A stretch of 64,000 bases of DNA from Ignavibacteria bacterium (lineage in GTDB: Bacteria; Bacteroidota; Ignavibacteria; Tepidaquicellales; Tepidaquicellaceae). The notes under the pieces were generated by a model that had not been told where the DNA came from, did not search any database, and worked only from the letters and a program-made list of their open reading frames with translations. Numbering within the stretch: the stretch's first letter is position 1; the number at the start of each line of letters is the position of its first letter. Shown piece after piece: positions 1-64,000 of this stretch. The stretch covers positions 124,001-188,000 of the forward strand of contig JABAQZ010000011.1 in the NCBI GenBank assembly GCA_019187405.1. Reading direction: 5' to 3'. The position numbers and the translations under genes are program-made.

Positions 1-515
1 TTGCAGACAGAGCAGCAGAATATGTGTTGACACAAACGGAAAAAGATTATATAACGGAAGATTTCTTTCCTACCGGGAGTGATGAAAGACAGTATTGCTC
101 TCCGGGGTTCGATTTGCCGGTGGGATCTTTAATGAGAACCAGATACTATAATTACAAAGAGTACCATACTTCGGCAGACAACAAAAGTTTTATTTCATTT
201 AAAGCGATGGAAGATTCCGTAAAAAAATATTTGAAAATTATTTCAGTAATGGAAAGAAATAATTATTTCATAAATAAAAATCCATATTGCGAGCCGCAGT
301 TAGGCAAGAGAGGTTTGTATCCGACTGTCGGTTCAGTGAAAGATACCGGTATGATAGTAGATGCATACATGTGGATATTGAGTTATGCCGATGGTAAAAA
401 TGATTTGCTGAGCATTTCTGAAAAAAGCGGGATTGATTTTGAAAGACTCTTTGAGGCATCAAATAAATTAATTGAAAACGATCTGATAGAAATTGTCGAT
501 AAAGTCAATTCATGA
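1..515 (+). CDS. DUF4910-type aminopeptidase-like protein, 3' part
   Basis: The reading frame is open to the left edge, so only the C-terminal part is present; a GTG at 24 is in frame but is probably an internal Val. The visible part has the block SDERQYCSPGFDLPVGSL followed by EYHTSADN. These resemble the C-terminal part of the aminopeptidase-like DUF4910/DUF2172 family, which is often found in polysaccharide gene clusters. The last 50 residues (MWILSYADG...) look like the small winged-helix domain that ends these proteins. The His in EYHTS would be one of the metal ligands in the peptidase fold. The true substrate of the family is not established. It sits 26 bases upstream of the epimerase/reductase gene and reads the same way, so it is probably part of the same operon. 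Confidence 0.7.
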   Translation, partial: ADRAAEYVLTQTEKDYITEDFFPTGSDERQYCSPGFDLPVGSLMRTRYYNYKEYHTSADNKSFISFKAMEDSVKKYLKIISVMERNNYFINKNPYCEPQLGKRGLYPTVGSVKDTGMIVDAYMWILSYADGKNDLLSISEKSGIDFERLFEASNKLIENDLIEIVDKVNS

Positions 516-541
516 AAAATCCATTTAACAAAAATTTTTAG

Positions 542-1501
542 ATGCATAAATATTTCATAACCGGGTTTTCCGGATTTGTCGGAAGAAACTTTGTAAAGTA
601 TCTGGAAGATAGTAAGCTGCTGAGTTCGGTGATGGGTATTGACATTGCCAATCCGGAAATAAACCCGAAAGATTATGATTATGTCAGCATAAAATTTTCA
701 AAATCGGATTTAAAAGACAGGGAAAAAATATGCAAGCTGATATATGATTTCAAACCTGATTACATTGTGCATCTGGCTTCATACAGCAGTGTGGCTGGAA
801 GCTGGAAAAGTCCAAATTCCAGTTTTCAGAACAACGTAAATATTTTTGTAAACCTGATGGAAGCGATTTTACTGTCAGGTATCAGATGCAGAATACTTTC
901 GGTCGGTTCATCTGAAGTTTACGGAAAGGTAAAAGTCAACGAGCTTCCTCTAAGGGAATGCAACAGATTGAATCCATCGAGTCCGTTTGGAGTTGCGAGA
1001 ATGACACAGGAAATGCTTTCAAAACTTTACTGTGAAGTTTACAATCTTGACATTGTAATAACACGGTCATTCAATCACATTGGTCCGGGACAAAATGATA
1101 ATTTTGCCATTTCATCATTTGCAAAACAGCTTGTTGAAGTAAAGAAGAATGGTCACAAGGATTTCATAAAGACAGGAGACGTTTATGTGGTTAGAGATTT
1201 CATTGATGTCAGGGACGTAGTCAGGGCGTACAACAAGCTGCTTCATAACGGGAAGAAGGGGGAGATATATAATGTTTGCAGCGGCTGCGGTGTTTCTCTT
1301 CAGAATGCAATTCAAATGATGTGTGAAATTCTCGATGTACAGATAATGATTAAAGAAGACATGAAGTTGATCAGGCCAAAGGACAATCCTGTTATAGTAG
1401 GATCAAATGAAAAAATGAAAACTGAATTAAACTGGATTAACGAATACACTCTTGAAAAAAGTCTGAGTGATGTTTTAAATTATTACATAAATTATAATTA
1501 A
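542..1501 (+). CDS. NAD(P)-dependent sugar-nucleotide reductase/epimerase, RMD-like
   Basis: This is a 319-residue short-chain dehydrogenase of the extended (epimerase/dehydratase) type. The N-terminal dinucleotide site TGFSGFVG is at residues 8-15. The blocks HLASYSSVAGSW, SVGSSEVYG, RSFNHIGPGQ and VRDFIDVRDVVRAY resemble GDP-4-dehydro-6-deoxy-D-mannose reductases, which make GDP-D-rhamnose. The usual catalytic YxxxK is not present: the aligned stretch SPFGVARM has Phe149 and Arg153. Arg may be a family variant, but loss of Tyr is odd and could change or abolish activity. A GDP-mannose dehydratase partner is not in the window and may lie upstream. The start is the ATG at 542. Confidence 0.75.
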   Translation: MHKYFITGFSGFVGRNFVKYLEDSKLLSSVMGIDIANPEINPKDYDYVSIKFSKSDLKDREKICKLIYDFKPDYIVHLASYSSVAGSWKSPNSSFQNNVNIFVNLMEAILLSGIRCRILSVGSSEVYGKVKVNELPLRECNRLNPSSPFGVARMTQEMLSKLYCEVYNLDIVITRSFNHIGPGQNDNFAISSFAKQLVEVKKNGHKDFIKTGDVYVVRDFIDVRDVVRAYNKLLHNGKKGEIYNVCSGCGVSLQNAIQMMCEILDVQIMIKEDMKLIRPKDNPVIVGSNEKMKTELNWINEYTLEKSLSDVLNYYINYN

Positions 1502-1551
1502 CTAATCCGGAATTATAAAACCTGAAAGTGATCAGAAATATTTAATAGAAT

Positions 1552-2838
1552 GTGAGCAAAGTAATTAAAATAGAAAATTTATCCAAGGTTTACAGACTTG
1601 GTGTATTATCGTCGAGAGCTGTTTCTCAGGATTTCAGCAGATTTATTGCCAGAATAAGAGGAAAGGAAGATCCGTATCTGAAGGTAAATGAATATAATTT
1701 GAAAAATTCCGGCAGAAGTAATCTGCTCATTCAGGCATTAAATAATATTAATCTGGAAATAAGCCAAGGAGAAATACTCGGCATAATAGGAAAAAACGGT
1801 GCAGGAAAATCCACACTGCTTAAAATTCTGTCAAGAGTAACATCGCCTACTTCAGGTAAAGTAAAAATCAAGGGAAGGATTTCGAGTCTGCTTGAAGTTG
1901 GAACAGGATTTCATCAGGAGCTTACGGGAAGGGAAAATATTTTTCTTAATGGTTCGATACTTGGAATGACAAAAAAGGAAATCCGCAGAAAATTTGACGA
2001 GATAGTCGATTTTTCCGGTGTTGAAAAATACATTGATACTCCAGTAAAAAGATATTCGTCGGGAATGTCTGTGCGATTAGCGTTTGCCGTTGCAGCGCAT
2101 CTCGAGCCGGAGATATTAATAATAGATGAAGTGCTTGCAGTGGGAGATGCAGAGTTTCAGAGAAAATGCATTGGTAAAATGCAGGAGGTATCTGCAGACA
2201 AAGGAAGAACCATTTTGTTTGTGAGTCACAATATGGGAGCTATCAGAAATTTATGTACGCGGTCATTGCTTATGGACAAAGGCGAGATATCATTGTCCGG
2301 CAATACCGAAGATATAATTAACGGATATCTCTTAAAAAACAGTTCGGCAAGCAATGAATATATAAGTGAAAACAGCAGCGCTGATGTATATTTCAAAAAG
2401 ATTTCAATTGGAACAAACAACGGTGAAAAAAGAGGATTTGAGTTTGACGTTATAAATCCTTTGCAATTCAATTTTACATTTAAGTTAAAGGAGAGAATAA
2501 AGGGATTAAGTATTGCGTTTTCGGTTTATTCAAAAAAAGGTATAAAAGTTTTATATAGTTCATGCAATATACCGGAATTGCTTAAAGATGAAAAGATTAA
2601 TGAAGATTACAAGACAGTGACAGCGGAGATACCAGGAAACTTTCTTGCTCCGGGAAGTTATTACATAAACGCTTCGTTAATGATAGAGAACATACAGGTT
2701 TTTGAACAAAGGGAGCAAGTGCTGGAATTTGAACTGATAGAAAGCGGCAGTAATATACAGAGATTCAGAGGTAAAGATATGGGTGTTGTTCTTGTTGATC
2801 TAAAATGGGAAAAGAAAGAAAAAGATTTTGCAATATAG
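1552..2838 (+). CDS. ABC transporter ATPase, Wzt type, with C-terminal carbohydrate-binding-like domain (copy 1)
   Basis: This is a 428-residue ATP-binding subunit of a polysaccharide ABC exporter. Walker A GKNGAGKST is at residues 80-88, the ABC signature YSSGM at 168-172, Walker B ILIIDE at 188-193 and the switch His in FVSHNM at 226. The blocks SSLLEVGTGFHQELTGREN and RYSSGM are typical of the Wzt/TagH/KpsT group. Residues from about 270 to the end form a second, beta-rich domain, as in Wzt proteins that recognise the end of a finished glycan. The start is GTG at 1552. The nucleotide-binding half is very like that of the gene at 5172, while the C-terminal domains differ. No Wzm permease is in the window. 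Confidence 0.9.
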   Translation: MSKVIKIENLSKVYRLGVLSSRAVSQDFSRFIARIRGKEDPYLKVNEYNLKNSGRSNLLIQALNNINLEISQGEILGIIGKNGAGKSTLLKILSRVTSPTSGKVKIKGRISSLLEVGTGFHQELTGRENIFLNGSILGMTKKEIRRKFDEIVDFSGVEKYIDTPVKRYSSGMSVRLAFAVAAHLEPEILIIDEVLAVGDAEFQRKCIGKMQEVSADKGRTILFVSHNMGAIRNLCTRSLLMDKGEISLSGNTEDIINGYLLKNSSASNEYISENSSADVYFKKISIGTNNGEKRGFEFDVINPLQFNFTFKLKERIKGLSIAFSVYSKKGIKVLYSSCNIPELLKDEKINEDYKTVTAEIPGNFLAPGSYYINASLMIENIQVFEQREQVLEFELIESGSNIQRFRGKDMGVVLVDLKWEKKEKDFAI

Positions 2839-2841
2839 CTT

Positions 2842-3918
2842 TTGAAAAAAAAGATATTTTTAAGTTTTGATTTTTATGGTTCAGGTAATATAGGCGACGA
2901 CATTATGCTTGAAGGATTTATAAAAGGAATGGGTAATGAAATTTTTGAGTATTACTGCTATGTTCCGGAAAGCAGGAAACACATAAAGAAAAGATTCAGA
3001 GGAATAAATTTTGTGACGAAAGAAGAAAAGGAAGTTACCGAGAGAAGCTGTCCCGTATGGATAGGCGCAGGTGATACACCCGTGCAGGTAAAATCCGGAG
3101 ATTGGTTTTTGAAAAAGCTGAATGCTGATAGAGAAATCCTGAAGCAGACAGGCGCAAGATATTTTTTTGCGGGTATTGGAGCGGAAGCTGAAGCGGAGGT
3201 AAAGAAAGAATTATTTCTTGAAATACTGAATGACGCGGAGCATATCTGGACAAGAGATAAAATGACTTACGATTTTTTAAAGGAAGTAATCGGAGTTAAT
3301 CAGGAAAAAGTATCATTGTCATCCGATCTCGCGAATATTTTTCTTCATGATGAATTAGGCGGAATTAGTAAAAATTATGATGAAAGAAAATACGATATTG
3401 GTATTTGCTATTATGATGAAAACGCAAGTTCGAGTAATATTTTTGAGTTAAAAAAATTCCTTAAAAAAAATTTCAAAAGATACAGAAGTTTATTAATCTG
3501 CAACGACATAAACGTCAGGGGAAATTTTGAATATTCAGGATATGTCAAAATGTTCAGTAGGATGGAGAAATTATTCAGAAGGGATATAAAAATTTGTTTA
3601 CCCGAATATTTCACGGAAGAAGATACAGGCAAGCTGATTTCTCATTTCGCCGATTGCAGACTTGTAATGTCTTCGAGATATCATGTTTTGCTAACAGCTG
3701 CTTGGGCTGGATGTAAAGTAATATCAATGGAAAGGTCTTCGAAAGTAACGGCTCTTTCAAAGGAGCTGAATATTTTTGAAATCAAAAAACCTTTCACTGC
3801 TGAAAAACTGAATGAGTCAATAAGCAAGGCATCGATAGTTGACAGAGACTTGCTGTTAGATTTATATAAAAAATCAATTAACGGAGTAAAAGAGTTATCA
3901 AATATAATTTCAAAATAA
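2842..3918 (+). CDS. Polysaccharide pyruvyl transferase family protein
   Basis: This 358-residue protein has the N-terminal motif GNIGDD (residues 15-20) of the CsaB/WcaK pyruvyl transferase family. Near the C-terminus it has the conserved SSRYHVLLTAAWAG block. Family members add pyruvate ketals to sugars from phosphoenolpyruvate, but some relatives are only GT-B-like and their substrate cannot be read from the sequence. The start is TTG, three bases after the stop of the upstream ATPase; the family motif begins almost at once, so a later start is not possible. It lies between the two Wzt genes and probably modifies the exported glycan in the cytoplasm. Confidence 0.8.
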   Translation: MKKKIFLSFDFYGSGNIGDDIMLEGFIKGMGNEIFEYYCYVPESRKHIKKRFRGINFVTKEEKEVTERSCPVWIGAGDTPVQVKSGDWFLKKLNADREILKQTGARYFFAGIGAEAEAEVKKELFLEILNDAEHIWTRDKMTYDFLKEVIGVNQEKVSLSSDLANIFLHDELGGISKNYDERKYDIGICYYDENASSSNIFELKKFLKKNFKRYRSLLICNDINVRGNFEYSGYVKMFSRMEKLFRRDIKICLPEYFTEEDTGKLISHFADCRLVMSSRYHVLLTAAWAGCKVISMERSSKVTALSKELNIFEIKKPFTAEKLNESISKASIVDRDLLLDLYKKSINGVKELSNIISK

Positions 3919-3964
3919 CCCAACTTCAAAAAAAATATTATCAACTTTTTAAATTCACAAGAAA

Positions 3965-5170
3965 TTGCTGACAGAAATTAAATTATTTTTCAGGAATGCC
4001 TTAATAAAGGTTGTTGAATTTTACTTGAAAGCCCCGGTGTTATTCCCCAAACGAAATACTTTATTAATATTGAGGTTAGATGAAATAGGCGATTATGTTT
4101 TGTTCCGGAATTTTATCGAGCACATAAAATTATCCGACAAATACAAGGGATATAAAATATTTCTTGCTGGAAATGAACGATGGAAAGATCTAGCGGAAGA
4201 ATTTGATGGTAAATATATTGACGGATTTATATGGATAAATCTGAAAGAATTCAAATCCAGAGCTAATTGGTGGTATCGTTTGAAAAATTTATTAAAACTG
4301 AAATCAATGAAATGCGAATATCTTTTTATCCCAAACGATACATTTTCTGAAAAGATAAAATATTTTATGGACAGAATTGGCATTAAGAAAGTAATTAAGA
4401 AGGAAAATGATTCAGTATATTTGCAAAGAGAAATAACTGATTTTTTGAATGAGAAAAAGAAATTAAGTTTTGCCGATTATCAGGAGACATTCTTTCAGTT
4501 TTATAGAAATAAAAAATATATCGAAAAAGTTACTGAAAGCATATCGAATATTAAAAAACCGTATTTTAACAAAATTGAAAATAAAAAAAGTTCTTACGGA
4601 AGGATTGTAATATTCCCCGGCGCAGGACATGACAGCCGTACTTGGCCGGCAGAAAATTTTGGCGAGTTGTGCAAAAAAATTAAGGAGATAGCAGAATACG
4701 AAATTATAATATGCGGCGACATATTAGACAAAGAAAAAGCCGTCAAGATTAAGCAAAAAGAAAATAGCATCGTCGATTTAACTTCAAAGACTTCGCTGCC
4801 GGACTTAGTGAAAATAATTAAAGAATCTGATTTGCTGATTTCTAACGAAACAAGCGCCGTGCATATTGCTGCATCCGTAAATACAAAAACAATTTGTCTT
4901 TCAAATGGAAATCATTTTGGAAGATTCAATCCATATCCAGATAAATGCGCAGATTTCATTTACACTATTTATCCGGATGAGATAACATCCGGGATGAATG
5001 ATTACGGGAAATTTGTAAAAGATTCAATTATTATATCCGATATAAGCATGAAAAAAATATCCGTCGAAAAAGTAATCGAAAAAGTAAGCGAGTTGCTCAG
5101 CGGCAGCATTAGCGGAAAAAATCCGTCTGAAACTTTAAGCAATCAAGCCACTAAAATCCGCACGTCATAA
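3965..5170 (+). CDS. Glycosyltransferase family 9 (heptosyltransferase-like)
   Basis: This 401-residue GT-B protein begins with LLILRLDEIGDYVLFRNFIE, the N-terminal signature of ADP-heptose:LPS heptosyltransferase-like enzymes. It contains the nucleotide-binding half FPGAGHDSRTWPAENFGEL and ISNETSAVHIAASV. GT9 enzymes usually add heptose or related sugars to LPS core in the cytoplasm; here the sugar is unknown. The start is TTG at 3965. The end is one base from the ATG of the second Wzt gene, so translation is probably coupled. Confidence 0.85.
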   Translation: MLTEIKLFFRNALIKVVEFYLKAPVLFPKRNTLLILRLDEIGDYVLFRNFIEHIKLSDKYKGYKIFLAGNERWKDLAEEFDGKYIDGFIWINLKEFKSRANWWYRLKNLLKLKSMKCEYLFIPNDTFSEKIKYFMDRIGIKKVIKKENDSVYLQREITDFLNEKKKLSFADYQETFFQFYRNKKYIEKVTESISNIKKPYFNKIENKKSSYGRIVIFPGAGHDSRTWPAENFGELCKKIKEIAEYEIIICGDILDKEKAVKIKQKENSIVDLTSKTSLPDLVKIIKESDLLISNETSAVHIAASVNTKTICLSNGNHFGRFNPYPDKCADFIYTIYPDEITSGMNDYGKFVKDSIIISDISMKKISVEKVIEKVSELLSGSISGKNPSETLSNQATKIRTS

Positions 5171-5171
5171 T

Positions 5172-6461
5172 ATGAACGATGTTGTAATCAAATTAGAAGA
5201 CCTTTCAAAGCTATACAGATTGGGAGTGATCTCAACCGGCTTACTGACAAACGACATTCACAGGATATGGAACAAGATTACAGGTAAGGAAAGTGATAAT
5301 CAAAAAATCGGCGAAGTAAACGATCGTTTGGTTAATAATAAATCAAATTATGTATGGGCTTTAAAGGATGTAAACTTTGAAGTGAAAAAAGGCGAGATTA
5401 TCGGAATAATAGGAAGAAACGGCGCAGGAAAGTCAACGATGCTGAAAATATTGTCAAGAGTTACTACTCCAACAACAGGCAGGATACTATTAAAAGGAAA
5501 AGTTTCCAGTCTGCTTGAAGTAGGGACAGGATTTCATCAGGAGCTTACCGGAAGGGAAAATATTTATTTAAACGGCTCTATACTTGGAATGACAAAGCGT
5601 GAGATCACAAATAAATTCGATGACATTGCGGAATTTTCCGGAATCGGCAATTATATCGATACACCGGTAAAAAGATATTCTTCGGGAATGTATGTCAGAC
5701 TGGCGTTTGCCGTAGCAGCGCATCTCGATCCGGACATACTTGTATTGGACGAAGTGCTTGCTGTAGGAGATGCCAATTTTCAGAAAAAATGTTTAGGAAA
5801 GATACACGAAGTATCGGATGAAGAAGGAAAGACAGTTTTGTTTGTAAGTCATAACATGTCAGCAATAAAGAATCTTTGCACTCGCGGAATCATTATTGAG
5901 CAAGGTAAAATATTATATGATGGTGATGTTGACACTGCCGTAAGCAAGTATCTTGCAGCAAATGAAAAAGATACGGGTGAAAATTTAAAATCGAGAAAGA
6001 GCAGGGTTGGAAGCGGTGATTTTATTTTTTCAGATATTAAATTTAAAAACAGTAAAGGCGAATATATAAATCAGATAATATCGGGAGAAGAATTAACCGT
6101 TGAGCTGAAGTATGAATGCAGAAAGAAACTTAAGGGAAATGTTATAATTTCAATATCATTTAAAGACAATTTTGAAAATACAGCGGCGATTTTTGTTTCC
6201 GATGAAATGGGAATAAAGTTTGAGAATCTCGATGAATGCGGAAATCTTTATCTTAAGATACCAAGATTGTTGTTAAGGGGAGACAGCTATTTCATAGGTT
6301 TGTTTGCCAGCTTAGATAATACCAGGACAGAAAGTGTTTTGGATAAAATCGAAAGAGCTGCTGATTTGCAGGTTCTGCCCGGAGATTTCTGGAATACTGG
6401 CAGATTAAATCGCAGCGGAAATTTCGGAATAATGGAAGGTGTGTTTTCAGAAAGATTATAA
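5172..6461 (+). CDS. ABC transporter ATPase, Wzt type, with C-terminal carbohydrate-binding-like domain (copy 2)
   Basis: This 429-residue protein is paralogous to the gene at 1552. Walker A GRNGAGKST is at residues 81-89, the signature YSSGM at 169-173 and Walker B ILVLDE at 189-194. The region around GTGFHQELTGREN is nearly identical to copy 1 at both protein and DNA level. From about residue 275 a separate beta-rich domain begins with SGEELTVELKY, the form of the Wzt C-terminal glycan-recognition domain, and it differs clearly from copy 1. The two ATPases may serve two polymers, or both may pair with one permease outside the window. It has an ATG start, one base after the upstream stop. 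Confidence 0.9.
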   Translation: MNDVVIKLEDLSKLYRLGVISTGLLTNDIHRIWNKITGKESDNQKIGEVNDRLVNNKSNYVWALKDVNFEVKKGEIIGIIGRNGAGKSTMLKILSRVTTPTTGRILLKGKVSSLLEVGTGFHQELTGRENIYLNGSILGMTKREITNKFDDIAEFSGIGNYIDTPVKRYSSGMYVRLAFAVAAHLDPDILVLDEVLAVGDANFQKKCLGKIHEVSDEEGKTVLFVSHNMSAIKNLCTRGIIIEQGKILYDGDVDTAVSKYLAANEKDTGENLKSRKSRVGSGDFIFSDIKFKNSKGEYINQIISGEELTVELKYECRKKLKGNVIISISFKDNFENTAAIFVSDEMGIKFENLDECGNLYLKIPRLLLRGDSYFIGLFASLDNTRTESVLDKIERAADLQVLPGDFWNTGRLNRSGNFGIMEGVFSERL

Positions 6462-6567
6462 AATCAATTTTGGATTTTTGCGGAATTAAAAAAATAAATT
6501 AAAATTTGAATTTATTTTCATCATGGGAATAGAAGTACATAAAAGGGTTTGATTCAGAGTAAGTAAA

Positions 6568-7857
6568 GTGAAGAATTTAAAAATATTGATTTTGGGTCAT
6601 TGTAGTTATTATACAATTGCAAATTACGCTGAAATGCTGAAGCAAAATGTCGAAGGCGTGAAAGTAACTGTTGCCGATCCTTTTAATCCTTCAGGGAAAG
6701 CACTTAGCGAAAAAGAGCTTGGAGTGTTTGACAGAGTCATTCATATTCCTTCAAAAAGGGAAATTAAAATCGGTATAAACGACAGGATTAAATCTGCCGG
6801 AGTGATAATTAAAAATAAAATTGGTCTTCGGGATTTTCTTTTTAATATGATTTCATTCAGATTTAAAAAAGTGAGATACACGATCGATTCATTTGCTGAA
6901 AATTCCATTCATGGAAAAATGCTTAATGAATTGTTCAGAGATTATGATGTATTTCATTTTCATTATGCAGCGCCATGTTATTTATATCCAATAAAATATG
7001 TACCTGAAAACAAAGTGAAAATCATTTCAATATGGGGTTCCGATTTATTTCAAACTTCGGGAATAAAAAATTATTCTGATCAGCTTTCTGCTTTCGAACT
7101 TTCAGATTTCATAATTGTAAACACACTTGAAAAGAGAGAAATATTTTTATCAAAATTCGGCAGGGTGTTTGCAGACAAAATTAGATTTGCCAATTTCGGA
7201 GTCTCTGAATGCAAGCTTGCGAGGATGGAAAGTTTTCAGAAATCCGGAAATGCAAAAGAATTTAAAAAAAAATACGGAATCAGAGATGAGAAGGCTGTAA
7301 TAATAATTGGTTACAATGCATCTTCAAAGCAGAATCATCTGGCAATAATTAAAGCAATGAACGGTATTGACGCTGCTATAAAAGCAAGGCTTCATCTGAT
7401 ATTTCCCTTAACGTATGGATTCAGTATAGAGAGAGAAGATTATATAATGCAGATAAAAAATGCATGCAGTGGAGCGGGTTTTGATTTTACGATCATAGAC
7501 GACTACATCCCGGAAGAAGAATACTTTGGGATGCTGTATTCCTGCGACATAAAAATAAATCTGAGAGAAACGGACTCAATGAATTCTGCAATGCTTGAAT
7601 CGGCTTTTGCCGGAAACATTTTAATCAACGGAGCATGGCATCCATACGGAATATTAAGAAGATTGGGAGTATATTGCAGGGAAGCGGTTAACATTGAAGA
7701 GCTGGACAAGCTGGTTTCAGAAATTGTGAATAACCTTAAAAATGAAAAATCAAAAACTGCCCCAAATGCAGAACTGATAAGATCTTATTTCTCTTCGGTC
7801 AATACCGGGATGCAGTGGAAAAAGTTTTTTGACGAAGTAAGAAGATTAGTTAAATAA
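6568..7857 (+). CDS. GT-B glycosyltransferase (group 1-like)
   Basis: This 429-residue GT-B fold protein starts at a GTG after a 106-base gap with no clear promoter. The N-terminal half has the acceptor-domain pattern ILILGHCSYYTIANYAE and ends with SIWGSDLFQTSG. The C-terminal half has IIIGYNASSKQNHLAII, LHLIFPLTYG and INLRETDSMNSAMLESAFAG. That last stretch occupies the place of the usual E-x7-E nucleotide-sugar motif. Donor and acceptor cannot be told. The next gene starts at the second base after its stop. Confidence 0.8.
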   Translation: MKNLKILILGHCSYYTIANYAEMLKQNVEGVKVTVADPFNPSGKALSEKELGVFDRVIHIPSKREIKIGINDRIKSAGVIIKNKIGLRDFLFNMISFRFKKVRYTIDSFAENSIHGKMLNELFRDYDVFHFHYAAPCYLYPIKYVPENKVKIISIWGSDLFQTSGIKNYSDQLSAFELSDFIIVNTLEKREIFLSKFGRVFADKIRFANFGVSECKLARMESFQKSGNAKEFKKKYGIRDEKAVIIIGYNASSKQNHLAIIKAMNGIDAAIKARLHLIFPLTYGFSIEREDYIMQIKNACSGAGFDFTIIDDYIPEEEYFGMLYSCDIKINLRETDSMNSAMLESAFAGNILINGAWHPYGILRRLGVYCREAVNIEELDKLVSEIVNNLKNEKSKTAPNAELIRSYFSSVNTGMQWKKFFDEVRRLVK

Positions 7858-7858
7858 A

Positions 7859-8998
7859 TTGAGATTATTAAAATTCGATACTGTCAATCCTGAGAAATAT
7901 CTGCTTGAAAAATTAGCAGAGAACAGTCAGAAGATATCCGGATTTGGAAAAAAAGAGCTGCTGGACTGGATAATATCGCTCAGATGTAATTTCTCTGATT
8001 TTTATACTTATAATCTCAAAAATCTTGGATGGGAAGCAGAAGAATTTATTGTATCCGATTTATATTTTGAAAAAGCTGCCAAAGAAATTTATGATGGAAT
8101 GCTTCCCTTCAAAAAGTTAAAGGAATCATTCAAGGACGGCATAAGACCATTAAAACACAGGTGGAGAAGAAGAGTCCTTGTAGATTATATAAAAAGATTT
8201 AAGCCGGATGTAATTTTTGTGAGGGAAGTTATCGGGATACCGAGTGATTTTTGGAAATATTTTAACGATAGGGCTCTTATAGTAAGCAGACTTGCCGCTT
8301 CATTACCATTAAACTGGTCTCCGCTTGACTGGGATTTAATTTTCACATCGACACTGACATTCAGAAATTTTTTTTCAATCAACAAAGTAAGTTCGGTTAT
8401 AAACCAAAACGGATTTGACGAGAGACTAATAAATGAAGTAAAAAACGATGGGAAGAAATATGATTTTACTTTTGTAGGTGGTTTGGGAAGAAGGTATTGG
8501 AAAAAAAGGACCGAATGTGCGGAGTATTTAGCATCAAATACAAATTTCAAATGGTGGGGTATAAAAGGAAGCGATATAGGTGAAAGCAATTCTTTAAGCA
8601 AATCATACAACGGAATAAAATCAGGAATTGAGATGATGCAGATATACAAAGATTCAAAAATTGTCTTCAACGATTACGGCGAGATTGCCGAAGGCGAAGC
8701 CGTAAATCAGAGAATATTTGAAGTAATGGGAATAGGTTCATTGCTTCTGACAAGACATGCAGACAATATTAAGAAAATATTTCCGCCGGATACTCATGTG
8801 ATGTTTAAAGATGAAAGGGACTGTGCTGATAAAGTTAATTATTTTTTAAAGAATGAAAAAGAGAGGGAAGAAATTGCCGCAAACGGTCAGAGATTTATAT
8901 TAGAAAATTTCAATTACAAAAACATTATGAAGGAATTAGACATTTTCTTAAAGAAAAAATTCAATGAAAAATTTCAGGATTTTAAAAACAGATGGTAG
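7859..8998 (+). CDS. Glycosyltransferase with group-1 C-terminal domain (CgeB-like)
   Basis: This 379-residue protein starts with TTG directly after the previous stop. Its C-terminal third reads NQRIFEVMGIGSLLLTRHAD, then IKKIFPPDTHVMFKD and a final NGQRFILENFNY. This is the pattern of the Glyco_trans_1_2 domain found in CgeB and spore-coat type glycosyltransferases. The N-terminal half is not recognisable beyond a Rossmann-like layout. The last seven bases overlap the next gene, suggesting translational coupling with the cupin gene. Confidence 0.7.
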   Translation: MRLLKFDTVNPEKYLLEKLAENSQKISGFGKKELLDWIISLRCNFSDFYTYNLKNLGWEAEEFIVSDLYFEKAAKEIYDGMLPFKKLKESFKDGIRPLKHRWRRRVLVDYIKRFKPDVIFVREVIGIPSDFWKYFNDRALIVSRLAASLPLNWSPLDWDLIFTSTLTFRNFFSINKVSSVINQNGFDERLINEVKNDGKKYDFTFVGGLGRRYWKKRTECAEYLASNTNFKWWGIKGSDIGESNSLSKSYNGIKSGIEMMQIYKDSKIVFNDYGEIAEGEAVNQRIFEVMGIGSLLLTRHADNIKKIFPPDTHVMFKDERDCADKVNYFLKNEKEREEIAANGQRFILENFNYKNIMKELDIFLKKKFNEKFQDFKNRW

Positions 8999-9426
8999 AA
9001 TACATCAAGCATAACGATAAACTTTTAGCCATAATTCTGCTCTCGGAATTTGAAGAAAAGGGGATACATTTTTTTACGTCAAACGATCTTTCGCAGCAGC
9101 TGGCATACATGCATCATCCCAGCGGTAAAATTATCGAGCCTCATGTTCACAATCCTGTAACGCGGGAAGTTCAATATACACAGGAAGTACTGATGCTGAA
9201 AAAAGGAAAACTGCGTGTAGATTTTTATGATGACGATCAGAATTATCTTGAAAGCAGAATTCTGAAAGCAGGAGATGTCATACTTTTATCCACAGGGGGA
9301 CATGGATTCGAAGTGTTGGAAGAACTGCAGATGATAGAAGTTAAGCAAGGACCTTATGCGGGCGATGGAGATAAGACGAGATTTAAATCTGTCAGCAAAG
9401 ATAAACTGGAGATTAAAAGCAGTTGA
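8992..9426 (+). CDS. Cupin-domain protein
   Basis: This 144-residue single-domain protein has a cupin pattern: EPHVHNPVTREVQYTQEVL for the first motif, then LKAGDVILLSTGGHGFEVLE for the second. The His residues in EPHVH and GGHGF would sit where cupins bind metal or substrate. Cupins in sugar clusters are often 3,4-ketoisomerases or epimerases acting on dTDP-sugars, but this one lacks a recognisable match to FdtA or RmlC. It is coupled by a TTGA overlap to an aminotransferase gene, so a role in preparing a keto sugar for amination is plausible but unproven. Confidence 0.65.
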   Translation: MVEYIKHNDKLLAIILLSEFEEKGIHFFTSNDLSQQLAYMHHPSGKIIEPHVHNPVTREVQYTQEVLMLKKGKLRVDFYDDDQNYLESRILKAGDVILLSTGGHGFEVLEELQMIEVKQGPYAGDGDKTRFKSVSKDKLEIKSS

Positions 9427-10538
9427 AATTTATACCTGTAAATGAACCGCTTCTTGACGGGAATGAAAAACGTTATCTTCAGGAATGCATTGAGTCCGGA
9501 TGGATTTCCTCGGAAGGACCTTTTGTCAGAATGCTGGAGGAAAAGTTTGCCGAAAGGACAGGGAGAAAATTCGGTATAGCAGTATGCAATGGGACTGCAG
9601 CTCTCGAAGCAGCAGTAATTGCTGCCGGTATTAAAAAAGGTGATGAAGTAATCATGCCTTCGTTTACAATAATTTCCTGCGCATCAGCAGTAATCAGAGC
9701 AGGAGGAATCCCGGTACTTACTGATTCAGATCCGTTGACATGGAATATGAACACGGATGAAATCAGAAATAAAATTACAAAAAAAACAAAAGCCATAATG
9801 GCAGTTCACATATACGGACTGCCCGTAGAGATGGATAAAGTTTTAAAAATAGCCGAAGAAAATAATCTGAAGGTAATAGAAGATGCTGCTGAATTAATCG
9901 GACAAAAATTCAGGGGCAGACAATGCGGAAGCTTTGGCGATGTAAGTACATTCAGCTTTTATCCAAATAAACATATCACAACAGGCGAGGGTGGAATGAT
10001 ACTGACAGATGATGAGGATATTGCAGAAAGATGCCGCTCTCTCAGAAATTTATGCTTTAAGGCATCCAGAAGATTTGAGCATGATGAGCTGGGATTTAAC
10101 TTCAGAATGACGAACCTGCAGGCAGCAGTCGGAGTAGCACAGCTTGAAAGGCTGGATAAGTTCATTGAAAAGAAAAGACAAATCGGTAAGATGTACAATG
10201 ATTTACTCAAAGAGCAGATTGAAATTCAGATTCCTGTTGTTGAAACTGATTACTCCGAAAATATATACTGGGTTTATGGGATTCTTCTAAAGAATAAAAA
10301 AAACGGAAATGCCGATATCGTTATGAAACAGTTGGCCGAAAGGGGAATTGGGACAAGACCATTCTTTTACCCGATGCATTTACAGCCGGTATTCAGAAAT
10401 AAAGGAATGTTTAAAAATGAATTTTATCCTGTTTCGGAAAACCTGTCCGAAATGGGATTTTATCTTCCAAGCGGACTTGGACTTAACGAAGACCAAATTT
10501 TGAGAACAGCCGAGGAACTAAAAAAAATTATTTCCTGA
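9423..10538 (+). CDS. DegT/DnrJ/EryC1/StrS sugar aminotransferase
   Basis: This 371-residue PLP-dependent aminotransferase acts on nucleotide 4-keto (or 3-keto) sugars. The cofactor-stacking region VCNGTAALEAA is at about residues 54-64, VIEDAAELIGQ at 151-161, and the Schiff-base Lys is Lys183 in SFYPNKHITTGEGG. The EDAAE block and overall length resemble GDP-perosamine synthases (PerA), so a GDP-4-keto-6-deoxymannose substrate fits the RMD-like gene at 542. Other 4-amino sugars are equally possible. The start is TTG, overlapping the cupin stop as TTGA. The next gene is a formyltransferase-like enzyme, which suggests an N-formylated amino sugar. Confidence 0.85.
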   Translation: MKFIPVNEPLLDGNEKRYLQECIESGWISSEGPFVRMLEEKFAERTGRKFGIAVCNGTAALEAAVIAAGIKKGDEVIMPSFTIISCASAVIRAGGIPVLTDSDPLTWNMNTDEIRNKITKKTKAIMAVHIYGLPVEMDKVLKIAEENNLKVIEDAAELIGQKFRGRQCGSFGDVSTFSFYPNKHITTGEGGMILTDDEDIAERCRSLRNLCFKASRRFEHDELGFNFRMTNLQAAVGVAQLERLDKFIEKKRQIGKMYNDLLKEQIEIQIPVVETDYSENIYWVYGILLKNKKNGNADIVMKQLAERGIGTRPFFYPMHLQPVFRNKGMFKNEFYPVSENLSEMGFYLPSGLGLNEDQILRTAEELKKIIS

Positions 10539-10573
10539 ATGTTTCATCTGTTATTTCAAAAAACAAATTTTAG

Positions 10574-11521
10574 ATGAAAGACAAAAAAGATTTAAAATAT
10601 CTGTTCATCGGAGGGACACAGTCCGGCTATAAGCTTCTAAAAGCTGTCATAAGCGATGATTTCCACCCGTCTTATGCATTCATATTAAAAGAGGATAAAC
10701 ATGAAAAAGAAAAATATTCGCAGAAAATCTCAAAAATGTTATCAAAGCGAGGAGTTTCGTTTGAATTAAGAAAGGCATTATCGTCTGAGGATTTAGGATT
10801 CATTTCAAGATCAGGATTTGATTTTGTGATTGTTTACGGATGGAGGTCAATGATAAAACTGGATTTCAATAAATCGGGACTGCCTTTGTTTGCGGGTATT
10901 CATAATTCTTTACTCCCAAAGTACAGAGGCTTTGCGCCTTTGCAGTGGGCAGTTATCAACGGTGAAAAGTATTCGGGAATTACCATGTTCAGAATAGGCA
11001 ACGGGGACGTGGATTCAGGCGACATAATTCGTCAGAAAAAAATAAAAATCGGAGACGATGAATTTATACAGGAGATTAACAGTAAATTTACCGAAGCAGC
11101 GATAAAATTATTTACAGAGTTTATAAATTTATATTTGAAAGAAGAATTAAGATTCAGAAAGCAGAGGGAAAAAGATGCAACTTATACATGCAAGAGAATT
11201 CCCGAAGACAGTAAAATCGACTGGACAAAAAGTTCAACGGAAATATTCAACCTGATAAGAGCTACAGCAGATTCACCACACAGTGCATATTGCGCATACA
11301 AAGGTAAACGGTATTACATTTTCGAAGCAGCTCAAGGAAAATTCAATAATAAAAAATTTTCCGGGAGAATATGCGGAAGGGTTTACAGGATAAATGATGA
11401 AGGCATTGAAGTTATCTGCGGAAGCGGTACATTGTTAATAAAGAAATGGTGTAAAATTAATTCAGGAAATATCGTTACGCCGTCTTTGGAAATAAAATCG
11501 ATAAAAGAAACTTTAAGCTGA
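10574..11521 (+). CDS. Formyltransferase-family protein, probable sugar N-formyltransferase
   Basis: This 315-residue protein has the formyltransferase core IHNSLLPKYRGFAPLQWAVI, with the catalytic-type His110, and DVDSGDI with Asp147. The C-terminal part resembles the Fmt C-terminal domain. The methionyl-tRNA and sugar formyltransferases use an Asn-x-His-Asp set; here the Asn position is Gly108. The position right after a sugar aminotransferase favours formylation of a 4-amino-sugar nucleotide with N10-formyl-tetrahydrofolate rather than tRNA formylation. Whether the missing Asn reduces activity or marks a distinct subfamily cannot be told here. Confidence 0.75.
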   Translation: MKDKKDLKYLFIGGTQSGYKLLKAVISDDFHPSYAFILKEDKHEKEKYSQKISKMLSKRGVSFELRKALSSEDLGFISRSGFDFVIVYGWRSMIKLDFNKSGLPLFAGIHNSLLPKYRGFAPLQWAVINGEKYSGITMFRIGNGDVDSGDIIRQKKIKIGDDEFIQEINSKFTEAAIKLFTEFINLYLKEELRFRKQREKDATYTCKRIPEDSKIDWTKSSTEIFNLIRATADSPHSAYCAYKGKRYYIFEAAQGKFNNKKFSGRICGRVYRINDEGIEVICGSGTLLIKKWCKINSGNIVTPSLEIKSIKETLS

Positions 11522-11611
11522 TATAAATCCTGAAATAGAGCGGTGATATTTTTCAAAATTAATAACAAATTTTTCAACTAACATATTTTCAAACCCCCAA
11601 ATTATTTAACA

Positions 11612-12391
11612 TTGCCAAAAATATTTAATTTATACGCTAAGTATTATGATCTATTATACCGAGATAAAAATTATCTTGCAGAATCAAATTACATTAAGAA
11701 ACTAATTAATCTTTATAAACCCGATTCTAAAAATCTGCTTGATCTTGGTTGTGGAACAGGCAGGCATATACTAAACATTGCCGGAAGCGGTATTGATGTT
11801 TCCGGAGTTGAGTTATCCGAGGTTATGCTTGAAAAAGCAATTGAAAATCTACGGGATAAAAGCAAACTGCATAACAGAGTAAAGTTTTATCACGGAGACA
11901 TAAAGAGCATCAGATTAAAGGAAAAGTTTGATGTAATAATAATGTTGTTCCATGTGATGAGCTATCAGAATTCCAATAATGACATAATGCTGACATTGAA
12001 AACCATCAAAGAGCATCTTAATGAAAACGGAATTTGTATTTTCGATTTTTGGTATGGACCCGGCGTTTTAACGGAAAGACCTGAAAAAAGAGAGAGGATA
12101 CTTTCGGATGATGAAATCAGCATTTTCAGAACATCAAATCCTGTGATGAGAATTAATGAAAACATTGTGGAAGTAAATTTTCATATTGATATCAAGGACG
12201 AAAACGGAATTAAAATCGAAGAGTTTGCTGAAATCCACAGCATGCGATATTTATTTAAACCGGAAATAAAACTGTTCCTGAATTATTTTAATATGAGTCT
12301 GATACATATAGAAGAATGGATGACCGGAAAAATGTTGAGCGAAAAAAGCTGGTATGCAACTGCAATTATTGGAAATAAAAGTGAAAAATAA
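11612..12391 (+). CDS. Class I SAM-dependent methyltransferase
   Basis: This 259-residue protein has motif I LLDLGCGTGRHI (residues 42-53), an acidic end of the second strand in VSGVELSEVMLEKA, and VIIMLFHVMSY for motif IV. This is the fold of class I methyltransferases and the layout of sugar O- or N-methyltransferases. The start is TTG at 11612, after a 90-base AT-rich gap with no visible terminator. The substrate is unknown; in this context a glycan or nucleotide sugar is likely. Confidence 0.85.
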   Translation: MPKIFNLYAKYYDLLYRDKNYLAESNYIKKLINLYKPDSKNLLDLGCGTGRHILNIAGSGIDVSGVELSEVMLEKAIENLRDKSKLHNRVKFYHGDIKSIRLKEKFDVIIMLFHVMSYQNSNNDIMLTLKTIKEHLNENGICIFDFWYGPGVLTERPEKRERILSDDEISIFRTSNPVMRINENIVEVNFHIDIKDENGIKIEEFAEIHSMRYLFKPEIKLFLNYFNMSLIHIEEWMTGKMLSEKSWYATAIIGNKSEK

Positions 12392-12394
12392 AAT

Positions 12395-13579
12395 TTGAAG
12401 AAAGTAGCTTTTTTAAGTCCGAACTTAGATACATTTTCAAATCCCACGCTTTTGCATCTGTTTGAAAAGCTGATCGAAAAAAATTACAGGATAATTTTTA
12501 TCGGCTTTGATCAGATATTCATACCAAAGCACATTATAGATAATCTGGAATTCATGGAAATGCCGTTTAACTTTTATAAGTTCAAGTTTTCATTCTGGAA
12601 TATTATAAAACTTGTACGACAATATTACAATCTTTTCCGAAAGCTGAAAATTGAAAATAAAATTGACACGATGATATGCGTCGATCCAATGGGTATTGTA
12701 ATTGCAGGCAGAATCCGGAGATTGATAAAATTTAAACTCATATACGCTTCATTTGAGATTTTTTTTAAGGAAGAGTTTACCATACCGAGAAAAAAAATAA
12801 TCAAGGAGCACGAGTTGGTTTATTCGAAATATGCCGACATGATAATAATACAGGATCCAAGAAGGGAAAAACTTTTGAGAGAAGTAAATAATTTCAGACC
12901 TGATGCTGAAATTAAAAGAATTCCCGTTTCGCCGGTTCCTGTAAATAATGTCTCAAACGCAAATGACATTTATAAATTGCTAAACATACCAACTGAAAAG
13001 AACATAGTCATTTATTCGGGAACACTTGAAAAGTGGAGCGGTATATATGATATTCTAGACTTATTTCCGGGTCAATGGAACAATGGAAACTGGCTTGTAA
13101 TTCATTCTCATAAAAAGTTGCAAGAAGATTCTAATCTTATGAAAAGAATTAATGAACTGATTGACAGAAAATGCAATATATCATTTCACAATAAACCATT
13201 TTATGATAACATGGAATATTTTTCATTTTTATCAAAATGCAAAATTGGCATTGCATTATATTATCCGAATGATGAGGATATTTTTTCAGGGAAAAACATT
13301 GAGTTTATTGGATTGTCATCTGGGAAATTTAGTACATATATGATGCTTGGAATTCCGACAATTACAACATCGAATCCAATTTATGTAACGTTAAACGAAA
13401 AATATCATTTCGGAAAAACAATAAAGACATTAAATGATTTTCCCGATGCGGTCAATATGATAAACCTTGAATACGAACAAATGAAAAGCGGATGTAAAGA
13501 AGTTTACGCGCAGGTATTAAATCCTGAAAAAGAACTTGGTGAAGTAGTAAAATATATTGAGGAGCAAAGTAATAAATGA
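12395..13579 (+). CDS. GT-B glycosyltransferase (group 1-like)
   Basis: This 394-residue protein has a TTG start. The N-terminal half begins KKVAFLSPNLDTFSNPT and includes KLIYASFEIFF. The second half contains NIVIYSGTLEKWSGIYDIL and SGKFSTYMMLGIPTITTSN, the positions of the donor-binding loop in GT4-like enzymes, although the classical E-x7-E is weak. It ends in an ATGA overlap with the following GT2 gene. The sugar specificity is unknown. Confidence 0.75.
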   Translation: MKKVAFLSPNLDTFSNPTLLHLFEKLIEKNYRIIFIGFDQIFIPKHIIDNLEFMEMPFNFYKFKFSFWNIIKLVRQYYNLFRKLKIENKIDTMICVDPMGIVIAGRIRRLIKFKLIYASFEIFFKEEFTIPRKKIIKEHELVYSKYADMIIIQDPRREKLLREVNNFRPDAEIKRIPVSPVPVNNVSNANDIYKLLNIPTEKNIVIYSGTLEKWSGIYDILDLFPGQWNNGNWLVIHSHKKLQEDSNLMKRINELIDRKCNISFHNKPFYDNMEYFSFLSKCKIGIALYYPNDEDIFSGKNIEFIGLSSGKFSTYMMLGIPTITTSNPIYVTLNEKYHFGKTIKTLNDFPDAVNMINLEYEQMKSGCKEVYAQVLNPEKELGEVVKYIEEQSNK

Positions 13580-14703
13580 TTGAGTTAATGGAGAATTACA
13601 AAAGACTTCTGAAAGAACTTCCAGCGCCTCCAAAGGGTAAGACCGGCTGGCCTTGGGATATAGAAACCGATCCTGCAGTTTATGCAAGATTGAAAAAATT
13701 CTCGGTAATTTCTATAGTAACTCCAAGTTTCAATCAGGGAGAATATATTGAACAGACGATAAGATCGGTTTTGCTGCAAAATTATCCTGCAATGGAATAC
13801 ATTATCATTGACGGAGGAAGTAATGATAATACAATAGAGATCATTAAAAAATATGAGCGTTGGTTAAAACATTGGGAAAGTACGCCTGATAATGGTCAGT
13901 CCGATGCGATAAACAAAGGTATAAAAATATGTTCCGGAGAGATATTCAACTGGCTTAACAGTGACGATTATTATTATCAAAATTGTTTTTTTCATCTCAC
14001 TCAAAGTTTTTCATCGGAGAAAATATATGCAACAGCCGGAAGCTACAGATTCTTTGACGAAGAAAATGAAAAGAAAGAAAAAATTATCGGACTGCAGTTA
14101 AAGCCTTCGGTTGAGGAATCAATTGCATTTGTTTTGATGGACCAGCCTTCGACATTTTTCCGTTTGCAGATTATAAAACAACTCGGGGGACTCGATAACA
14201 GACTAAAGTTTGTAATGGATCAGGATATTTGGAAGAAATATTTACTCCGGTATGGCATGGAAAACATTAAAGTAACTAAAAAGAATCTTACTAATTTCAG
14301 ATTGCACGGAGAATCAAAGACATCGAGGAATGAATTCTCGGAAGAGTATCACGGAATATTTTATTCAATTGCATTGAAATTGAAACTCGACAAACAGGCT
14401 GAATTAATAGCTGATGAATTTGCACTAAATAAAAATTCCGGCTACGATTTTAAATTTGAATTCAGGGAGCATGACAGGATAATTGCTGCTAAGGCGATAA
14501 ACTATCTTATTTATTTTCTTGGCAGAAAGCATTTCACACTAGGTAATCACAAAAAGTCGGCAGAATTCTTTTCCAGTACAGATGCAGGTATGTTGAAAAA
14601 AAAGCACAGAGAAGAATTAAGGAAGCTTAAAGTAAAACTGAAATTGATAAAAATCGGACTTTCATCTTTAATAAAGAAGCCGTTAAAAGCCGCATCGGCT
14701 TAA
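13576..14703 (+). CDS. Glycosyltransferase family 2
   Basis: This 375-residue GT-A protein has SIVTPSFNQGEYIEQTI at about residues 46-62, IIIDGGSNDNT for the nucleotide site, GQSDAINKGI, and the metal-binding NSDD at 128-131. The N-terminal leader LPAPPKGKTGWPW is a known mark of one GT2 subgroup in polysaccharide clusters. The C-terminal 100 residues are basic and have no clear domain. The ATG overlaps the previous stop by four bases, so the two genes are probably co-translated. Confidence 0.9.
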   Translation: MIELMENYKRLLKELPAPPKGKTGWPWDIETDPAVYARLKKFSVISIVTPSFNQGEYIEQTIRSVLLQNYPAMEYIIIDGGSNDNTIEIIKKYERWLKHWESTPDNGQSDAINKGIKICSGEIFNWLNSDDYYYQNCFFHLTQSFSSEKIYATAGSYRFFDEENEKKEKIIGLQLKPSVEESIAFVLMDQPSTFFRLQIIKQLGGLDNRLKFVMDQDIWKKYLLRYGMENIKVTKKNLTNFRLHGESKTSRNEFSEEYHGIFYSIALKLKLDKQAELIADEFALNKNSGYDFKFEFREHDRIIAAKAINYLIYFLGRKHFTLGNHKKSAEFFSSTDAGMLKKKHREELRKLKVKLKLIKIGLSSLIKKPLKAASA

Positions 14704-14740
14704 TGTATAAACTATACATGTACTTCACGGGATTTAAATT

Positions 14741-15871
14741 TTGAAAAAAATAGCAATAGTCTCAACCAATAAATCTGCCTGGGGAGGCAGCGAATATCTT
14801 TGGTATTATACTGCTTTACGTTTAAAGGAAAGTAATAACATAGATTTGAAGGTGAGCATTCCGAGATGGAAAGATATTCCACCGCTTGTAAAAGAATTAA
14901 GCAATAAAGGGATAGAAGTAATTTACAACACGGGAACAAGAAATTTTAGCAAGAAAGTCAGATGGATTATAAAGTCTGACATTATTTATGATTACAAGAA
15001 TGAGGGATTTAAATTTCTGATAAGATACAAACCTGATCTTGTCATTATAAATCAGGGCGGAAATACAGGCGGCATTGATTTAATGGAGTACTGTCTTAAC
15101 AATAATCTTAAGTTCGTTACAATTTCAAATGTTGCAAATGAAGCGAAGTGGCCTGATGATGAACTTAACAAAAGACTTTCCAAGGTATTGCCTGAGGCAT
15201 TAATAAATTTTTATGTAAGCAAGGCTAATCTGAAACTGACAGAAATTCAGATAGGACAAGACATCAATAATGCAGAAATAATAATGAATCCGTTTAACGT
15301 TAGATTTGATAATGACATTGCATATCCGGAAGTAAAAGAGTTTTATTATATGGCAAATGTTGCAAGACATGAATTTTACGCCAAAGGTCAGGATTTATTA
15401 TTTCAGGTGCTCGATGAAAAAAAGTGGAGAGAGAGGAACATTATCGTGAATCTTTACGGGAAAGGACTGCACAGTTATTCAGTAGAAAAGCTGATCAGAT
15501 ATTTCGATTTAGCAAATGTTAAATTAAACGGTCACATCAATCCTGAAGAAATCTGGAAAATAAATCATGCACTGTTGCTTACATCAAGATATGAAGGACT
15601 TCCTTTGGCATTGATTGAAGCGATGCTTTGCGGCAGAACGGGAGTTGTAACAAAAGTAAGCGGAAATCCAGAGGTAATGTTTGATAACGAGACAGGGTTT
15701 CTTGCAAATGCAGCAACGCCGGAGTTTATTGATGAAGCAATGGAAAGAGCATGGAGCAGACGAAATGAATGGGAGACTATGGGTTTAATTGCAAAGCAAT
15801 ACATTAAAAAAACAATTCACAAAGATCCTGTTGGAGTCTTTGCGCAAAAAATCATGTCACTTTTAAATTAG
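14741..15871 (+). CDS. Glycosyltransferase family 4
   Basis: This 376-residue GT-B enzyme has the N-terminal loop SAWGGSEYLWYYTALRL. The C-terminal donor site is LLTSRYEGLPLALIEAMLCG, with the two Glu residues of E-x7-E, followed by SGNPEVMFDNETGFL. Such enzymes transfer a sugar from a nucleotide donor with retention. The start is TTG, 37 bases after the previous stop. Confidence 0.88.
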   Translation: MKKIAIVSTNKSAWGGSEYLWYYTALRLKESNNIDLKVSIPRWKDIPPLVKELSNKGIEVIYNTGTRNFSKKVRWIIKSDIIYDYKNEGFKFLIRYKPDLVIINQGGNTGGIDLMEYCLNNNLKFVTISNVANEAKWPDDELNKRLSKVLPEALINFYVSKANLKLTEIQIGQDINNAEIIMNPFNVRFDNDIAYPEVKEFYYMANVARHEFYAKGQDLLFQVLDEKKWRERNIIVNLYGKGLHSYSVEKLIRYFDLANVKLNGHINPEEIWKINHALLLTSRYEGLPLALIEAMLCGRTGVVTKVSGNPEVMFDNETGFLANAATPEFIDEAMERAWSRRNEWETMGLIAKQYIKKTIHKDPVGVFAQKIMSLLN

Positions 15872-15888
15872 TTCTTATATACGCCTGT

Positions 15889-17124
15889 TTGAAATCAGAA
15901 GACAAAAAAATTAAAGTATGCATAATTACTGCGATACTTCCTCCGGCATACGGCGGGGCTGAAGTTGCAGCATTTAAATATGCCGGCAGAATAAATAAAA
16001 AAAAAGATTATGAAGTGTTGGTAATCGGCTGGGACAGAACGGGATTATACATGAAGAGCAATCTTAAGTATGAGTTTGTTCATCCCGTAAGATTTTATGA
16101 CAATCCCAAAGATGCAAAAGGTATATTAATTTACTTTCAGCAGCTTCATCACATGTGGAATTGTTTTTGGGCTTTGCTTTTACCGATGTGGAAATACAGG
16201 AAGAAATATGATTTTGTGCATAATTTTAATTCCGGATTTGCATTTAACAGGATTGCCATATTCATCGCAAAGCTGCTCGGGAAAAAAGTTATTACTGAAA
16301 CATCATTAATCGGTGATGATGATCCAGTTTCACTTGGAAGATTTAAAAACTGGAAAGACTATTTAAAACCGAAGTTCATACGGTACTTGTTTTACAAAAT
16401 GGCAGACAGATATGTCAGCAAATCAGAAGTGATTACGGATTTGTTCAAAGTATCCGAGATTCCGATGTCAAAGGTCGTTCAGATTCCATATTCAGTTGAT
16501 ACAGATAAATTTTTTCCTTTGCAAAACGGTCAGAAGCAGGAATTGAGATCAAAGCTGGGTCTACCGGAAAACGGAATAATAATCTTATTTGTTGGCGGAA
16601 TAAATTTCAGAAAAGGAGTTCATTATCTGCTTGATTCATTTATTCAGCTCGAGAGGAAATATCCTGATTTGAAACTCATAATTGCGGGACCCACATATAA
16701 GTATGATCAAAATTACATTTCAGAAATAAAAAATAAAATAATATCAAATAAACTTGGAAGCAAAATATTTCTTACAGAAGAAAACATCAGCAACGTTGAT
16801 GAATTTATGCAGACTTCGGATATTTTTGTACTTCCATCGAGGCAGGAAGGATTTCCGATTTCGATAATAGAAGCGATGTCCTGCGGTCTTGCTGTTATTG
16901 CATCTGATATTCCGGAAATATCCAAAGCTCAGATTAATAACAAAGTTGACGGTTATGTTTTTCCGGTTGGTGAAGTTAACAAATTAGCCGAGATAATGGA
17001 AAATCTTATTAACAACAGGAATGAAATGAGCAGAGTAGGTCAAAATGCAAGAAGCAAAGTATTAGAAAACTGGTCTTCGGAAATTGTTGACAGGATGTAC
17101 AAAAATCTTTATCTGTCGATTTGA
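15889..17124 (+). CDS. Glycosyltransferase family 4
   Basis: This 411-residue GT-B enzyme begins with ILPPAYGGAEVAAFKYAGRI, the glycine-rich N-terminal loop. The C-terminal domain has ILFVGGINFRKGVHYLLDSF and VLPSRQEGFPISIIEAMSCG with E-x7-E. It is a retaining cytoplasmic transferase, donor unknown. The start is TTG. Confidence 0.9.
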   Translation: MKSEDKKIKVCIITAILPPAYGGAEVAAFKYAGRINKKKDYEVLVIGWDRTGLYMKSNLKYEFVHPVRFYDNPKDAKGILIYFQQLHHMWNCFWALLLPMWKYRKKYDFVHNFNSGFAFNRIAIFIAKLLGKKVITETSLIGDDDPVSLGRFKNWKDYLKPKFIRYLFYKMADRYVSKSEVITDLFKVSEIPMSKVVQIPYSVDTDKFFPLQNGQKQELRSKLGLPENGIIILFVGGINFRKGVHYLLDSFIQLERKYPDLKLIIAGPTYKYDQNYISEIKNKIISNKLGSKIFLTEENISNVDEFMQTSDIFVLPSRQEGFPISIIEAMSCGLAVIASDIPEISKAQINNKVDGYVFPVGEVNKLAEIMENLINNRNEMSRVGQNARSKVLENWSSEIVDRMYKNLYLSI

Positions 17125-17154
17125 GAAATCGTCGGATAACAACAAACAACTCCT

Positions 17155-18300
17155 TTGCCAATATTTAATAAATTGAAGCGGGATAAAATAAAAATATTAT
17201 ATACGATTCCAAATTTTAATACTGCGGGAAGCGGTAAAGCTCTCATTAATGTAATATCCAAGCTTGATAAAAATATATTCGAGCCGAGCATTTGCTGCAG
17301 ACATGATAAAGGTGAATTGTTTAAAACAGCCGAAGATTTAAATGTGCCGATTTACATTTCTTCTTTTACGACTGTAGTAAAACCAAGATTGAGAGGTATC
17401 AGAAATATTTACAAGCTGTCAAGATTTTTTAAAAAGATAAATCCCGACATAATACATTCGTATAATTACTCAGATGATTATTCAGAAGGACTTGCATCTA
17501 AATTGTCACGTATCAAGTGGGTTTATACAAAAAAAAACATGGGATGGGGAAGCAATGCTTGGAAAATCAGATCAAGGATTGCAGACATGATAATACCGCA
17601 GAATGAAGAAATGATTAAAAAACTTTTTGCTGATTACGAGAAAATAAAACTTATTCCGATCGGCATAGATATAAATGAATTCTCATTAAATGGTAAAGAT
17701 TCAAGCGTAATAAAAGAATTTAATTTGGAAAATTCTTTCCCGTTAATCATGACGATTGCAAACGTAATTCCCATTAAAGGATTGGATGATCTCATAAAGG
17801 GATTTAAACTGGTTCTCGAAGATTATGAAAATGCAAAACTTTTGATAGTAGGAGAAAACAGGACTGAATACGCACATGAATTAGAGTCGCTTGTAAGTAC
17901 TCTTGGAATCGGCGATAAAGTAATATTTACCGGAAGGAAATCCAATATTAAATCATTTCTTAGCATAAGCGATTTGTTTATTCTTTCATCTAAGAAAACA
18001 GGAGAAGGCGGACCAATATCGATACTTGAATCAATGGCAAGCGGACTTATTACCATTGGAAGCGACGTACCGGGAATAAGAGACCAATTCAGGGAATTTC
18101 CCGAACAGCTTTTTGAATCACAGAATCCCGGGTCTATCGCAAATAAAATTTTAAATATGCTGAAAAAGTCCGACAGTGAGAAACAAATAATAAAGGACAA
18201 GCAAAAAGAATTTATAACAAGGAATTATTCCATCGATAATGAAGTCGAAAAACTTCAAAAAGTATATATCAAGCTGGCCAAATACAATCGTCCTGTTTAA
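17155..18300 (+). CDS. Glycosyltransferase family 4
   Basis: This 381-residue GT-B enzyme has the N-terminal loop PNFNTAGSGKALINVISKL. The C-terminal domain has ANVIPIKGLDDLIKGFKLV and SSKKTGEGGPISILESMASG, then GSDVPGIRDQF. The TTG start is 30 bases after the previous stop, and the stop is three bases before the next gene. The donor is unknown. Confidence 0.9.
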   Translation: MPIFNKLKRDKIKILYTIPNFNTAGSGKALINVISKLDKNIFEPSICCRHDKGELFKTAEDLNVPIYISSFTTVVKPRLRGIRNIYKLSRFFKKINPDIIHSYNYSDDYSEGLASKLSRIKWVYTKKNMGWGSNAWKIRSRIADMIIPQNEEMIKKLFADYEKIKLIPIGIDINEFSLNGKDSSVIKEFNLENSFPLIMTIANVIPIKGLDDLIKGFKLVLEDYENAKLLIVGENRTEYAHELESLVSTLGIGDKVIFTGRKSNIKSFLSISDLFILSSKKTGEGGPISILESMASGLITIGSDVPGIRDQFREFPEQLFESQNPGSIANKILNMLKKSDSEKQIIKDKQKEFITRNYSIDNEVEKLQKVYIKLAKYNRPV

Positions 18301-18303
18301 ACT

Positions 18304-19362
18304 TTGAATCCCATAAATTTTTACAAATATCTTCCTTACTATTTTAGGAAGAGATTCAAAGAAAAATATATTATAATAGAGAGTGATGATTGGGGAATGG
18401 AAAGAGCGCTTACTGTCGAAACTTTGGAATGGATGAAATCAAAATTCGGTAAGGAAAATTTTACGAGATGGACGACAGATGCATTGGAAACAAACGAGGA
18501 TCTTGACCTGTTGTTTGATTTGCTGAATTCTGTCAGAAATAAATACGGCAGTTGTCCGGTTATTACGGCAAATTTTATAACACATAACATTGACTATGAG
18601 AATGGCGGCGAACTTAAATTCAAACCAATCAGCAAAGGATTCAATCCGGAATCTGAAGATGTCCGTGAAAAATATTTTGCCGGAATAAGCAATGGCTGTA
18701 TATTTCCACAACTACACGGATATTCTCATTATAATTTAACTAATCTCAAAAAGTATTTCGAGAGTCACGAAGGCAGAGAGGCTTTTATGAAAAAAAATTT
18801 ACCGGCTAAATCAACGATAAAATCGAATTTATCATTTCTTCACGGCGAATTGAGCAAAGCAAACAGCGAAGCAAAAATGATTTCAGATGCTGCCGAAGAT
18901 TTTAATAAAATTTTTGGTTTTTATTCATCAACTTTGATTCCTCCCGCTTTCATATTTGATATGGGATTTTCTGAGACATTATTAAAGAATAAAATAACAA
19001 TGGTACAATCTTCAAACAGATTAATAAACTCTGACAAGAAAAAATGCATGATTCCATTTTTCAGGAAGAAAAAAGGAATTGTCTGGTCAATTAGAAATGC
19101 AAGGCTTGATCCGTATCCCGGATATGATTATAACCATGAGCAATGTTTGCATTCAATAAAAAGGGCATTTGCAAATAATTCTCCTGCAATTATAGATTTT
19201 CACAGAGTAAATATTTCAGGTAAATTTGCTCCTGAATACAGAAGCAGAACGTTGACAGAATTTAAAAAACTGACTGAAGGAATATTTAAGAGCTGGCCGG
19301 ACGTAAAATTCATTCATTCACAAAAATTAAATGAAATGCTTTGGCAACACCAAGTCAGATAG
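18304..19362 (+). CDS. Polysaccharide-deacetylase-like protein
   Basis: This 352-residue protein has features of the glycoside hydrolase/deacetylase (NodB-like) fold. IIIESDDWGM carries two Asp residues (28-29) where NodB enzymes have their first motif, and QLHGYSHYN gives the HxxxH pair His138 and His142. The next step DFHRVN at about residue 299 could supply another His. It has no signal peptide, so it would act in the cytoplasm on a precursor or lipid-linked sugar; that is unusual, because most polysaccharide deacetylases act outside. The family match is distant. The start is TTG, and the last 22 bases overlap the next gene. Confidence 0.6.
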   Translation: MNPINFYKYLPYYFRKRFKEKYIIIESDDWGMERALTVETLEWMKSKFGKENFTRWTTDALETNEDLDLLFDLLNSVRNKYGSCPVITANFITHNIDYENGGELKFKPISKGFNPESEDVREKYFAGISNGCIFPQLHGYSHYNLTNLKKYFESHEGREAFMKKNLPAKSTIKSNLSFLHGELSKANSEAKMISDAAEDFNKIFGFYSSTLIPPAFIFDMGFSETLLKNKITMVQSSNRLINSDKKKCMIPFFRKKKGIVWSIRNARLDPYPGYDYNHEQCLHSIKRAFANNSPAIIDFHRVNISGKFAPEYRSRTLTEFKKLTEGIFKSWPDVKFIHSQKLNEMLWQHQVR

Positions 19363-20009
19363 GTTATCTTAGAATAAATTTAGATCTAATTAAAGAGCCG
19401 GTATTGATAGTCGGCTCTAAGCAGTATGATTTTGACAAAATGAGTATAAGAAAATTTCTCGATGGCAAAGGTATCTCCATTGTAACGGGAATTGATATTT
19501 CAGAAGGTGAAGGCGTTGACGAAGTAGCCGACATAACAATTAAAGACTCGGAATTTTTTAAAAAAAATCAGGAGAGATTTAACACGGTGCTTTGCATGGA
19601 GATTATGACACATGTAAAAAATCCGTTTGCTGCTGCAGACAATATTATGAAACTGCTTGCCATAAACGGAACTGCGTTATTTTCGGAATGCTTTGTCAGA
19701 AAGATTTCAAAAATGCCTGCCGATTACTGGAGGTTTACTTATGACGGAACAAAGATGCTTTTTTCAGGGCTTGAGTTTGACGATTCAAAAGCAATGATAT
19801 CGCTTACACGGGAAAAAAAAGAAATGCTTCTTCCATTAAAGCATCCACTTCCTCAGATTTTGCCTGAAAAACATACTGATGAATCTGTTACGGGATATTT
19901 TCTGAGGAGATTGCACAGAAAATTTTTATCAAAAGGAATTTTTGGAATGTCAAGACTCTTTCCGGAAATAACAATCTATTCAGCAGGTTATAAGAAATTA
20001 AAAGCGTGA
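19341..20009 (+). CDS. Methyltransferase-like protein with degenerate SAM motif
   Basis: This 222-residue protein resembles class I methyltransferases in its second half: VLCMEIMTHVKNPFAAADNI, then LFSECFVRK and MPADYWRFTYDG, a block common in glycan-cluster methyltransferases. Motif I is unusual (LIVGSKQYDF, with no GxGxG). SAM binding is therefore uncertain. The TTG start lies inside the end of the preceding deacetylase-like gene in another frame. Confidence 0.55.
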   Translation: MATPSQIGYLRINLDLIKEPVLIVGSKQYDFDKMSIRKFLDGKGISIVTGIDISEGEGVDEVADITIKDSEFFKKNQERFNTVLCMEIMTHVKNPFAAADNIMKLLAINGTALFSECFVRKISKMPADYWRFTYDGTKMLFSGLEFDDSKAMISLTREKKEMLLPLKHPLPQILPEKHTDESVTGYFLRRLHRKFLSKGIFGMSRLFPEITIYSAGYKKLKA

Positions 20010-20019
20010 AAAGAATAAT

Positions 20020-21003
20020 ATGAAATCCGGTGTTTCAATAATCACTCCTCTTTATAACGGGATAAATACTCTTTATGAAACTTATGAAAGTATTTTAAAT
20101 CAGGATTATGATTTATGGGAATGGATTTTATTTGACGACGGCAGCAAAGACAATACACAGAAGCTTGCCAGAGAAATTTCCGGTAAGCATCCGGACAAAA
20201 TATTTTTTTACGAGCATGAAGGGAATAAAAATTTCGGTACGGCATTCACTCGAAACCGTGCCGTGGAAAAATCAAAATATGAGATCTTATCTTTTATTGA
20301 TCAAGATGATGTATGGTATAATGACAGACTGAGCCACCAACTGAAGATTTTTTCACTGCATTCCGATTGTGCAATGATTTGGGGTCCTTCTTTGTATTGG
20401 TATAAAGACAGAGAATTCAAGCAGCCCGTCGGTTACAAAGCAAAAGGGCTTGAAAGCGGAATGTATTTGCCTCCGGAATTTATAAAAATATTTTTGAGCA
20501 ATTTCTGGGGAACACCGCTGCCGAGCGCTACTTTGATTAAGAAAAAAAACTTTAACAGTGTAAACGGTTATGAAGAAAGCATCAAAGGCTCGGAAGATAT
20601 TGTACTCTGGCTGAAGATTGCTGATAAATTCCCGGTTTATTATGAGGATAAAATACTTGTAAAATACAGAAAGCATTCCGCATCTACTTTGAGAACTGCA
20701 AATGAAAGCGGCGAGATGAATGAATGGAACATTGTTTTTTACAGATGGGTATTGGAATTTCTTAAAGACAGCAAAGCCGGAAATGAACTAACAGATGATA
20801 TTGAATTTAAGTTATACAACTGCTTAAAAAAAATTTCTTCCGGAAACAATTATTTTATCAGCAGAAAAATTCTCTATGATAAACTCTGCGAATTTCCTGA
20901 AATTAAAGATAAATACAGGAAAGATTTTTTGCTTGACATAATTTTACCATACAAATTATCCTCAAAAATATCCGCTAAGCTTAGATTTGACTTCTTTAAA
21001 TAA
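20020..21003 (+). CDS. Glycosyltransferase family 2
   Basis: This 327-residue GT-A protein starts SGVSIITPLYNGINTLYETY. It contains ILFDDGSKDNT and the metal-binding IDQDD (residues 93-97), then SEDIVLWLKIAD with the catalytic-type acidic residues. It is an inverting transferase, cytoplasmic or membrane-associated, donor unknown. It begins with ATG, ten bases after the previous stop. Confidence 0.92.
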   Translation: MKSGVSIITPLYNGINTLYETYESILNQDYDLWEWILFDDGSKDNTQKLAREISGKHPDKIFFYEHEGNKNFGTAFTRNRAVEKSKYEILSFIDQDDVWYNDRLSHQLKIFSLHSDCAMIWGPSLYWYKDREFKQPVGYKAKGLESGMYLPPEFIKIFLSNFWGTPLPSATLIKKKNFNSVNGYEESIKGSEDIVLWLKIADKFPVYYEDKILVKYRKHSASTLRTANESGEMNEWNIVFYRWVLEFLKDSKAGNELTDDIEFKLYNCLKKISSGNNYFISRKILYDKLCEFPEIKDKYRKDFLLDIILPYKLSSKISAKLRFDFFK

Positions 21004-21012
21004 ACGGAATAT

Positions 21013-22413
21013 TTGAAAACCCCCGTAATACCCGCCAGGCAGATATTTGCCAGAAAAAAAACAGAGCATTCTCTTAACTACAAAGCAATTTGTATTTTTG
21101 CTTCAACCGGTTTTTTCCTTGGTGAAGATACATATTTCAATGATGTTATGGCATTGCAGCCGTTTACTGAATATCTGTTTGATGAAAACGATTACGTAAT
21201 CAGCTCAGATAAATACTGGAGCTGGCATTATAACCCTAAAGATGTTTCACTGAAACAGTCAACGGAAGAGTTTGCACATTTGTTTGAAAAGATTGTTTCA
21301 AAAAATTTAAATGGGAAAAAAATAATTCTGCCTTTATCAGGAGGAATTGACAGCAGGACACAAGCTACGGCAATCGAAGATACAGAAAACATTTTCTGCT
21401 ATTCCTATAAATTCGACAACAGCTTTGACGAGACTAAATACGGGCGAATGATCAGCGAAGCAAGAGGTTTTAAATTCAAAGAGTATGTCATCGAAAAAGG
21501 TTACCTGTGGAACGTCATTGATAGACTCGCAGAAATTAACATGTGTTTTGCGGATTTTACACATCCGAGACAAATGGCAGTGATAGATGACATCAGCAAA
21601 CAAGGTGATGTATTTTTTCTTGGGCATTGGGGAGATGTGTTGTTTGACGATATGAGAGTTGCCGATAATCTAACAAATGAAGAGCAGACGGAGATTGTCA
21701 TAAAAAAAATTATTAAGAAAGGCGGAAAGGAATTGTCCGAAAAGTTATGGGAAGCATGGGGACTCGATGGGAATTTCATTGATTATTTAAAAGAGCGGAT
21801 TTCAGTTTTACTGAAAGAAATAAAAATCGAAAATGCTAATTCAAAAGTAAGAGCATTTAAATCAATGTACTGGGCTCCAAGATGGACGAGTGCAAATATG
21901 AATGTATTCAGCGATTTTCGTCCGGTTTATCTGCCGTATTACAGTGATGAAATGTGCGAGTTTATCTGCGGTATTCCCGAATCAATTTTATCCGGAAGAA
22001 AGATTCAGATTGAATACATTAAAATGAAAAATCCACAGCTTGCAAAGATTCCCTGGCAGACTTATGATCCATTTAATTTATACAACTACGGTAATTATGA
22101 TAAACCGGCTAACATACCTGCAAGAGCATTAGGGAAACTGAAAAGAGTTGTCAGAGAAAAAATTTTTAATAAAAAGAACATTACAAGAAACTGGGAACTG
22201 CAGTTTGCAGGCGATGAAAACGAAAATAAACTGAAGAGTTTTCTTTATGAAGAAATGTTTATAAAAGAGCTTGTACCTGAAGAAACAGTAAACTTATTCT
22301 TCAATAAATTTAAGGCAGATGATCCCGTGATTTATTCTCATCCGGTAAGCATGCTGCTGACATTATCGCTGTTTGTCAAACACTTTTATAAAAATACCGA
22401 TGTCAGCGGATAA
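21013..22413 (+). CDS. Asparagine-synthase-like ATP-pyrophosphatase protein without N-terminal Cys
   Basis: This 466-residue protein has a PP-loop, PLSGGIDSR (Ser109-Arg115), of the asparagine synthetase C-terminal domain. FLGHWGDVLFDDM and LPYYSDEMCEFICGIPESIL follow as in Asn-synthase relatives. The protein starts MKTP, so it lacks the Cys2 nucleophile of the glutaminase domain; residues 30-75 may be a remnant of that domain. It could adenylate a carboxylate of a uronic acid and use free ammonia or another nucleophile, or it could have another role. The start is TTG at 21013. Confidence 0.7.
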   Translation: MKTPVIPARQIFARKKTEHSLNYKAICIFASTGFFLGEDTYFNDVMALQPFTEYLFDENDYVISSDKYWSWHYNPKDVSLKQSTEEFAHLFEKIVSKNLNGKKIILPLSGGIDSRTQATAIEDTENIFCYSYKFDNSFDETKYGRMISEARGFKFKEYVIEKGYLWNVIDRLAEINMCFADFTHPRQMAVIDDISKQGDVFFLGHWGDVLFDDMRVADNLTNEEQTEIVIKKIIKKGGKELSEKLWEAWGLDGNFIDYLKERISVLLKEIKIENANSKVRAFKSMYWAPRWTSANMNVFSDFRPVYLPYYSDEMCEFICGIPESILSGRKIQIEYIKMKNPQLAKIPWQTYDPFNLYNYGNYDKPANIPARALGKLKRVVREKIFNKKNITRNWELQFAGDENENKLKSFLYEEMFIKELVPEETVNLFFNKFKADDPVIYSHPVSMLLTLSLFVKHFYKNTDVSG

Positions 22414-23596
22414 ACTGAAAATAGCAATATACTCGGGTGATATACCATCGACGACATTCATAGAAAATCTGATTGAAGCATTATCAGAACAAGAATTTGA
22501 AGTTTATCTGTTTGGCAAATTGAGAAGGAAAGTGAATTATAAAGAAAACATAAAATTGTTTCCTACGCCGCAGTCATCATTAAGATTGATAATATTTGTA
22601 ATATTAGAAGGAGCTAAGCTGTTTATAAAAAACAAAAGCAAATTTAATAAAACAATCAAACAGCTAAAGAATAAAAATAAAAACAAAAAAAGTTTTGTTA
22701 GAAATCTTGGATTCATACTGCCGGTATTGAATAACCAGCCTGATATTTTTCATATTCAATGGGCAAAGACTGTAAATCTAAATTATGAATTATACAATTT
22801 GCTGGATTGTAAGATTGCTGTGAGTCTTCGCGGAGCACACATTAATTATTCACCGCTAAATGATCCGGAATTAAAAAAAGCTTATGAAATATATTTCCCC
22901 AAAACAGATGGATTTCATGCGGTGTCAAAAGCAATTGCCGGTGAAGCCGTAAAATATGGCGCTGATAAAAATAAAATCAGAGTGATCCATTCAAGCGTAA
23001 AAGATGAATTCCTACTGAGCAATGCAATCAGGAAAAACAGGAATGATATTTTTGAAATAATTTCAATCGGCAGACATCACTGGAAGAAGGGATATCATTA
23101 TGCATTAGATGCCATGAATTATCTTAAGGAAGAAGGGTTCAAGTTCAATTATACCATTATTGCTCAGGGAGATATACCTGAAGAAATTTTATTTCTTCTG
23201 AATGAATACAGACTGAACGATCATGTTAAGATTATAAAAGGAATGGAGCATGTTAAGTTAATGGAAAAATTAAAGAGTTCTGATCTATTGCTGCTGCCGA
23301 GCGTCGAAGAAGGGATAGCAAATGTGGCGCTTGAGGCAATGTCTTCCGGCGTAACAACGCTGTCAACTGATTGCGGAGGCATGAATGAAGTAATCCATAA
23401 CGGGGAAAACGGTTTTATCATACCCGTAAGAGATCCCAAATCTATTTCCGGGAAAATCATGGAAATTTCACGCTCTGATCCTGAAACTCTTTTGAATATA
23501 TCCTTAAATGCGCTTGATACAATTAAGACAGAATTTTCCAGAGAAAAACAAAAAAGAGAATTCAGTGAGTTTTATAATTCACTTGTTGACGGATGA
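22400..23596 (+). CDS. Glycosyltransferase family 4
   Basis: This is a 398-residue GT-B enzyme. I chose the ATG at 22400 (MSADKLKIAIYSGD) rather than a TTG at 22373, because the family's first strand starts just after it; it overlaps the previous gene by 14 bases. The acceptor side has VSLRGAHINYSPLNDPEL. The C-terminal domain has IGRHHWKKGYHYALDAM and LLPSVEEGIANVALEAMSSG. It resembles WcaL-like transferases and is related to the gene that follows. The donor is unknown. Confidence 0.88.
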   Translation: MSADKLKIAIYSGDIPSTTFIENLIEALSEQEFEVYLFGKLRRKVNYKENIKLFPTPQSSLRLIIFVILEGAKLFIKNKSKFNKTIKQLKNKNKNKKSFVRNLGFILPVLNNQPDIFHIQWAKTVNLNYELYNLLDCKIAVSLRGAHINYSPLNDPELKKAYEIYFPKTDGFHAVSKAIAGEAVKYGADKNKIRVIHSSVKDEFLLSNAIRKNRNDIFEIISIGRHHWKKGYHYALDAMNYLKEEGFKFNYTIIAQGDIPEEILFLLNEYRLNDHVKIIKGMEHVKLMEKLKSSDLLLLPSVEEGIANVALEAMSSGVTTLSTDCGGMNEVIHNGENGFIIPVRDPKSISGKIMEISRSDPETLLNISLNALDTIKTEFSREKQKREFSEFYNSLVDG

Positions 23597-24771
23597 AGAT
23601 AGGCATAGTATTATCTGGAATACCTAAATATTCAGAAACATTTTTTCATTATAAGATAAAGGGATTATCGGAAGCAGGTTTTGAAGTAAAAATATTTACC
23701 GGCGATAAAAGGCAGAAAGAATTTCCATATAAGCAATATCCTGCATATCCTGTTTTATCCGGAAAACCATTACGCCAGTTTTTTTTAACATTAATTATCT
23801 TAATTAAGACATTATTTATTGCTCCAAAAAGATTTTTGCGACTTTATTCGGGAGAAATGAAAGATGGGAAATCAATAGGAGAAATATTAAAGACTATTTA
23901 CATTAATGCTCATATAATTACGCATGAGCTTGACTGGCTTCATTTTGGTTTTGCTGCTACCGCAATAAGAAGAGAATTGGCCGCGGGAGTCATGGGGGCA
24001 AAGATGGGTGTGAGTTTTCGCGGATATGACATAAACATATATCCGCTGAAAAATCCTGGATGCTATGATAGACTTTGGAAAAATGTTGACAAAGTTCATA
24101 CAATCTCGGAATATCTTTTTCAGAAAGCTGTTTCGATGGGATTGAATTCAAAAACACCTCATGAAAAAATTACTCCTGCAATTGAACCTGATAAATTCAA
24201 AATAAGAAATTCAGATGGCAGTCTGGGAAATAGAATTCACATACTTACAGTAGGGAGATTAAACTGGATAAAAGATTACGAAACTGCAATTGAGACAATG
24301 AAAATTTTAAAGAGCAAAGGGATAAGTTTTGATTACAATATTATAGGCTCCGGAAGCGAATTGGAAAGATTGAAATTTGCCGTTTATCAGTCGGGACTTG
24401 AAAATGAAGTAAATTTTTTTGGAATAAAGTCACATGAAGAAGTAAGAGTATTAATGATGAACACCGATATTTATTTACAGACAAGCATGCAGGAAGGATT
24501 TTGCGTTTCAGTACTGGAAGCTCAGGCGGCTGGTTTGCCGTGCATTGTAAGCGATGCAGACGGATTAAGGGAAAATGTGATAGATAATTTCACAGGGTGG
24601 ATTGTAAAAAAAAGACGTCCAGATTTGTTTGCAAAAAAAATCATCGAAGTTATAAAAATGAGCAACGAAGAAAGGCTGGAAATCATGAACAATGCGCGTG
24701 CAAGAGCGGAAAAAGATTTCAGTATAAAATTGCAAAACGAAAAATTCAGAAATTTTTTTCTGCAAATTTGA
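23593..24771 (+). CDS. Glycosyltransferase family 4
   Basis: This 392-residue GT-B enzyme is coupled to the previous gene by an ATGA overlap. The acceptor side has SFRGYDINIYPLKNPGCYD and the donor side TVGRLNWIKDYETAIETM and QTSMQEGFCVSVLEAQAAG. The similar placing of RGxxINxYPL/SPL in the two neighbours suggests that they are an old tandem pair. The donor is unknown. Confidence 0.9.
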   Translation: MKIGIVLSGIPKYSETFFHYKIKGLSEAGFEVKIFTGDKRQKEFPYKQYPAYPVLSGKPLRQFFLTLIILIKTLFIAPKRFLRLYSGEMKDGKSIGEILKTIYINAHIITHELDWLHFGFAATAIRRELAAGVMGAKMGVSFRGYDINIYPLKNPGCYDRLWKNVDKVHTISEYLFQKAVSMGLNSKTPHEKITPAIEPDKFKIRNSDGSLGNRIHILTVGRLNWIKDYETAIETMKILKSKGISFDYNIIGSGSELERLKFAVYQSGLENEVNFFGIKSHEEVRVLMMNTDIYLQTSMQEGFCVSVLEAQAAGLPCIVSDADGLRENVIDNFTGWIVKKRRPDLFAKKIIEVIKMSNEERLEIMNNARARAEKDFSIKLQNEKFRNFFLQI

Positions 24772-24786
24772 ATAATAAATCTCAAA

Positions 24787-26268
24787 ATGATCGGATTACT
24801 GCGCACATATAAATCAATAGGAAGGGTGGCAATGATTTTGCTGCTGATTATTCTGATAATTTCTGCTTTAGTAAGCAGAATATATGCAGGCGTGATTCAT
24901 CTCGATGCCGGATATATTGCAGAAATTTTTTTCTTTGGGTGCATTTTAATTTTAGCATTCAAATTATTCAGCGGACGAATATCGCTTTCAGGAGGAGATA
25001 AAATTTTTAAAGCGCTGCTGATTGCAGGTTTATCGCTGAGGATATTATTTGCAGTTCATGACATGATAAACAGACCTGTTCAGGAAAGTGATTACATAAA
25101 GCACGAAAAGTTAGGAGCGCGAATGGCCTTTGAGGGAGAGTTTTATGATTTTGCCGGGGTGGAGCTAAGAAATTTCAGACAGCCCGGACTTCCGTTTTTA
25201 TTTGCGGCCGGACTGCTGGTTTATAATTCACAGGTTACATTTGCTTTGATTATGATACTTATTTCATTAGGCGTGCTTATATCCGGATATTATCTTTTCA
25301 GGGGTCTTAAGAATTCCGGAGCGTTAATTTCTTTTGGTTACATTGCAGTTTCTCCAAACATGCTGTTTATGGCATCTAATTCCAATACTCAGCTTTTATT
25401 TTTTCTGATGATTATTCTGTTGTTTATTGTTTTAAAAAATTATTCCGGAAAATTTTATCAGCTTGTAATAATAGGCGCGCTGCTTGCCGGAGAGATGTAT
25501 GTAAGATTTAATTTTCTGCTGATATTTTTACTCATACCTTATATGATGGAATATTATTCTGTTGCGGGGACCGGAGTTAAATTGAAAGAAGCATTTGCAA
25601 AATCCGGTATAGTAATTTTAATTTTCATAATATTTTACAGTCCGTGGTTAATAAGAAATTACAATGTTTACGGGAAGTTAAGATTAATGCCGAGCGAGGG
25701 ACCGAGATTTTACAGTTCAAATGTAATAAAAGATTACACAAAAGCCGGAGGATACAACGGAATACCTGATTCAGTAATTAACAAATACAAACATCTGCCT
25801 GAATCCGAATTCGACAGAGCTTTAAGAGATGACGCCATAAATTTTGTAATTGCAAATCCTGTAAATTATGCAAAAGGAATACCTTTCAGAATAATGAAAT
25901 ATTCAGGCAGGCAGGACTGGACGATTGGTTATTTCTTTGACCATGCCGGATATTCAAATTCAAGAATTCTAAATGAAATCATTCAGGGAATTGAAAATAT
26001 TTTTTTCTGGATAATCCTGATTTACCCATTGATGTTTTTCATTAAGCGCAAAAGAATGGGAAATCTTTCGGCGTTTATAATTTGGTCTTATTTGATTTAC
26101 TCTCTTCTTCTGCTTTCGGTATCTGAGACAAGATCCAGATACAATTTCCCGTATATACTTTTCCCCGTTTTTGCCGCATCGTTTGTTAATTCAAGCTTTA
26201 AGAACGTTAATAAAGATTTACTTGACGAAGTAGAATCCGGAATTTCCACCAAAGATGAAAGTATTTAA
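24787..26268 (+). CDS. Polytopic glycosyltransferase, GT39-like (GT-C)
   Basis: This 493-residue membrane protein has about ten hydrophobic segments. The first outer loop reads QESDYIKHEKLGARMAFEG, with an acidic residue where GT-C enzymes have their catalytic Asp, and FRQPGLPFLFAAG matches the RPPGYP-like motif of the GT39/ArnT group. Such enzymes use a polyprenyl-phosphate sugar on the periplasmic side. No polyprenyl-phosphate sugar synthase is recognised in the window. The start is ATG; its stop overlaps the next gene by 14 bases. Confidence 0.8.
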   Translation: MIGLLRTYKSIGRVAMILLLIILIISALVSRIYAGVIHLDAGYIAEIFFFGCILILAFKLFSGRISLSGGDKIFKALLIAGLSLRILFAVHDMINRPVQESDYIKHEKLGARMAFEGEFYDFAGVELRNFRQPGLPFLFAAGLLVYNSQVTFALIMILISLGVLISGYYLFRGLKNSGALISFGYIAVSPNMLFMASNSNTQLLFFLMIILLFIVLKNYSGKFYQLVIIGALLAGEMYVRFNFLLIFLLIPYMMEYYSVAGTGVKLKEAFAKSGIVILIFIIFYSPWLIRNYNVYGKLRLMPSEGPRFYSSNVIKDYTKAGGYNGIPDSVINKYKHLPESEFDRALRDDAINFVIANPVNYAKGIPFRIMKYSGRQDWTIGYFFDHAGYSNSRILNEIIQGIENIFFWIILIYPLMFFIKRKRMGNLSAFIIWSYLIYSLLLLSVSETRSRYNFPYILFPVFAASFVNSSFKNVNKDLLDEVESGISTKDESI

Positions 26269-27628
26269 TAATTTCAAAATCATCAGATATCTTAATCCGA
26301 CATGGTATTTCAATCTTCAGCCGGATGCTGAAAAAAATTTCTCCACATGTATTTTTAATTCTCGATACAAGAATTCATTTAAAGGATTAGATAAATCGCT
26401 AAAAGAAGATTCAGAATATTCTTCGACTACAGCAGCTGAACTCGATGCAGGTTATAATTTATGGAACAGAGGTTACCTGATTTACAATAACGGAACGAAA
26501 AGCAGTTTACTCAATCACGAGAATAAGATTTCAGCAATAGACGAATACATATTTGCCAGAAAGTACTATTCAAAAAAGTTTGTTATATATCTTTTACTTC
26601 GAAGCATAGCCGGGTTAACAAATCCGTTTAAGGAGATAAAATCATTTTTCAAAACAAGAAACATTTCAAAGTCGGATACAATTAGGATGAAAGCCGTTTA
26701 CGAATCATTTAATGATTTTAAATCAGAGCTTGTAAGTTCAAACCCTCTTGTCAGCATAATAATACCCACGCTCAACAGATACGAATATCTTAAAGATGTA
26801 TTGACTGATCTTGAAAAGCAGGAGTATAAAAATTTTGAAGTGGTAATAACAGACCAGACTGATACCCCTGACACGGCATTTTACAAAAAATTCAGTTTAA
26901 ATTTAAATGCGGTTTTTCAAAATGAAAAAGGGCAGTGGTATGCAAGGAACGAAGCAATAAAAATTTGTAAAGGTACTCTGCTATTATTTTTTGACGATGA
27001 CTCGAGAGTCGAACCTGATTGGATAACAAATCATTTGAAGTGTCTGGATTATTTCAATGCTGATATATCGGCCGGTGTATCGATATCGGTTACAGGCGAC
27101 AAGGTTCCCGAAAACTACGGCTATTTCAGATGGGCGGATCAGTTCGATTCAGGAAATGCATTGGTAAAAAAGGAAGTGTTCGTAAAAGCAGGAATGTTTG
27201 ACAGGCAGTTTGACGGTCAAAGAATGGGTGACGGTGAATTCGGATTGAGAGCTTATCTAAGCGGATTCAGGAGCATATCAAATCCTTACGCCAAGAGAGT
27301 TCATCTAAAAGTCGGAACAGGCGGATTAAGGCAGATGGGTTCATGGGATGCCTTCAGGCCTAAAAACTTTTTTGCGCCGAGACCGGTTCCGAGCGTACTT
27401 TATTTCTTCAGAAAATATTTTCCTACAAAGAATGTGATTGATGCATTGATTATAAGACTGCTTCCTTCTTTAATTCCATATAAATGGAAAGGAAAAAAAA
27501 TTTTATATCCGCTTTTAATTCCAGCTGCAATCATTTTTTTTCCGGCAATATTAATTCAACTGGCGATTTCTTGGTCTAAATCAACTGCCATGCTCAGACA
27601 AGGAGATAAAATTGAAAAGCTCGTTTAA
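26255..27628 (+). CDS. Glycosyltransferase family 2 with N-terminal extension and C-terminal membrane segment
   Basis: This 457-residue protein has a GT2 domain starting at about residue 165: LVSIIIPTLNRYEYLKDVL, then FEVVITDQTD and LLFFDDDSRV with the metal-binding acids near residue 247. MGDGEFGLRAYLSGF is the acceptor-side acid block. The first 160 residues form an extension with no recognised family. A long hydrophobic stretch near the C-terminus (ILYPLLIPAAIIFFPAILI) should anchor it in the inner membrane. The ATG overlaps the previous gene. Confidence 0.82.
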   Translation: MKVFNNFKIIRYLNPTWYFNLQPDAEKNFSTCIFNSRYKNSFKGLDKSLKEDSEYSSTTAAELDAGYNLWNRGYLIYNNGTKSSLLNHENKISAIDEYIFARKYYSKKFVIYLLLRSIAGLTNPFKEIKSFFKTRNISKSDTIRMKAVYESFNDFKSELVSSNPLVSIIIPTLNRYEYLKDVLTDLEKQEYKNFEVVITDQTDTPDTAFYKKFSLNLNAVFQNEKGQWYARNEAIKICKGTLLLFFDDDSRVEPDWITNHLKCLDYFNADISAGVSISVTGDKVPENYGYFRWADQFDSGNALVKKEVFVKAGMFDRQFDGQRMGDGEFGLRAYLSGFRSISNPYAKRVHLKVGTGGLRQMGSWDAFRPKNFFAPRPVPSVLYFFRKYFPTKNVIDALIIRLLPSLIPYKWKGKKILYPLLIPAAIIFFPAILIQLAISWSKSTAMLRQGDKIEKLV

Positions 27629-28739
27629 GATACTAATTGTCTCATCCGAATTTCCGCCTGGACCCGGAGGGATCGGAAATCATGCTTATAATTTATGCAG
27701 ATATCTCAGCACAGAAGGCAATGAAGTTACAGCGATGACAGTTTCGGATTATACGGACGAATCAGCTTCGCAGAAATTTGACAAAGAGCAGGATTTTGAG
27801 ATAATAAGATTCAAGCGATATGAAAACAAGTTAAAGACATTTTCGAAAAGAATTAAGCTGCTGAAGGATAAGATAAACGCAAGCGGAGTTAATCTGATAA
27901 TATTTTCAGGAAGATTTTCTTTGTATTCGTCATTGTTTATCGGGAAAAAAAACGGAAGAATAAAATTCATAGCAATAGCTCACGGTACTGATGTAAATGC
28001 CGGGAATACGGTTGAGAAAATGCTAATCAAAAAAGCGCTTTCAAAAATGGATTTAATAATTCCTGTGTCAAAATTTTCATCGCAGAAACTTCCCGAGAGT
28101 ATAAGCAGGAATAAAGTAAATATTATTCCAAACGGATTTGATATAGAGGGAATTTCAGCAATAAATTCTAATCCAAAAAATCTTACTGAAGGGAAACTGA
28201 ATCTTATAACCGTAGGAAGTCTCAGTCCGAGAAAAGGTCAACATAATGTTTTAAATGCAATGCCGGAACTAATATCGGAATATCCGTATATCAAATACAA
28301 TATTGCCGGCAGAATCACCGATGATTCAAGAATTAAAAAATATATCGATAAGAGTGACATTAGGGATAGAGTAATCATTCACGGTCAGGTTACCAACAGA
28401 AAGTTGTATGAAATAATACAAAGCTCCGACATATTTATAATTCTTAGCGAGCAGCAGGCAAAAGGAAGCATGGAAGGATTTGGCATTGCAATACTTGAAG
28501 CAAATTTTTTTGGATTGCCTGCAATTGGTTCGAGGAACAGCGGTATTGCCGATGCTATATCAGAAGGTAAAAACGGAATTCTCGTCAATCCGGCAAATAC
28601 CGGGGAGATTGCAGAAGCAGTAAAAAAAATTGTAAATAAATACGAAGATTACAGCCGAAATGCAGTTGAATGGGCAGGTAAGCATCATTGGTCAAAAATT
28701 ATTAAGAGATATACTGATGCAATCAATAAATTAAATTAA
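27612..28739 (+). CDS. Glycosyltransferase family 4
   Basis: This 375-residue GT-B enzyme has the N-terminal loop SEFPPGPGGIGNHAYNLC. The donor domain has TVGSLSPRKGQHNVLNAM and ILSEQQAKGSMEGFGIAILE, then NSGIADAISEGKNGILV. The TTG start is preceded by AGGAG a few bases upstream, one of the few clear Shine-Dalgarno sequences in this locus. It overlaps the preceding GT2 gene by 17 bases. Confidence 0.92.
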   Translation: MKSSFKILIVSSEFPPGPGGIGNHAYNLCRYLSTEGNEVTAMTVSDYTDESASQKFDKEQDFEIIRFKRYENKLKTFSKRIKLLKDKINASGVNLIIFSGRFSLYSSLFIGKKNGRIKFIAIAHGTDVNAGNTVEKMLIKKALSKMDLIIPVSKFSSQKLPESISRNKVNIIPNGFDIEGISAINSNPKNLTEGKLNLITVGSLSPRKGQHNVLNAMPELISEYPYIKYNIAGRITDDSRIKKYIDKSDIRDRVIIHGQVTNRKLYEIIQSSDIFIILSEQQAKGSMEGFGIAILEANFFGLPAIGSRNSGIADAISEGKNGILVNPANTGEIAEAVKKIVNKYEDYSRNAVEWAGKHHWSKIIKRYTDAINKLN

Positions 28740-28792
28740 CAGCTTTTTTACTTTGTTAAAGAGTAGGAATTTATTTCATTAAATGATTTAGC

Positions 28793-29920
28793 TTGAAGCT
28801 TGTAATTATTTCACATACATCTCATTACATCAGCAAAGAGAAAATAGTAGGCTGGGGTCCGACAGTAAGAGAGATAAATAAGCTATCGGATTTATTTGAT
28901 GTAGTTTACCACATAGCTCCATTTTATAAAAAAAATGCTCCTGATAGTTCGCTGCCATATTCTAATGAGAAAATAATTTACACACCGATTAATTCATACG
29001 GAGGTGAAAATATAAAGGATAAGTTAACGGTAATCACCACTGCTCCTCATAATTTAAATGTAATCAGAAACACAATTAAGAAGCTTGACAGATCAGACTG
29101 GATACACTTTCGGGCACCGACGGCAATGGGACTTTATGTTATCCCGTATCTTAGCATTAACAGAATTCCGAAACTCTGGGTGAAGTATGCCGGAAATTGG
29201 AGAATGGAAAACCAGCCTTTATCTTATTCTTTTCAGAAATGGTGGCTGGCTAATAATCTGCAAAGATCAAAAGTTACCATAAACGGTTATTGGAAAGGTC
29301 AGAAGGAGCATCTGCTTGATTTTAAAAATCCATGTTTCGACAAGCATGAGCTGGACAATGCAAATCGATCAGGCATGAATAAAAATTTTTCAGAAAAGCT
29401 GACAATCTGTTTTGCAGGATCACTCACACAAAACAAAGGAGCGGGAATTTTAATAGACGCGTTGAGAGAATTTACTCAAAAAGATCAGATAGAGGAAGTG
29501 ATTATTGCAGGTGATGGGATTCTGAGAAGTGAATTTGAAAAATCAGCCGAACAGACGGGAGTAAAAATTACTTTTAAAGGATATTTATCCAAAGATAAAA
29601 TGTACGGCATGTATGAGAGCTCTCATCTAATAGTACTTCCAAGTGAATCCGAGGGATTTCCCAAAGTAATAGCAGAGGCAGCCGCTTGCGGATGTGTACC
29701 AATTGTTTCGGATGTATCATCAGTATCTCAGAGTTTTGACGAAGACAAGGCATTTTTGCTGAAAAGGATAAATGCCGAAGAGTTGACGGAGAAACTCATT
29801 TCAGCATTTGAAGATAGAAACTTACTGAAAAAGAAGTCAGAGGCATGTATAAAGATATCGGAAGAGTTTACTTATGAAAATTACATCAAAGCAGTAAAAG
29901 AAAAAATTTTATCAGATTAA
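28793..29920 (+). CDS. Glycosyltransferase family 4-like
   Basis: This 375-residue GT-B enzyme starts with TTG. The N-terminal half includes HTSHYISKEKIVGWGPTVRE and WVKYAGNWRM. The donor half has CFAGSLTQNKGAGILIDAL and VLPSESEGFPKVIAEAAACG with E-x7-E. The 53-base gap before it has no clear terminator. The donor is unknown. Confidence 0.88.
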   Translation: MKLVIISHTSHYISKEKIVGWGPTVREINKLSDLFDVVYHIAPFYKKNAPDSSLPYSNEKIIYTPINSYGGENIKDKLTVITTAPHNLNVIRNTIKKLDRSDWIHFRAPTAMGLYVIPYLSINRIPKLWVKYAGNWRMENQPLSYSFQKWWLANNLQRSKVTINGYWKGQKEHLLDFKNPCFDKHELDNANRSGMNKNFSEKLTICFAGSLTQNKGAGILIDALREFTQKDQIEEVIIAGDGILRSEFEKSAEQTGVKITFKGYLSKDKMYGMYESSHLIVLPSESEGFPKVIAEAAACGCVPIVSDVSSVSQSFDEDKAFLLKRINAEELTEKLISAFEDRNLLKKKSEACIKISEEFTYENYIKAVKEKILSD

Positions 29921-29993
29921 AAAAATAAATAATTTGTTAAATTTATTTAAAAATAATCTCTTAAGCGCAAATTACGCAATCGTTAAGTAGAAA

Positions 29994-31331
29994 ATGAATA
30001 GGAATCCATACAAAGCTGAATTCATGCTGATATTCAGCATACTTTTAGGACTTACCATGCTTTTTAACAGAAATCTGAGTGAAGTATATTCAGGTCTGAT
30101 AGTTATTTATGGATTATATAAAATTTTTGCAAGCAAGAACCGCGATGGTTCTGCTCATATATTTGCGGCATACAGTATGGGCATTGAGGTGTTGTTCAGA
30201 ATGAATTCCGGAGGATTGGGATATGAGTGGGGAAAATATGCGGCTGTACTTTTATTGATGGCCGGATTTCTTGTCGAAAAAATGAAAAAGGAAACACCTG
30301 TAATTTATTTGATGTTTTTGGCTTTGCTGATTCCTTCAATATTTGTTATAGATTATCCTACGTTTGACAGATCGAGACAAATGGTTTCGTTTAATCTTTC
30401 CGGTCCGATAACGCTTGCCGTTTCAACAATTTATTTTTATAGAAGAAAAATGACTCCTCCGCAGTTAAGAAAGCTGCTGTTAAGCATGCTGTATCCAATA
30501 GCTGCAATGTCAGTATTTATTTATTTCAGAGCAGGAGATCTTGAGACAGTTGAATTTACGACGGAGTCAAATTTTCAAGCGAGCGGTGGTTTTGGACCAA
30601 ATCAGGTATCAACGATTTTCGGACTGGGTATTCTTATCATTGCAATTGCTCATTTCCAGAGCATCAGATTGTTCAAATTAAAATTTGTAAATATTATTCT
30701 CCTTTTTGCTTTTCTGATAAGAGGACTTGCAACTTTTTCCAGAGGTGGTATGCTTGCTCCTCTGCTGGCTATTTTTTTATGTATAATTATAATGACATTT
30801 TTGGATGCGAATTTTAAGACAAAGCTCAATAAAGTAGTTTTTGCTTTTATGTTTGTATTTATTATTGGAATACTCGGTTTCAATTATGTAAATGATGTCA
30901 GCGAAGGCTTGCTTGAAATGAGATTTAAAGGCGAATCTATGTATAATAAAGAGAAGAGCAACATATTCAGCGGAAGGGATGAGATTTTTGCGGAGGACAT
31001 TGAAATTTTTGAAAATAATGTTTTGGTGGGAGTAGGTCCGGGAATGTCAATGGAAAAACGCGCTGAGATAAGCGGTGTCGAAACCGCTGCACATATTGAA
31101 TATTCAAGGCTCCTTGCCGAACATGGTGTTTTTGGAATAATTGCGATTCTCATCATCGTAATTTTTCCCGTGAAGTATTTCATTAAAACAAAATCCGTTG
31201 ATAACAGAATCATGCTGATCCTTTGTATAACATTTGTATTTTTTACGATGGGGCATGCTGCTATGAGAACTGCCGCGCCGGGATTTATTTATGGCATGGC
31301 GTTTATTAATATTATCCGAAGAAGGGAATGA
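29994..31331 (+). CDS. O-antigen ligase/polymerase family membrane protein
   Basis: This 445-residue polytopic protein has about ten to twelve hydrophobic segments. Its large periplasmic loop ends in SGRDEIFAEDIEIFENN, then LVGVGPGMSM and AAHIEYSRLLAEHGVFGII. This is the Wzy_C pattern (G.GPG near an H.....L.E.G) shared by WaaL ligases and Wzy polymerases; the sequence alone cannot separate the two. It would join or polymerise undecaprenyl-linked glycans in the periplasm. The ATG start follows a 73-base AT-rich gap, and its stop overlaps the next start (ATGA). Confidence 0.85.
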   Translation: MNRNPYKAEFMLIFSILLGLTMLFNRNLSEVYSGLIVIYGLYKIFASKNRDGSAHIFAAYSMGIEVLFRMNSGGLGYEWGKYAAVLLLMAGFLVEKMKKETPVIYLMFLALLIPSIFVIDYPTFDRSRQMVSFNLSGPITLAVSTIYFYRRKMTPPQLRKLLLSMLYPIAAMSVFIYFRAGDLETVEFTTESNFQASGGFGPNQVSTIFGLGILIIAIAHFQSIRLFKLKFVNIILLFAFLIRGLATFSRGGMLAPLLAIFLCIIIMTFLDANFKTKLNKVVFAFMFVFIIGILGFNYVNDVSEGLLEMRFKGESMYNKEKSNIFSGRDEIFAEDIEIFENNVLVGVGPGMSMEKRAEISGVETAAHIEYSRLLAEHGVFGIIAILIIVIFPVKYFIKTKSVDNRIMLILCITFVFFTMGHAAMRTAAPGFIYGMAFINIIRRRE

Positions 31332-32350
31332 TTTTTTATGCAGGCAACATTCTTTCAAAACACGGATATACTCCGACATTTATAGAATCTCTTACTCCAA
31401 AATTTTCCGAACATTACTCAATCATTTCTGTTTCAGATAAAAAAAATCAGATTGTAAGGTTAGCAGATATGATTACCGGTTTTTTAAAAAATAAAAAAAA
31501 AATTAAACTTGTGCTGATTGATTCTTACAGCCTCAGAGCCTTTTGGTTTACTTATGCTCTTGCCGTATTAAGCAGACAATACAAAATTCCTTACATGCCG
31601 ATTTTAAGAGGAGGCGGATATCCCGAGAGGCTGCAAAAATCAAAAAAACTTTGTGATTATATTTTCACAAATTCAGCAAGAAATATTTCACCTTCTCTCT
31701 ATCTGAAAGATCAGTTTGAAAAATGCGGATACAAGACGGATTATATACCAAATTTTATTAATATCAAAAACTACAAGTTTACAGAAAGAACTTCTATAAA
31801 ACCCACATTACTTTGGGTCAGATCTTTTGACAGGACTTATAATCCGCTAATGGCAATAGAGATAATCAAACTACTTAAGATAAAATATCCTGATGCAAAA
31901 CTGTGTATGGTAGGACCTGATAAAGACGGCAGTATGAACGATGTTTTAAAACTTACGGAAAAATACGGATTAACTGATTCGGTTGTTTTTACGGGAAAAA
32001 AATCAAAAAGAGAGTGGGCAGAGTTATCAGAGCAATATGATATTTTCATAAATACAACTGATTATGACAATCATCCTGTAAGCGTAATAGAAGCAATGGC
32101 ATTAGGATTACCCGTTGTATCCACTGATGTCGGCGGCATTCCATTTTTAATAGAAGACGAAAGGGACGGATTGTTGACAAAACCGGGTGATGCAGTGAAG
32201 TTTACCGAGAAAATAGAAATCTTGATTAAAGATAATGCTCTTGCTAAAAACATATCACTGAATGCCAGAAAGAAAGCAGTGGAGTTTGACTGGGAAAGAG
32301 TAAAAGAAAAATGGTTTGAAGTGATAAATCCATATTTGAAACACAGCTGA
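31328..32350 (+). CDS. Glycosyltransferase family 4
   Basis: This 340-residue GT-B enzyme is a little short because its N-terminal domain is reduced. The donor half has LLWVRSFDRTYNPLMAIEII, FTGKKSKREWAELSEQYD and VSVIEAMALGLPVVSTDVGG. The ATG overlaps the previous stop by four bases, and the stop is immediately followed by the ATG of the next gene, so the three genes should be translated together. Confidence 0.9.
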   Translation: MIFYAGNILSKHGYTPTFIESLTPKFSEHYSIISVSDKKNQIVRLADMITGFLKNKKKIKLVLIDSYSLRAFWFTYALAVLSRQYKIPYMPILRGGGYPERLQKSKKLCDYIFTNSARNISPSLYLKDQFEKCGYKTDYIPNFINIKNYKFTERTSIKPTLLWVRSFDRTYNPLMAIEIIKLLKIKYPDAKLCMVGPDKDGSMNDVLKLTEKYGLTDSVVFTGKKSKREWAELSEQYDIFINTTDYDNHPVSVIEAMALGLPVVSTDVGGIPFLIEDERDGLLTKPGDAVKFTEKIEILIKDNALAKNISLNARKKAVEFDWERVKEKWFEVINPYLKHS

Positions 32351-33652
32351 ATGTCGTTTCTTGAACTAAGTCTGAAACTAAAGGGATTTCCTTTTGATGA
32401 AGCCGTTGAAGAATTAAACAGGATAAAATCTATGAATCCCGTTGAATTCAGAACATGGCAGGAAAATAAAAAATGGGAAATTGCAAATTATCATTTCTTG
32501 AATACAGAGTTTTACAAAAGTTTGTTCAGTAACGGTCTGCCGGGCAGATGGGAAGACCTGCCTGTACTTAAGAAAAGTGATTTTCAGAATTCAGAAAAGA
32601 AAACTATTTCAGATCAATTCGATAAAAATAAAATTTATTCCGGGTTTACTTCTGGCTCAACCGGCGAACCATTTAATTATTTTAAGGACAAATATTCGCA
32701 TGCAATGACTTGGGCATTGATTAAAGACAGGTATAAGGGATTCGGGATAGATTTATATTCAAAACAGGCAAGATTTTACGGAATACCGCTTGAGAAAAAA
32801 GAGTATTACATGGAAAAATTTAAAGACATTTTATCCAACAGGAAAAGATTTCCCGTATTTGATCTTTCGGACAATATGCTGCAGAAATTTCTTGAAAGTT
32901 TCAGGAAGCACAGTTTTGACTTTGTTTATGGATATACAAATTCCATAGTTCTGTTTGCGAGATTTTTAAAATCAAAAAATTTGATTTTAAAAAATGAATG
33001 TCCTTCTTTGAAAGTATGCATCTGCACTTCAGAAAACTGTCATGAAGAAGACAAAAAAATCATTTCACAGACATTTGGTATTCCGGCAGTAAACGAATAC
33101 GGCGCTTCGGAAGTTGATTTGATAGCATTTGAGGATACGGAAGGTAACTGGAAGCTGTCAGACGAGAATGTCTATACTGAAATTCTCGATGAAGAAGGTA
33201 ATCTTCAGGTCAAAGAAGGTGAAGGCAGGCTGGTGTTTACGGCGCTGCATAACAGAGCGATGCCGATAATAAGGTATGAAATCGGCGACAGAGTATTGAC
33301 CGAAAAACGCAATGATAAATTAATAATAAAGAGGTTACTCGGCGGAATTGGCGACAGTATTATTTTACCGAGCGGAAAGAAATCTTCTGCAGTAAGTTTT
33401 CATTATATTACAAGAGACATACTTGAAAACAGCGGATTGCTGAAAGAGTTTATAATCAGACAGGAAAATCCCGGCAAATTTGTTTTTGAAATTGTATCGG
33501 ATTCTGAAATTCCCGAAGAATATCTTAACCGGATAAAATCTAAAATGGAATTATATCTTGAACCCGGACTTGAAGTGAAGTTTAACAGAGTTGAAAAAAT
33601 CGAACGAACAAAAGCAGGTAAGATGAAGTTATTTTATCCTTATATCAATTGA
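32351..33652 (+). CDS. PaaK/CapK-like AMP-binding enzyme
   Basis: This 433-residue protein is related to phenylacetate-CoA ligase. It has the phosphate-binding loop TSGSTGEP (100-107) and NEYGASE for the adenylate-binding core. VFTALHNRAMPIIRYEIGD is the hinge-side block, and the C-terminal half ends KIERTKAGKMKLFYPY with a conserved-type Lys. CapK-like relatives occur in capsule loci and are thought to activate a carboxylate as an adenylate. No acyl carrier protein, thiolation domain or acyltransferase is next to it, so its acceptor is unknown. It has no gap to the upstream stop and a TTGA overlap with the next gene. Confidence 0.85.
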   Translation: MSFLELSLKLKGFPFDEAVEELNRIKSMNPVEFRTWQENKKWEIANYHFLNTEFYKSLFSNGLPGRWEDLPVLKKSDFQNSEKKTISDQFDKNKIYSGFTSGSTGEPFNYFKDKYSHAMTWALIKDRYKGFGIDLYSKQARFYGIPLEKKEYYMEKFKDILSNRKRFPVFDLSDNMLQKFLESFRKHSFDFVYGYTNSIVLFARFLKSKNLILKNECPSLKVCICTSENCHEEDKKIISQTFGIPAVNEYGASEVDLIAFEDTEGNWKLSDENVYTEILDEEGNLQVKEGEGRLVFTALHNRAMPIIRYEIGDRVLTEKRNDKLIIKRLLGGIGDSIILPSGKKSSAVSFHYITRDILENSGLLKEFIIRQENPGKFVFEIVSDSEIPEEYLNRIKSKMELYLEPGLEVKFNRVEKIERTKAGKMKLFYPYIN

Positions 33653-34848
33653 GACTTGTCATATTATCACAATATTTTCCACCCGAAACCGGTGCGCCTC
33701 AAAACAGACTATTTGAACTTGCAAAAGGTTTTATTAAAGAAGGCTGGGATATTTCGGTTATTACGGCAATGCCAAATTATCCGAAGGGAAAAATATTCGA
33801 AGAATACCGCGGCAAGTTTAGTACCAAGGAAATAATAGATGGAATAACAGTTTACAGGTACTGGATATTTGCGTCCAATTCGACTAAAAGTTTATTAAGA
33901 ATTTTATCGATGATTTCATTTTCCATTACGGCTATGTTTTCATTGGCTGCCGTAAAAAAAATAAAACCGGAATATGTGCTTGCGGAAAGTCCGCCGCTGA
34001 CTTTATCATTTACCGGATATCTTCTTTCGCTATTCAGCAAAGCAAAATTAATTATGAATGTTTCAGATGTCTGGCCGCTGACCGCTAAAGAACTTGGATA
34101 CATCAATGATGGTTTCGCATATAGATGCATAGAGAAGCTTGAAAAATTTTTGTATAAAAAATCATTTCTATGCACGGGGCAATCGGAAGAAATTATATCT
34201 CACATAAAAAAGTATAAAAAAGAAAATACATATTTATTCAGAAACGGAGTTGACATAAACAGATTCAGACAACCTTCAGTTAAGAATAAGCAGAATAATA
34301 ATTTCAAAATTGTTTATGCGGGATTGCTCGGAGTTGCACAAGGGATTTATTCAATTGTAAAAAACACTGATTTTAAAAGTCTCGGTGCCGAGCTGCATAT
34401 ATACGGAGACGGACCTGAAAAGGTAGAGACGGCTGAGTTAATAAGCTCGAACGGAGGAGGAAATGTATATTTGCATAATTCTGTTGGCAGGAATCAGATC
34501 CCGGAATTGCTTGACATGTATGATTGTGCGTTAATACCACTTGTAAAAAATATCTACGGTGCGGTTCCTTCAAAAATTTATGAAGCAATGGCGGCGGGAC
34601 TGCCGGTTTTATTTTCCGGAGAAGGTGAAGGCGCTGAAATTATTTTGCAGAATGACTCCGGACTCGTATCGAATGCAGGAGATTTCAGGAAACTTGAAGA
34701 AAATATTTTGAAACTTAAAACATCGGAAGAATTAAGAAATAAGTTGAGTCGAAACGGCAGAAAAGCAGCTGAAGATAAATTTGACAGAAATAAGCTTATA
34801 CCGGAATTATCCAAAAAATTAAAAAATATGACAGGTAAACAATGCTGA
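33649..34848 (+). CDS. Glycosyltransferase family 4, WbuB-like
   Basis: This 399-residue GT-B enzyme begins LVILSQYFPPETGAPQNRL and has VITAMPNYPKGKIFEEYRG, SPPLTLSFTGYLLS and MNVSDVWPLTAKELG. This is the arrangement of WbuB and other amino-sugar (FucNAc-type) transferases. The donor side has KIVYAGLLGVAQGIYSIV and PSKIYEAMAAGLPVLFSG. The closeness to WbuB suggests a 6-deoxy-amino sugar donor, but this is inference. The TTG start overlaps the previous stop. Confidence 0.88.
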   Translation: MRLVILSQYFPPETGAPQNRLFELAKGFIKEGWDISVITAMPNYPKGKIFEEYRGKFSTKEIIDGITVYRYWIFASNSTKSLLRILSMISFSITAMFSLAAVKKIKPEYVLAESPPLTLSFTGYLLSLFSKAKLIMNVSDVWPLTAKELGYINDGFAYRCIEKLEKFLYKKSFLCTGQSEEIISHIKKYKKENTYLFRNGVDINRFRQPSVKNKQNNNFKIVYAGLLGVAQGIYSIVKNTDFKSLGAELHIYGDGPEKVETAELISSNGGGNVYLHNSVGRNQIPELLDMYDCALIPLVKNIYGAVPSKIYEAMAAGLPVLFSGEGEGAEIILQNDSGLVSNAGDFRKLEENILKLKTSEELRNKLSRNGRKAAEDKFDRNKLIPELSKKLKNMTGKQC

Positions 34849-35669
34849 AGAGTGTTTTCATTGGTTCAAAGAATGAGTTTGATGAGATAATAGTAGACTG
34901 GCTTTCACAACATACGGAGCTTGCTGGAGTTGTCTGGTCGGATTCTGCAATTTGGAGAAAGACATGGAAAGGAAGATTTAACTACGGAATAAAGCGGGCA
35001 AAGAAATATGGATTTCTGAAAGTCATAAATGAGCTGCTTTTGTTTTTTTATGTAAAAAGAAAAATTGCCGTAAAGGGACTTGGATATCTCAAAAGGGAGC
35101 TTATAAGACCTTACTGGAAAGAAAGAGGTAGAAAATTTACTGACTTAAAATTCAAATCAATAAGTTCGGACAATGTAAACAAAAAAGAGGTTTTAGATTT
35201 TCTGAATGAAGTCAAGCCTGACATAATATTTGCAATGTGTGTAAATGATTTTTTCGGTAAAAAGATCAGATCAATTCCCGCGTATGGAGTATTTCTGTGG
35301 CATGAAGGTTTAACTCCCGAATACAAGGGACTTTATTCACCTTTTTGGACATTGTATAACGGAGAATATGAAAAACTTGCATATACTTTTTTAAGAATGA
35401 ATGATGAAATTGACGGAGGTGAAATATTCGTTCAGGGATACGCAAAAGACATTGATTTAAGTAAACACAATTATTCATTCATCGGGCACAAAGCGATATT
35501 TGACAGTTTGCCGGAAGTCGGTGAATTTTTGATCAAGCTGGAAAGCGGCAGCGTCAAGAGATTAGACAGGTCTGACAGTAAGCAGGGATATTATACATAT
35601 CCCGGACTTACGCAGTATTTGAAAATGGAAAAGAGACTTAAAAAATATTTGAAAAGTAAAAAAAGATAA
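34842..35669 (+). CDS. Formyltransferase-like protein
   Basis: This 275-residue protein has a formyltransferase-like core: PAYGVFLWHEGLTPEYKGLY, with the catalytic-type His154, and MNDEIDGGEI, with Asp191 in the DxGxI position. The Asn normally two residues before the His is Leu152 here. The first 100 residues are basic and do not look like the usual folate-binding half. It could be a sugar N-formyltransferase or a relative with another acyl donor. The ATG overlaps the preceding glycosyltransferase stop by seven bases. Confidence 0.6.
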   Translation: MLKSVFIGSKNEFDEIIVDWLSQHTELAGVVWSDSAIWRKTWKGRFNYGIKRAKKYGFLKVINELLLFFYVKRKIAVKGLGYLKRELIRPYWKERGRKFTDLKFKSISSDNVNKKEVLDFLNEVKPDIIFAMCVNDFFGKKIRSIPAYGVFLWHEGLTPEYKGLYSPFWTLYNGEYEKLAYTFLRMNDEIDGGEIFVQGYAKDIDLSKHNYSFIGHKAIFDSLPEVGEFLIKLESGSVKRLDRSDSKQGYYTYPGLTQYLKMEKRLKKYLKSKKR

Positions 35670-35680
35670 AAGAATAAGTA

Positions 35681-36643
35681 TTGAAATATTTAATAACTGG
35701 AGCAGCCGGTTTCATTGGTTTTCATTTAAGTAAAAAATTCTGCGAAGCTGGAATTGAAGTAATCGGCGCCGATAACATTAATCCCTATTACGATACCAAT
35801 TTGAAGTTGGCACGGCTCGATGAGCTAAAGCATTTTAGTAATTTCAAATTTGTTAAAACAGACATTGCCGAAGTACGAGAACTGGAAAAACTCTTTTGCG
35901 AAAATGATTTTGAACATGTAATTCACCTCGCTGCTCAGCCCGGAGTAAGATATTCCATTACCAATCCTTCTGAAAGTATAAGGAATAATGTTAATGCATT
36001 TTTTAATCTCCTTGAAAGCTGCAAGGAGAAAAAAATAAAATCGCTTGTATTTGCTTCATCCAGTTCTGTTTACGGTAATAACTCAAAGATACCGTTTTCG
36101 GTAAATGAAAATGTTGATCATCCTGTATCGCTTTATGCGGCAACAAAAAAATCTAACGAACTCATGGCTTACACATATCATCATCTTTACAAATTTCCCG
36201 TAACAGGTCTGAGATTTTTTACTGTTTACGGTCCGTGGGGAAGACCGGATATGGCTTATTTTAAGTTTACTCAAAAAATTCTAAACGGAGAAAAGATTGA
36301 TGTTTACAATCATGGAAATATGGAAAGAGATTTTACATATATCGATGATGTAACCGAATCAATATACAGGCTTGTCAAAACGGAAATGAAAAACGAATAC
36401 AGGATTTTTAACATTGGCGGAGAGCATCCGGTAAATCTTTTGCATTTCATTGAAACGTTGGAAGAATGTCTGGGCAAGAAAGCCGTTAAAAATTTATGCG
36501 CCATGCAGCCGGGGGATGTATTGATAACATGTTCGGATTCATCTGAACTTTCGAATTTAACTGGATTTAAACCTGAAATTAGAATTGAAGAAGGTTTGAA
36601 AAAATTTACCAAGTGGTATCTTGAATATTACGGGAAAACCTGA
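35681..36643 (+). CDS. UDP-glucuronate 4-epimerase (CapI-like)
   Basis: This 320-residue extended SDR has TGAAGFIGFH (6-15), NPYYDTNLKLARL, LAAQPGVRYS, SSSSVYG and the catalytic YxxxK as Tyr152/Lys156 in LYAATKK. FFTVYGPWGRPDMA is very close to known UDP-glucuronate 4-epimerases, which interconvert UDP-GlcA and UDP-GalA using bound NAD. The start is TTG at 35681, 11 bases after the previous stop. It supplies a uronic acid, so the polymer probably contains galacturonic acid. Confidence 0.88.
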   Translation: MKYLITGAAGFIGFHLSKKFCEAGIEVIGADNINPYYDTNLKLARLDELKHFSNFKFVKTDIAEVRELEKLFCENDFEHVIHLAAQPGVRYSITNPSESIRNNVNAFFNLLESCKEKKIKSLVFASSSSVYGNNSKIPFSVNENVDHPVSLYAATKKSNELMAYTYHHLYKFPVTGLRFFTVYGPWGRPDMAYFKFTQKILNGEKIDVYNHGNMERDFTYIDDVTESIYRLVKTEMKNEYRIFNIGGEHPVNLLHFIETLEECLGKKAVKNLCAMQPGDVLITCSDSSELSNLTGFKPEIRIEEGLKKFTKWYLEYYGKT

Positions 36644-36685
36644 ATTGTTACAGCAGCCGAAACAAATCAATTATAAAGAAGAGTC

Positions 36686-38263
36686 GTGTCAATAAAAATT
36701 AATCCTGAGAAAAAATTCCTGCTTGTAATCTTAAGTGTTGTATCTTTGATAATACTTACGAGACTTCCGTTTTATCTCTATTACTCGGTGATATCAATTT
36801 CATTTGATACGGCATCTTATTGCGCGGTAGCATTAAAAATAATTGATGGCTTACAGCCTCATTTTGAAATCAGGACTCCGGGATATCCTCTTTTTTTATC
36901 TGCGATATGGTTTTTCTCAAAAAATCTAATGCTGACGGCATTCATTCAGAGTTTGTTTACCATAATAGTGTCAGTATTTTTTTTAAATGTTATAAAGAAA
37001 GTATATGGCGGACTTTTGATTGTATTTGCAGTCATGCTTGCAGTTTACCAAACATCGTCTTACTTCATTTTATTTGAAAGCGTAATTCTTGCAGAAAGTT
37101 TGTTTGTAAATTTCCTGTTGCTGATAACTGCATTTATGATTTTGGCAATCAAAGATAAAAAACCAATTAACTGGTTTTATTTTTCATTAACAGCCGGAAT
37201 ACTTTTGTACTTAAGGCCGGCAGGATTATTCTTAATTCCTGTTTTAATGTTTGTGATTTTATATTTTTACAGGCAAAAGTTTAAACTTGTTTTCTATGCT
37301 AATCTGATTTTGCCTGTTACGTTTTTTGTTTTGGCATTATGCTTATATAATAAACTAACGGTTGATTCATTTTCTCTTTCTCCGTTTGGAAATATAAATC
37401 TGCCGGGCGCAACAATAACGTTCATGGAAAAGTCTCCGGAATACCCGGAGTTTGTTAATGAAATCATTGATTCGGTATCAAGCAGCCTGCCGTCAAAAGA
37501 CAGACGATATGTAAGAGAATCATTCGGCTTCACAAAAACATACAACATATTTCTGAAGAATTTTTATTCTGTTATAGTATTGACAGATAAGCTGATTAAA
37601 CATGATTCCACAGCAGGTTTTATTTCAGTCATTCCTTATTTAAAGCAGATATCATTTGATGCGATCAAAAAACATCCTGATATATATGCAAAATTTTTTA
37701 TAAGCAACTTCGTTCAGTTTTTTAGAAATATTTCAAATTCTCTTAATCTCCGGATCAAATACGAAGGAGTTTACAAAAGTATTGTAATTGATAAAAGACA
37801 CCTCTTGGTTCTTGAAAAAGGAGACTGGCAGCAGGTTTCAACGGATATTTCGGATTACTCGAAAGTTGCAAGCCTTTACAGAGAAAATGAAACAAGATCA
37901 GCCGGACTTGATTATTTTGAAATAAGAGAAGGGGAGCAAATCAAAATAAAAGATACACTGCTATTCGGTATTTATGAAGTCTATGAAAAAGTTTATAATA
38001 TTTTGTTTAGAAATTATTTCTGGTTGATTTCAGCATTAGCCGTTTTTGCATTTAGTGTTCTAACACTCATAAGAAGCGGTTTCAAAGATGACGATTCGTT
38101 TATTTATTCACTTCTTGGATTAATGTATTTGTCAAAAGCAATAATGGTTAGTCTTGTTGAAAGTTCACTGGAGCGTTACAGTTTTCCTGTCGAGTTTGTA
38201 TTGTATTTGAGTATTCCTTTTTTAATAATCATTTTCAAAAATTTTAAAATAAAAAAAGCATGA
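36686..38263 (+). CDS. Polytopic glycosyltransferase, GT39-like (GT-C)
   Basis: This 525-residue membrane protein has many hydrophobic segments. Its first outer loop has FDTASYCAVALKI, with Asp41 in the catalytic position, and RTPGYPLFLSA (63-73), the GT-C motif of ArnT/GT39-like enzymes. It has a soluble loop near residues 330-440 and a final hydrophobic block. It probably uses a polyprenyl-phosphate sugar on the periplasmic face. The start is GTG at 36686. Its stop overlaps the ATG of the aminotransferase (ATGA). Confidence 0.78.
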   Translation: MSIKINPEKKFLLVILSVVSLIILTRLPFYLYYSVISISFDTASYCAVALKIIDGLQPHFEIRTPGYPLFLSAIWFFSKNLMLTAFIQSLFTIIVSVFFLNVIKKVYGGLLIVFAVMLAVYQTSSYFILFESVILAESLFVNFLLLITAFMILAIKDKKPINWFYFSLTAGILLYLRPAGLFLIPVLMFVILYFYRQKFKLVFYANLILPVTFFVLALCLYNKLTVDSFSLSPFGNINLPGATITFMEKSPEYPEFVNEIIDSVSSSLPSKDRRYVRESFGFTKTYNIFLKNFYSVIVLTDKLIKHDSTAGFISVIPYLKQISFDAIKKHPDIYAKFFISNFVQFFRNISNSLNLRIKYEGVYKSIVIDKRHLLVLEKGDWQQVSTDISDYSKVASLYRENETRSAGLDYFEIREGEQIKIKDTLLFGIYEVYEKVYNILFRNYFWLISALAVFAFSVLTLIRSGFKDDDSFIYSLLGLMYLSKAIMVSLVESSLERYSFPVEFVLYLSIPFLIIIFKNFKIKKA

Positions 38264-39483
38264 TACCATTTTCCCCGCCTTATATTGACGACGATGTAAT
38301 AAATGAAGTTATGGATTCGCTTAAATCAACATGGATAACCACCGGTCCTAAAGTTAAAGCTCTTGAAGAAGAGGTTTCAAAACTGACGGGAGTAAAAAAT
38401 GTCTTATGCGTAAATTCCGCAACATCAGCATTAATGCTTATGCTTCATTGGTATGGGATAAAGGCAGGCGATGAGGTGATAGTTCCGGCATATACATACT
38501 GCGCAACGGCTTTATCGGTAATGCATCTCGGAGCAAAGGCAGTAATGGTGGACCCGGGAAACGACTTCTGCATTGATACTGAAAAAATAAGAAAGGCAAT
38601 AACGGAGAAAACCAAAGCAATTATTCCCGTTGATATTGCGGGATATCCGTGTGATTATGATGAGATTTCAAAAATCATAAATGAGGACAGCATTAAGAAA
38701 TTATTTGTCCCGGGAAATGATGTGCAGAAAAAGCTCGGAAGGATATTGATACTTGCCGATTCGGCTCATTCAATTGGCGCTTTATATAAGAATAGAAAAA
38801 GCGGAAAGCTATGTGATGTTACGGTGTTTTCATTTCATGCTGTAAAAAATGTAACTACGGCAGAAGGAGGAGCAATATGTCTCAATCTTCCGGAGGAATT
38901 TGACAACACTGAATTATATAAATGGCTCAGGCTGCTTTCACTCAATGGACAAACCAAGGATGCATTTACAAAATCAAAAGGGGGAAACTGGAGATACGAT
39001 ATAGTATATCCGGGATTTAAAATAAATCTCAATGATCTTTGTGCAGCTGTAGGTTTGGCTCAGATAAGAAAGTACAGCAGTGAGCTTCTTTTAAAAAGAA
39101 AAAAGATTTTTGAAAAATACAATAAAGGACTTGGCAGTTTTGATTGGGCAATATTGCCGCCGTCAGGCGAAATTGAAAGAGAATCCTCATATCATGTTTA
39201 TCTTCTCCGTATAAAAGGCATAAGCGAAAAACAGAGAGACATGATTATAGATAAAATTACCGAAAAGGGAGTTGCCGTAAACGTTCACTTTGTACCTTTG
39301 CCAATGCTTACGGCGTTTAAAGACAGAGGCTACCGGATTGAAGATTATCCGGTAAGTTATGAAAATTACAAATGTGAAATTACGCTTCCGGTTTATCCGC
39401 AGTTAAAAGATGAAGAAACAGATAAAGTAATATCGGCAGTAATTGAATCTTACAATTCCGTCATGAGCATGGCAGATGCTTAA
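38260..39483 (+). CDS. DegT/DnrJ/EryC1/StrS sugar aminotransferase (PglE/WcfR-like)
   Basis: This 407-residue PLP enzyme has VNSATSALMLMLH for the cofactor loop, ILADSAHSIG with Asp167, and Schiff-base Lys196 in FSFHAVKNVTTAEGG. It is longer than PerA-type enzymes, with an insertion near residues 140-160. It lies next to a small initiating transferase and a 4,6-dehydratase, as do the aminotransferases that make UDP-4-amino-4,6-dideoxy-GlcNAc (PglE) or UDP-AATGal (WcfR); that specific product is an inference. The last eight bases overlap the transferase gene. Confidence 0.85.
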   Translation: MIPFSPPYIDDDVINEVMDSLKSTWITTGPKVKALEEEVSKLTGVKNVLCVNSATSALMLMLHWYGIKAGDEVIVPAYTYCATALSVMHLGAKAVMVDPGNDFCIDTEKIRKAITEKTKAIIPVDIAGYPCDYDEISKIINEDSIKKLFVPGNDVQKKLGRILILADSAHSIGALYKNRKSGKLCDVTVFSFHAVKNVTTAEGGAICLNLPEEFDNTELYKWLRLLSLNGQTKDAFTKSKGGNWRYDIVYPGFKINLNDLCAAVGLAQIRKYSSELLLKRKKIFEKYNKGLGSFDWAILPPSGEIERESSYHVYLLRIKGISEKQRDMIIDKITEKGVAVNVHFVPLPMLTAFKDRGYRIEDYPVSYENYKCEITLPVYPQLKDEETDKVISAVIESYNSVMSMADA

Positions 39484-40066
39484 AAGAACATTTGATATTA
39501 TTTTTTCGGCTGCCGGTCTGATAATATTGTCACCACTTTTTTTATTAATTTCTTTAATAATAAAGATAGATTCCAGAGGTCCGATTTTTTACAGGCAAAT
39601 CAGAGTTGGTAAAGACAGCGAAGATTTTCTTTTGTATAAATTCAGATCAATGAGATTAAATTCGGACAAAGATGGATTGTTAACTGTCGGTGGAAAAGAT
39701 CCGAGAATTACAAAATCCGGATATTATATAAGGAAATACAAGCTCGATGAATTACCTCAGCTTATAAACGTACTGAAAGGCGAAATGAGTTTTGTGGGAC
39801 CGAGACCTGAAGTAAGGAAGTATGTAGATTTGTATAATGAAAATCAAAAACAGGTGCTTAAGATTAAGCCGGGAATAACGGATAATGCTTCGATAATTTA
39901 CAGAAATGAAAATGATCTGCTTAAAGAGTCATCTGATCCCGAAAGCCTATACATAAATGAGATTATGCCGGATAAACTGAAAATTAATCTTGAGTATATC
40001 GACAAAAATTCATTCGCTTCGGATTTAAAAATTATATTTAAAACAATAAAATCGATGTTTACCTGA
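39476..40066 (+). CDS. Initiating phosphoglycosyl transferase (small, PglC/WcfS-like)
   Basis: This 196-residue monotopic transferase starts with the re-entrant membrane helix IIFSAAGLIILSPLFLLISL. GPIFYRQIRVG and LYKFRSM follow, then the catalytic Asp91-Glu92 in KYKLDELPQLINVLKGEMS and GPRPEV. Its size matches the minimal core of the family (PglC), not the long WbaP form. It would move a phospho-sugar from a UDP-sugar to undecaprenyl phosphate, starting a glycan. The ATG at 39476 overlaps the preceding gene. Confidence 0.92.
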   Translation: MLKRTFDIIFSAAGLIILSPLFLLISLIIKIDSRGPIFYRQIRVGKDSEDFLLYKFRSMRLNSDKDGLLTVGGKDPRITKSGYYIRKYKLDELPQLINVLKGEMSFVGPRPEVRKYVDLYNENQKQVLKIKPGITDNASIIYRNENDLLKESSDPESLYINEIMPDKLKINLEYIDKNSFASDLKIIFKTIKSMFT

Positions 40067-40173
40067 AAATGTAAAGAATTTAAAGATAGCTTGCATTCGG
40101 GAATTCATTAAAAACTTTGTTGAATCAATAAAATACATTTGTTAACTTAAACAAATAAAAAATACAACCTTCT

Positions 40174-40198
40174 GAAAAAATTCTAAAAGATTTTTTTC
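40174..40198 (+). terminator. Possible AT-rich hairpin terminator after the phosphoglycosyl transferase gene
   Basis: GAAAAAATTCT and AGATTTTTTTC form an 11-bp stem with one T-T mismatch and an AAA loop. The T-run is inside the right arm and continues as TTCTT. There is little G/C in the stem, so stability is low. Confidence 0.3.
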
Positions 40199-40263
40199 TT
40201 TGTTCTTAAAGGTTTGCTGTTATTTATCTGCAGGTTGATTCAGGGTAGGATAAATTACAAAGA

Positions 40264-42186
40264 ATGCTAGAAAACTTTTTAAATAATAGGTTACTCAAAC
40301 TTAGAAACAGACATTTTTTAATACTCGATTGTTTGTTTCTATCCTTAACTCCATTTCTTTCTTTAGCTCTCAGATTAGATGCTACAATTGAAAGCTACTA
40401 CTTAAGCGGGATATTTTGGTGTACTTTAATATTTCTGCTTATAAAAATCTCAGTTTTTTACAAGCTCGGATTATACAAAAGGTACTGGAACAGCGCAAGT
40501 ATCGACGAACTTGCAAAAATTATTTACATAGTTTTTTGGGCGGTCATTGTGCAGACTTCTGTGTTTGTAGTTTTTTATAATCTTTCCTTATTAAACTTTG
40601 AAGAGTTGCCGCTGTCAATTCCTCTTCTTGACGGAATACTTACATTTTTCTTTGTTGCAAGCGCAAGATTCAGCATAAGGCTCATGGAAAGATTAAAAGA
40701 AAGGAAAAACATATCCTACCACGGCGACAGAGTGCTCGTGATTGGATCAGGCAAAGCGGGTACATCCATTGTTCAGGAAATGCAGAGAAATCCGCAGCTC
40801 GGCCTTTACCCGGTTGCATTTGTCGATGACGACATTGACAAGAAGGGTTTAAAAATCAGAGGAGTGCCGGTAATGGGTACAAGGAACAGTATTCCGGAGA
40901 TTATTACAAAAATGGATATTAATAAAGTAATCATTGCCATGCCTACTGTTCCGGGATCTGAGATCAGAGATATAGTTTCAATCTGCAGAAAATGCGGTAT
41001 TCAGACAAGAACAATACCCGGAATTTTTGAAATACTCGATGAGAAAGTAAGGATTGACAGTATAAGACAGGTGGAGATCGAGGATTTATTGAGAAGAGAA
41101 CCGGTAAATACTGATATAAACAGCGTCAGACAGTTTTTGAAGGGTAAAAAAGTTCTGATAACAGGAGCCGGTGGTTCAATTGGCAGCGAGCTTTGCAGAC
41201 AGATTATAAATTTCTCACCTGCAAAAATTATACTTCTTGGACAAGGTGAGAATTCGATTTTTGATATTAAACATGAAGTATCAAAGAGGATTTCGCTTAC
41301 AAACGGTATGATGACGAATACAAAAGTTAAAACATATATTGCCAATATAAGATCTTATGAAAGACTTGATAATATTTTAAAAGAAACAAAACCTGATGTA
41401 ATATTTCATGCAGCAGCGCATAAGCATGTTCCAATTATGGAAGAAAATTCATGTGAAGCTGTGAGCAATAATGTCAAAGGTACACTTAATCTGATTGAAT
41501 TATCGCTTAAGCATGACGTAGATCATTTTGTATTTATATCAACAGACAAAGCAGTAAATCCTTCGAGTATAATGGGCGCAAGTAAGCGAATTGCCGAAAT
41601 GATAGTTTTAAAAGCTGCGAGAGAAAGCGGTAAAAATTATTCTGCTGTAAGATTTGGAAATGTACTTGGAAGCAGGGGAAGCGTAGTATTAACATTCAAA
41701 AAACAGATAGCCGAAGGCGGTCCTATTACTATAACCGATCCGAATATCCAGAGATTTTTTATGACAATTCCGGAAGCTGTTCAGCTTGTTTTACAGGCTT
41801 CGGTAATTGGAAATGGAGGAGATATATTTGTACTTGATATGGGTGAGCCAATCAGGATAGTTGATCTAGCAAAAGATATAATAAGATTATCCGGATATGA
41901 GGCAGATAAGGATATTCACATCGAGTATACAGGATTGAGACCGGGCGAAAAGTTGTTTGAAGAGTTGTTTATTCCCGGAGAAAATTATAAAAATACGATC
42001 CATGAAAAAATTCTGATTGCCTCAAATGCCAGTCATTTTATTCCGGATGAGTTTGATGTAAATCTGCAGATACTTCTTCAAAATAGATATGAAAATGACA
42101 AAGAAACGATTATCAGTTTACTTAAAAAACTTGTGCCGGAATATACTCCCGAATTACATGAAACAAACAATACTGTAAACATCTGA
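40264..42186 (+). CDS. Membrane-bound nucleotide-sugar 4,6-dehydratase, FlaA1/CapD/PglF/WbpM type
   Basis: This 640-residue protein has four N-terminal hydrophobic segments (about 18-135), then a CoA-binding-like Rossmann half with VLVIGSGKAGTSIV. The catalytic SDR half has GAGGSIGSE at 301-309. STDKAVNPSSIMGASKR (426-442) gives Met437 and Lys441 in place of YxxxK, as is normal for this large dehydratase group. It converts UDP-HexNAc to a 4-keto-6-deoxy product at the inner membrane. Together with the neighbouring aminotransferase and initiating transferase it forms a compact module. It starts at ATG after a 197-base gap, which might hold its own promoter. Confidence 0.93.
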   Translation: MLENFLNNRLLKLRNRHFLILDCLFLSLTPFLSLALRLDATIESYYLSGIFWCTLIFLLIKISVFYKLGLYKRYWNSASIDELAKIIYIVFWAVIVQTSVFVVFYNLSLLNFEELPLSIPLLDGILTFFFVASARFSIRLMERLKERKNISYHGDRVLVIGSGKAGTSIVQEMQRNPQLGLYPVAFVDDDIDKKGLKIRGVPVMGTRNSIPEIITKMDINKVIIAMPTVPGSEIRDIVSICRKCGIQTRTIPGIFEILDEKVRIDSIRQVEIEDLLRREPVNTDINSVRQFLKGKKVLITGAGGSIGSELCRQIINFSPAKIILLGQGENSIFDIKHEVSKRISLTNGMMTNTKVKTYIANIRSYERLDNILKETKPDVIFHAAAHKHVPIMEENSCEAVSNNVKGTLNLIELSLKHDVDHFVFISTDKAVNPSSIMGASKRIAEMIVLKAARESGKNYSAVRFGNVLGSRGSVVLTFKKQIAEGGPITITDPNIQRFFMTIPEAVQLVLQASVIGNGGDIFVLDMGEPIRIVDLAKDIIRLSGYEADKDIHIEYTGLRPGEKLFEELFIPGENYKNTIHEKILIASNASHFIPDEFDVNLQILLQNRYENDKETIISLLKKLVPEYTPELHETNNTVNI

Positions 42187-42219
42187 GTTTAGAGATTTTT
42201 TAATTTAACTACTATCAGT

Positions 42220-43902
42220 TTGAAAATAAAAATTACGCTTTTTATTTCCGTACTGCTGATAATGTTTTGTAACGAACTGCATTCTCAGGTTGAGCTGGTC
42301 CCCCCGTCAAATCGCGTTTACGGATTTCTGCAAAGAATGCATGCCATGAATTTCATTCCCGATTATAATCCGGGAAATATTCCAATATCGAGAGAAGAAG
42401 TCGTTTCATATCTGAAAATCATTGATTCGAATTTGGTTAAAATTTCTTCAGTAGATAAGAAACTTCTTGCTGATTTCAAAATTGAGTTTCAGTTTGAATT
42501 TTATGGCAACACAAAAAAGACTACATCATTATTTAAGGAAATCAAGCATGCATTCTCGGATGACAAACAAAAGTACCTTTATGATTATTCAGATTCAAAT
42601 GCGACATTGTTTCTGGACGGATTGGGAAGCATTTCACAAAGAGGTTCAAGCGGAGATTCAATAGGAACTAATTCCATACTTCTGGGTGAACTTGGATTCA
42701 GATTGCGAGGTACGTTATACAACAGCGTCGGTTATTATCTGAGAGCATCAAACGGTCAGAAACTTTCCGGTGATTCAAACGATGTTACATTTGCGAGATA
42801 TACGGACCCAAGATTGTATGCACAGTATAAATTTTCTTATGAGCAGAGAAACTTCGATACTTTTGAAGGTTATCTCAGATTCAGAACCAACCAAAACTGG
42901 CTTGCATTAACAGTGGGAAGAAATCCTGTTTATCAGGGATTCGGTTTTATTGACAGACTGTATCTGTCAAACAACACTGTTCCGTTTGACTTTATCAAAC
43001 TTGATCTTGCTTACAAAGCAGTTTCTTATTCTTTTATTTACGGAAGTCTGAGAGGAGATTCACTCGGAAAACCTCTTGATTCCAAAAATATAGCTACTCA
43101 CAGACTTGATGTAAATTTCTCAAAAGCATTCAGACTTGGTTTTTTTGAAAGCGTTATGATAGCCAATTCACCGTTTAGTTTTACATTTCTGAATCCGATA
43201 AGTTTTTTGACATCGGCAGAGCTGAACAAAGCTTCTCAGCCCGGAGACAATAACGTTAATAATACTATTATCGGATTAGATGCAATGGTAATTCCTGTAA
43301 AAAACCTTGCTCTTCAAGGATCGTTTCTTGTCGATGATCTTGAATTCAGTACACTTTTTAAAAGCGATGAAAACATAACAAACAAATTTGCTTATCAGCT
43401 CGGGCTTTTGTGGGCAAATGCATTTACTCTTCCAAATCTTGAATTTGTAACAGAATACACATATCTAGAACCGTTTGTATATACGCATGTATCAAATAAA
43501 ACTAAATATACACACTGGGAGCTGCCTCTCGGACATCATCTTGAACCAAATTCTGATGAAATAGCAGTTAAGCTGAATTATGATATAACCAATCGTTTAA
43601 ATCTTAATCTTTTATATCAGCATCAAAGATCTGCAAACGGAATTGAAACAGATTCCGCCGGCAGAGTAATTGTAAATTACGGAGGTAATCTGAACAATGC
43701 TACCGGTTATTCTTATTCAGATCCTGAATTTCTGAAAGGAAACAGGATTAACAGGGATATTATTACTGCAAATCTTACTTGGCAGTTTATTAGACAATTT
43801 TATATTGAATTGAAATATGTTTACAGAATCATTGATAATATTTATCAAAACAGAAAATTTAATGATAAATATTATTTTGCAACTTTCAGAATTGATTACT
43901 AA
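42220..43902 (+). CDS. Wzi-like capsule-assembly outer-membrane beta-barrel
   Basis: This 560-residue protein has a signal peptide (ITLFISVLLIMFCNELHS) and a TTG start. The mature part begins VELVPPSNRVYGFLQRMHAM, the usual beginning of Wzi-family proteins in this phylum. It then has many alternating beta strands such as YLRFRTNQNWLALTVGRNPV and YAQYKFSYEQRN, and ends with FATFRIDY, an aromatic C-terminus as in outer-membrane barrels. Wzi proteins anchor or help display capsule at the cell surface. Its place directly after the glycan locus fits this. No sorting domain is present. Confidence 0.75.
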   Translation: MKIKITLFISVLLIMFCNELHSQVELVPPSNRVYGFLQRMHAMNFIPDYNPGNIPISREEVVSYLKIIDSNLVKISSVDKKLLADFKIEFQFEFYGNTKKTTSLFKEIKHAFSDDKQKYLYDYSDSNATLFLDGLGSISQRGSSGDSIGTNSILLGELGFRLRGTLYNSVGYYLRASNGQKLSGDSNDVTFARYTDPRLYAQYKFSYEQRNFDTFEGYLRFRTNQNWLALTVGRNPVYQGFGFIDRLYLSNNTVPFDFIKLDLAYKAVSYSFIYGSLRGDSLGKPLDSKNIATHRLDVNFSKAFRLGFFESVMIANSPFSFTFLNPISFLTSAELNKASQPGDNNVNNTIIGLDAMVIPVKNLALQGSFLVDDLEFSTLFKSDENITNKFAYQLGLLWANAFTLPNLEFVTEYTYLEPFVYTHVSNKTKYTHWELPLGHHLEPNSDEIAVKLNYDITNRLNLNLLYQHQRSANGIETDSAGRVIVNYGGNLNNATGYSYSDPEFLKGNRINRDIITANLTWQFIRQFYIELKYVYRIIDNIYQNRKFNDKYYFATFRIDY

Positions 43903-43952
43903 ATTATTTTCAATGAAATTAAAAAAAATTCACAAATTAAATTTAAATTAAC

Positions 43953-46355
43953 ATGAGAAAGATATATTACCTGTTAATTCTATTAATAGGAAACAGCATG
44001 GCTCTTGCTGGTAATTCCAAAATACATCCTTATCTTCAGGCAAAAATCAATGAATCGGGTGATAACGCACAAATTCCCTTTTACATTGTCTTTAATGAGC
44101 GTTTGACTCTTAATGATTTTGCGGACATTAGTTATGATACTCCAAAAAAGGAGAGGAGAAAAATAGTTATCGAGCGGCTAATGAATTTTTCTGATAATTA
44201 TCAGAGAAATGTTGTTGAATTTCTGAATCAGAAAAAATCCCGCGGCGTCCAACTGAATTATGAAAAATTATGGATAACTAACAGTTTAATAGTTTCAGCC
44301 AATTCCGAAATCATTTATGAATTATCGGATTTTCAGAATGTCAGTATGATTTGTTATGATCCGGAATATCCAATAGAAGAATTATATGATTCGAAGCAAA
44401 TGAAAGCTCCTTTTCTGGGAGCTGTATCCAACTATGCATCATCGCCTGCTCCGCAGCCGGGTCTTATACTCATTAAAGCAGATCAGGTATGGGCTTTGGG
44501 CAATAAAGGTAAAGGCGTTCTCGTGGCAAACTCTGACGACGGATTTTGGTGGAAACATCCTGACCTTGTCAAAGGAGTCTGGCAAAATTTAGGTGAAGAT
44601 GCAAACGGAAACGGAATGACAATTACATTTGCAAGCGGGACAGGTTCTACATTCGATGCAGGAGACATCAACGGTGTAGATAACGATGGAAACGGAAAGA
44701 TTGACGACCTTATCGGTTGGGATTTTTCTACATCAAGTTACAACATAACAACTGCATCACATGGCAGCGCAACTATGGGACAGGTTGTTGGTGACGGTAC
44801 TGGCGGTACTGCAACCGGCGTTGCGCCTGAAGCTAAATGCATTCCGATGAGAAATTCAGGAGGTGAATCTCTGCAGTGGCTGGCTTTTCAGTATGGTGTC
44901 TTAATGGGTGCAGACGTAATTACAAGTTCATTAAGTTACAAATGGTATTTCTCGCCCAAGCCGGATTATTCAATGATGAGAAGCATTACGGATATGTCTC
45001 TTGCTGCAGGAGTTGTACATACAAATTCTACCAGCAATGACGGAGGAAGTTCGAGCGCTCCTGTTCCTCTTAATATTTCCACTGCCGGTAATTGTCCTGC
45101 ACCATGGAGGCATCCTGATCAGATAAAAGTCGGAAACTTAAGCGGAGTGATAGGTGTAGGAAATGTCAATGCATCCACTGATGTGATAGTATCATCATCT
45201 CCTTCGGGACCTGCAACTTGGGGTAATTGGTATTTATGGGGAACATATACATATCCCATAGATTCTATGCATAAAGATTATCCATACAGCAGAACAGCTC
45301 CGGTAGAAATTCCGGACTCAATGGGACTTTTAAAACCCGATGTTTCTGCACCGGGAGCAGGAACAACATCTACTTATGTAAGCTCAGGAACGGGTTATGC
45401 GGGATTTTCCGGAACTTCTTCGGCAACTCCTCATACAGCAGGCACGGTAGCTTTAATGTTATCAATTAATCCCGAAATGCTTCCGGCTGATGTTGATAGA
45501 GTCTTAGAGCTTACTTCCGTTGAAAAGGGAGATCCCGGAAAAGACCCGAGATACGGCGCTGGTAGAATTGATGCGCTCGCAGCAACGACTTCTCCAAAAT
45601 TTACGGCAGAAGGAATTAACGGCGGCAGGAACATGCTGTTGAACAATACAGTTACCGCCAGCGACACCGCAAGAGAGCTTGCAGGATTCAAAGTATCAAC
45701 CAATATAAATCCTGGCATCGGCTCTTTAAGAATGGTAAACTTTGCCGTATCGACAAATGCCACGGCAACTCACATTTTATCTTTTGATTTATACTGGGAT
45801 AAGGACGGAAACAATATTATAAATTCGGGTGACGTTAAATTAAGATCACATCCATTCTCAAATGCAAATCTGATTTTTGATTCGCTTAAATTTAAAATTG
45901 TTAATGCCGAGAGAAAACTGATTTTATGCGCAAATACTTCTGCTTCTGCATCAAATCAAAATATAAACTTTACGATAAACGATACAAACAGCATGACGGC
46001 ATATTATGTTACAAAACCGTTTAATACAAATTTTCCGCTTGGTACGATTACCGGTATAAGCGGAAATAATCTAATAGATGATTTGCAATATTCTCTTTCT
46101 CAGAATTATCCGAATCCTTTTAATCCGTCAACTGTCATCAATTATACAATCGCAAAAGACGGAAATGTAAAGCTGAAAGTTTATGACATAACCGGCAGAC
46201 TTGCAGCAGTTTTAATTAACGGATTTAAAACAAGGGGTAATTATTCGGTTGAGTTTGATGCGGACAGTTTTATAAAGTTGTCAAGCGGAGTTTATTATTA
46301 TACTATTGAAGCAGGAGGATTTATTGAAACGAAACGTATGCTTCTTTTAAAATAA
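43953..46355 (+). CDS. Subtilisin-like (S8) secreted protease with T9SS sorting domain
   Basis: This 800-residue protein has a signal peptide (YYLLILLIGNSMALAG), an I9-like propeptide to about residue 140, and a subtilisin domain. Asp195 sits in VANSDDGF, His270 in TTASHGSATMG and Ser489 in GFSGTSSATPH, the catalytic triad order D-H-S. A likely oxyanion Asn is Asn362. A DNDGNGKIDD stretch near 243 looks like a calcium-binding loop. The last 85 residues start LSQNYPNPFNPSTVINYTI and end RMLLLK, a type A T9SS domain, so it should be secreted and cut or anchored at the surface. The start is ATG. Confidence 0.93.
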   Translation: MRKIYYLLILLIGNSMALAGNSKIHPYLQAKINESGDNAQIPFYIVFNERLTLNDFADISYDTPKKERRKIVIERLMNFSDNYQRNVVEFLNQKKSRGVQLNYEKLWITNSLIVSANSEIIYELSDFQNVSMICYDPEYPIEELYDSKQMKAPFLGAVSNYASSPAPQPGLILIKADQVWALGNKGKGVLVANSDDGFWWKHPDLVKGVWQNLGEDANGNGMTITFASGTGSTFDAGDINGVDNDGNGKIDDLIGWDFSTSSYNITTASHGSATMGQVVGDGTGGTATGVAPEAKCIPMRNSGGESLQWLAFQYGVLMGADVITSSLSYKWYFSPKPDYSMMRSITDMSLAAGVVHTNSTSNDGGSSSAPVPLNISTAGNCPAPWRHPDQIKVGNLSGVIGVGNVNASTDVIVSSSPSGPATWGNWYLWGTYTYPIDSMHKDYPYSRTAPVEIPDSMGLLKPDVSAPGAGTTSTYVSSGTGYAGFSGTSSATPHTAGTVALMLSINPEMLPADVDRVLELTSVEKGDPGKDPRYGAGRIDALAATTSPKFTAEGINGGRNMLLNNTVTASDTARELAGFKVSTNINPGIGSLRMVNFAVSTNATATHILSFDLYWDKDGNNIINSGDVKLRSHPFSNANLIFDSLKFKIVNAERKLILCANTSASASNQNINFTINDTNSMTAYYVTKPFNTNFPLGTITGISGNNLIDDLQYSLSQNYPNPFNPSTVINYTIAKDGNVKLKVYDITGRLAAVLINGFKTRGNYSVEFDADSFIKLSSGVYYYTIEAGGFIETKRMLLLK

Positions 46356-46385
46356 TTATTTTTAAAAATTTAAAATTTTTTTGAC

Positions 46386-47474
46386 ATGAAAAAAATTTTT
46401 ATTGCAATTCTTTCAATCTGGATTTTAACCGGAGTTGAAAACAAAGTTCAGTCTGAACCAAGAAATGTATTAATCGAATACTGCACAGGAACATGGTGCG
46501 GTTGGTGTCCATGCGGTCATCAGGCACTAACTTCAATTAAGGCAGCTTTTCCCAGGACTGTGGTTATTTCTTATCACGGCGGAGCGACAAGTTCTGATCC
46601 ATGGAAGGACTTTAACGGTGTGGAAATCAGGAGTATGCTGGGATTTACGGGCTATCCAACCGGAATCTTCGACAGGACAAATACGCCAAGCAACCCTTAT
46701 GTAACTTACGACATGTGGATGGGCAGGACAACAGATAGATATACAAATTTTCCGAATGCATCAGTGAGACTGCAGATTACTTCAAAGTCATTCAACTCTT
46801 CAAATAACACTCTTGATTTATCAGTAAATGCCACAGCTTTAGAAGAGCTGCAAGGTCAATATAAGTTAAGTTTTGTTTTAGTCGAAGACAACCTTGTATA
46901 TCAGCAGAATCATTATTCTCAATGCGGAACGACCGGGTATGTTCCCGATTATGTTCATAAACATGTTGTCAGAAGTATGCTGAACGGTGCAACTGGAGAA
47001 AATCTTAATACCGGCGGAGTTTGGAATCTTAATCAAACCATCGGTAAGAATCTTAATACAACACTCAATGCAGCATGGGCAGCCAACAATTGTAAAATAG
47101 TAATTTTTGTTTATAAGGATTCTTCCACAGTAGCACACGGAAATGTACAGCAGGCAATTGAGGAAAGTGTTATTGGTACCACCGGAATTAATGCAAACAA
47201 TGAAATACCGTCTGAATATTCATTGTCTCAAAACTTTCCAAATCCTTTTAATCCTGTAACTAATATTAAATTTACTATTCCCGAAGACGGCTTGGTAAGT
47301 TTTAAAATTTATGATATAATGGGCAGGGAAGTTGAAAATTACATTAATGATATTCTCCCGAGAGGTTCATATAATGTTCAGGTTGACGGAAGTAAATTAT
47401 CGAGCGGTGTATATTATTACGAGCTCAGAGCTGAAAAATTCAGAGATACAAAACGAATGGTTCTGGTAAAATAA
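46386..47474 (+). CDS. Omp28-like thioredoxin-fold protein with T9SS sorting domain
   Basis: This 362-residue secreted protein has a signal peptide (KIFIAILSIWILTG) and then EYCTGTWCGWCPCGH, with Cys33, 38, 41 and 43, in a thioredoxin-like fold. The layout (CxxC, then ISYHGGATSSDPW and GFTGYPTGIF) matches Omp28-related proteins. They bind or oxidise thiols at the surface in ways that are not well defined. The C-terminus, LSQNFPNPFNPVTNIKF to RMVLVK, is a T9SS sorting domain. It is 30 bases after the protease gene and reads the same way, and is followed by a strong terminator. Confidence 0.85.
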   Translation: MKKIFIAILSIWILTGVENKVQSEPRNVLIEYCTGTWCGWCPCGHQALTSIKAAFPRTVVISYHGGATSSDPWKDFNGVEIRSMLGFTGYPTGIFDRTNTPSNPYVTYDMWMGRTTDRYTNFPNASVRLQITSKSFNSSNNTLDLSVNATALEELQGQYKLSFVLVEDNLVYQQNHYSQCGTTGYVPDYVHKHVVRSMLNGATGENLNTGGVWNLNQTIGKNLNTTLNAAWAANNCKIVIFVYKDSSTVAHGNVQQAIEESVIGTTGINANNEIPSEYSLSQNFPNPFNPVTNIKFTIPEDGLVSFKIYDIMGREVENYINDILPRGSYNVQVDGSKLSSGVYYYELRAEKFRDTKRMVLVK

Positions 47475-47498
47475 ATTATCAGGTTAATCAAAACTTGA

Positions 47499-47535
47499 AA
47501 ATCCTGTCCGGTTTTTCCGGCAGGATTTTTTTTTT
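47499..47535 (+). terminator. Rho-independent terminator after the Omp28-like gene
   Basis: The left arm AATCCTG-T-CCGG pairs with CCGGCAGGATT, with one bulged T and a TTTTT loop. A run of ten or more T follows. Position and polarity fit the end of the 46386 gene. Confidence 0.88.
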
Positions 47536-47790
47536 GAAAGTAAATCTGATTTCTATGTAAAGATGACTTAAAGCATAGAGATTACAATTTTATGTACATG
47601 TTTTTTCCTATCTCAAGAATTTTCACTGGTGCCATTTCAGAATTTTAATGAAAAATTAAGAAGATGGTTATCGTATGAGATTGTTTTTACTTAAAATCTC
47701 TGAAAATCAAATTTATAAATTATTCTGAAAATTTTTGGTAAAAGGTTCTGTGATGATTTTATACCTATACTATCAAAAATTATAAGCTAA

Positions 47791-47958
47791 TTTTGGGAGA
47801 TTTGAAACCTACGCATTTAGGGTATTTTTGAGAAAATTTAATTTTGGGGTAATTTGAAAAAAGTTGAAAATGGAGTTAAAATCGAACTTTACGGACTACA
47901 GAAGTCTAAGACTTCTGTAGTCGAAATCTTTGGAAATCTGGGGAACTTGAAACCTACG
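47791..47958 (+). repeat. Three degenerate short repeats (TTTGGGG..TTGAAA type)
   Basis: Copies are at 47791-47807, 47842-47859 and 47935-47952. Copies 1 and 3 continue into the identical 12-mer TTGAAACCTACG (47802-47813 and 47947-47958). The spacing is unequal and no function is clear. The palindrome at 47894 lies between copies 2 and 3. Confidence 0.55.
47894..47922. repeat. Perfect 13-bp inverted repeat with TAA spacer
   Basis: GACTACAGAAGTC, TAA, then GACTTCTGTAGTC: every base of the arms pairs. No T-run follows, so it is not a standard terminator. It may be a protein-binding site, a structured RNA, or one copy of a repeated element in this genome. Confidence 0.75.
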
Positions 47959-48203
47959 AATGATGAGTAAAAACTTAATAAATCTTTTTACAAGATAAAG
48001 CATATCAGCAATGAAATAATGCTTATAGAAAAGGAAAAAATCATCTTACAAATCATCAAATTTTTTTTAAAAAATCTTATCTGTATGTTTGATTCCGTCA
48101 AAAAGTTTTATTGGGGACTTTGAGTTAAAATCAATTCTTCATTTTATAATTTAATTAAAAAATTTAAATGATTATTATAGTTAAAATTTAAGATATAGCT
48201 GTA

Positions 48204-49763
48204 ATGAGTGAAAAAGAAAATTTCATTAAACTTGTAAACGATAATTATACTTTTAAAGGTGAAAGTATTCTGCTTGGCGGAGCAATTTTAAAAAATGAAA
48301 ATCTTCCTGGTGTGTTTGTAAATCTTCCGCTCAAAACAATGAACCGGCATGGTTTGATTGCAGGCGCTACCGGTACCGGTAAAACTAAAACACTGCAACT
48401 CATTGCCGAAGGATTGTCTTCAAAATCAGTTCCCATATTAATGATGGATATAAAAAGTGATTTGAGCGGCATTGCAAAGCCCGGTGAAACGAATGATAAA
48501 ATAATTGAGAGGCATACAAAAATAGGGACTCCGCATACGGTTGCCGGATTCCCTGTGGAATTTTTAACAATATCAAACGAAAAGGGATCCAGATTAAGAG
48601 CAACCGTTTCGGAATTCGGTCCGGTGCTTTTTTCAAAAATGCTTGAACTCAATGACACACAGTCCGGACTTGTTGCAATGATATTCAAATATTGCGATGA
48701 TAAAAAGCTCCCACTTCTTGATTTAAAAGACTTCAAAAAACTTCTGCAGTATGTATCCGATGAAGGCAAAAAAGAAATTGAATCCGAATACGGAAAGATA
48801 TCTACATCTTCGACTGGGACAATATTAAGAAAAGTTATCGAACTGGAACAGCAGAATGCTGATTTATTTTTCGGCGAGACTTCTTTTGAAGTCGAAGATC
48901 TGCTGAAAATTGACAGCGAGGGAAAAGGTATAATCTCGATGATAAGGCTTACCGATATTCAGAATAAACCGAAACTTTTCTCAACATTTCTTTTATGTCT
49001 TCTTGTAGAAATATACAATGTTTATCCAGAGGAAGGAGATCTTGACCAGCCGAAACTTGTAATATTTATTGATGAAGCTCATCTGTTATTCAAAGAAGCA
49101 TCAAAAGCTTTGCTCGAGCAGATTGAAACAATAATAAAACTGATCAGGTCAAAAGGTGTCGGAATATTTTTTTGTACACAGAACCCGACGGATATTCCTG
49201 AATCTGTACTCAGTCAGCTTGGGATGAAAGTTCAACATGCATTGAGAGTATTTACTGCAAATGACAGAAAAGATCTCAAACTCATTGCCGCAAATTACCC
49301 TGAATCAGAATTTTATAAAATAGAAGAATTGCTAACATCGCTCGGCATTGGAGAAGCCGCTGTAACTGTCTTAAATGAAAAAGGCAATCCGACTCCTCTT
49401 TGTGCAACCTTGTTATGTGCTCCTGCTTCAAGAATGGATGTTCTTTCTGACCAGGAAATTGATGAGATAGTTGGTAAATCAAAGCTCACTGAGAAATATA
49501 ATCAGGTAATCGACAGGGAAAGCGCTTATGAAATACTGAACAGTAAATTAAATTCAGAAAATAATGAGCAGGAAGTAGAAAAAGAAACTGATTCCTCATC
49601 CGTTAAAAAAGTTCAGGAGAAAAGTACTGTTGAGAAAGTTCTGACAAGTACAACTGCAAGACAGGTAGGCAGAACCGTAGCACGGGAGCTGACGCGTGGA
49701 CTTCTTGGTGTATTGGGGATTGGCGGGAGTACAAGAAGGAAAAAAAGTTCCGGCTGGTTTTAA
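48204..49763 (+). CDS. HerA-like ATPase, DUF853 (YjgR) family
   Basis: This 519-residue P-loop ATPase has Walker A GATGTGKT (54-61) after LPLKTMNRHGLI, and Walker B LVIFIDEAHLLF near residues 284-295. GIFFCTQNPTDIPESVLSQL is the arginine-finger region of HerA/FtsK-like ATPases. The Gly/Arg/Lys-rich C-terminal tail ending KKSSGWF is typical of YjgR-type proteins. The cellular role of this family is not established. It follows the large gap and starts with ATG. Confidence 0.9.
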   Translation: MSEKENFIKLVNDNYTFKGESILLGGAILKNENLPGVFVNLPLKTMNRHGLIAGATGTGKTKTLQLIAEGLSSKSVPILMMDIKSDLSGIAKPGETNDKIIERHTKIGTPHTVAGFPVEFLTISNEKGSRLRATVSEFGPVLFSKMLELNDTQSGLVAMIFKYCDDKKLPLLDLKDFKKLLQYVSDEGKKEIESEYGKISTSSTGTILRKVIELEQQNADLFFGETSFEVEDLLKIDSEGKGIISMIRLTDIQNKPKLFSTFLLCLLVEIYNVYPEEGDLDQPKLVIFIDEAHLLFKEASKALLEQIETIIKLIRSKGVGIFFCTQNPTDIPESVLSQLGMKVQHALRVFTANDRKDLKLIAANYPESEFYKIEELLTSLGIGEAAVTVLNEKGNPTPLCATLLCAPASRMDVLSDQEIDEIVGKSKLTEKYNQVIDRESAYEILNSKLNSENNEQEVEKETDSSSVKKVQEKSTVEKVLTSTTARQVGRTVARELTRGLLGVLGIGGSTRRKKSSGWF

Positions 49764-49821
49764 AGTTATAAAAATTTCATTCGGCTAAAGATTTAAAATA
49801 TTAAAATAAACATATAACATT

Positions 49822-50256
49822 ATGACAGACAATCAAAGAAACAAAATCAGGTTTTTAGTCTCCCTGCTTGTAATGGTCGTAATTACAATAAGCTGCGATA
49901 AATTGAGTAATTTAAGTTCCGGCGACAGTCAGGATAAACTTTATTTTTGTGAGAAATATGATCTAGCAAACGATAAGTGCGAAGGTAAAAGTACAAAGTA
50001 TACATCCGGAAGGCTTACTGTTATGGTTGACTTGCGTCCATCAAAAAGAAAACTGGGAGTCACAAAAGTTAACATTAATGTAACAGACATTAATTCAGGT
50101 AAGCCGGTCGATACCTTTGAGTTTAATACCGAATCTGATATGGACTACGTTTATTTCGAAGGTGTAAATTTTAAAGAACCGGGTAAATACAGAGTAAGCG
50201 CATTAAAGCCTGATGGGACAGTTATAGTATCAAATGAAATAGAAATTGTGGAATAA
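49822..50256 (+). CDS. Small predicted lipoprotein
   Basis: This 144-residue protein has an N-terminal hydrophobic segment ending VVITISC (Cys25), which looks like a lipobox. The mature part has beta-strand patterns (VTKVNINVTDIN, DTFEFNTESDMDYVYFEGV). The family is not recognised. It lies 45 bases upstream of the M23 peptidase gene and may be co-expressed with it. Confidence 0.7.
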   Translation: MTDNQRNKIRFLVSLLVMVVITISCDKLSNLSSGDSQDKLYFCEKYDLANDKCEGKSTKYTSGRLTVMVDLRPSKRKLGVTKVNINVTDINSGKPVDTFEFNTESDMDYVYFEGVNFKEPGKYRVSALKPDGTVIVSNEIEIVE

Positions 50257-50300
50257 TTTTATCAATTGACTGTAATTTCTTTGAACAAAAAAATTAAATT

Positions 50301-51161
50301 TTGAAAAAAGTTTTCGCATTATTTTTTCTGACAATTTTTGTTTTAAATGCTTTTGTTTCTTTTGCACAGGCAGATGATAAGAAAAAGAAAAAATCAAAAC
50401 AGAAAAAGACAGTTAATGTTTCTCTAAAATCCGTTTCACAAAAAATCAAAGGGCTTAAAGCCGATGAAGAGTTTTTAATTAACGGCGTTAAGTTAGCGGA
50501 GCGATGGAAACCTTACATTACAATGGTGCGCGAGGGAAAAATTAACAGAGTTTCTGCGATCGATACTATGAATAAATTTACAAACACTCTCTGGGATTTT
50601 ATGGAGGCAAATATTAAAGCGAAAAGAATTAAAAAATATTCAGACAAAGAATGGGTTTTTCCGGTAAGAGGTTATAATTCAAATGCAATTGGCGGAGTAA
50701 ACGGCAGCGGGTATGTACTTTCCGATTTTGATTTTTATGATCTGCATTCGGGCGGACATCCGGCTCATGATATTTTTATTTATGATAATAATCAGGACTG
50801 TCTCGATGATGTTACCGGCGAGTATGTGGATATATTATCGATGAGCGGCGGTATTGTCGTTGAAACGAGAACAAACTGGGATGAATCAATGATGGATATA
50901 AAAGGAGGAAATATAGTTTATGTATATGATAATTATTCAAACGGATTTTTTTATTATGCTCATCTGAAGGAAGTGGATGTGAAAGTTGGAGACTTTGTGA
51001 AACCCGGAACTGTGTTGGGGACTATGGGCAGAACCGGGAAAAATGCATTTCCTTCAAGATCTCCGACTCATCTTCACATCATGTATGTCAGATCTTTTGA
51101 CGGAGAAATTTTACCAGAGAATATTTACAAAGATTTGCTTTATGCAAAGTTAACAGAATAA
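50301..51161 (+). CDS. M23 family metallopeptidase (LytM-like)
   Basis: This 286-residue secreted protein has a signal peptide (VFALFFLTIFVLNAFVSFA), followed by a Lys-rich linker DDKKKKKSKQKK. The metallopeptidase domain has His153xxxAsp157 in GGHPAHDIF, His221 in YYAHLKEV and His257-Leu-His259 in PTHLHIM, the zinc-binding set. It would cut peptidoglycan cross-links or act as a regulator in the periplasm. The start is TTG, just before the signal peptide. Confidence 0.85.
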   Translation: MKKVFALFFLTIFVLNAFVSFAQADDKKKKKSKQKKTVNVSLKSVSQKIKGLKADEEFLINGVKLAERWKPYITMVREGKINRVSAIDTMNKFTNTLWDFMEANIKAKRIKKYSDKEWVFPVRGYNSNAIGGVNGSGYVLSDFDFYDLHSGGHPAHDIFIYDNNQDCLDDVTGEYVDILSMSGGIVVETRTNWDESMMDIKGGNIVYVYDNYSNGFFYYAHLKEVDVKVGDFVKPGTVLGTMGRTGKNAFPSRSPTHLHIMYVRSFDGEILPENIYKDLLYAKLTE

Positions 51162-51162
51162 A

Positions 51163-52629
51163 TTGAAAAGCGAAAAAATAAGATATACGGCTATTACATT
51201 TGACGATATACTACTGATTCCGTCAAAATCAAAAGTATTGCCGAGAGATGCTGAGCTGAAAACCAAGCTGACAAAAAACATTGATCTTAACATACCAATA
51301 TTGTCAGCAGCCATGGACACAGTAACGGAAAGTGAAATGGCAATTGCAGTTGCAAGAGAAGGCGGCATCGGCATCATACATAAAAACATGAGCATTGAAA
51401 TGCAATCCGCTGAAGTTGACAGAGTGAAAAGAAGCGAAAGCGGAATGATAATGCATCCGATAACTCTGACTTCAGATAAAACAATCGCAGATGCATTGAA
51501 GCTTATGCATCAGTACAGAATATCAGGTATTCCAATTGTTAACGAGAAAAATATACTTATAGGCATCCTGACAAACCGTGATCTCAGATTTGATCCCGAT
51601 GAATCGCTGCCAGTTGCTGAATTAATGACTAAGGAAAATCTAATTACTGCGCCTGTAGGAACAAATCTTGAAAAAGCGGAAGTTATTCTGCAGAGGTATA
51701 AAATAGAGAAACTTCCTGTGGTTGATAAACAGGGAAAAGTTAAAGGTCTGATTACATTCAAAGACATACAAAAGAGGAAAAAATTTCCCAATGCAAGCAA
51801 AGACAAGTACGGAAGGTTGAGAGTCGGGGCAGCTGTCGGCATTGCTTCCGATACAATGGAAAGAGTAAAAAATCTGATTAACTCAGGAGTTGATGTTGTT
51901 GTAATCGACACAGCTCACGGACATTCGCAAGGCGTACTTGACATGATAAAAAGAGTTAAAAAGGAAACTGACATAGACCTGATAGCGGGAAATGTGGCAA
52001 CTCCTGAAGGCGCACTGGATATGATAAATGCCGGAGCGGACTGTATTAAAGTTGGTATCGGTGCCGGTTCGATCTGCACTACTCGTGTAATTGCTGGCGT
52101 AGGAATTCCACAGATGACAGCCGTAATCGAATGTTCAAAAATTGCGAGATTAAAGAAAATTCCTTTAATATCTGATGGAGGAGTCAAGCAAACAGGGGAT
52201 GTTTCAAAAGCGATTGCAGGAGGAGCCGATACTGTGATGCTTGGCGGATTGTTTGCAGGGACTGAAGAAGCTCCGGGTGAAAAAGTATTGTATGAAGGAA
52301 GAAGTTATAAAGTTTACAGAGGCATGGGCTCAATTGAGGCGATGAAGAAAGGAAGCAGCGACAGATACTTTCAGGATGTAGAAGATGATTTGAATAAACT
52401 CGTTCCAGAAGGTATCGAAGGCATCGTTCCATATAAAGGCAATGTAAGCGATACAATTTATCAGGTTATCGGAGGATTGAGATCAGCAATGGGATATTGC
52501 GGAGCCAGAAACATTGAGGACATGAAAACCAAAACAAAATTTGTAAAGATTACCAATGCAGGTCTAAAAGAATCACATCCGCATGATATTAAAATTACAA
52601 AGGAAGCGCCGAATTACGGAATAAAATAA
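51163..52629 (+). CDS. guaB: IMP dehydrogenase
   Basis: This 488-residue enzyme oxidises IMP to XMP with NAD, the rate-limiting step of GMP synthesis. [12 protein letters not shown] (12-23), two CBS domains at about residues 95-205, the loop [15 protein letters not shown] with catalytic Cys305, and [19 protein letters not shown] are all standard. The flap [10 protein letters not shown] is also present. The TTG start is only one base after the stop of the M23 gene. Confidence 0.97.
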
Positions 52630-52659
52630 CACAGGATTGTTCAAACAAATAAATAAAAA

Positions 52660-53160
52660 ATGTATAATTCAATAGAGCAGTTTTTAAAAGATTGGAAATA
52701 CGAAAATGAATCAACATTGAAAATTCTGAATAATCTGACTGATGAATCTTTGAAGAAGAAGGTTACTGAAGACGGAAGAACTCTCGGATTCTTAGCCTGG
52801 CATATTACACAAACAATACCTGAGATGATGGAAAAAACCGGATTAAATGTTGACGGTCCAGCTATTGATCAGGATGTACCGGACAATACGGAAAAGATTA
52901 AAGATGCATATAAGAAAGCAGCTGATTCGCTTGCAGAACAAATCAAAATCAATTGGAAAGATGATATTCTGAAAATCGAAGATGATATGTACGGTGAAAA
53001 ATGGCAGAAAGGTCTTACTCTCATGTATCTAATGCTGCATCAGGCACATCACAGAGGTCAGATGACTGTGCTGATGAGACAGGCTGGATTGAAGGTACCG
53101 GGGATTTATGGTCCTTCAAGTGAAGAGTGGAAAGACATGGGTATGGAGCCGATGAAGTAA
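52660..53160 (+). CDS. DinB-like metal-binding protein
   Basis: This 166-residue four-helix-bundle protein has His48 in FLAWHITQT and His127/His131 in LHQAHHRGQM, the three metal ligands of the DinB/YfiT family. Family members include thiol transferases that use bacillithiol or mycothiol, and many have no known substrate. It starts with ATG, 30 bases after guaB. Confidence 0.85.
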   Translation: MYNSIEQFLKDWKYENESTLKILNNLTDESLKKKVTEDGRTLGFLAWHITQTIPEMMEKTGLNVDGPAIDQDVPDNTEKIKDAYKKAADSLAEQIKINWKDDILKIEDDMYGEKWQKGLTLMYLMLHQAHHRGQMTVLMRQAGLKVPGIYGPSSEEWKDMGMEPMK

Positions 53161-53234
53161 TTCAATCAATGGAATTTTTTAAAGAAAAAAATTATTTTGT
53201 AATTGTATTTTAACATAAAAGAAAGGAAATATAT

Positions 53235-53942
53235 ATGAATCAATATTTAAGCAATACCGGAGCGGTTGATGCTTCGTTTTCAACAGCCGCGACAAGAAAA
53301 TTCTTACTGAATGTTTACAACTGGATGGCAATGGGTCTTGCATTGACAGGTGTAATTGCCTATGCAGTTTCAAATTCAACATTCGTGGAAGTATTGTATT
53401 CAAACCCGTTTCTGTTATTCGGTATAATTATTCTTCAAATAGCCATAGTATTCGGAATGACATTTGCAATTAACAAAATACCGGCAGGCGTAGCGATTGG
53501 AGCATTTTTTCTCTATGCTGCACTTACCGGACTGACTTTTGCTTCCGTATTTTTGGTTTATACAACGGGTTCAATTGCTTCTACGTTTTTTATTTGTGCT
53601 GCTATGTTTGGTTCGGTAAGTGTTTATGGATATATTACTAAATCGGATTTGTCGAAATTCGGGACTTACTTTTTCATGGGATTAATAGGTCTTATCATTG
53701 CTTCTGTAGTAAATATTTTTCTTGGAAGCTCGACATTAAACTGGATAATCAGCATTGCCGGAGTTTTGATTTTTACAGGATTGACTGCATACGATACACA
53801 AAGAATTAAACAGATGAGTCAGAGCGCTGATTTTGAAACAGAGCAGGGCAAAAAAGGAGCAGTCATCGGTGCGTTGATGCTGTATCTTGATTTCATTAAT
53901 ATGTTTTTATTTTTACTGAGACTAATGGGCGAAAGGAAATAA
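53235..53942 (+). CDS. Bax inhibitor-1 family membrane protein
   Basis: This 235-residue protein has seven hydrophobic segments after a polar N-terminus that contains RKFLLNVYNWMAMGLALTG. AYDTQRIKQM and GALMLYLDFINMFLFLLRL at the C-terminus are typical for the YbhL/BI-1 group. These act as ion-leak channels (calcium or protons) in membranes, although roles in bacteria are poorly known. AAAGGAAA lies just before the ATG, one of the few clear ribosome sites. Confidence 0.9.
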   Translation: MNQYLSNTGAVDASFSTAATRKFLLNVYNWMAMGLALTGVIAYAVSNSTFVEVLYSNPFLLFGIIILQIAIVFGMTFAINKIPAGVAIGAFFLYAALTGLTFASVFLVYTTGSIASTFFICAAMFGSVSVYGYITKSDLSKFGTYFFMGLIGLIIASVVNIFLGSSTLNWIISIAGVLIFTGLTAYDTQRIKQMSQSADFETEQGKKGAVIGALMLYLDFINMFLFLLRLMGERK

Positions 53943-53959
53943 TTGATTTAAATCCGGTT

Positions 53960-54841
53960 TTAATCTATCCATCTTCTGACAATAAATCTATCCCCGTTAG
54001 TGGAGTTCCAATCATTAACGGGATTTTTTTCGTTCATTACTTGCTTCAGTCTGTCCAACAAATTACTTTTATGAACCCCGTAATCGGGAGTGCTTTCGAT
54101 TACGGTCTCAGAATCGAGTACTATAATTACATGTCCGCTCCATACTATTAAATCCAATGGAGAAAGCATTTGAGAAATTTCTTCGGCATTTTTATTCTCA
54201 ATGTCCAGACCTTTACCATAATTAATCAATGATGAAGTATTTCTCGGAGTGGAACCGTTTGTGGACTGATATAGAAGTCCCGAGCAGTCAACGCCTTTCA
54301 GACACCATTTGCTTTTGATGTCTTCATCGAGATCTGAATAGGGTTTATAAAATTCAAGAAGTTCATTGATGCCTTCTGCATAATTTCCGCCCCACATATA
54401 AGGATAATTTTCAAGTGAATTTAATTTTTCGACAACTTGTTTTTTATCGGGCATTGATTTAATTCTTTCTGCCGGGATAGTATCAGTGATATGAACAAAT
54501 CTTGAATCAATGAATAATTCTGATGATTTATATGGATAATCTTCTGTCGTAACTTTCAGTATACCGTTTTCATACGTTTCTAATACTGTAAAAACCGTAT
54601 TTGGGAAAGCTACAAATTCCATCTCGCCTATTAGTCCTCTTTTATCCAATTTAATTCTGTCTCCGGAAGTTCCGCCGAAAACCGACTGATAATCCGGTGT
54701 ATTCAGAACAGGCGTATAAGAAACTGAAACGGCATATTTTAGCTGTGAAAAACATAATGAACATTTTAATAATACTATAATAAAAACAAACAGCGTTCTG
54801 TTTATTATTGAGAATATCTTTTCCGGAGTATGTAAGAGCAT
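53960..54841 (-). CDS. NlpC/P60-like secreted cysteine peptidase
   Basis: This 293-residue minus-strand protein has a signal peptide (LFVFIIVLLKCSLCFS). An SH3-like N-terminal half is possible, followed by YMWGGN (148-153), the catalytic Cys186 in VDCSGLLYQ and His237 in WSGHVIIV. This fits the NlpC/P60 fold that cuts peptidoglycan stem peptides in the periplasm. It converges on the gene at 53235 and diverges from the MarC gene, with only 46 bases between the two starts, so the two promoters must lie in that gap or overlap the genes. Confidence 0.78.
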   Translation of the reverse strand: MLLHTPEKIFSIINRTLFVFIIVLLKCSLCFSQLKYAVSVSYTPVLNTPDYQSVFGGTSGDRIKLDKRGLIGEMEFVAFPNTVFTVLETYENGILKVTTEDYPYKSSELFIDSRFVHITDTIPAERIKSMPDKKQVVEKLNSLENYPYMWGGNYAEGINELLEFYKPYSDLDEDIKSKWCLKGVDCSGLLYQSTNGSTPRNTSSLINYGKGLDIENKNAEEISQMLSPLDLIVWSGHVIIVLDSETVIESTPDYGVHKSNLLDRLKQVMNEKNPVNDWNSTNGDRFIVRRWID

Positions 54842-54887
54842 GTTATTTTATTTTTTGCTAAATTGAAAAAAATAATCAAAGCATTCA

Positions 54888-55472
54888 ATGGATATTGAAA
54901 AATTTCTTTTATCGTTTATACCGATGTTCGTAGCATTTGATTCTATTGGCATAATTCCAATGTATCTTGGACTTACATCGGGCATTGAAGAAAGCAAAAA
55001 GGGCAAGCTTGTATTAAATGCTGCAATATCTGCTTTTATAATTTGTCTGCTTTTTTTGTTTATAGGCGAAGCCGTGTTGAAGTTTCTCGGAATTACAGTT
55101 GACGATTTCAGAATATCTGGAGGAATTATTTTACTCATAATTTCAATAAGCGATCTGCTTTTTTATTCATCGAGAATAAGAGACGTAAAAGCTGAAGATA
55201 TCGGGATTGTGCCTCTTGGAATACCATTAATTGCGGGTCCTGCAGTTTTAACAACAATACTTATTAGCAATAATATACTCGGAAAGTCTTACACAATTAT
55301 TTCCCTTATTATAAATTTATTTTTAGTTTACATTTCACTTGCAAATGCGGGGAAGATAAAAGCTATCCTCGGAGAATCCGGCTCAAAAGCTTTTGCAAAA
55401 GTCGCTTCACTTATTCTTGCCGCAATTGCCGTAATGATGATCAGAACAGGAATTACTAACTTAATAAAATGA
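54888..55472 (+). CDS. MarC family membrane protein
   Basis: This 194-residue protein has six hydrophobic segments. MFVAFDSIGIIPMYLGL at the start and VPLGIPLIAGPAVLTTILI in the middle are typical MarC blocks, ending in AAIAVMMIRTGI. The function of the family is unknown; despite its name, no resistance role has been shown for most members. The ATG start is 46 bases from the divergent peptidase gene. Confidence 0.92.
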   Translation: MDIEKFLLSFIPMFVAFDSIGIIPMYLGLTSGIEESKKGKLVLNAAISAFIICLLFLFIGEAVLKFLGITVDDFRISGGIILLIISISDLLFYSSRIRDVKAEDIGIVPLGIPLIAGPAVLTTILISNNILGKSYTIISLIINLFLVYISLANAGKIKAILGESGSKAFAKVASLILAAIAVMMIRTGITNLIK

Positions 55473-55481
55473 CAGGATATC

Positions 55482-57209
55482 ATGATAAAATTGTTAACGA
55501 TGGCAATTACACTTGTAATTGCCGTAACACCACTTGCTTTTTCCCAGATTGTAATTAATGAAATCATGTATGCGCCGGCTTCACCTAATAAAGAATGGTT
55601 TGAGCTGCATAATATTTCAGACACATATGTGAACATACAAAACTGGAAATGGAAAGATGCTGCTGCATCCAATCCTATGAGAGTAATTACTTCAGCATTT
55701 CTTGAAATACCTCCAAAATCATTTTTACTTGTTTGTGAAGACTCTGCAAACGTCAAAGCAGTTTTTCCCGGGACGAACGGAATTTATACACAATCTGCAG
55801 GCTGGAATGCTTTGAACAATTCAGGAAATGAAAATCTTGTTATATACAATTCTCTCGGGATTGCTGTGGACTCTTTGACATACAATAGTAATTGGGGCGG
55901 AGGAAGCGGAAAGTCTCTCGAGAAAAAAATTGCCGAAAATCCAGCAAACAATCAGTCCAACTGGAGCACATCCGTTGATCCGCTGAATGCAACTCCACTT
56001 AGAAGAAATTCCGTAACACCGAGATCATTTGATCTTGCTTTAAAATCAATTAAAGCTGACCCTGTATTTCCTGTAAAAGGTGATGACATCAGATTTAGTT
56101 TTACTATTTTAAACAATGGTATTAATGCAGCAGATAATTTCAGTTTCAAATTTTATAATGACATTAACTTTGACAGTAATTATGTAAGTGCAGAAAGAAT
56201 TGATTCATTTAATTATCCGGCGCTTAATCCCGGAGATTCCATTGTTCATTATTATGAATTTGATAATGCAGACTCGGGCAAAATACAGATAATTGCTGTC
56301 ATTGATTTTATTCAGGATGAAGATACTCTGAACAATAAACTAATCAAAAGTATCTATGTGAGCCCGCAAAATTCGGAAAACGGAGGTATAGTAATTAATG
56401 AAATTATGTTTGATCCTTTACAGGAGCAATCGGAATGGATAGAAGTATATAATGCTACAGGTCTTTCTTTTAATTTAAAAAACTGGAAGTACAGAGAAAC
56501 TTCTTCATTTATAAATATTTCTGCTGAAGATCTGATTTTCAAACCCGGAGATTATCTCATTCTAGCTCATGACAGTTCAATTTATGATTTATTTACTAAT
56601 TTAAAAAATCCCGCCTCAAATCAGATCATTAAGTTTTCCAATAGTTTGAGTTTGAGCAATAACGGTGAAATGATTTCATTAACAGACAGCGTCGGTACTA
56701 TTCTTGATGCCGTAAGTTATTCGCCTGAGTGGAGTAATCCGAATTTACCTGAGACAAAAGGAATTTCGCTTGAGAGGATAAATCCGGGATATAATTCAAA
56801 TGACAGAAGCAATTGGAGCTCTTGTGCTAAACAAATCGGAGGAACTCCTGGTGAAAAAAACAGCATACATACAAATTCAGCAGCTGAATCTTCAGAGATC
56901 ACCATAACTCCTAATCCGTTTTCGCCGGATGGAGACGGACATGAAGATTATACTTTGATTAGTTACAGACTTAACTTGCGGATGGCTCAGCTTAGAGTAA
57001 AGGTCTATGATATAAAAGGCAGGCTTGTAAGGACATTGTCCAATAATTCAGTTACAGGCACTGAAGGTGAAATTATTTTTAACGGATATGATGACTCAAA
57101 TAAAAAACTGCGGACAGGAATTTACATACTTTACATTGAAGCGATAGATATTTCAGGAGGAATAATAGGCAGAATTAAAGCTCCTATGGTCATTGCGGCA
57201 AAATTGTAA
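55482..57209 (+). CDS. Secreted protein with two lamin-tail domains and FlgD-like C-terminus
   Basis: This 575-residue protein has a signal peptide (LLTMAITLVIAVTPLAFS). Two lamin-tail domains (LTD) begin IVINEIMYAPASPNKEW and IVINEIMFDPLQEQSEW, near residues 23 and 303. A CARDB-like segment with PVFPVKGDDIRFSFTILNN lies between them. The end begins ITPNPFSPDGDGHEDYTLIS near residue 473 and ends with VKVYDIKGRLVRTL and GIYILYIEA, a FlgD-like Ig/sorting fold. The final residues do not match the classical K-ending T9SS tag, so export by T9SS is probable but not certain. Confidence 0.85.
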   Translation: MIKLLTMAITLVIAVTPLAFSQIVINEIMYAPASPNKEWFELHNISDTYVNIQNWKWKDAAASNPMRVITSAFLEIPPKSFLLVCEDSANVKAVFPGTNGIYTQSAGWNALNNSGNENLVIYNSLGIAVDSLTYNSNWGGGSGKSLEKKIAENPANNQSNWSTSVDPLNATPLRRNSVTPRSFDLALKSIKADPVFPVKGDDIRFSFTILNNGINAADNFSFKFYNDINFDSNYVSAERIDSFNYPALNPGDSIVHYYEFDNADSGKIQIIAVIDFIQDEDTLNNKLIKSIYVSPQNSENGGIVINEIMFDPLQEQSEWIEVYNATGLSFNLKNWKYRETSSFINISAEDLIFKPGDYLILAHDSSIYDLFTNLKNPASNQIIKFSNSLSLSNNGEMISLTDSVGTILDAVSYSPEWSNPNLPETKGISLERINPGYNSNDRSNWSSCAKQIGGTPGEKNSIHTNSAAESSEITITPNPFSPDGDGHEDYTLISYRLNLRMAQLRVKVYDIKGRLVRTLSNNSVTGTEGEIIFNGYDDSNKKLRTGIYILYIEAIDISGGIIGRIKAPMVIAAKL

Positions 57210-57552
57210 TATCTTTTGGTAAAGTTAATCTTTATTTCACATCCATCCGAAATAATTTGTAGATGCACAGTTTAATAAAAGTTTTAGTCTTTTAAATTAT
57301 TTGAAAACAAAATTATTCTTCACAAAGCCCCATTCAACCATTTCCTTGCAAAGTGGAAGGCAGGGGTGTGGTTGTTTGAAGATTAGATAAATTTTGTTGA
57401 CAATCAAATCTGAAATTAGATATTACTGAATTAAAAAAAGTATTGGATGCTAATGTTTTTATTTTCGTCAATTCGATTAATAACATTAATAACTCTTATG
57501 CTGATTTATTAAATTATAATGCATATTTTTATATTAAACATTCAGCAGTAAT
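57210..57552 (+). other. 343-base intergenic region
   Basis: I see no coding frame here. The main feature is a GC-richer imperfect palindrome at 57306-57398. The rest is AT-rich. TATAAT at about 57516 in the last 60 bases might be a promoter element for the next gene, but no upstream box is convincing. Confidence 0.6.
57306..57398. repeat. Long imperfect inverted repeat with GC-rich core
   Basis: AACAAAATT (57306-57314) pairs with AATTTTGTT (57390-57398), CTTCA (57318) with TGAAG (57377), CAACCA (57335) with TGGTTG (57369), and TTCC (57342) with GGAA (57355). Bulges include GCCCCA and GGCAGGGG. The nested pairing suggests a structured RNA or a genome-wide intergenic repeat. Confidence 0.5.
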
Positions 57553-59601
57553 TTGAAAAGACTAAATCCTCTTTATTGTTACCTTATTATAACGGTTGTA
57601 ACAATAATCGTATTTTACAATTCTCTCAGCAACGAATTTGTTTTTGATGATGAAAGCGTAATTGTAAATAATCAATCTATAAAAACTCTCGATAATCTAT
57701 CAAGATTTTTTACGGCGGAAGACGGTTTTCATAAAGTAATAGGCAGATATTACAGGCCAATTGTTTCTGCCTCTTATGCTTTGGATTTCAGTATCTGGGG
57801 TTTAAATCCGTATGGTTTTCACCTCACAAATCTAATCATACACATTATTTCGTGCATTCTTCTCTTTAAAATTCTAACGCTGTTGTTTCTGAGATACAAG
57901 CACAGAAATTTATTTTCATTATTTGCAGCGCTTATTTTTGCCGTTCATCCGATTCATACCGAAGCTGTCAGCTGGGTAAGCGGAAGAACTGACTCAATGG
58001 TTACGATGTTTTTTCTCGCTTCTTTTCTTTTTTACATTGAGTTTACAAAGGAGTTTGTTCACTTAAGAGAAGAACATTCATTACAGGCTGTCGGTAAAAA
58101 CAGTCCATTGTATCTAATCTTATCGCTCTTTTTTTATGCAATGGGCTTGCTGACTAAAGAAATGATAGTTACCATGCCGGCTATAATTTTGTTGTTTGAT
58201 TTTGTGTATAGGAAAAAAGGATATGACTATTTCAAAAAGAACATTGTTGTTTATGCGCTTTTTATCGGTGTAACATTAGTATATTTGCTTCTCAGATACG
58301 AACTGCTGAAAGACATTCCCGAAAGAGTGAAATATCTTTATTTCTATGGTCAGGATTTTACGGTTGTAGCAGGAACAATGATTAAGACCATTCCGGTTTA
58401 TTTCAGACTGCTATTTGCTCCTTTTGGATTATTGTATCATTACAACGGAGTGATTGATGACGCAAAATCCTTGTTTGATCTTGGAGTAGTTTTTTCAATG
58501 CTATTTATTGTAATCTTAATTTATCTGGCAGTCATATTTTATAAAAAAGACAGCATAGTATCTTTCTGCATACTGTTTTTTCTAGTTACTTTACTGCCTG
58601 TCCTGAATATTGTTCCTACTATGAATCTGATGGCGGAAAGATTTCTTTATCTGACTTCCGTATGTCTTGTACTCTTAATTTGTCACGTTACTTTACTTGG
58701 CAGCGCTAAAAAGGATTCAATGATTATGAATATAGGATTGATAATTGTCATTGCTGCACTTTCTTATTTGACTTACTCAAGAAATACGGTTTGGAAAAAC
58801 AATGATACATTATATAGTTCGGCAAAAGACGTTAAAGGAACTGTGCTTCTGGTAAATTCAGGCAACATTTTTGCAAATGCTTCGAAGTATGATGAAGCTT
58901 CAGCACTTTACAGAAAGGCGTTGAATATACGCGACAATAATCTTCTTGCTCATCATAATCTCGGGCTGATCTATCTTTTAAGAGGAAACCTTGACTCAGC
59001 CGAAATCAGGTTTAATAAAGGTATATCAATAGATTCTCTCGCACCGGACGGATATTTCCAACTTGCTACTGTTTATAACCTCAGAGGCAATAAAGATGAT
59101 GCGATAAAAATTCTCGAAAGACTGCAGCAGATTTATCCGAATTACAAAGAATCTGCATCTATACTCGAGAATCTAAAATCCGGAAACACTTCAGAACTTA
59201 CAAAGCCTGATTTACCGGGAAATAAAAGCGCTGTTGATTTTCAAATTAACATTCTGCAAAGACGCTCTTTCAAAGCATTTTCAGAGAAAAAATTTCAGGA
59301 TGCAGTCAATGATTTGAATGAATTGATAAAAATAGCTCCTGATACTGAAAGCAAATCAGGATACCTGAATAACCTTGCCATGTGTTATGCAGAAATGAAC
59401 GATGATAAAATGCAGGAAAAATGTTTCATCGAATCGCTCGAACTGAATCCTAAAAATATTAATGCTCTTTACGGCTTATCTGCATTTTACTTGAAATCAG
59501 GCAAAAGAAAAGAAGGAGTAGATTATCTGAAAAAAATAATCTCGATTAATCCAGATGATGAAAATGCCAAAAGAAAACTTGACTCGCTTAATGCCGGCTG
59601 A
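57553..59601 (+). CDS. TMTC-like protein: GT39-type membrane domain with TPR tail
   Basis: This 682-residue protein starts at TTG. The membrane part has FVFDDESVIVNNQSI (29-43), with the Asp pair of the first outer loop, then RYYRPIVSASYALDFSIWG, ALIFAVHPIHTEAVSWVSGR and AMGLLTKEMIVTMPAI. These are hallmarks of TMTC-type O-mannosyltransferase-like proteins. From about residue 430 it carries TPR repeats such as AHHNLGLIYLLRGNLDSAE and PDGYFQLATVYNLRGNKDD. A role in protein O-glycosylation is suggested by the family, but the sugar and substrate are unknown. Confidence 0.85.
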   Translation: MKRLNPLYCYLIITVVTIIVFYNSLSNEFVFDDESVIVNNQSIKTLDNLSRFFTAEDGFHKVIGRYYRPIVSASYALDFSIWGLNPYGFHLTNLIIHIISCILLFKILTLLFLRYKHRNLFSLFAALIFAVHPIHTEAVSWVSGRTDSMVTMFFLASFLFYIEFTKEFVHLREEHSLQAVGKNSPLYLILSLFFYAMGLLTKEMIVTMPAIILLFDFVYRKKGYDYFKKNIVVYALFIGVTLVYLLLRYELLKDIPERVKYLYFYGQDFTVVAGTMIKTIPVYFRLLFAPFGLLYHYNGVIDDAKSLFDLGVVFSMLFIVILIYLAVIFYKKDSIVSFCILFFLVTLLPVLNIVPTMNLMAERFLYLTSVCLVLLICHVTLLGSAKKDSMIMNIGLIIVIAALSYLTYSRNTVWKNNDTLYSSAKDVKGTVLLVNSGNIFANASKYDEASALYRKALNIRDNNLLAHHNLGLIYLLRGNLDSAEIRFNKGISIDSLAPDGYFQLATVYNLRGNKDDAIKILERLQQIYPNYKESASILENLKSGNTSELTKPDLPGNKSAVDFQINILQRRSFKAFSEKKFQDAVNDLNELIKIAPDTESKSGYLNNLAMCYAEMNDDKMQEKCFIESLELNPKNINALYGLSAFYLKSGKRKEGVDYLKKIISINPDDENAKRKLDSLNAG

Positions 59602-59665
59602 GATATGTTTTTTTGAATTATGGTAATTTAAAAACTTATTCCTTCAAACTTTATGAATCTGATTT

Positions 59666-60070
59666 ATGAATTTTAAATTATGGCTTCTTACTTTGTTTGG
59701 AGTTGTAATGGGATTTGCGGCTGTTTTCGGACTGACTCAAAAGAATGAATTGTATTACTGGCTGATAATTGGAGTGGTTACAGCTTTTGCCATATCAAAA
59801 ATCACTAAGGAGAAGATTTTTATTAAAAGCACGGTGATCGGACTTTTCATTGGAGTTTTCAACGGTATCATTCAATTTGCAATGTTTAATACATACATGG
59901 AAAACAATCCAGATACGCTTGACGGATTCAGTAAAATCCCTCTATCCCTTGCACCGCAGTATGTTTTACTTTTTGCTGCTCCGTTTTCAGGATTAGTTTT
60001 TGGAATGTTTACCGGACTTATTGCTTTAATTTTTATTAAAGTTACAGAAAAAAAACATCCTGATATTTAG
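59666..60070 (+). CDS. Small membrane protein, unknown function
   Basis: This 134-residue protein has four hydrophobic segments: WLLTLFGVVMGFAAVFG, WLIIGVVTAFAIS, VIGLFIGVFNGIIQFAMF and FSGLVFGMFTGLIALIFI. There is no recognised domain and no signal for a known function. It starts at ATG and is followed by a separate secreted-protein gene. Confidence 0.65.
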   Translation: MNFKLWLLTLFGVVMGFAAVFGLTQKNELYYWLIIGVVTAFAISKITKEKIFIKSTVIGLFIGVFNGIIQFAMFNTYMENNPDTLDGFSKIPLSLAPQYVLLFAAPFSGLVFGMFTGLIALIFIKVTEKKHPDI

Positions 60071-60123
60071 GATAATAATTAAAAATATGTTAAACTTGTG
60101 TCCGGAATTTTAATAATAATTTT

Positions 60124-61806
60124 ATGAAAAGAATTAATTTATTATTACTTTTAATCAGTCTGCTTTTCTATGCAGAAAAATTGCTTGCAGATGAAATTCC
60201 GAAAAGGTTTTCTATGCCGCTGGATGAATGGGCGGAAATTAATGGAATGTTAAAATACTCTGTTCCAAATAATTATGCTTTACTTCCGGGTACGGAATTT
60301 ATCAATTACAATATATCGAGAGACAGTTTTCCTCAAAATGAAACTTCAGTTAAAATCAGCAAAAAAAATCCGAACAGAGTTGTCGCTGCATACAGAGACT
60401 TCAGTAAGGGAGTTAGTCCGGCTAACAGGCGTATTGGTTATTCTTACTCATCTGACGGGGGAGTAACGTGGTCTGAAAACAGGCTGCTGGATTCTACCCT
60501 GCTTCCGGGATTTCCAAAGAACAGTGATCCCGCGGTAGCAGTTGATACTGCAGGAAATTTTTACATTGCCGTTGTATGCATTGGTTCGTCCGTTGGACTT
60601 GCTATTTATAAATCAACCGACGGCGGAGCAACATTTCCAACTGCAGTACTGATTGCTAATACAGGTTCAGAAGATAAAGAATATATAACGACTGATTTTA
60701 CTCCCGATAGTCCTTTTAAGAATAATTTATACATTAGCTGGACAAGGTTTAGCAGCAATGCTGGAATTAAATTAACTACATCAACTAACGGCGGTATGAA
60801 CTGGACAAATGCAGTTGCAATAAATGATCCTGCAAATCTCGGGCAAGGATCTGATCCTGCAGTAGGATTAAACGGTGAAGTTTATGTAACTTGGCTGGGA
60901 GGGACCGCGACTACTGATATTGTTTATTTTGATAAATCAACCGACGGCGGAAATTCTTTCGGAACAGATATTGTAATAGCTTCGGGTACTACTCCGGATA
61001 TTCCAATTTCTTCAAGCGGAATGACTTTCCCTTCGATAGCAACCGACGTTTCTGGAGGTTTAAGAAATGGAAATATTTATGTTACATGGTGCGATGCGAG
61101 ATACGGAGATCCGGACATATTCATCAGCAGGTCAACTAACCGCGGAGTCAACTGGTCAACGCCGCTTAGGGTAAATAATGATGCAACAGGAAATGGAAAA
61201 CTTCAGTGCTGGCCGTGGATAGCCGTCAATGATTCCGGAATCATTGCAATAATTTATTATGATTCGAGAAATACTGCTTCTAATACCATAATAGAAGCAT
61301 ATCTGGCTTTGTCAAATGACGGCGGATATTCATTCATAAATTATAAACTCAGCAGCGTGCCGACTCCAACAAACCAACCGAATACTGCAATCAGGTTCGG
61401 TGATTACATTGGCATTGATTACTATAAAAATAAAGTAGTTCCCGTTTGGACAGATGAAAGAGCAGGCGGATTTAATCAGGAATGCTATACTGCAATAGTT
61501 ACCACTCCGGTAAATGTTAATTCAATCTCTATGAATATACCGGATAATTATGAATTGAATCAGAATTATCCTAATCCATTCAATCCGGAAACAAGAATAA
61601 GATACAGTTTACCCGAAAGATGTAAAGTTAGTTTGAAAGTTTATGATGTATTGGGAAAAGTAGCGGCAAGTCTGATTGACGGATACCAAAATGCCGGAGA
61701 GTATTCGGTTGCATTCAATGCTTCAGAGTTAAGCGCAGGAGTATATTTTTACAGATTGACGGCTGAAGATTTTATCCAAACAAAAAGCATGATCTTTCTA
61801 AAATAA
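60124..61806 (+). CDS. BNR/sialidase-repeat secreted protein with T9SS sorting domain
   Basis: This 560-residue protein has a signal peptide (INLLLLLISLLFYAEKLLA) and a beta-propeller part with Asp-box repeats: SSDGGVTW, STDGGATF, STNGGMNW, STDGGNSF, STNRGVNW and SNDGGYSF. Such propellers can bind glycans; sialidase activity is not implied, because the catalytic Arg triad is not seen. The C-terminus from about residue 478 reads NYPNPFNPETRIRYSLPER to SMIFLK, a T9SS sorting domain. Confidence 0.88.
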   Translation: MKRINLLLLLISLLFYAEKLLADEIPKRFSMPLDEWAEINGMLKYSVPNNYALLPGTEFINYNISRDSFPQNETSVKISKKNPNRVVAAYRDFSKGVSPANRRIGYSYSSDGGVTWSENRLLDSTLLPGFPKNSDPAVAVDTAGNFYIAVVCIGSSVGLAIYKSTDGGATFPTAVLIANTGSEDKEYITTDFTPDSPFKNNLYISWTRFSSNAGIKLTTSTNGGMNWTNAVAINDPANLGQGSDPAVGLNGEVYVTWLGGTATTDIVYFDKSTDGGNSFGTDIVIASGTTPDIPISSSGMTFPSIATDVSGGLRNGNIYVTWCDARYGDPDIFISRSTNRGVNWSTPLRVNNDATGNGKLQCWPWIAVNDSGIIAIIYYDSRNTASNTIIEAYLALSNDGGYSFINYKLSSVPTPTNQPNTAIRFGDYIGIDYYKNKVVPVWTDERAGGFNQECYTAIVTTPVNVNSISMNIPDNYELNQNYPNPFNPETRIRYSLPERCKVSLKVYDVLGKVAASLIDGYQNAGEYSVAFNASELSAGVYFYRLTAEDFIQTKSMIFLK

Positions 61807-61855
61807 TATTTCATAATGATTAGCTTATGATTTAATCGGATTTAATTATTCTTTT

Positions 61856-61912
61856 AAAATCAATTTTGTTTTAATGACTGCTGCGTACCGGTTAAATCAA
61901 AATTGATTTTTT
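61856..61912 (+). terminator. Likely terminator hairpin of the BNR-repeat gene
   Basis: AAAATCAATTTTG (61856-61868) pairs perfectly with CAAAATTGATTTT (61898-61910), followed by two more T. The 29-base loop has an inner 5-bp stem (TTTAA with TTAAA). It lies upstream of my chosen start for the RqcH gene and would overlap a start at 61903. Confidence 0.5.
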
Positions 61913-61932
61913 ATTTAAATGGATTTTATCAG

Positions 61933-63525
61933 TTGAATAACTTTTTTATTATTTCCGAAACTGCATCTTACCTAAACGAAAGAATATCAGGCTGCATCAT
62001 AACCGAAGTTTTTTCTCAGGAGAAGAATAAGTTAATGATACTGCTTGTTAATGAAAACAGGTCTGCAGAACTTTCGCTGGAATTTTCAACAGAGAACTCA
62101 TTCAACTATCTTGTCTTAAGAGAAAGTTTTTCAAAAGCTGCGAAAAATTATGCAAATCTGTTCCCGGAAATTACCGGAATGAAAATTTTATCGGTAGGTT
62201 TATTAAATAATGACAGGCTGATAAAATTTAATCTAAATAACGGATTCATAATTGTTTTCAGCTTCTTTACAATTAAGTCAAATTGCTTTTTATTAAAAAA
62301 CGATAACACTATTTATGCTTTCAAGGAATCTGAGAAATACAAAGGAGTAAAAGCCGAAAATCTCTTTCCTCAGATAAAGAAAACTCCCTCAACTGTTACC
62401 GGTAAAGAACAGGTAATCGAATACCTAAAAAGCAGATACAGAAAATACGGTTATGAAATAATACAAGAAGTTATTTATAAAATGGGATTAAATGAGAATG
62501 AATTACTAAATGATATTCTGAAAGAAAATATTGAAAACTCTTTCAGGATAATTGACAATGAATTAAAGAATCCCGTTTTTATGCTGTATAAAGATTCAGA
62601 AACATTTATTCCTGCGCTTATAAACTTAAGCAATAAAAAGTATTCCGTTGAAATGAAATTCAATGATGTTAATGAACTTATTACGGAATGTATAAAATTA
62701 CATTACAAAACGCGGAAGATAAATGATTTGAAATCAAAATTGCTTGGTAAGCATGAATTAAAACTTATAGAAATAAATAAGAAAATCAGGAATCTCAATT
62801 TGCAATTGAATCATTGCCAAGATGCCGAAAGGATGAAAATATCCGGCGATTTAATTTTTCAGAATCTTGATAAAATAATAAAAGGCGATGTCATGAAGGA
62901 ATTCATTAATGAAAAAGGAGACATGTACATAATTAAACTCAAGCCGGAACTTTCTCCTGCCGAAAATGCACAATTGTATTTTGAAAAATTTAAAAAGCAG
63001 AAGTTGTCCGTAAAATTGCTTAACGAAAGAATTCATAAAGCAGAAGATGAAAAACAGTTGCTTGAAAAGGAAATACACGAGATTAAGAATGAAAAAAATA
63101 TAAAACAGCTTATGAAAGAAGAGAAACAGGCTGATAAAATAGAAAAAGACGAAACTTCCGTTTTCAGAAAATTTATTTTAAGCGATAAGTATGAAGTCTG
63201 GATCGGAAAAGACAGCCGCACTAATGATTTACTGACAACAAGATTCACGCTTCCTCATGAAATATGGTTTCATGTCAGAGGAGCAAGCGGGTCGCACACA
63301 GTTTTAAAAGGAGTAGGTAAAAATGATGATGTGCCTAAGGAATTTATTACTAAAGCTGCATCACTTGCGGCATATTACAGTAAAGCAAGAAATGCATCTT
63401 CGGTTCCGGTGGCTTACTGTGAAAAAAAATATGTAAGAAAGAAAAAAGGATTTAAGCAGGGGAGTGTTATCATGGAAAGGGAGAAAGTTATTTTTGTAAA
63501 ACCTTCTCTTCCTGAGGAAAGTTAA
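61933..63525 (+). CDS. rqcH: RqcH/NFACT-domain ribosome quality-control protein
   Basis: This protein of about 530 residues has a TTG start chosen at 61933 (MNNFFIISETASYL), because a TTG at 61903 would put ten extra residues in front of the family's usual first helix and lies in a hairpin. The NFACT-N half contains VFSQEKNKLMILL and NNDRLIKFNL, with Asp94-Arg95, the DR pair needed for Ala tailing in bacterial RqcH. A coiled coil is at about 270-400. The NFACT-R part (about 411-525) has FILSDKYEVWIGKDSR, EIWFHVRGASGSH and YVRKKKGFKQGSVIMERE. It should act on stalled 50S subunits to add alanine tails. Confidence 0.9.
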   Translation: MNNFFIISETASYLNERISGCIITEVFSQEKNKLMILLVNENRSAELSLEFSTENSFNYLVLRESFSKAAKNYANLFPEITGMKILSVGLLNNDRLIKFNLNNGFIIVFSFFTIKSNCFLLKNDNTIYAFKESEKYKGVKAENLFPQIKKTPSTVTGKEQVIEYLKSRYRKYGYEIIQEVIYKMGLNENELLNDILKENIENSFRIIDNELKNPVFMLYKDSETFIPALINLSNKKYSVEMKFNDVNELITECIKLHYKTRKINDLKSKLLGKHELKLIEINKKIRNLNLQLNHCQDAERMKISGDLIFQNLDKIIKGDVMKEFINEKGDMYIIKLKPELSPAENAQLYFEKFKKQKLSVKLLNERIHKAEDEKQLLEKEIHEIKNEKNIKQLMKEEKQADKIEKDETSVFRKFILSDKYEVWIGKDSRTNDLLTTRFTLPHEIWFHVRGASGSHTVLKGVGKNDDVPKEFITKAASLAAYYSKARNASSVPVAYCEKKYVRKKKGFKQGSVIMEREKVIFVKPSLPEES

Positions 63526-64000
63526 ATGCCGTCTTTTCTGAAGATATTTCTTTCGAGCTCGTACAATTTATCTTCAATTCTTTTTTTGTTAGAAGAACCT
63601 GCTCTCAGGAGAAAATTATACGCCTCAAAAGCTTCTTTAAAATTTCCCTGCTCAGCATAAAGGTCAGCCAGAGTTTCAGTAATAATCTTCATGCGGCTAA
63701 TAAGTGTCGCAGCTTCATTCAATTCCTCGGTTACATATTTGCCGGTGATTCCTTGATCCGAAATGGGAGATACATCTTTGTCAAAATGGAATGCATTGAA
63801 ATGCTTCATAAAATTTTCGAATTCAATTTTCGTATGATTCATAGTCTCGGATTTCACGGATAGAAAGTCAGTGATATCGGATTCCGAAAAAAGGTTTTCC
63901 TGAAGAGGAAATTTTTTTTGAAAATCTTTGAAATCATATTTCAGTTTGTGCGATCTTGGGTAATATATTTTCTCCTGTCCGGAAAGACTTTTGAGATTGT
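63522..64000 (-). CDS. TPR-like protein, 3' part
   Basis: This minus-strand frame is open from the stop at 63522 to the right edge, so the N-terminal part is missing. A GTG at 63857 is in frame but need not be the start. The visible end has TLADLYAEQGNFKEAFEAYN, a TPR-type helix pair, then a short charged tail. Upstream it has FDKDVSPISDQGITGKYVTE, of unknown type. It overlaps the RqcH stop by four bases on the other strand, so the two genes converge. Confidence 0.7.
   Translation of the reverse strand, partial: NLKSLSGQEKIYYPRSHKLKYDFKDFQKKFPLQENLFSESDITDFLSVKSETMNHTKIEFENFMKHFNAFHFDKDVSPISDQGITGKYVTEELNEAATLISRMKIITETLADLYAEQGNFKEAFEAYNFLLRAGSSNKKRIEDKLYELERNIFRKDGI

Follow-up and report, generated by a model that had tools for sequence, protein, structure and literature searches.

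Gene 21013–22413 of the window (the whole 64,000-nucleotide stretch of DNA analyzed) encodes a member of a widespread and apparently undescribed group of Asn synthetase-like proteins that lack the ammonia-making half. This glutaminase-less ligase is the new part of the system: a literature search, incomplete in its coverage, found no paper on such a protein in glycan clusters. Its gene is the first of a conserved core, with two GT4 glycosyltransferase genes after it, and the deacetylase-like, methyltransferase, and GT2 genes that precede it are a decoration cassette placed in a swappable slot.

Gene layout

The four ORFs under study are enclosed by a polysaccharide-assembly cluster of approximately 40 kb in an Ignavibacteria-type genome. 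They and their core partners are as follows, where fractions of 80 refer to loci carrying the Asn synthase-like gene.

17155–18300, + strand: GT4 glycosyltransferase of family F2, core partner at the left edge of the swappable slot (Pfam Glycos_transf_1, 107.5 bits; F2 in 69/80 loci)
18304–19362, + strand: NodB/CE4-fold deacetylase-like protein without signal peptide (AlphaFold2 model; Foldseek; D28, D29, H138, and H142 in 14/14)
19341–20009, + strand: class I methyltransferase-like protein, motif I altered to VGSK, overlapping the preceding gene by 22 nt (PF13489, 31.8 bits)
20020–21003, + strand: GT2 glycosyltransferase (PF00535, 84.1 bits; FIDQDD)
21013–22413, + strand: Asn synthase-like protein, synthetase domain alone, without glutaminase domain (TIGR01536 positions 169–384; model pLDDT 92.8)
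22373–23596, + strand: GT4 core partner F3 (60/80 loci)
23593–24771, + strand: GT4 core partner F1 (74/80 loci)
26255–27628, + strand: GT2 core partner F4 (54/80 loci)

The original prediction described the four ORFs as one tightly packed block. They are indeed intact and closely spaced, with 3 nt between the preceding gene and the deacetylase-like gene, followed by distances of −22, +10, and +9 nt. However, the block is no unit of its own. Because the same single-strand packing runs through most of the region from about 3.9 to 40 kb, the packing marks no boundary, and synteny with relatives likewise spans most of the polysaccharide cluster. Comparison of two close relatives (G310 and G296) yields dN/dS values of 0.05 to 0.12 in each of the four genes, and therefore all four are under purifying selection. 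A scan for promoters and terminators returned sites no more numerous than in shuffled sequences, and a tblastn search of plasmids gave zero matches.

A synthetase domain without its glutaminase partner

The protein encoded by the fourth gene belongs to the Asn synthetase-like superfamily, as judged by its match to PF00733 (24.9 bits versus a cut-off of 21), its predicted fold, and an ATP-pyrophosphatase (PP) loop. The model (pLDDT 92.8) adopts the AS-like fold, with VIA Z scores of 18 to 26 and with TsnB9, then CarA, as the best matches. The protein is not, however, a glutamine-dependent asparagine synthetase or an enzyme of the WbpS type. Residues 14–227 match only positions 169–384 of TIGR01536, at 41.8 bits versus an NCBIfam cut-off of 267 bits, and an hhalign alignment begins at residue 171 of full-length paralogues. 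The absence of an N-terminal Cys, predicted earlier, is thus borne out (none of the 80 ORFs of this type, with lengths of 455 to 505, starts with Met-Cys), but the loss is larger than had been supposed and takes in the entire glutaminase domain.

A second loss affects the synthetase domain itself. The Glu-Tyr dyad (D-E-x-F-x-G-Y) is described in PMC13060819 as conserved in amidating AS-like enzymes, with the Tyr essential in PesC. Neither dyad residue is retained in any of 42 aligned sequences: the Glu position is occupied by V in 39 and L in 3, whereas the Tyr position holds M in 34, a gap in 3, and other residues in 5. With the dyad gone, the protein could catalyze some very different reaction, or no reaction at all. 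One reading is that the protein is a pseudo-enzyme, serving as a nucleotide-binding scaffold or as a regulator of a GT4 complex, in keeping with the missing glutaminase domain and dyad and with the very stable linkage to GT4 genes. We regard this as distinctly unlikely, given that the PP-loop SGGxDS and D208 are kept in 42/42 sequences and that many more polar residues are invariant (H205, R115, N393, and E395). Across many Bacteroidota, such a conserved protein, with its ATP site intact but with no source of ammonia and no amidation dyad, points to chemistry that the annotation “asparagine synthase” conceals.

The hydroxyamidotransferase TsnB9 (7ylz) is the best match both by structure (Z 25.9 over 391 residues) and by sequence profile (E 2.3e-4), although the match begins only at TsnB9 residue 139, the N-terminal part of that enzyme has no counterpart, and identity is 12%. 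CarA and beta-lactam synthetase share the AS-like fold (VIA Z 20.5 and 18.1, respectively) and the intact PP-loop, and CarA is aligned with a Leu at the position of the AS Glu. Both of these enzymes retain a vestigial N-terminal domain. The window protein differs from them in having no such domain, in its low identity (approximately 12%), and in its genomic setting.

A conserved GT4 core and a swappable slot

Confirmed relatives number 255, and cultured ones with an Asn synthase-like protein include Marinilabilia salmonicolor and Flavobacterium humi. The Asn synthase-like gene directly adjoins one of three GT4 families in 68 of the 80 loci. In other Bacteroidota, it keeps company with these GT4s, and 45 of 59 well-covered loci have all three. 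What varies is the slot, that is, the stretch between one GT4 and the Asn synthase-like gene. Among the 24 loci that fit this pattern, it is empty in 14, contains the deacetylase-methyltransferase pair in 5, and holds a single unclassified gene in 3 (both of the two tested are Acyl_transf_3), the deacetylase-like gene alone in 1, and other content in 1. Moreover, 67/80 loci have no deacetylase-like gene within the flank examined. Because of this absence, and because the slot may be empty or hold unrelated modifiers, the four genes are not one self-contained module. The slot shows how such clusters trade decoration genes yet retain their core.

Within the family, the arrangement is nonetheless recurrent. 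A search for the same four-gene order, which had been suggested as a check, found it in 8 same-family genomes: 4 exactly, including one (G318) whose deacetylase gene is cut at a contig end, and 4 with one additional methyltransferase gene. The deacetylase-like, methyltransferase-like, and Asn synthase-like proteins have strong homologues in one and the same set of 9 among 59 related genomes (counting the window genome), and in those 9 the gene order including a GT2 is kept. One Cyclobacteriaceae genome also carries the deacetylase-methyltransferase pair together with the Asn synthase-like gene; it is thus not the case that these genes are never found together elsewhere. The genome and locus sets overlap and are not independent of each other: L141 is G186 under another label, and L064–L071 are the eight relatives. 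In draws from the phylum, the deacetylase has matches in 18/296 genomes (own included), with best matches at 27 to 32% identity in all but two, and the methyltransferase, at E ≤ 1e-5, in 4/198.

The locus comparison also bears on whether the Asn synthase-like protein makes a primary amide (uronamide), using free ammonia or ammonia from the glutaminase half of another AsnB. A precedent exists in Porphyromonas gingivalis, where WbpS is reported to be an AsnB homologue that makes a uronamide (PMC7468200). A full-length AsnB-type gene (F8) is found in 24/80 loci, often adjoining the same GT4, and 22 of 25 F8 ORFs begin with Met-Cys; the window genome carries other, longer Asn_synthase ORFs elsewhere. 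Even so, 56/80 loci show no F8 in the flanks examined, and the dyad of amidating enzymes is missing in 42/42 sequences. We therefore consider uronamide formation by this protein unlikely.

The deacetylase-like and methyltransferase-like proteins

The predicted model of the deacetylase-like protein (pLDDT 87.2) has a NodB fold, with a Foldseek match to PdaC (E 3.9e-7) and VIA Z scores of 18.7 to 3rxz and 3qbu and 15.2 to ArnD. The tandem Asp (D28, D29) and His-x3-His (H138, H142), which correspond to motifs MT1 and MT2 of CE4/NodB enzymes in PMC10967932, are invariant in 14/14 sequences, as are R264, D298, and H300, candidates for the CE4 MT3 Pro/Arg, MT4 Asp, and MT5 His. In its fold, tandem Asp, and His-x3-His, the protein resembles NodB-fold enzymes such as ArnD (CE4 subclass NodB1.2); ArnD is described in the same source as a NodB-like enzyme of a cell-envelope sugar pathway.

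Unlike those enzymes, the window protein falls below the PF01522 cut-off, with no match up to E 1, and its identity to the structural matches is 7 to 15%. Across 13 members, one matches PF01522 (best E 0.0062), and no PF01522 member above cut-off was found in the window genome; relatives carry PF01522 and GNAT genes. The sole Pfam match of the window protein is a subthreshold one to DUF2334 (E 0.022), and a search by sequence found no solved NodB enzyme structure for it. Given the PF01522 miss and the weak GH57 matches of 6/13 members, the protein could catalyze something different from deacetylation. As leads, both the GH57 matches, which agree with the NodB/GH57 fold kinship seen in structural comparison, and the PSI_PsaE matches of the deacetylase profile were dropped as weak.

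The predicted lack of a signal peptide holds: the maximum 19-residue Kyte–Doolittle mean in the first 60 residues is 0.18, and the first predicted strand starts at residue 22. We also considered the formyltransferase gene at 10574–11521 as an obligate partner in the style of ArnA/ArnD and rejected it, since its homologue occurs only in G310 and G296, whereas the deacetylase is present in all 8 relatives (in this comparison, the G318 and G304 sequences do not cover that part, and the G318 deacetylase is partial).

The methyltransferase-like protein scores above the PF13489 cut-off (31.8 versus 27 bits), as in UbiG/Methyltransf_23 proteins, and all 10 orthologues match at E ≤ 0.01. The part beyond motif I aligns to UbiG, but motif I itself reads VGSK(x)Y rather than GxGxG. 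The missing GxGxG was correctly noted, whereas the term “degenerate” does not fit: motif I is G-S/A-K in 10/10 orthologues (VGSK, with one VGAK and one IGSK), and G25, K27, and D52 are invariant. In view of this conservation and the low dN/dS, we rejected decay and class the protein as a variant. The GT2 carries PF00535 with an acidic D-x-D motif, and FIDQDD is invariant in 9/9 aligned sequences.

A possible route for glycan tailoring

We favor, with somewhat better than even confidence, a role in cytoplasmic tailoring of a surface glycan in which the Asn synthase-like protein acts as a ligase that activates a carboxylate with ATP but makes no ammonia of its own. The whole route would lie on the cytoplasmic side, prior to export. 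The NodB-fold enzyme would take an acyl group, probably N-acetyl, off a sugar linked to a nucleotide or a lipid, the methyltransferase would methylate, and the GT2 would attach a sugar. The Asn synthase-like protein would use ATP to adenylate a carboxylate, belonging either to a uronic acid or to an acid substituent. The activated carboxylate would then pass to an amine that this protein has not derived from glutamine; the candidates are ammonia in free form, an amino acid, and an amino sugar.

The original prediction that all four genes jointly alter a carboxylate or N-acetyl group before export is plausible in outline. In the Wbp/Vim linking-sugar pathway of P. gingivalis (PMC7468200), the CE4-like VimE and the AsnB relative WbpS/PGN_1234 tailor a sugar in a Bacteroidota surface-glycan route. 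The window protein differs from that AsnB homologue in having no glutaminase half, and gene order and partners also differ. The prediction falls short in treating the four as one module when the slot is swapped and most loci have no deacetylase-like gene.

That same absence suggests that the ligase normally works without a deacetylase, which counts against a pairing in which the deacetylase-like protein would free a sugar amine and the Asn synthase-like protein would ligate a carboxylic acid onto it. Three lineages, namely Ignavibacteria, Cyclobacteriaceae (L141), and Flavobacteriaceae (L109), do have a deacetylase-like gene of at least 36% identity located 1, 3, or 4 genes ahead of the Asn synthase-like gene. 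Lactam-forming AS-like enzymes are among the next structural neighbors, and VimE/VimA are proposed in PMC7468200 to act in this manner, though with a different ligase. On balance, this pairing seems very unlikely.

More broadly, and only tentatively, the amine might be something different from ammonia: these widespread glutaminase-free, dyad-free ligases of Bacteroidota might couple a carboxylate on the glycan to an amino acid or amino sugar while the surface polysaccharide is being made. We rate this as a possibility rather than a probability. If true, they would define a class of glycan amide ligases that is new and firmly tied to three GT4 glycosyltransferases; how bacterial surface glycans are charged and recognized is decided by amide and amino acid substituents.

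The source of the carboxylate is relevant to the favored role in carboxylate activation. None of the four genes or the conserved core makes or names a carboxylated sugar, which counts against that role. Two UDP-sugar dehydrogenases above the Pfam cut-off make uronic acids possible in this genome, but they are encoded 54 to 58 kb upstream of the block.

Gene cluster and block layout

The four open reading frames of the original prediction are real. They sit within a surface-polysaccharide gene cluster of ~40 kb on one strand, which also carries many GT2 and GT4 glycosyltransferases. Intergenic gaps within the block are -22, +10, and +9 nt, with 3 nt to the preceding gene.

Features of the one-strand cluster
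1552-2838 and 5172-6461, +, Wzt-like ABC transporter subunits
2842-3918, +, pyruvyl transferase
9423-10538 and 38260-39483, +, DegT aminotransferases
10574-11521, +, formyltransferase
18304-19362, +, deacetylase-like protein
19341-20009, +, methyltransferase
20020-21003, +, GT2
21013-22413, +, Asn-synthase-like protein
29994-31331, +, O-antigen-ligase-like protein
39476-40066, +, initiating sugar transferase
40264-42186, +, CapD-like dehydratase
42220-43902, +, Wzi-like protein

Directly downstream of the cluster, a subtilase and an Omp28-like protein (43953-46355 and 46386-47474) carry T9SS sorting domains.

A variable slot beside a conserved core

An alignment of the Asn-synthase-like protein was scanned against one genome per species (84,980), yielding 262 pattern matches, of which 255 were confirmed. 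We read neighborhoods of the best 80 of these 255 loci (up to 10 kb on either side; deacetylases counted at ≥36% identity), a set that is nearly all labeled Bacteroidota, is skewed to close relatives, and includes many incomplete contigs. The most common companions are three GT4 families, F1 (74/80), F2 (69/80), and F3 (60/80), and the GT2 family F4 (54/80). The block partners are rarer in the same flanks: the deacetylase and the methyltransferase each occur in 9/80 and the window-type GT2 in 8/80. A deacetylase-group profile places such a gene at 13/80 loci, although it was made from these same rows and added none. Where enough flank was available (59 loci), all three GT4 genes occur together in 45 and two or more in 57.

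In 24 loci, the F2 gene is followed, within five genes, by the Asn-synthase-like gene and then F3 or F1; this count leaves out L066-L069 and other loci in which the F2 call was merged or truncated. The slot between F2 and the Asn-synthase-like gene is empty in 14, and holds a single unclassified gene in three, deacetylase and methyltransferase with further genes in five, deacetylase alone in one, and other content in one. The single gene is Acyl_transf_3 in the two scanned, and the third resembles them. Thus, the Asn-synthase-like gene is part of the core, and the window's deacetylase, methyltransferase, and GT2 genes fill a variable slot.

One locus, L076, comes from a MAG labeled Erysipelotrichaceae, where its contig spans 5.8 kb; its Asn-synthase-like gene is 53% identical to the window protein and neighbors F2, F1, and F8, a full-length AsnB-type gene. 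Mis-binning is a likelier source than transfer.

Conservation in same-family relatives

Among 59 related genomes, our own included, the same nine hold strong matches to the Asn-synthase-like (E ≤ 1e-186), deacetylase-like (E ≤ 1e-59), and methyltransferase (E ≤ 1e-86) proteins. The four-gene order recurs in all eight same-family relatives; in G318 the deacetylase is cut by a contig end. From compared coordinates, the 22-nt deacetylase/methyltransferase overlap is also seen in relatives. In four of the eight, an extra gene, Methyltransf_24-type by a Pfam scan of one of them, separates methyltransferase from GT2. Because colinearity extends over much of the remaining ~40 kb cluster, linkage among the four genes is no stronger than to their neighbors. 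The proposed grouping holds as a conserved order, but not as a unit, given the division into core and slot.

These relatives differ from the window elsewhere. Where the window has a 15-nt junction (24771-24787) between the GT4 gene at 23593 and the gene at 24787, seven loci (L064-L068, L070, L071) carry a cassette of genes for GT2, WbqC-like, hexapeptide transferase, an unassigned protein of ~307 aa, and DegT aminotransferase. Six relatives (loci L066 and L067; genomes G304, G306, G307, G310, G296, and G315 compared) have a CE4 gene and an adjacent gene between the 24787 and 26255 genes; the window (26255-26268) and G316 lack this pair. In the one relative scanned for each, these are PF01522 (confirmed) and GNAT-like, a pair reminiscent of VimE/VimA. 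In G306, G315, and G304, the GT4 genes at 15889 and 17155 (window 15889-18300) form a single ORF of 797-814 aa, a natural GT4-GT4 fusion.

The proteins encoded by the slot

The deacetylase-like protein matches only DUF2334 in Pfam, below threshold. Its AlphaFold2 model (13 sequences, pLDDT 87.2) resembles NodB/CE4 enzymes, including PdaC (E 3.9e-7), 3rxz (Z 18.7, 3.2 Å, 245 residues), and ArnD (Z 15.2). Residues D28, D29, H138, H142, R264, D298, and H300 are unchanged in 14/14 sequences, fitting the tandem Asp (MT1) and two His (MT2) motifs described for the NodB domain (PMC10967932). A signal-peptide-like stretch is absent, as predicted. This is probably an active metal-dependent cytoplasmic hydrolase. 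Tandem pairs of deacetylase-like genes, 27-32% identical to the window protein, occur in other Bacteroidota (L006, L008, L011, L012, L017).

The methyltransferase had been called degenerate. However, it scores above the PF13489 cut-off, 10/10 orthologues match PF13489, motif I reads [VI]-G-S/A-K in 10/10, followed by an invariant G-I-D-x-x-E-G-x-G-V, and dN/dS is 0.05 (G310 versus G296). Motif I is a conserved variant rather than a wreck.

An Asn-synthase-like protein without glutaminase

The Asn-synthase-like protein is missing the glutaminase domain: its TIGR01536 match starts at profile position 169 and hhalign against full-length AsnB-type paralogues starts at their residue 171; by length (455-505 aa), this applies to all of the best 80 of 255 loci. 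The predicted lack of an N-terminal Cys is borne out (Met-Cys start in 0/80), but the loss is of the whole domain rather than of Cys alone. The model (pLDDT 92.8) matches TsnB9 over 391 residues, from TsnB9 residue 139 onward (Z 25.9), followed by CarA (20.5), human ASNS (19.7), and beta-lactam synthetase and E. coli AsnB (18.1).

SGGxDS and D208 are constant in 42/42 aligned sequences (the window and 41 of the 80). The columns of the Glu-Tyr dyad of amidating enzymes, assigned by aligning GHWGDVLFDDM with GDGADE(I/L)FxGY plus inspection rather than by superposition, hold V (39) or L (3) for Glu; for Tyr, M occurs 34 times and a gap three times, with I, T, L, F, and D once each. In a separate printed alignment, CarA carries Leu in place of the Glu. 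Other AS-like enzymes use a Lys in catalysis. The dyad is described in PMC13060819, according to which Tyr→Phe in PesC abolishes activity. With the PP-loop SGGxDS and D208 kept, and the glutaminase domain and dyad gone, the protein seems to have kept the ability to adenylate a carboxylate and to have lost that of passing on ammonia derived from glutamine.

Comparison with the Wbp/Vim system

We infer, for reaction and substrates alike, that tailoring would occur in the cytoplasm through an ATP-dependent ligase, with the amine coming from a source other than its own glutaminase. A similar logic appears in the P. gingivalis Wbp/Vim system, for which PMC7468200 has WbpS (AsnB type) producing the T9SS linking sugar's uronamide, and proposes acetyl-group removal by VimE (CE4-like) and amino-acid addition by VimA. 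On present evidence, the window block does not appear to be a Wbp/Vim member, because no protein in its genome matches PF01522 above cut-off and, unlike WbpS, its Asn-synthase-like protein has no glutaminase half. The same contig encodes two UDP-sugar dehydrogenases, ~54-58 kb upstream of the block, so a uronic acid is available in principle.
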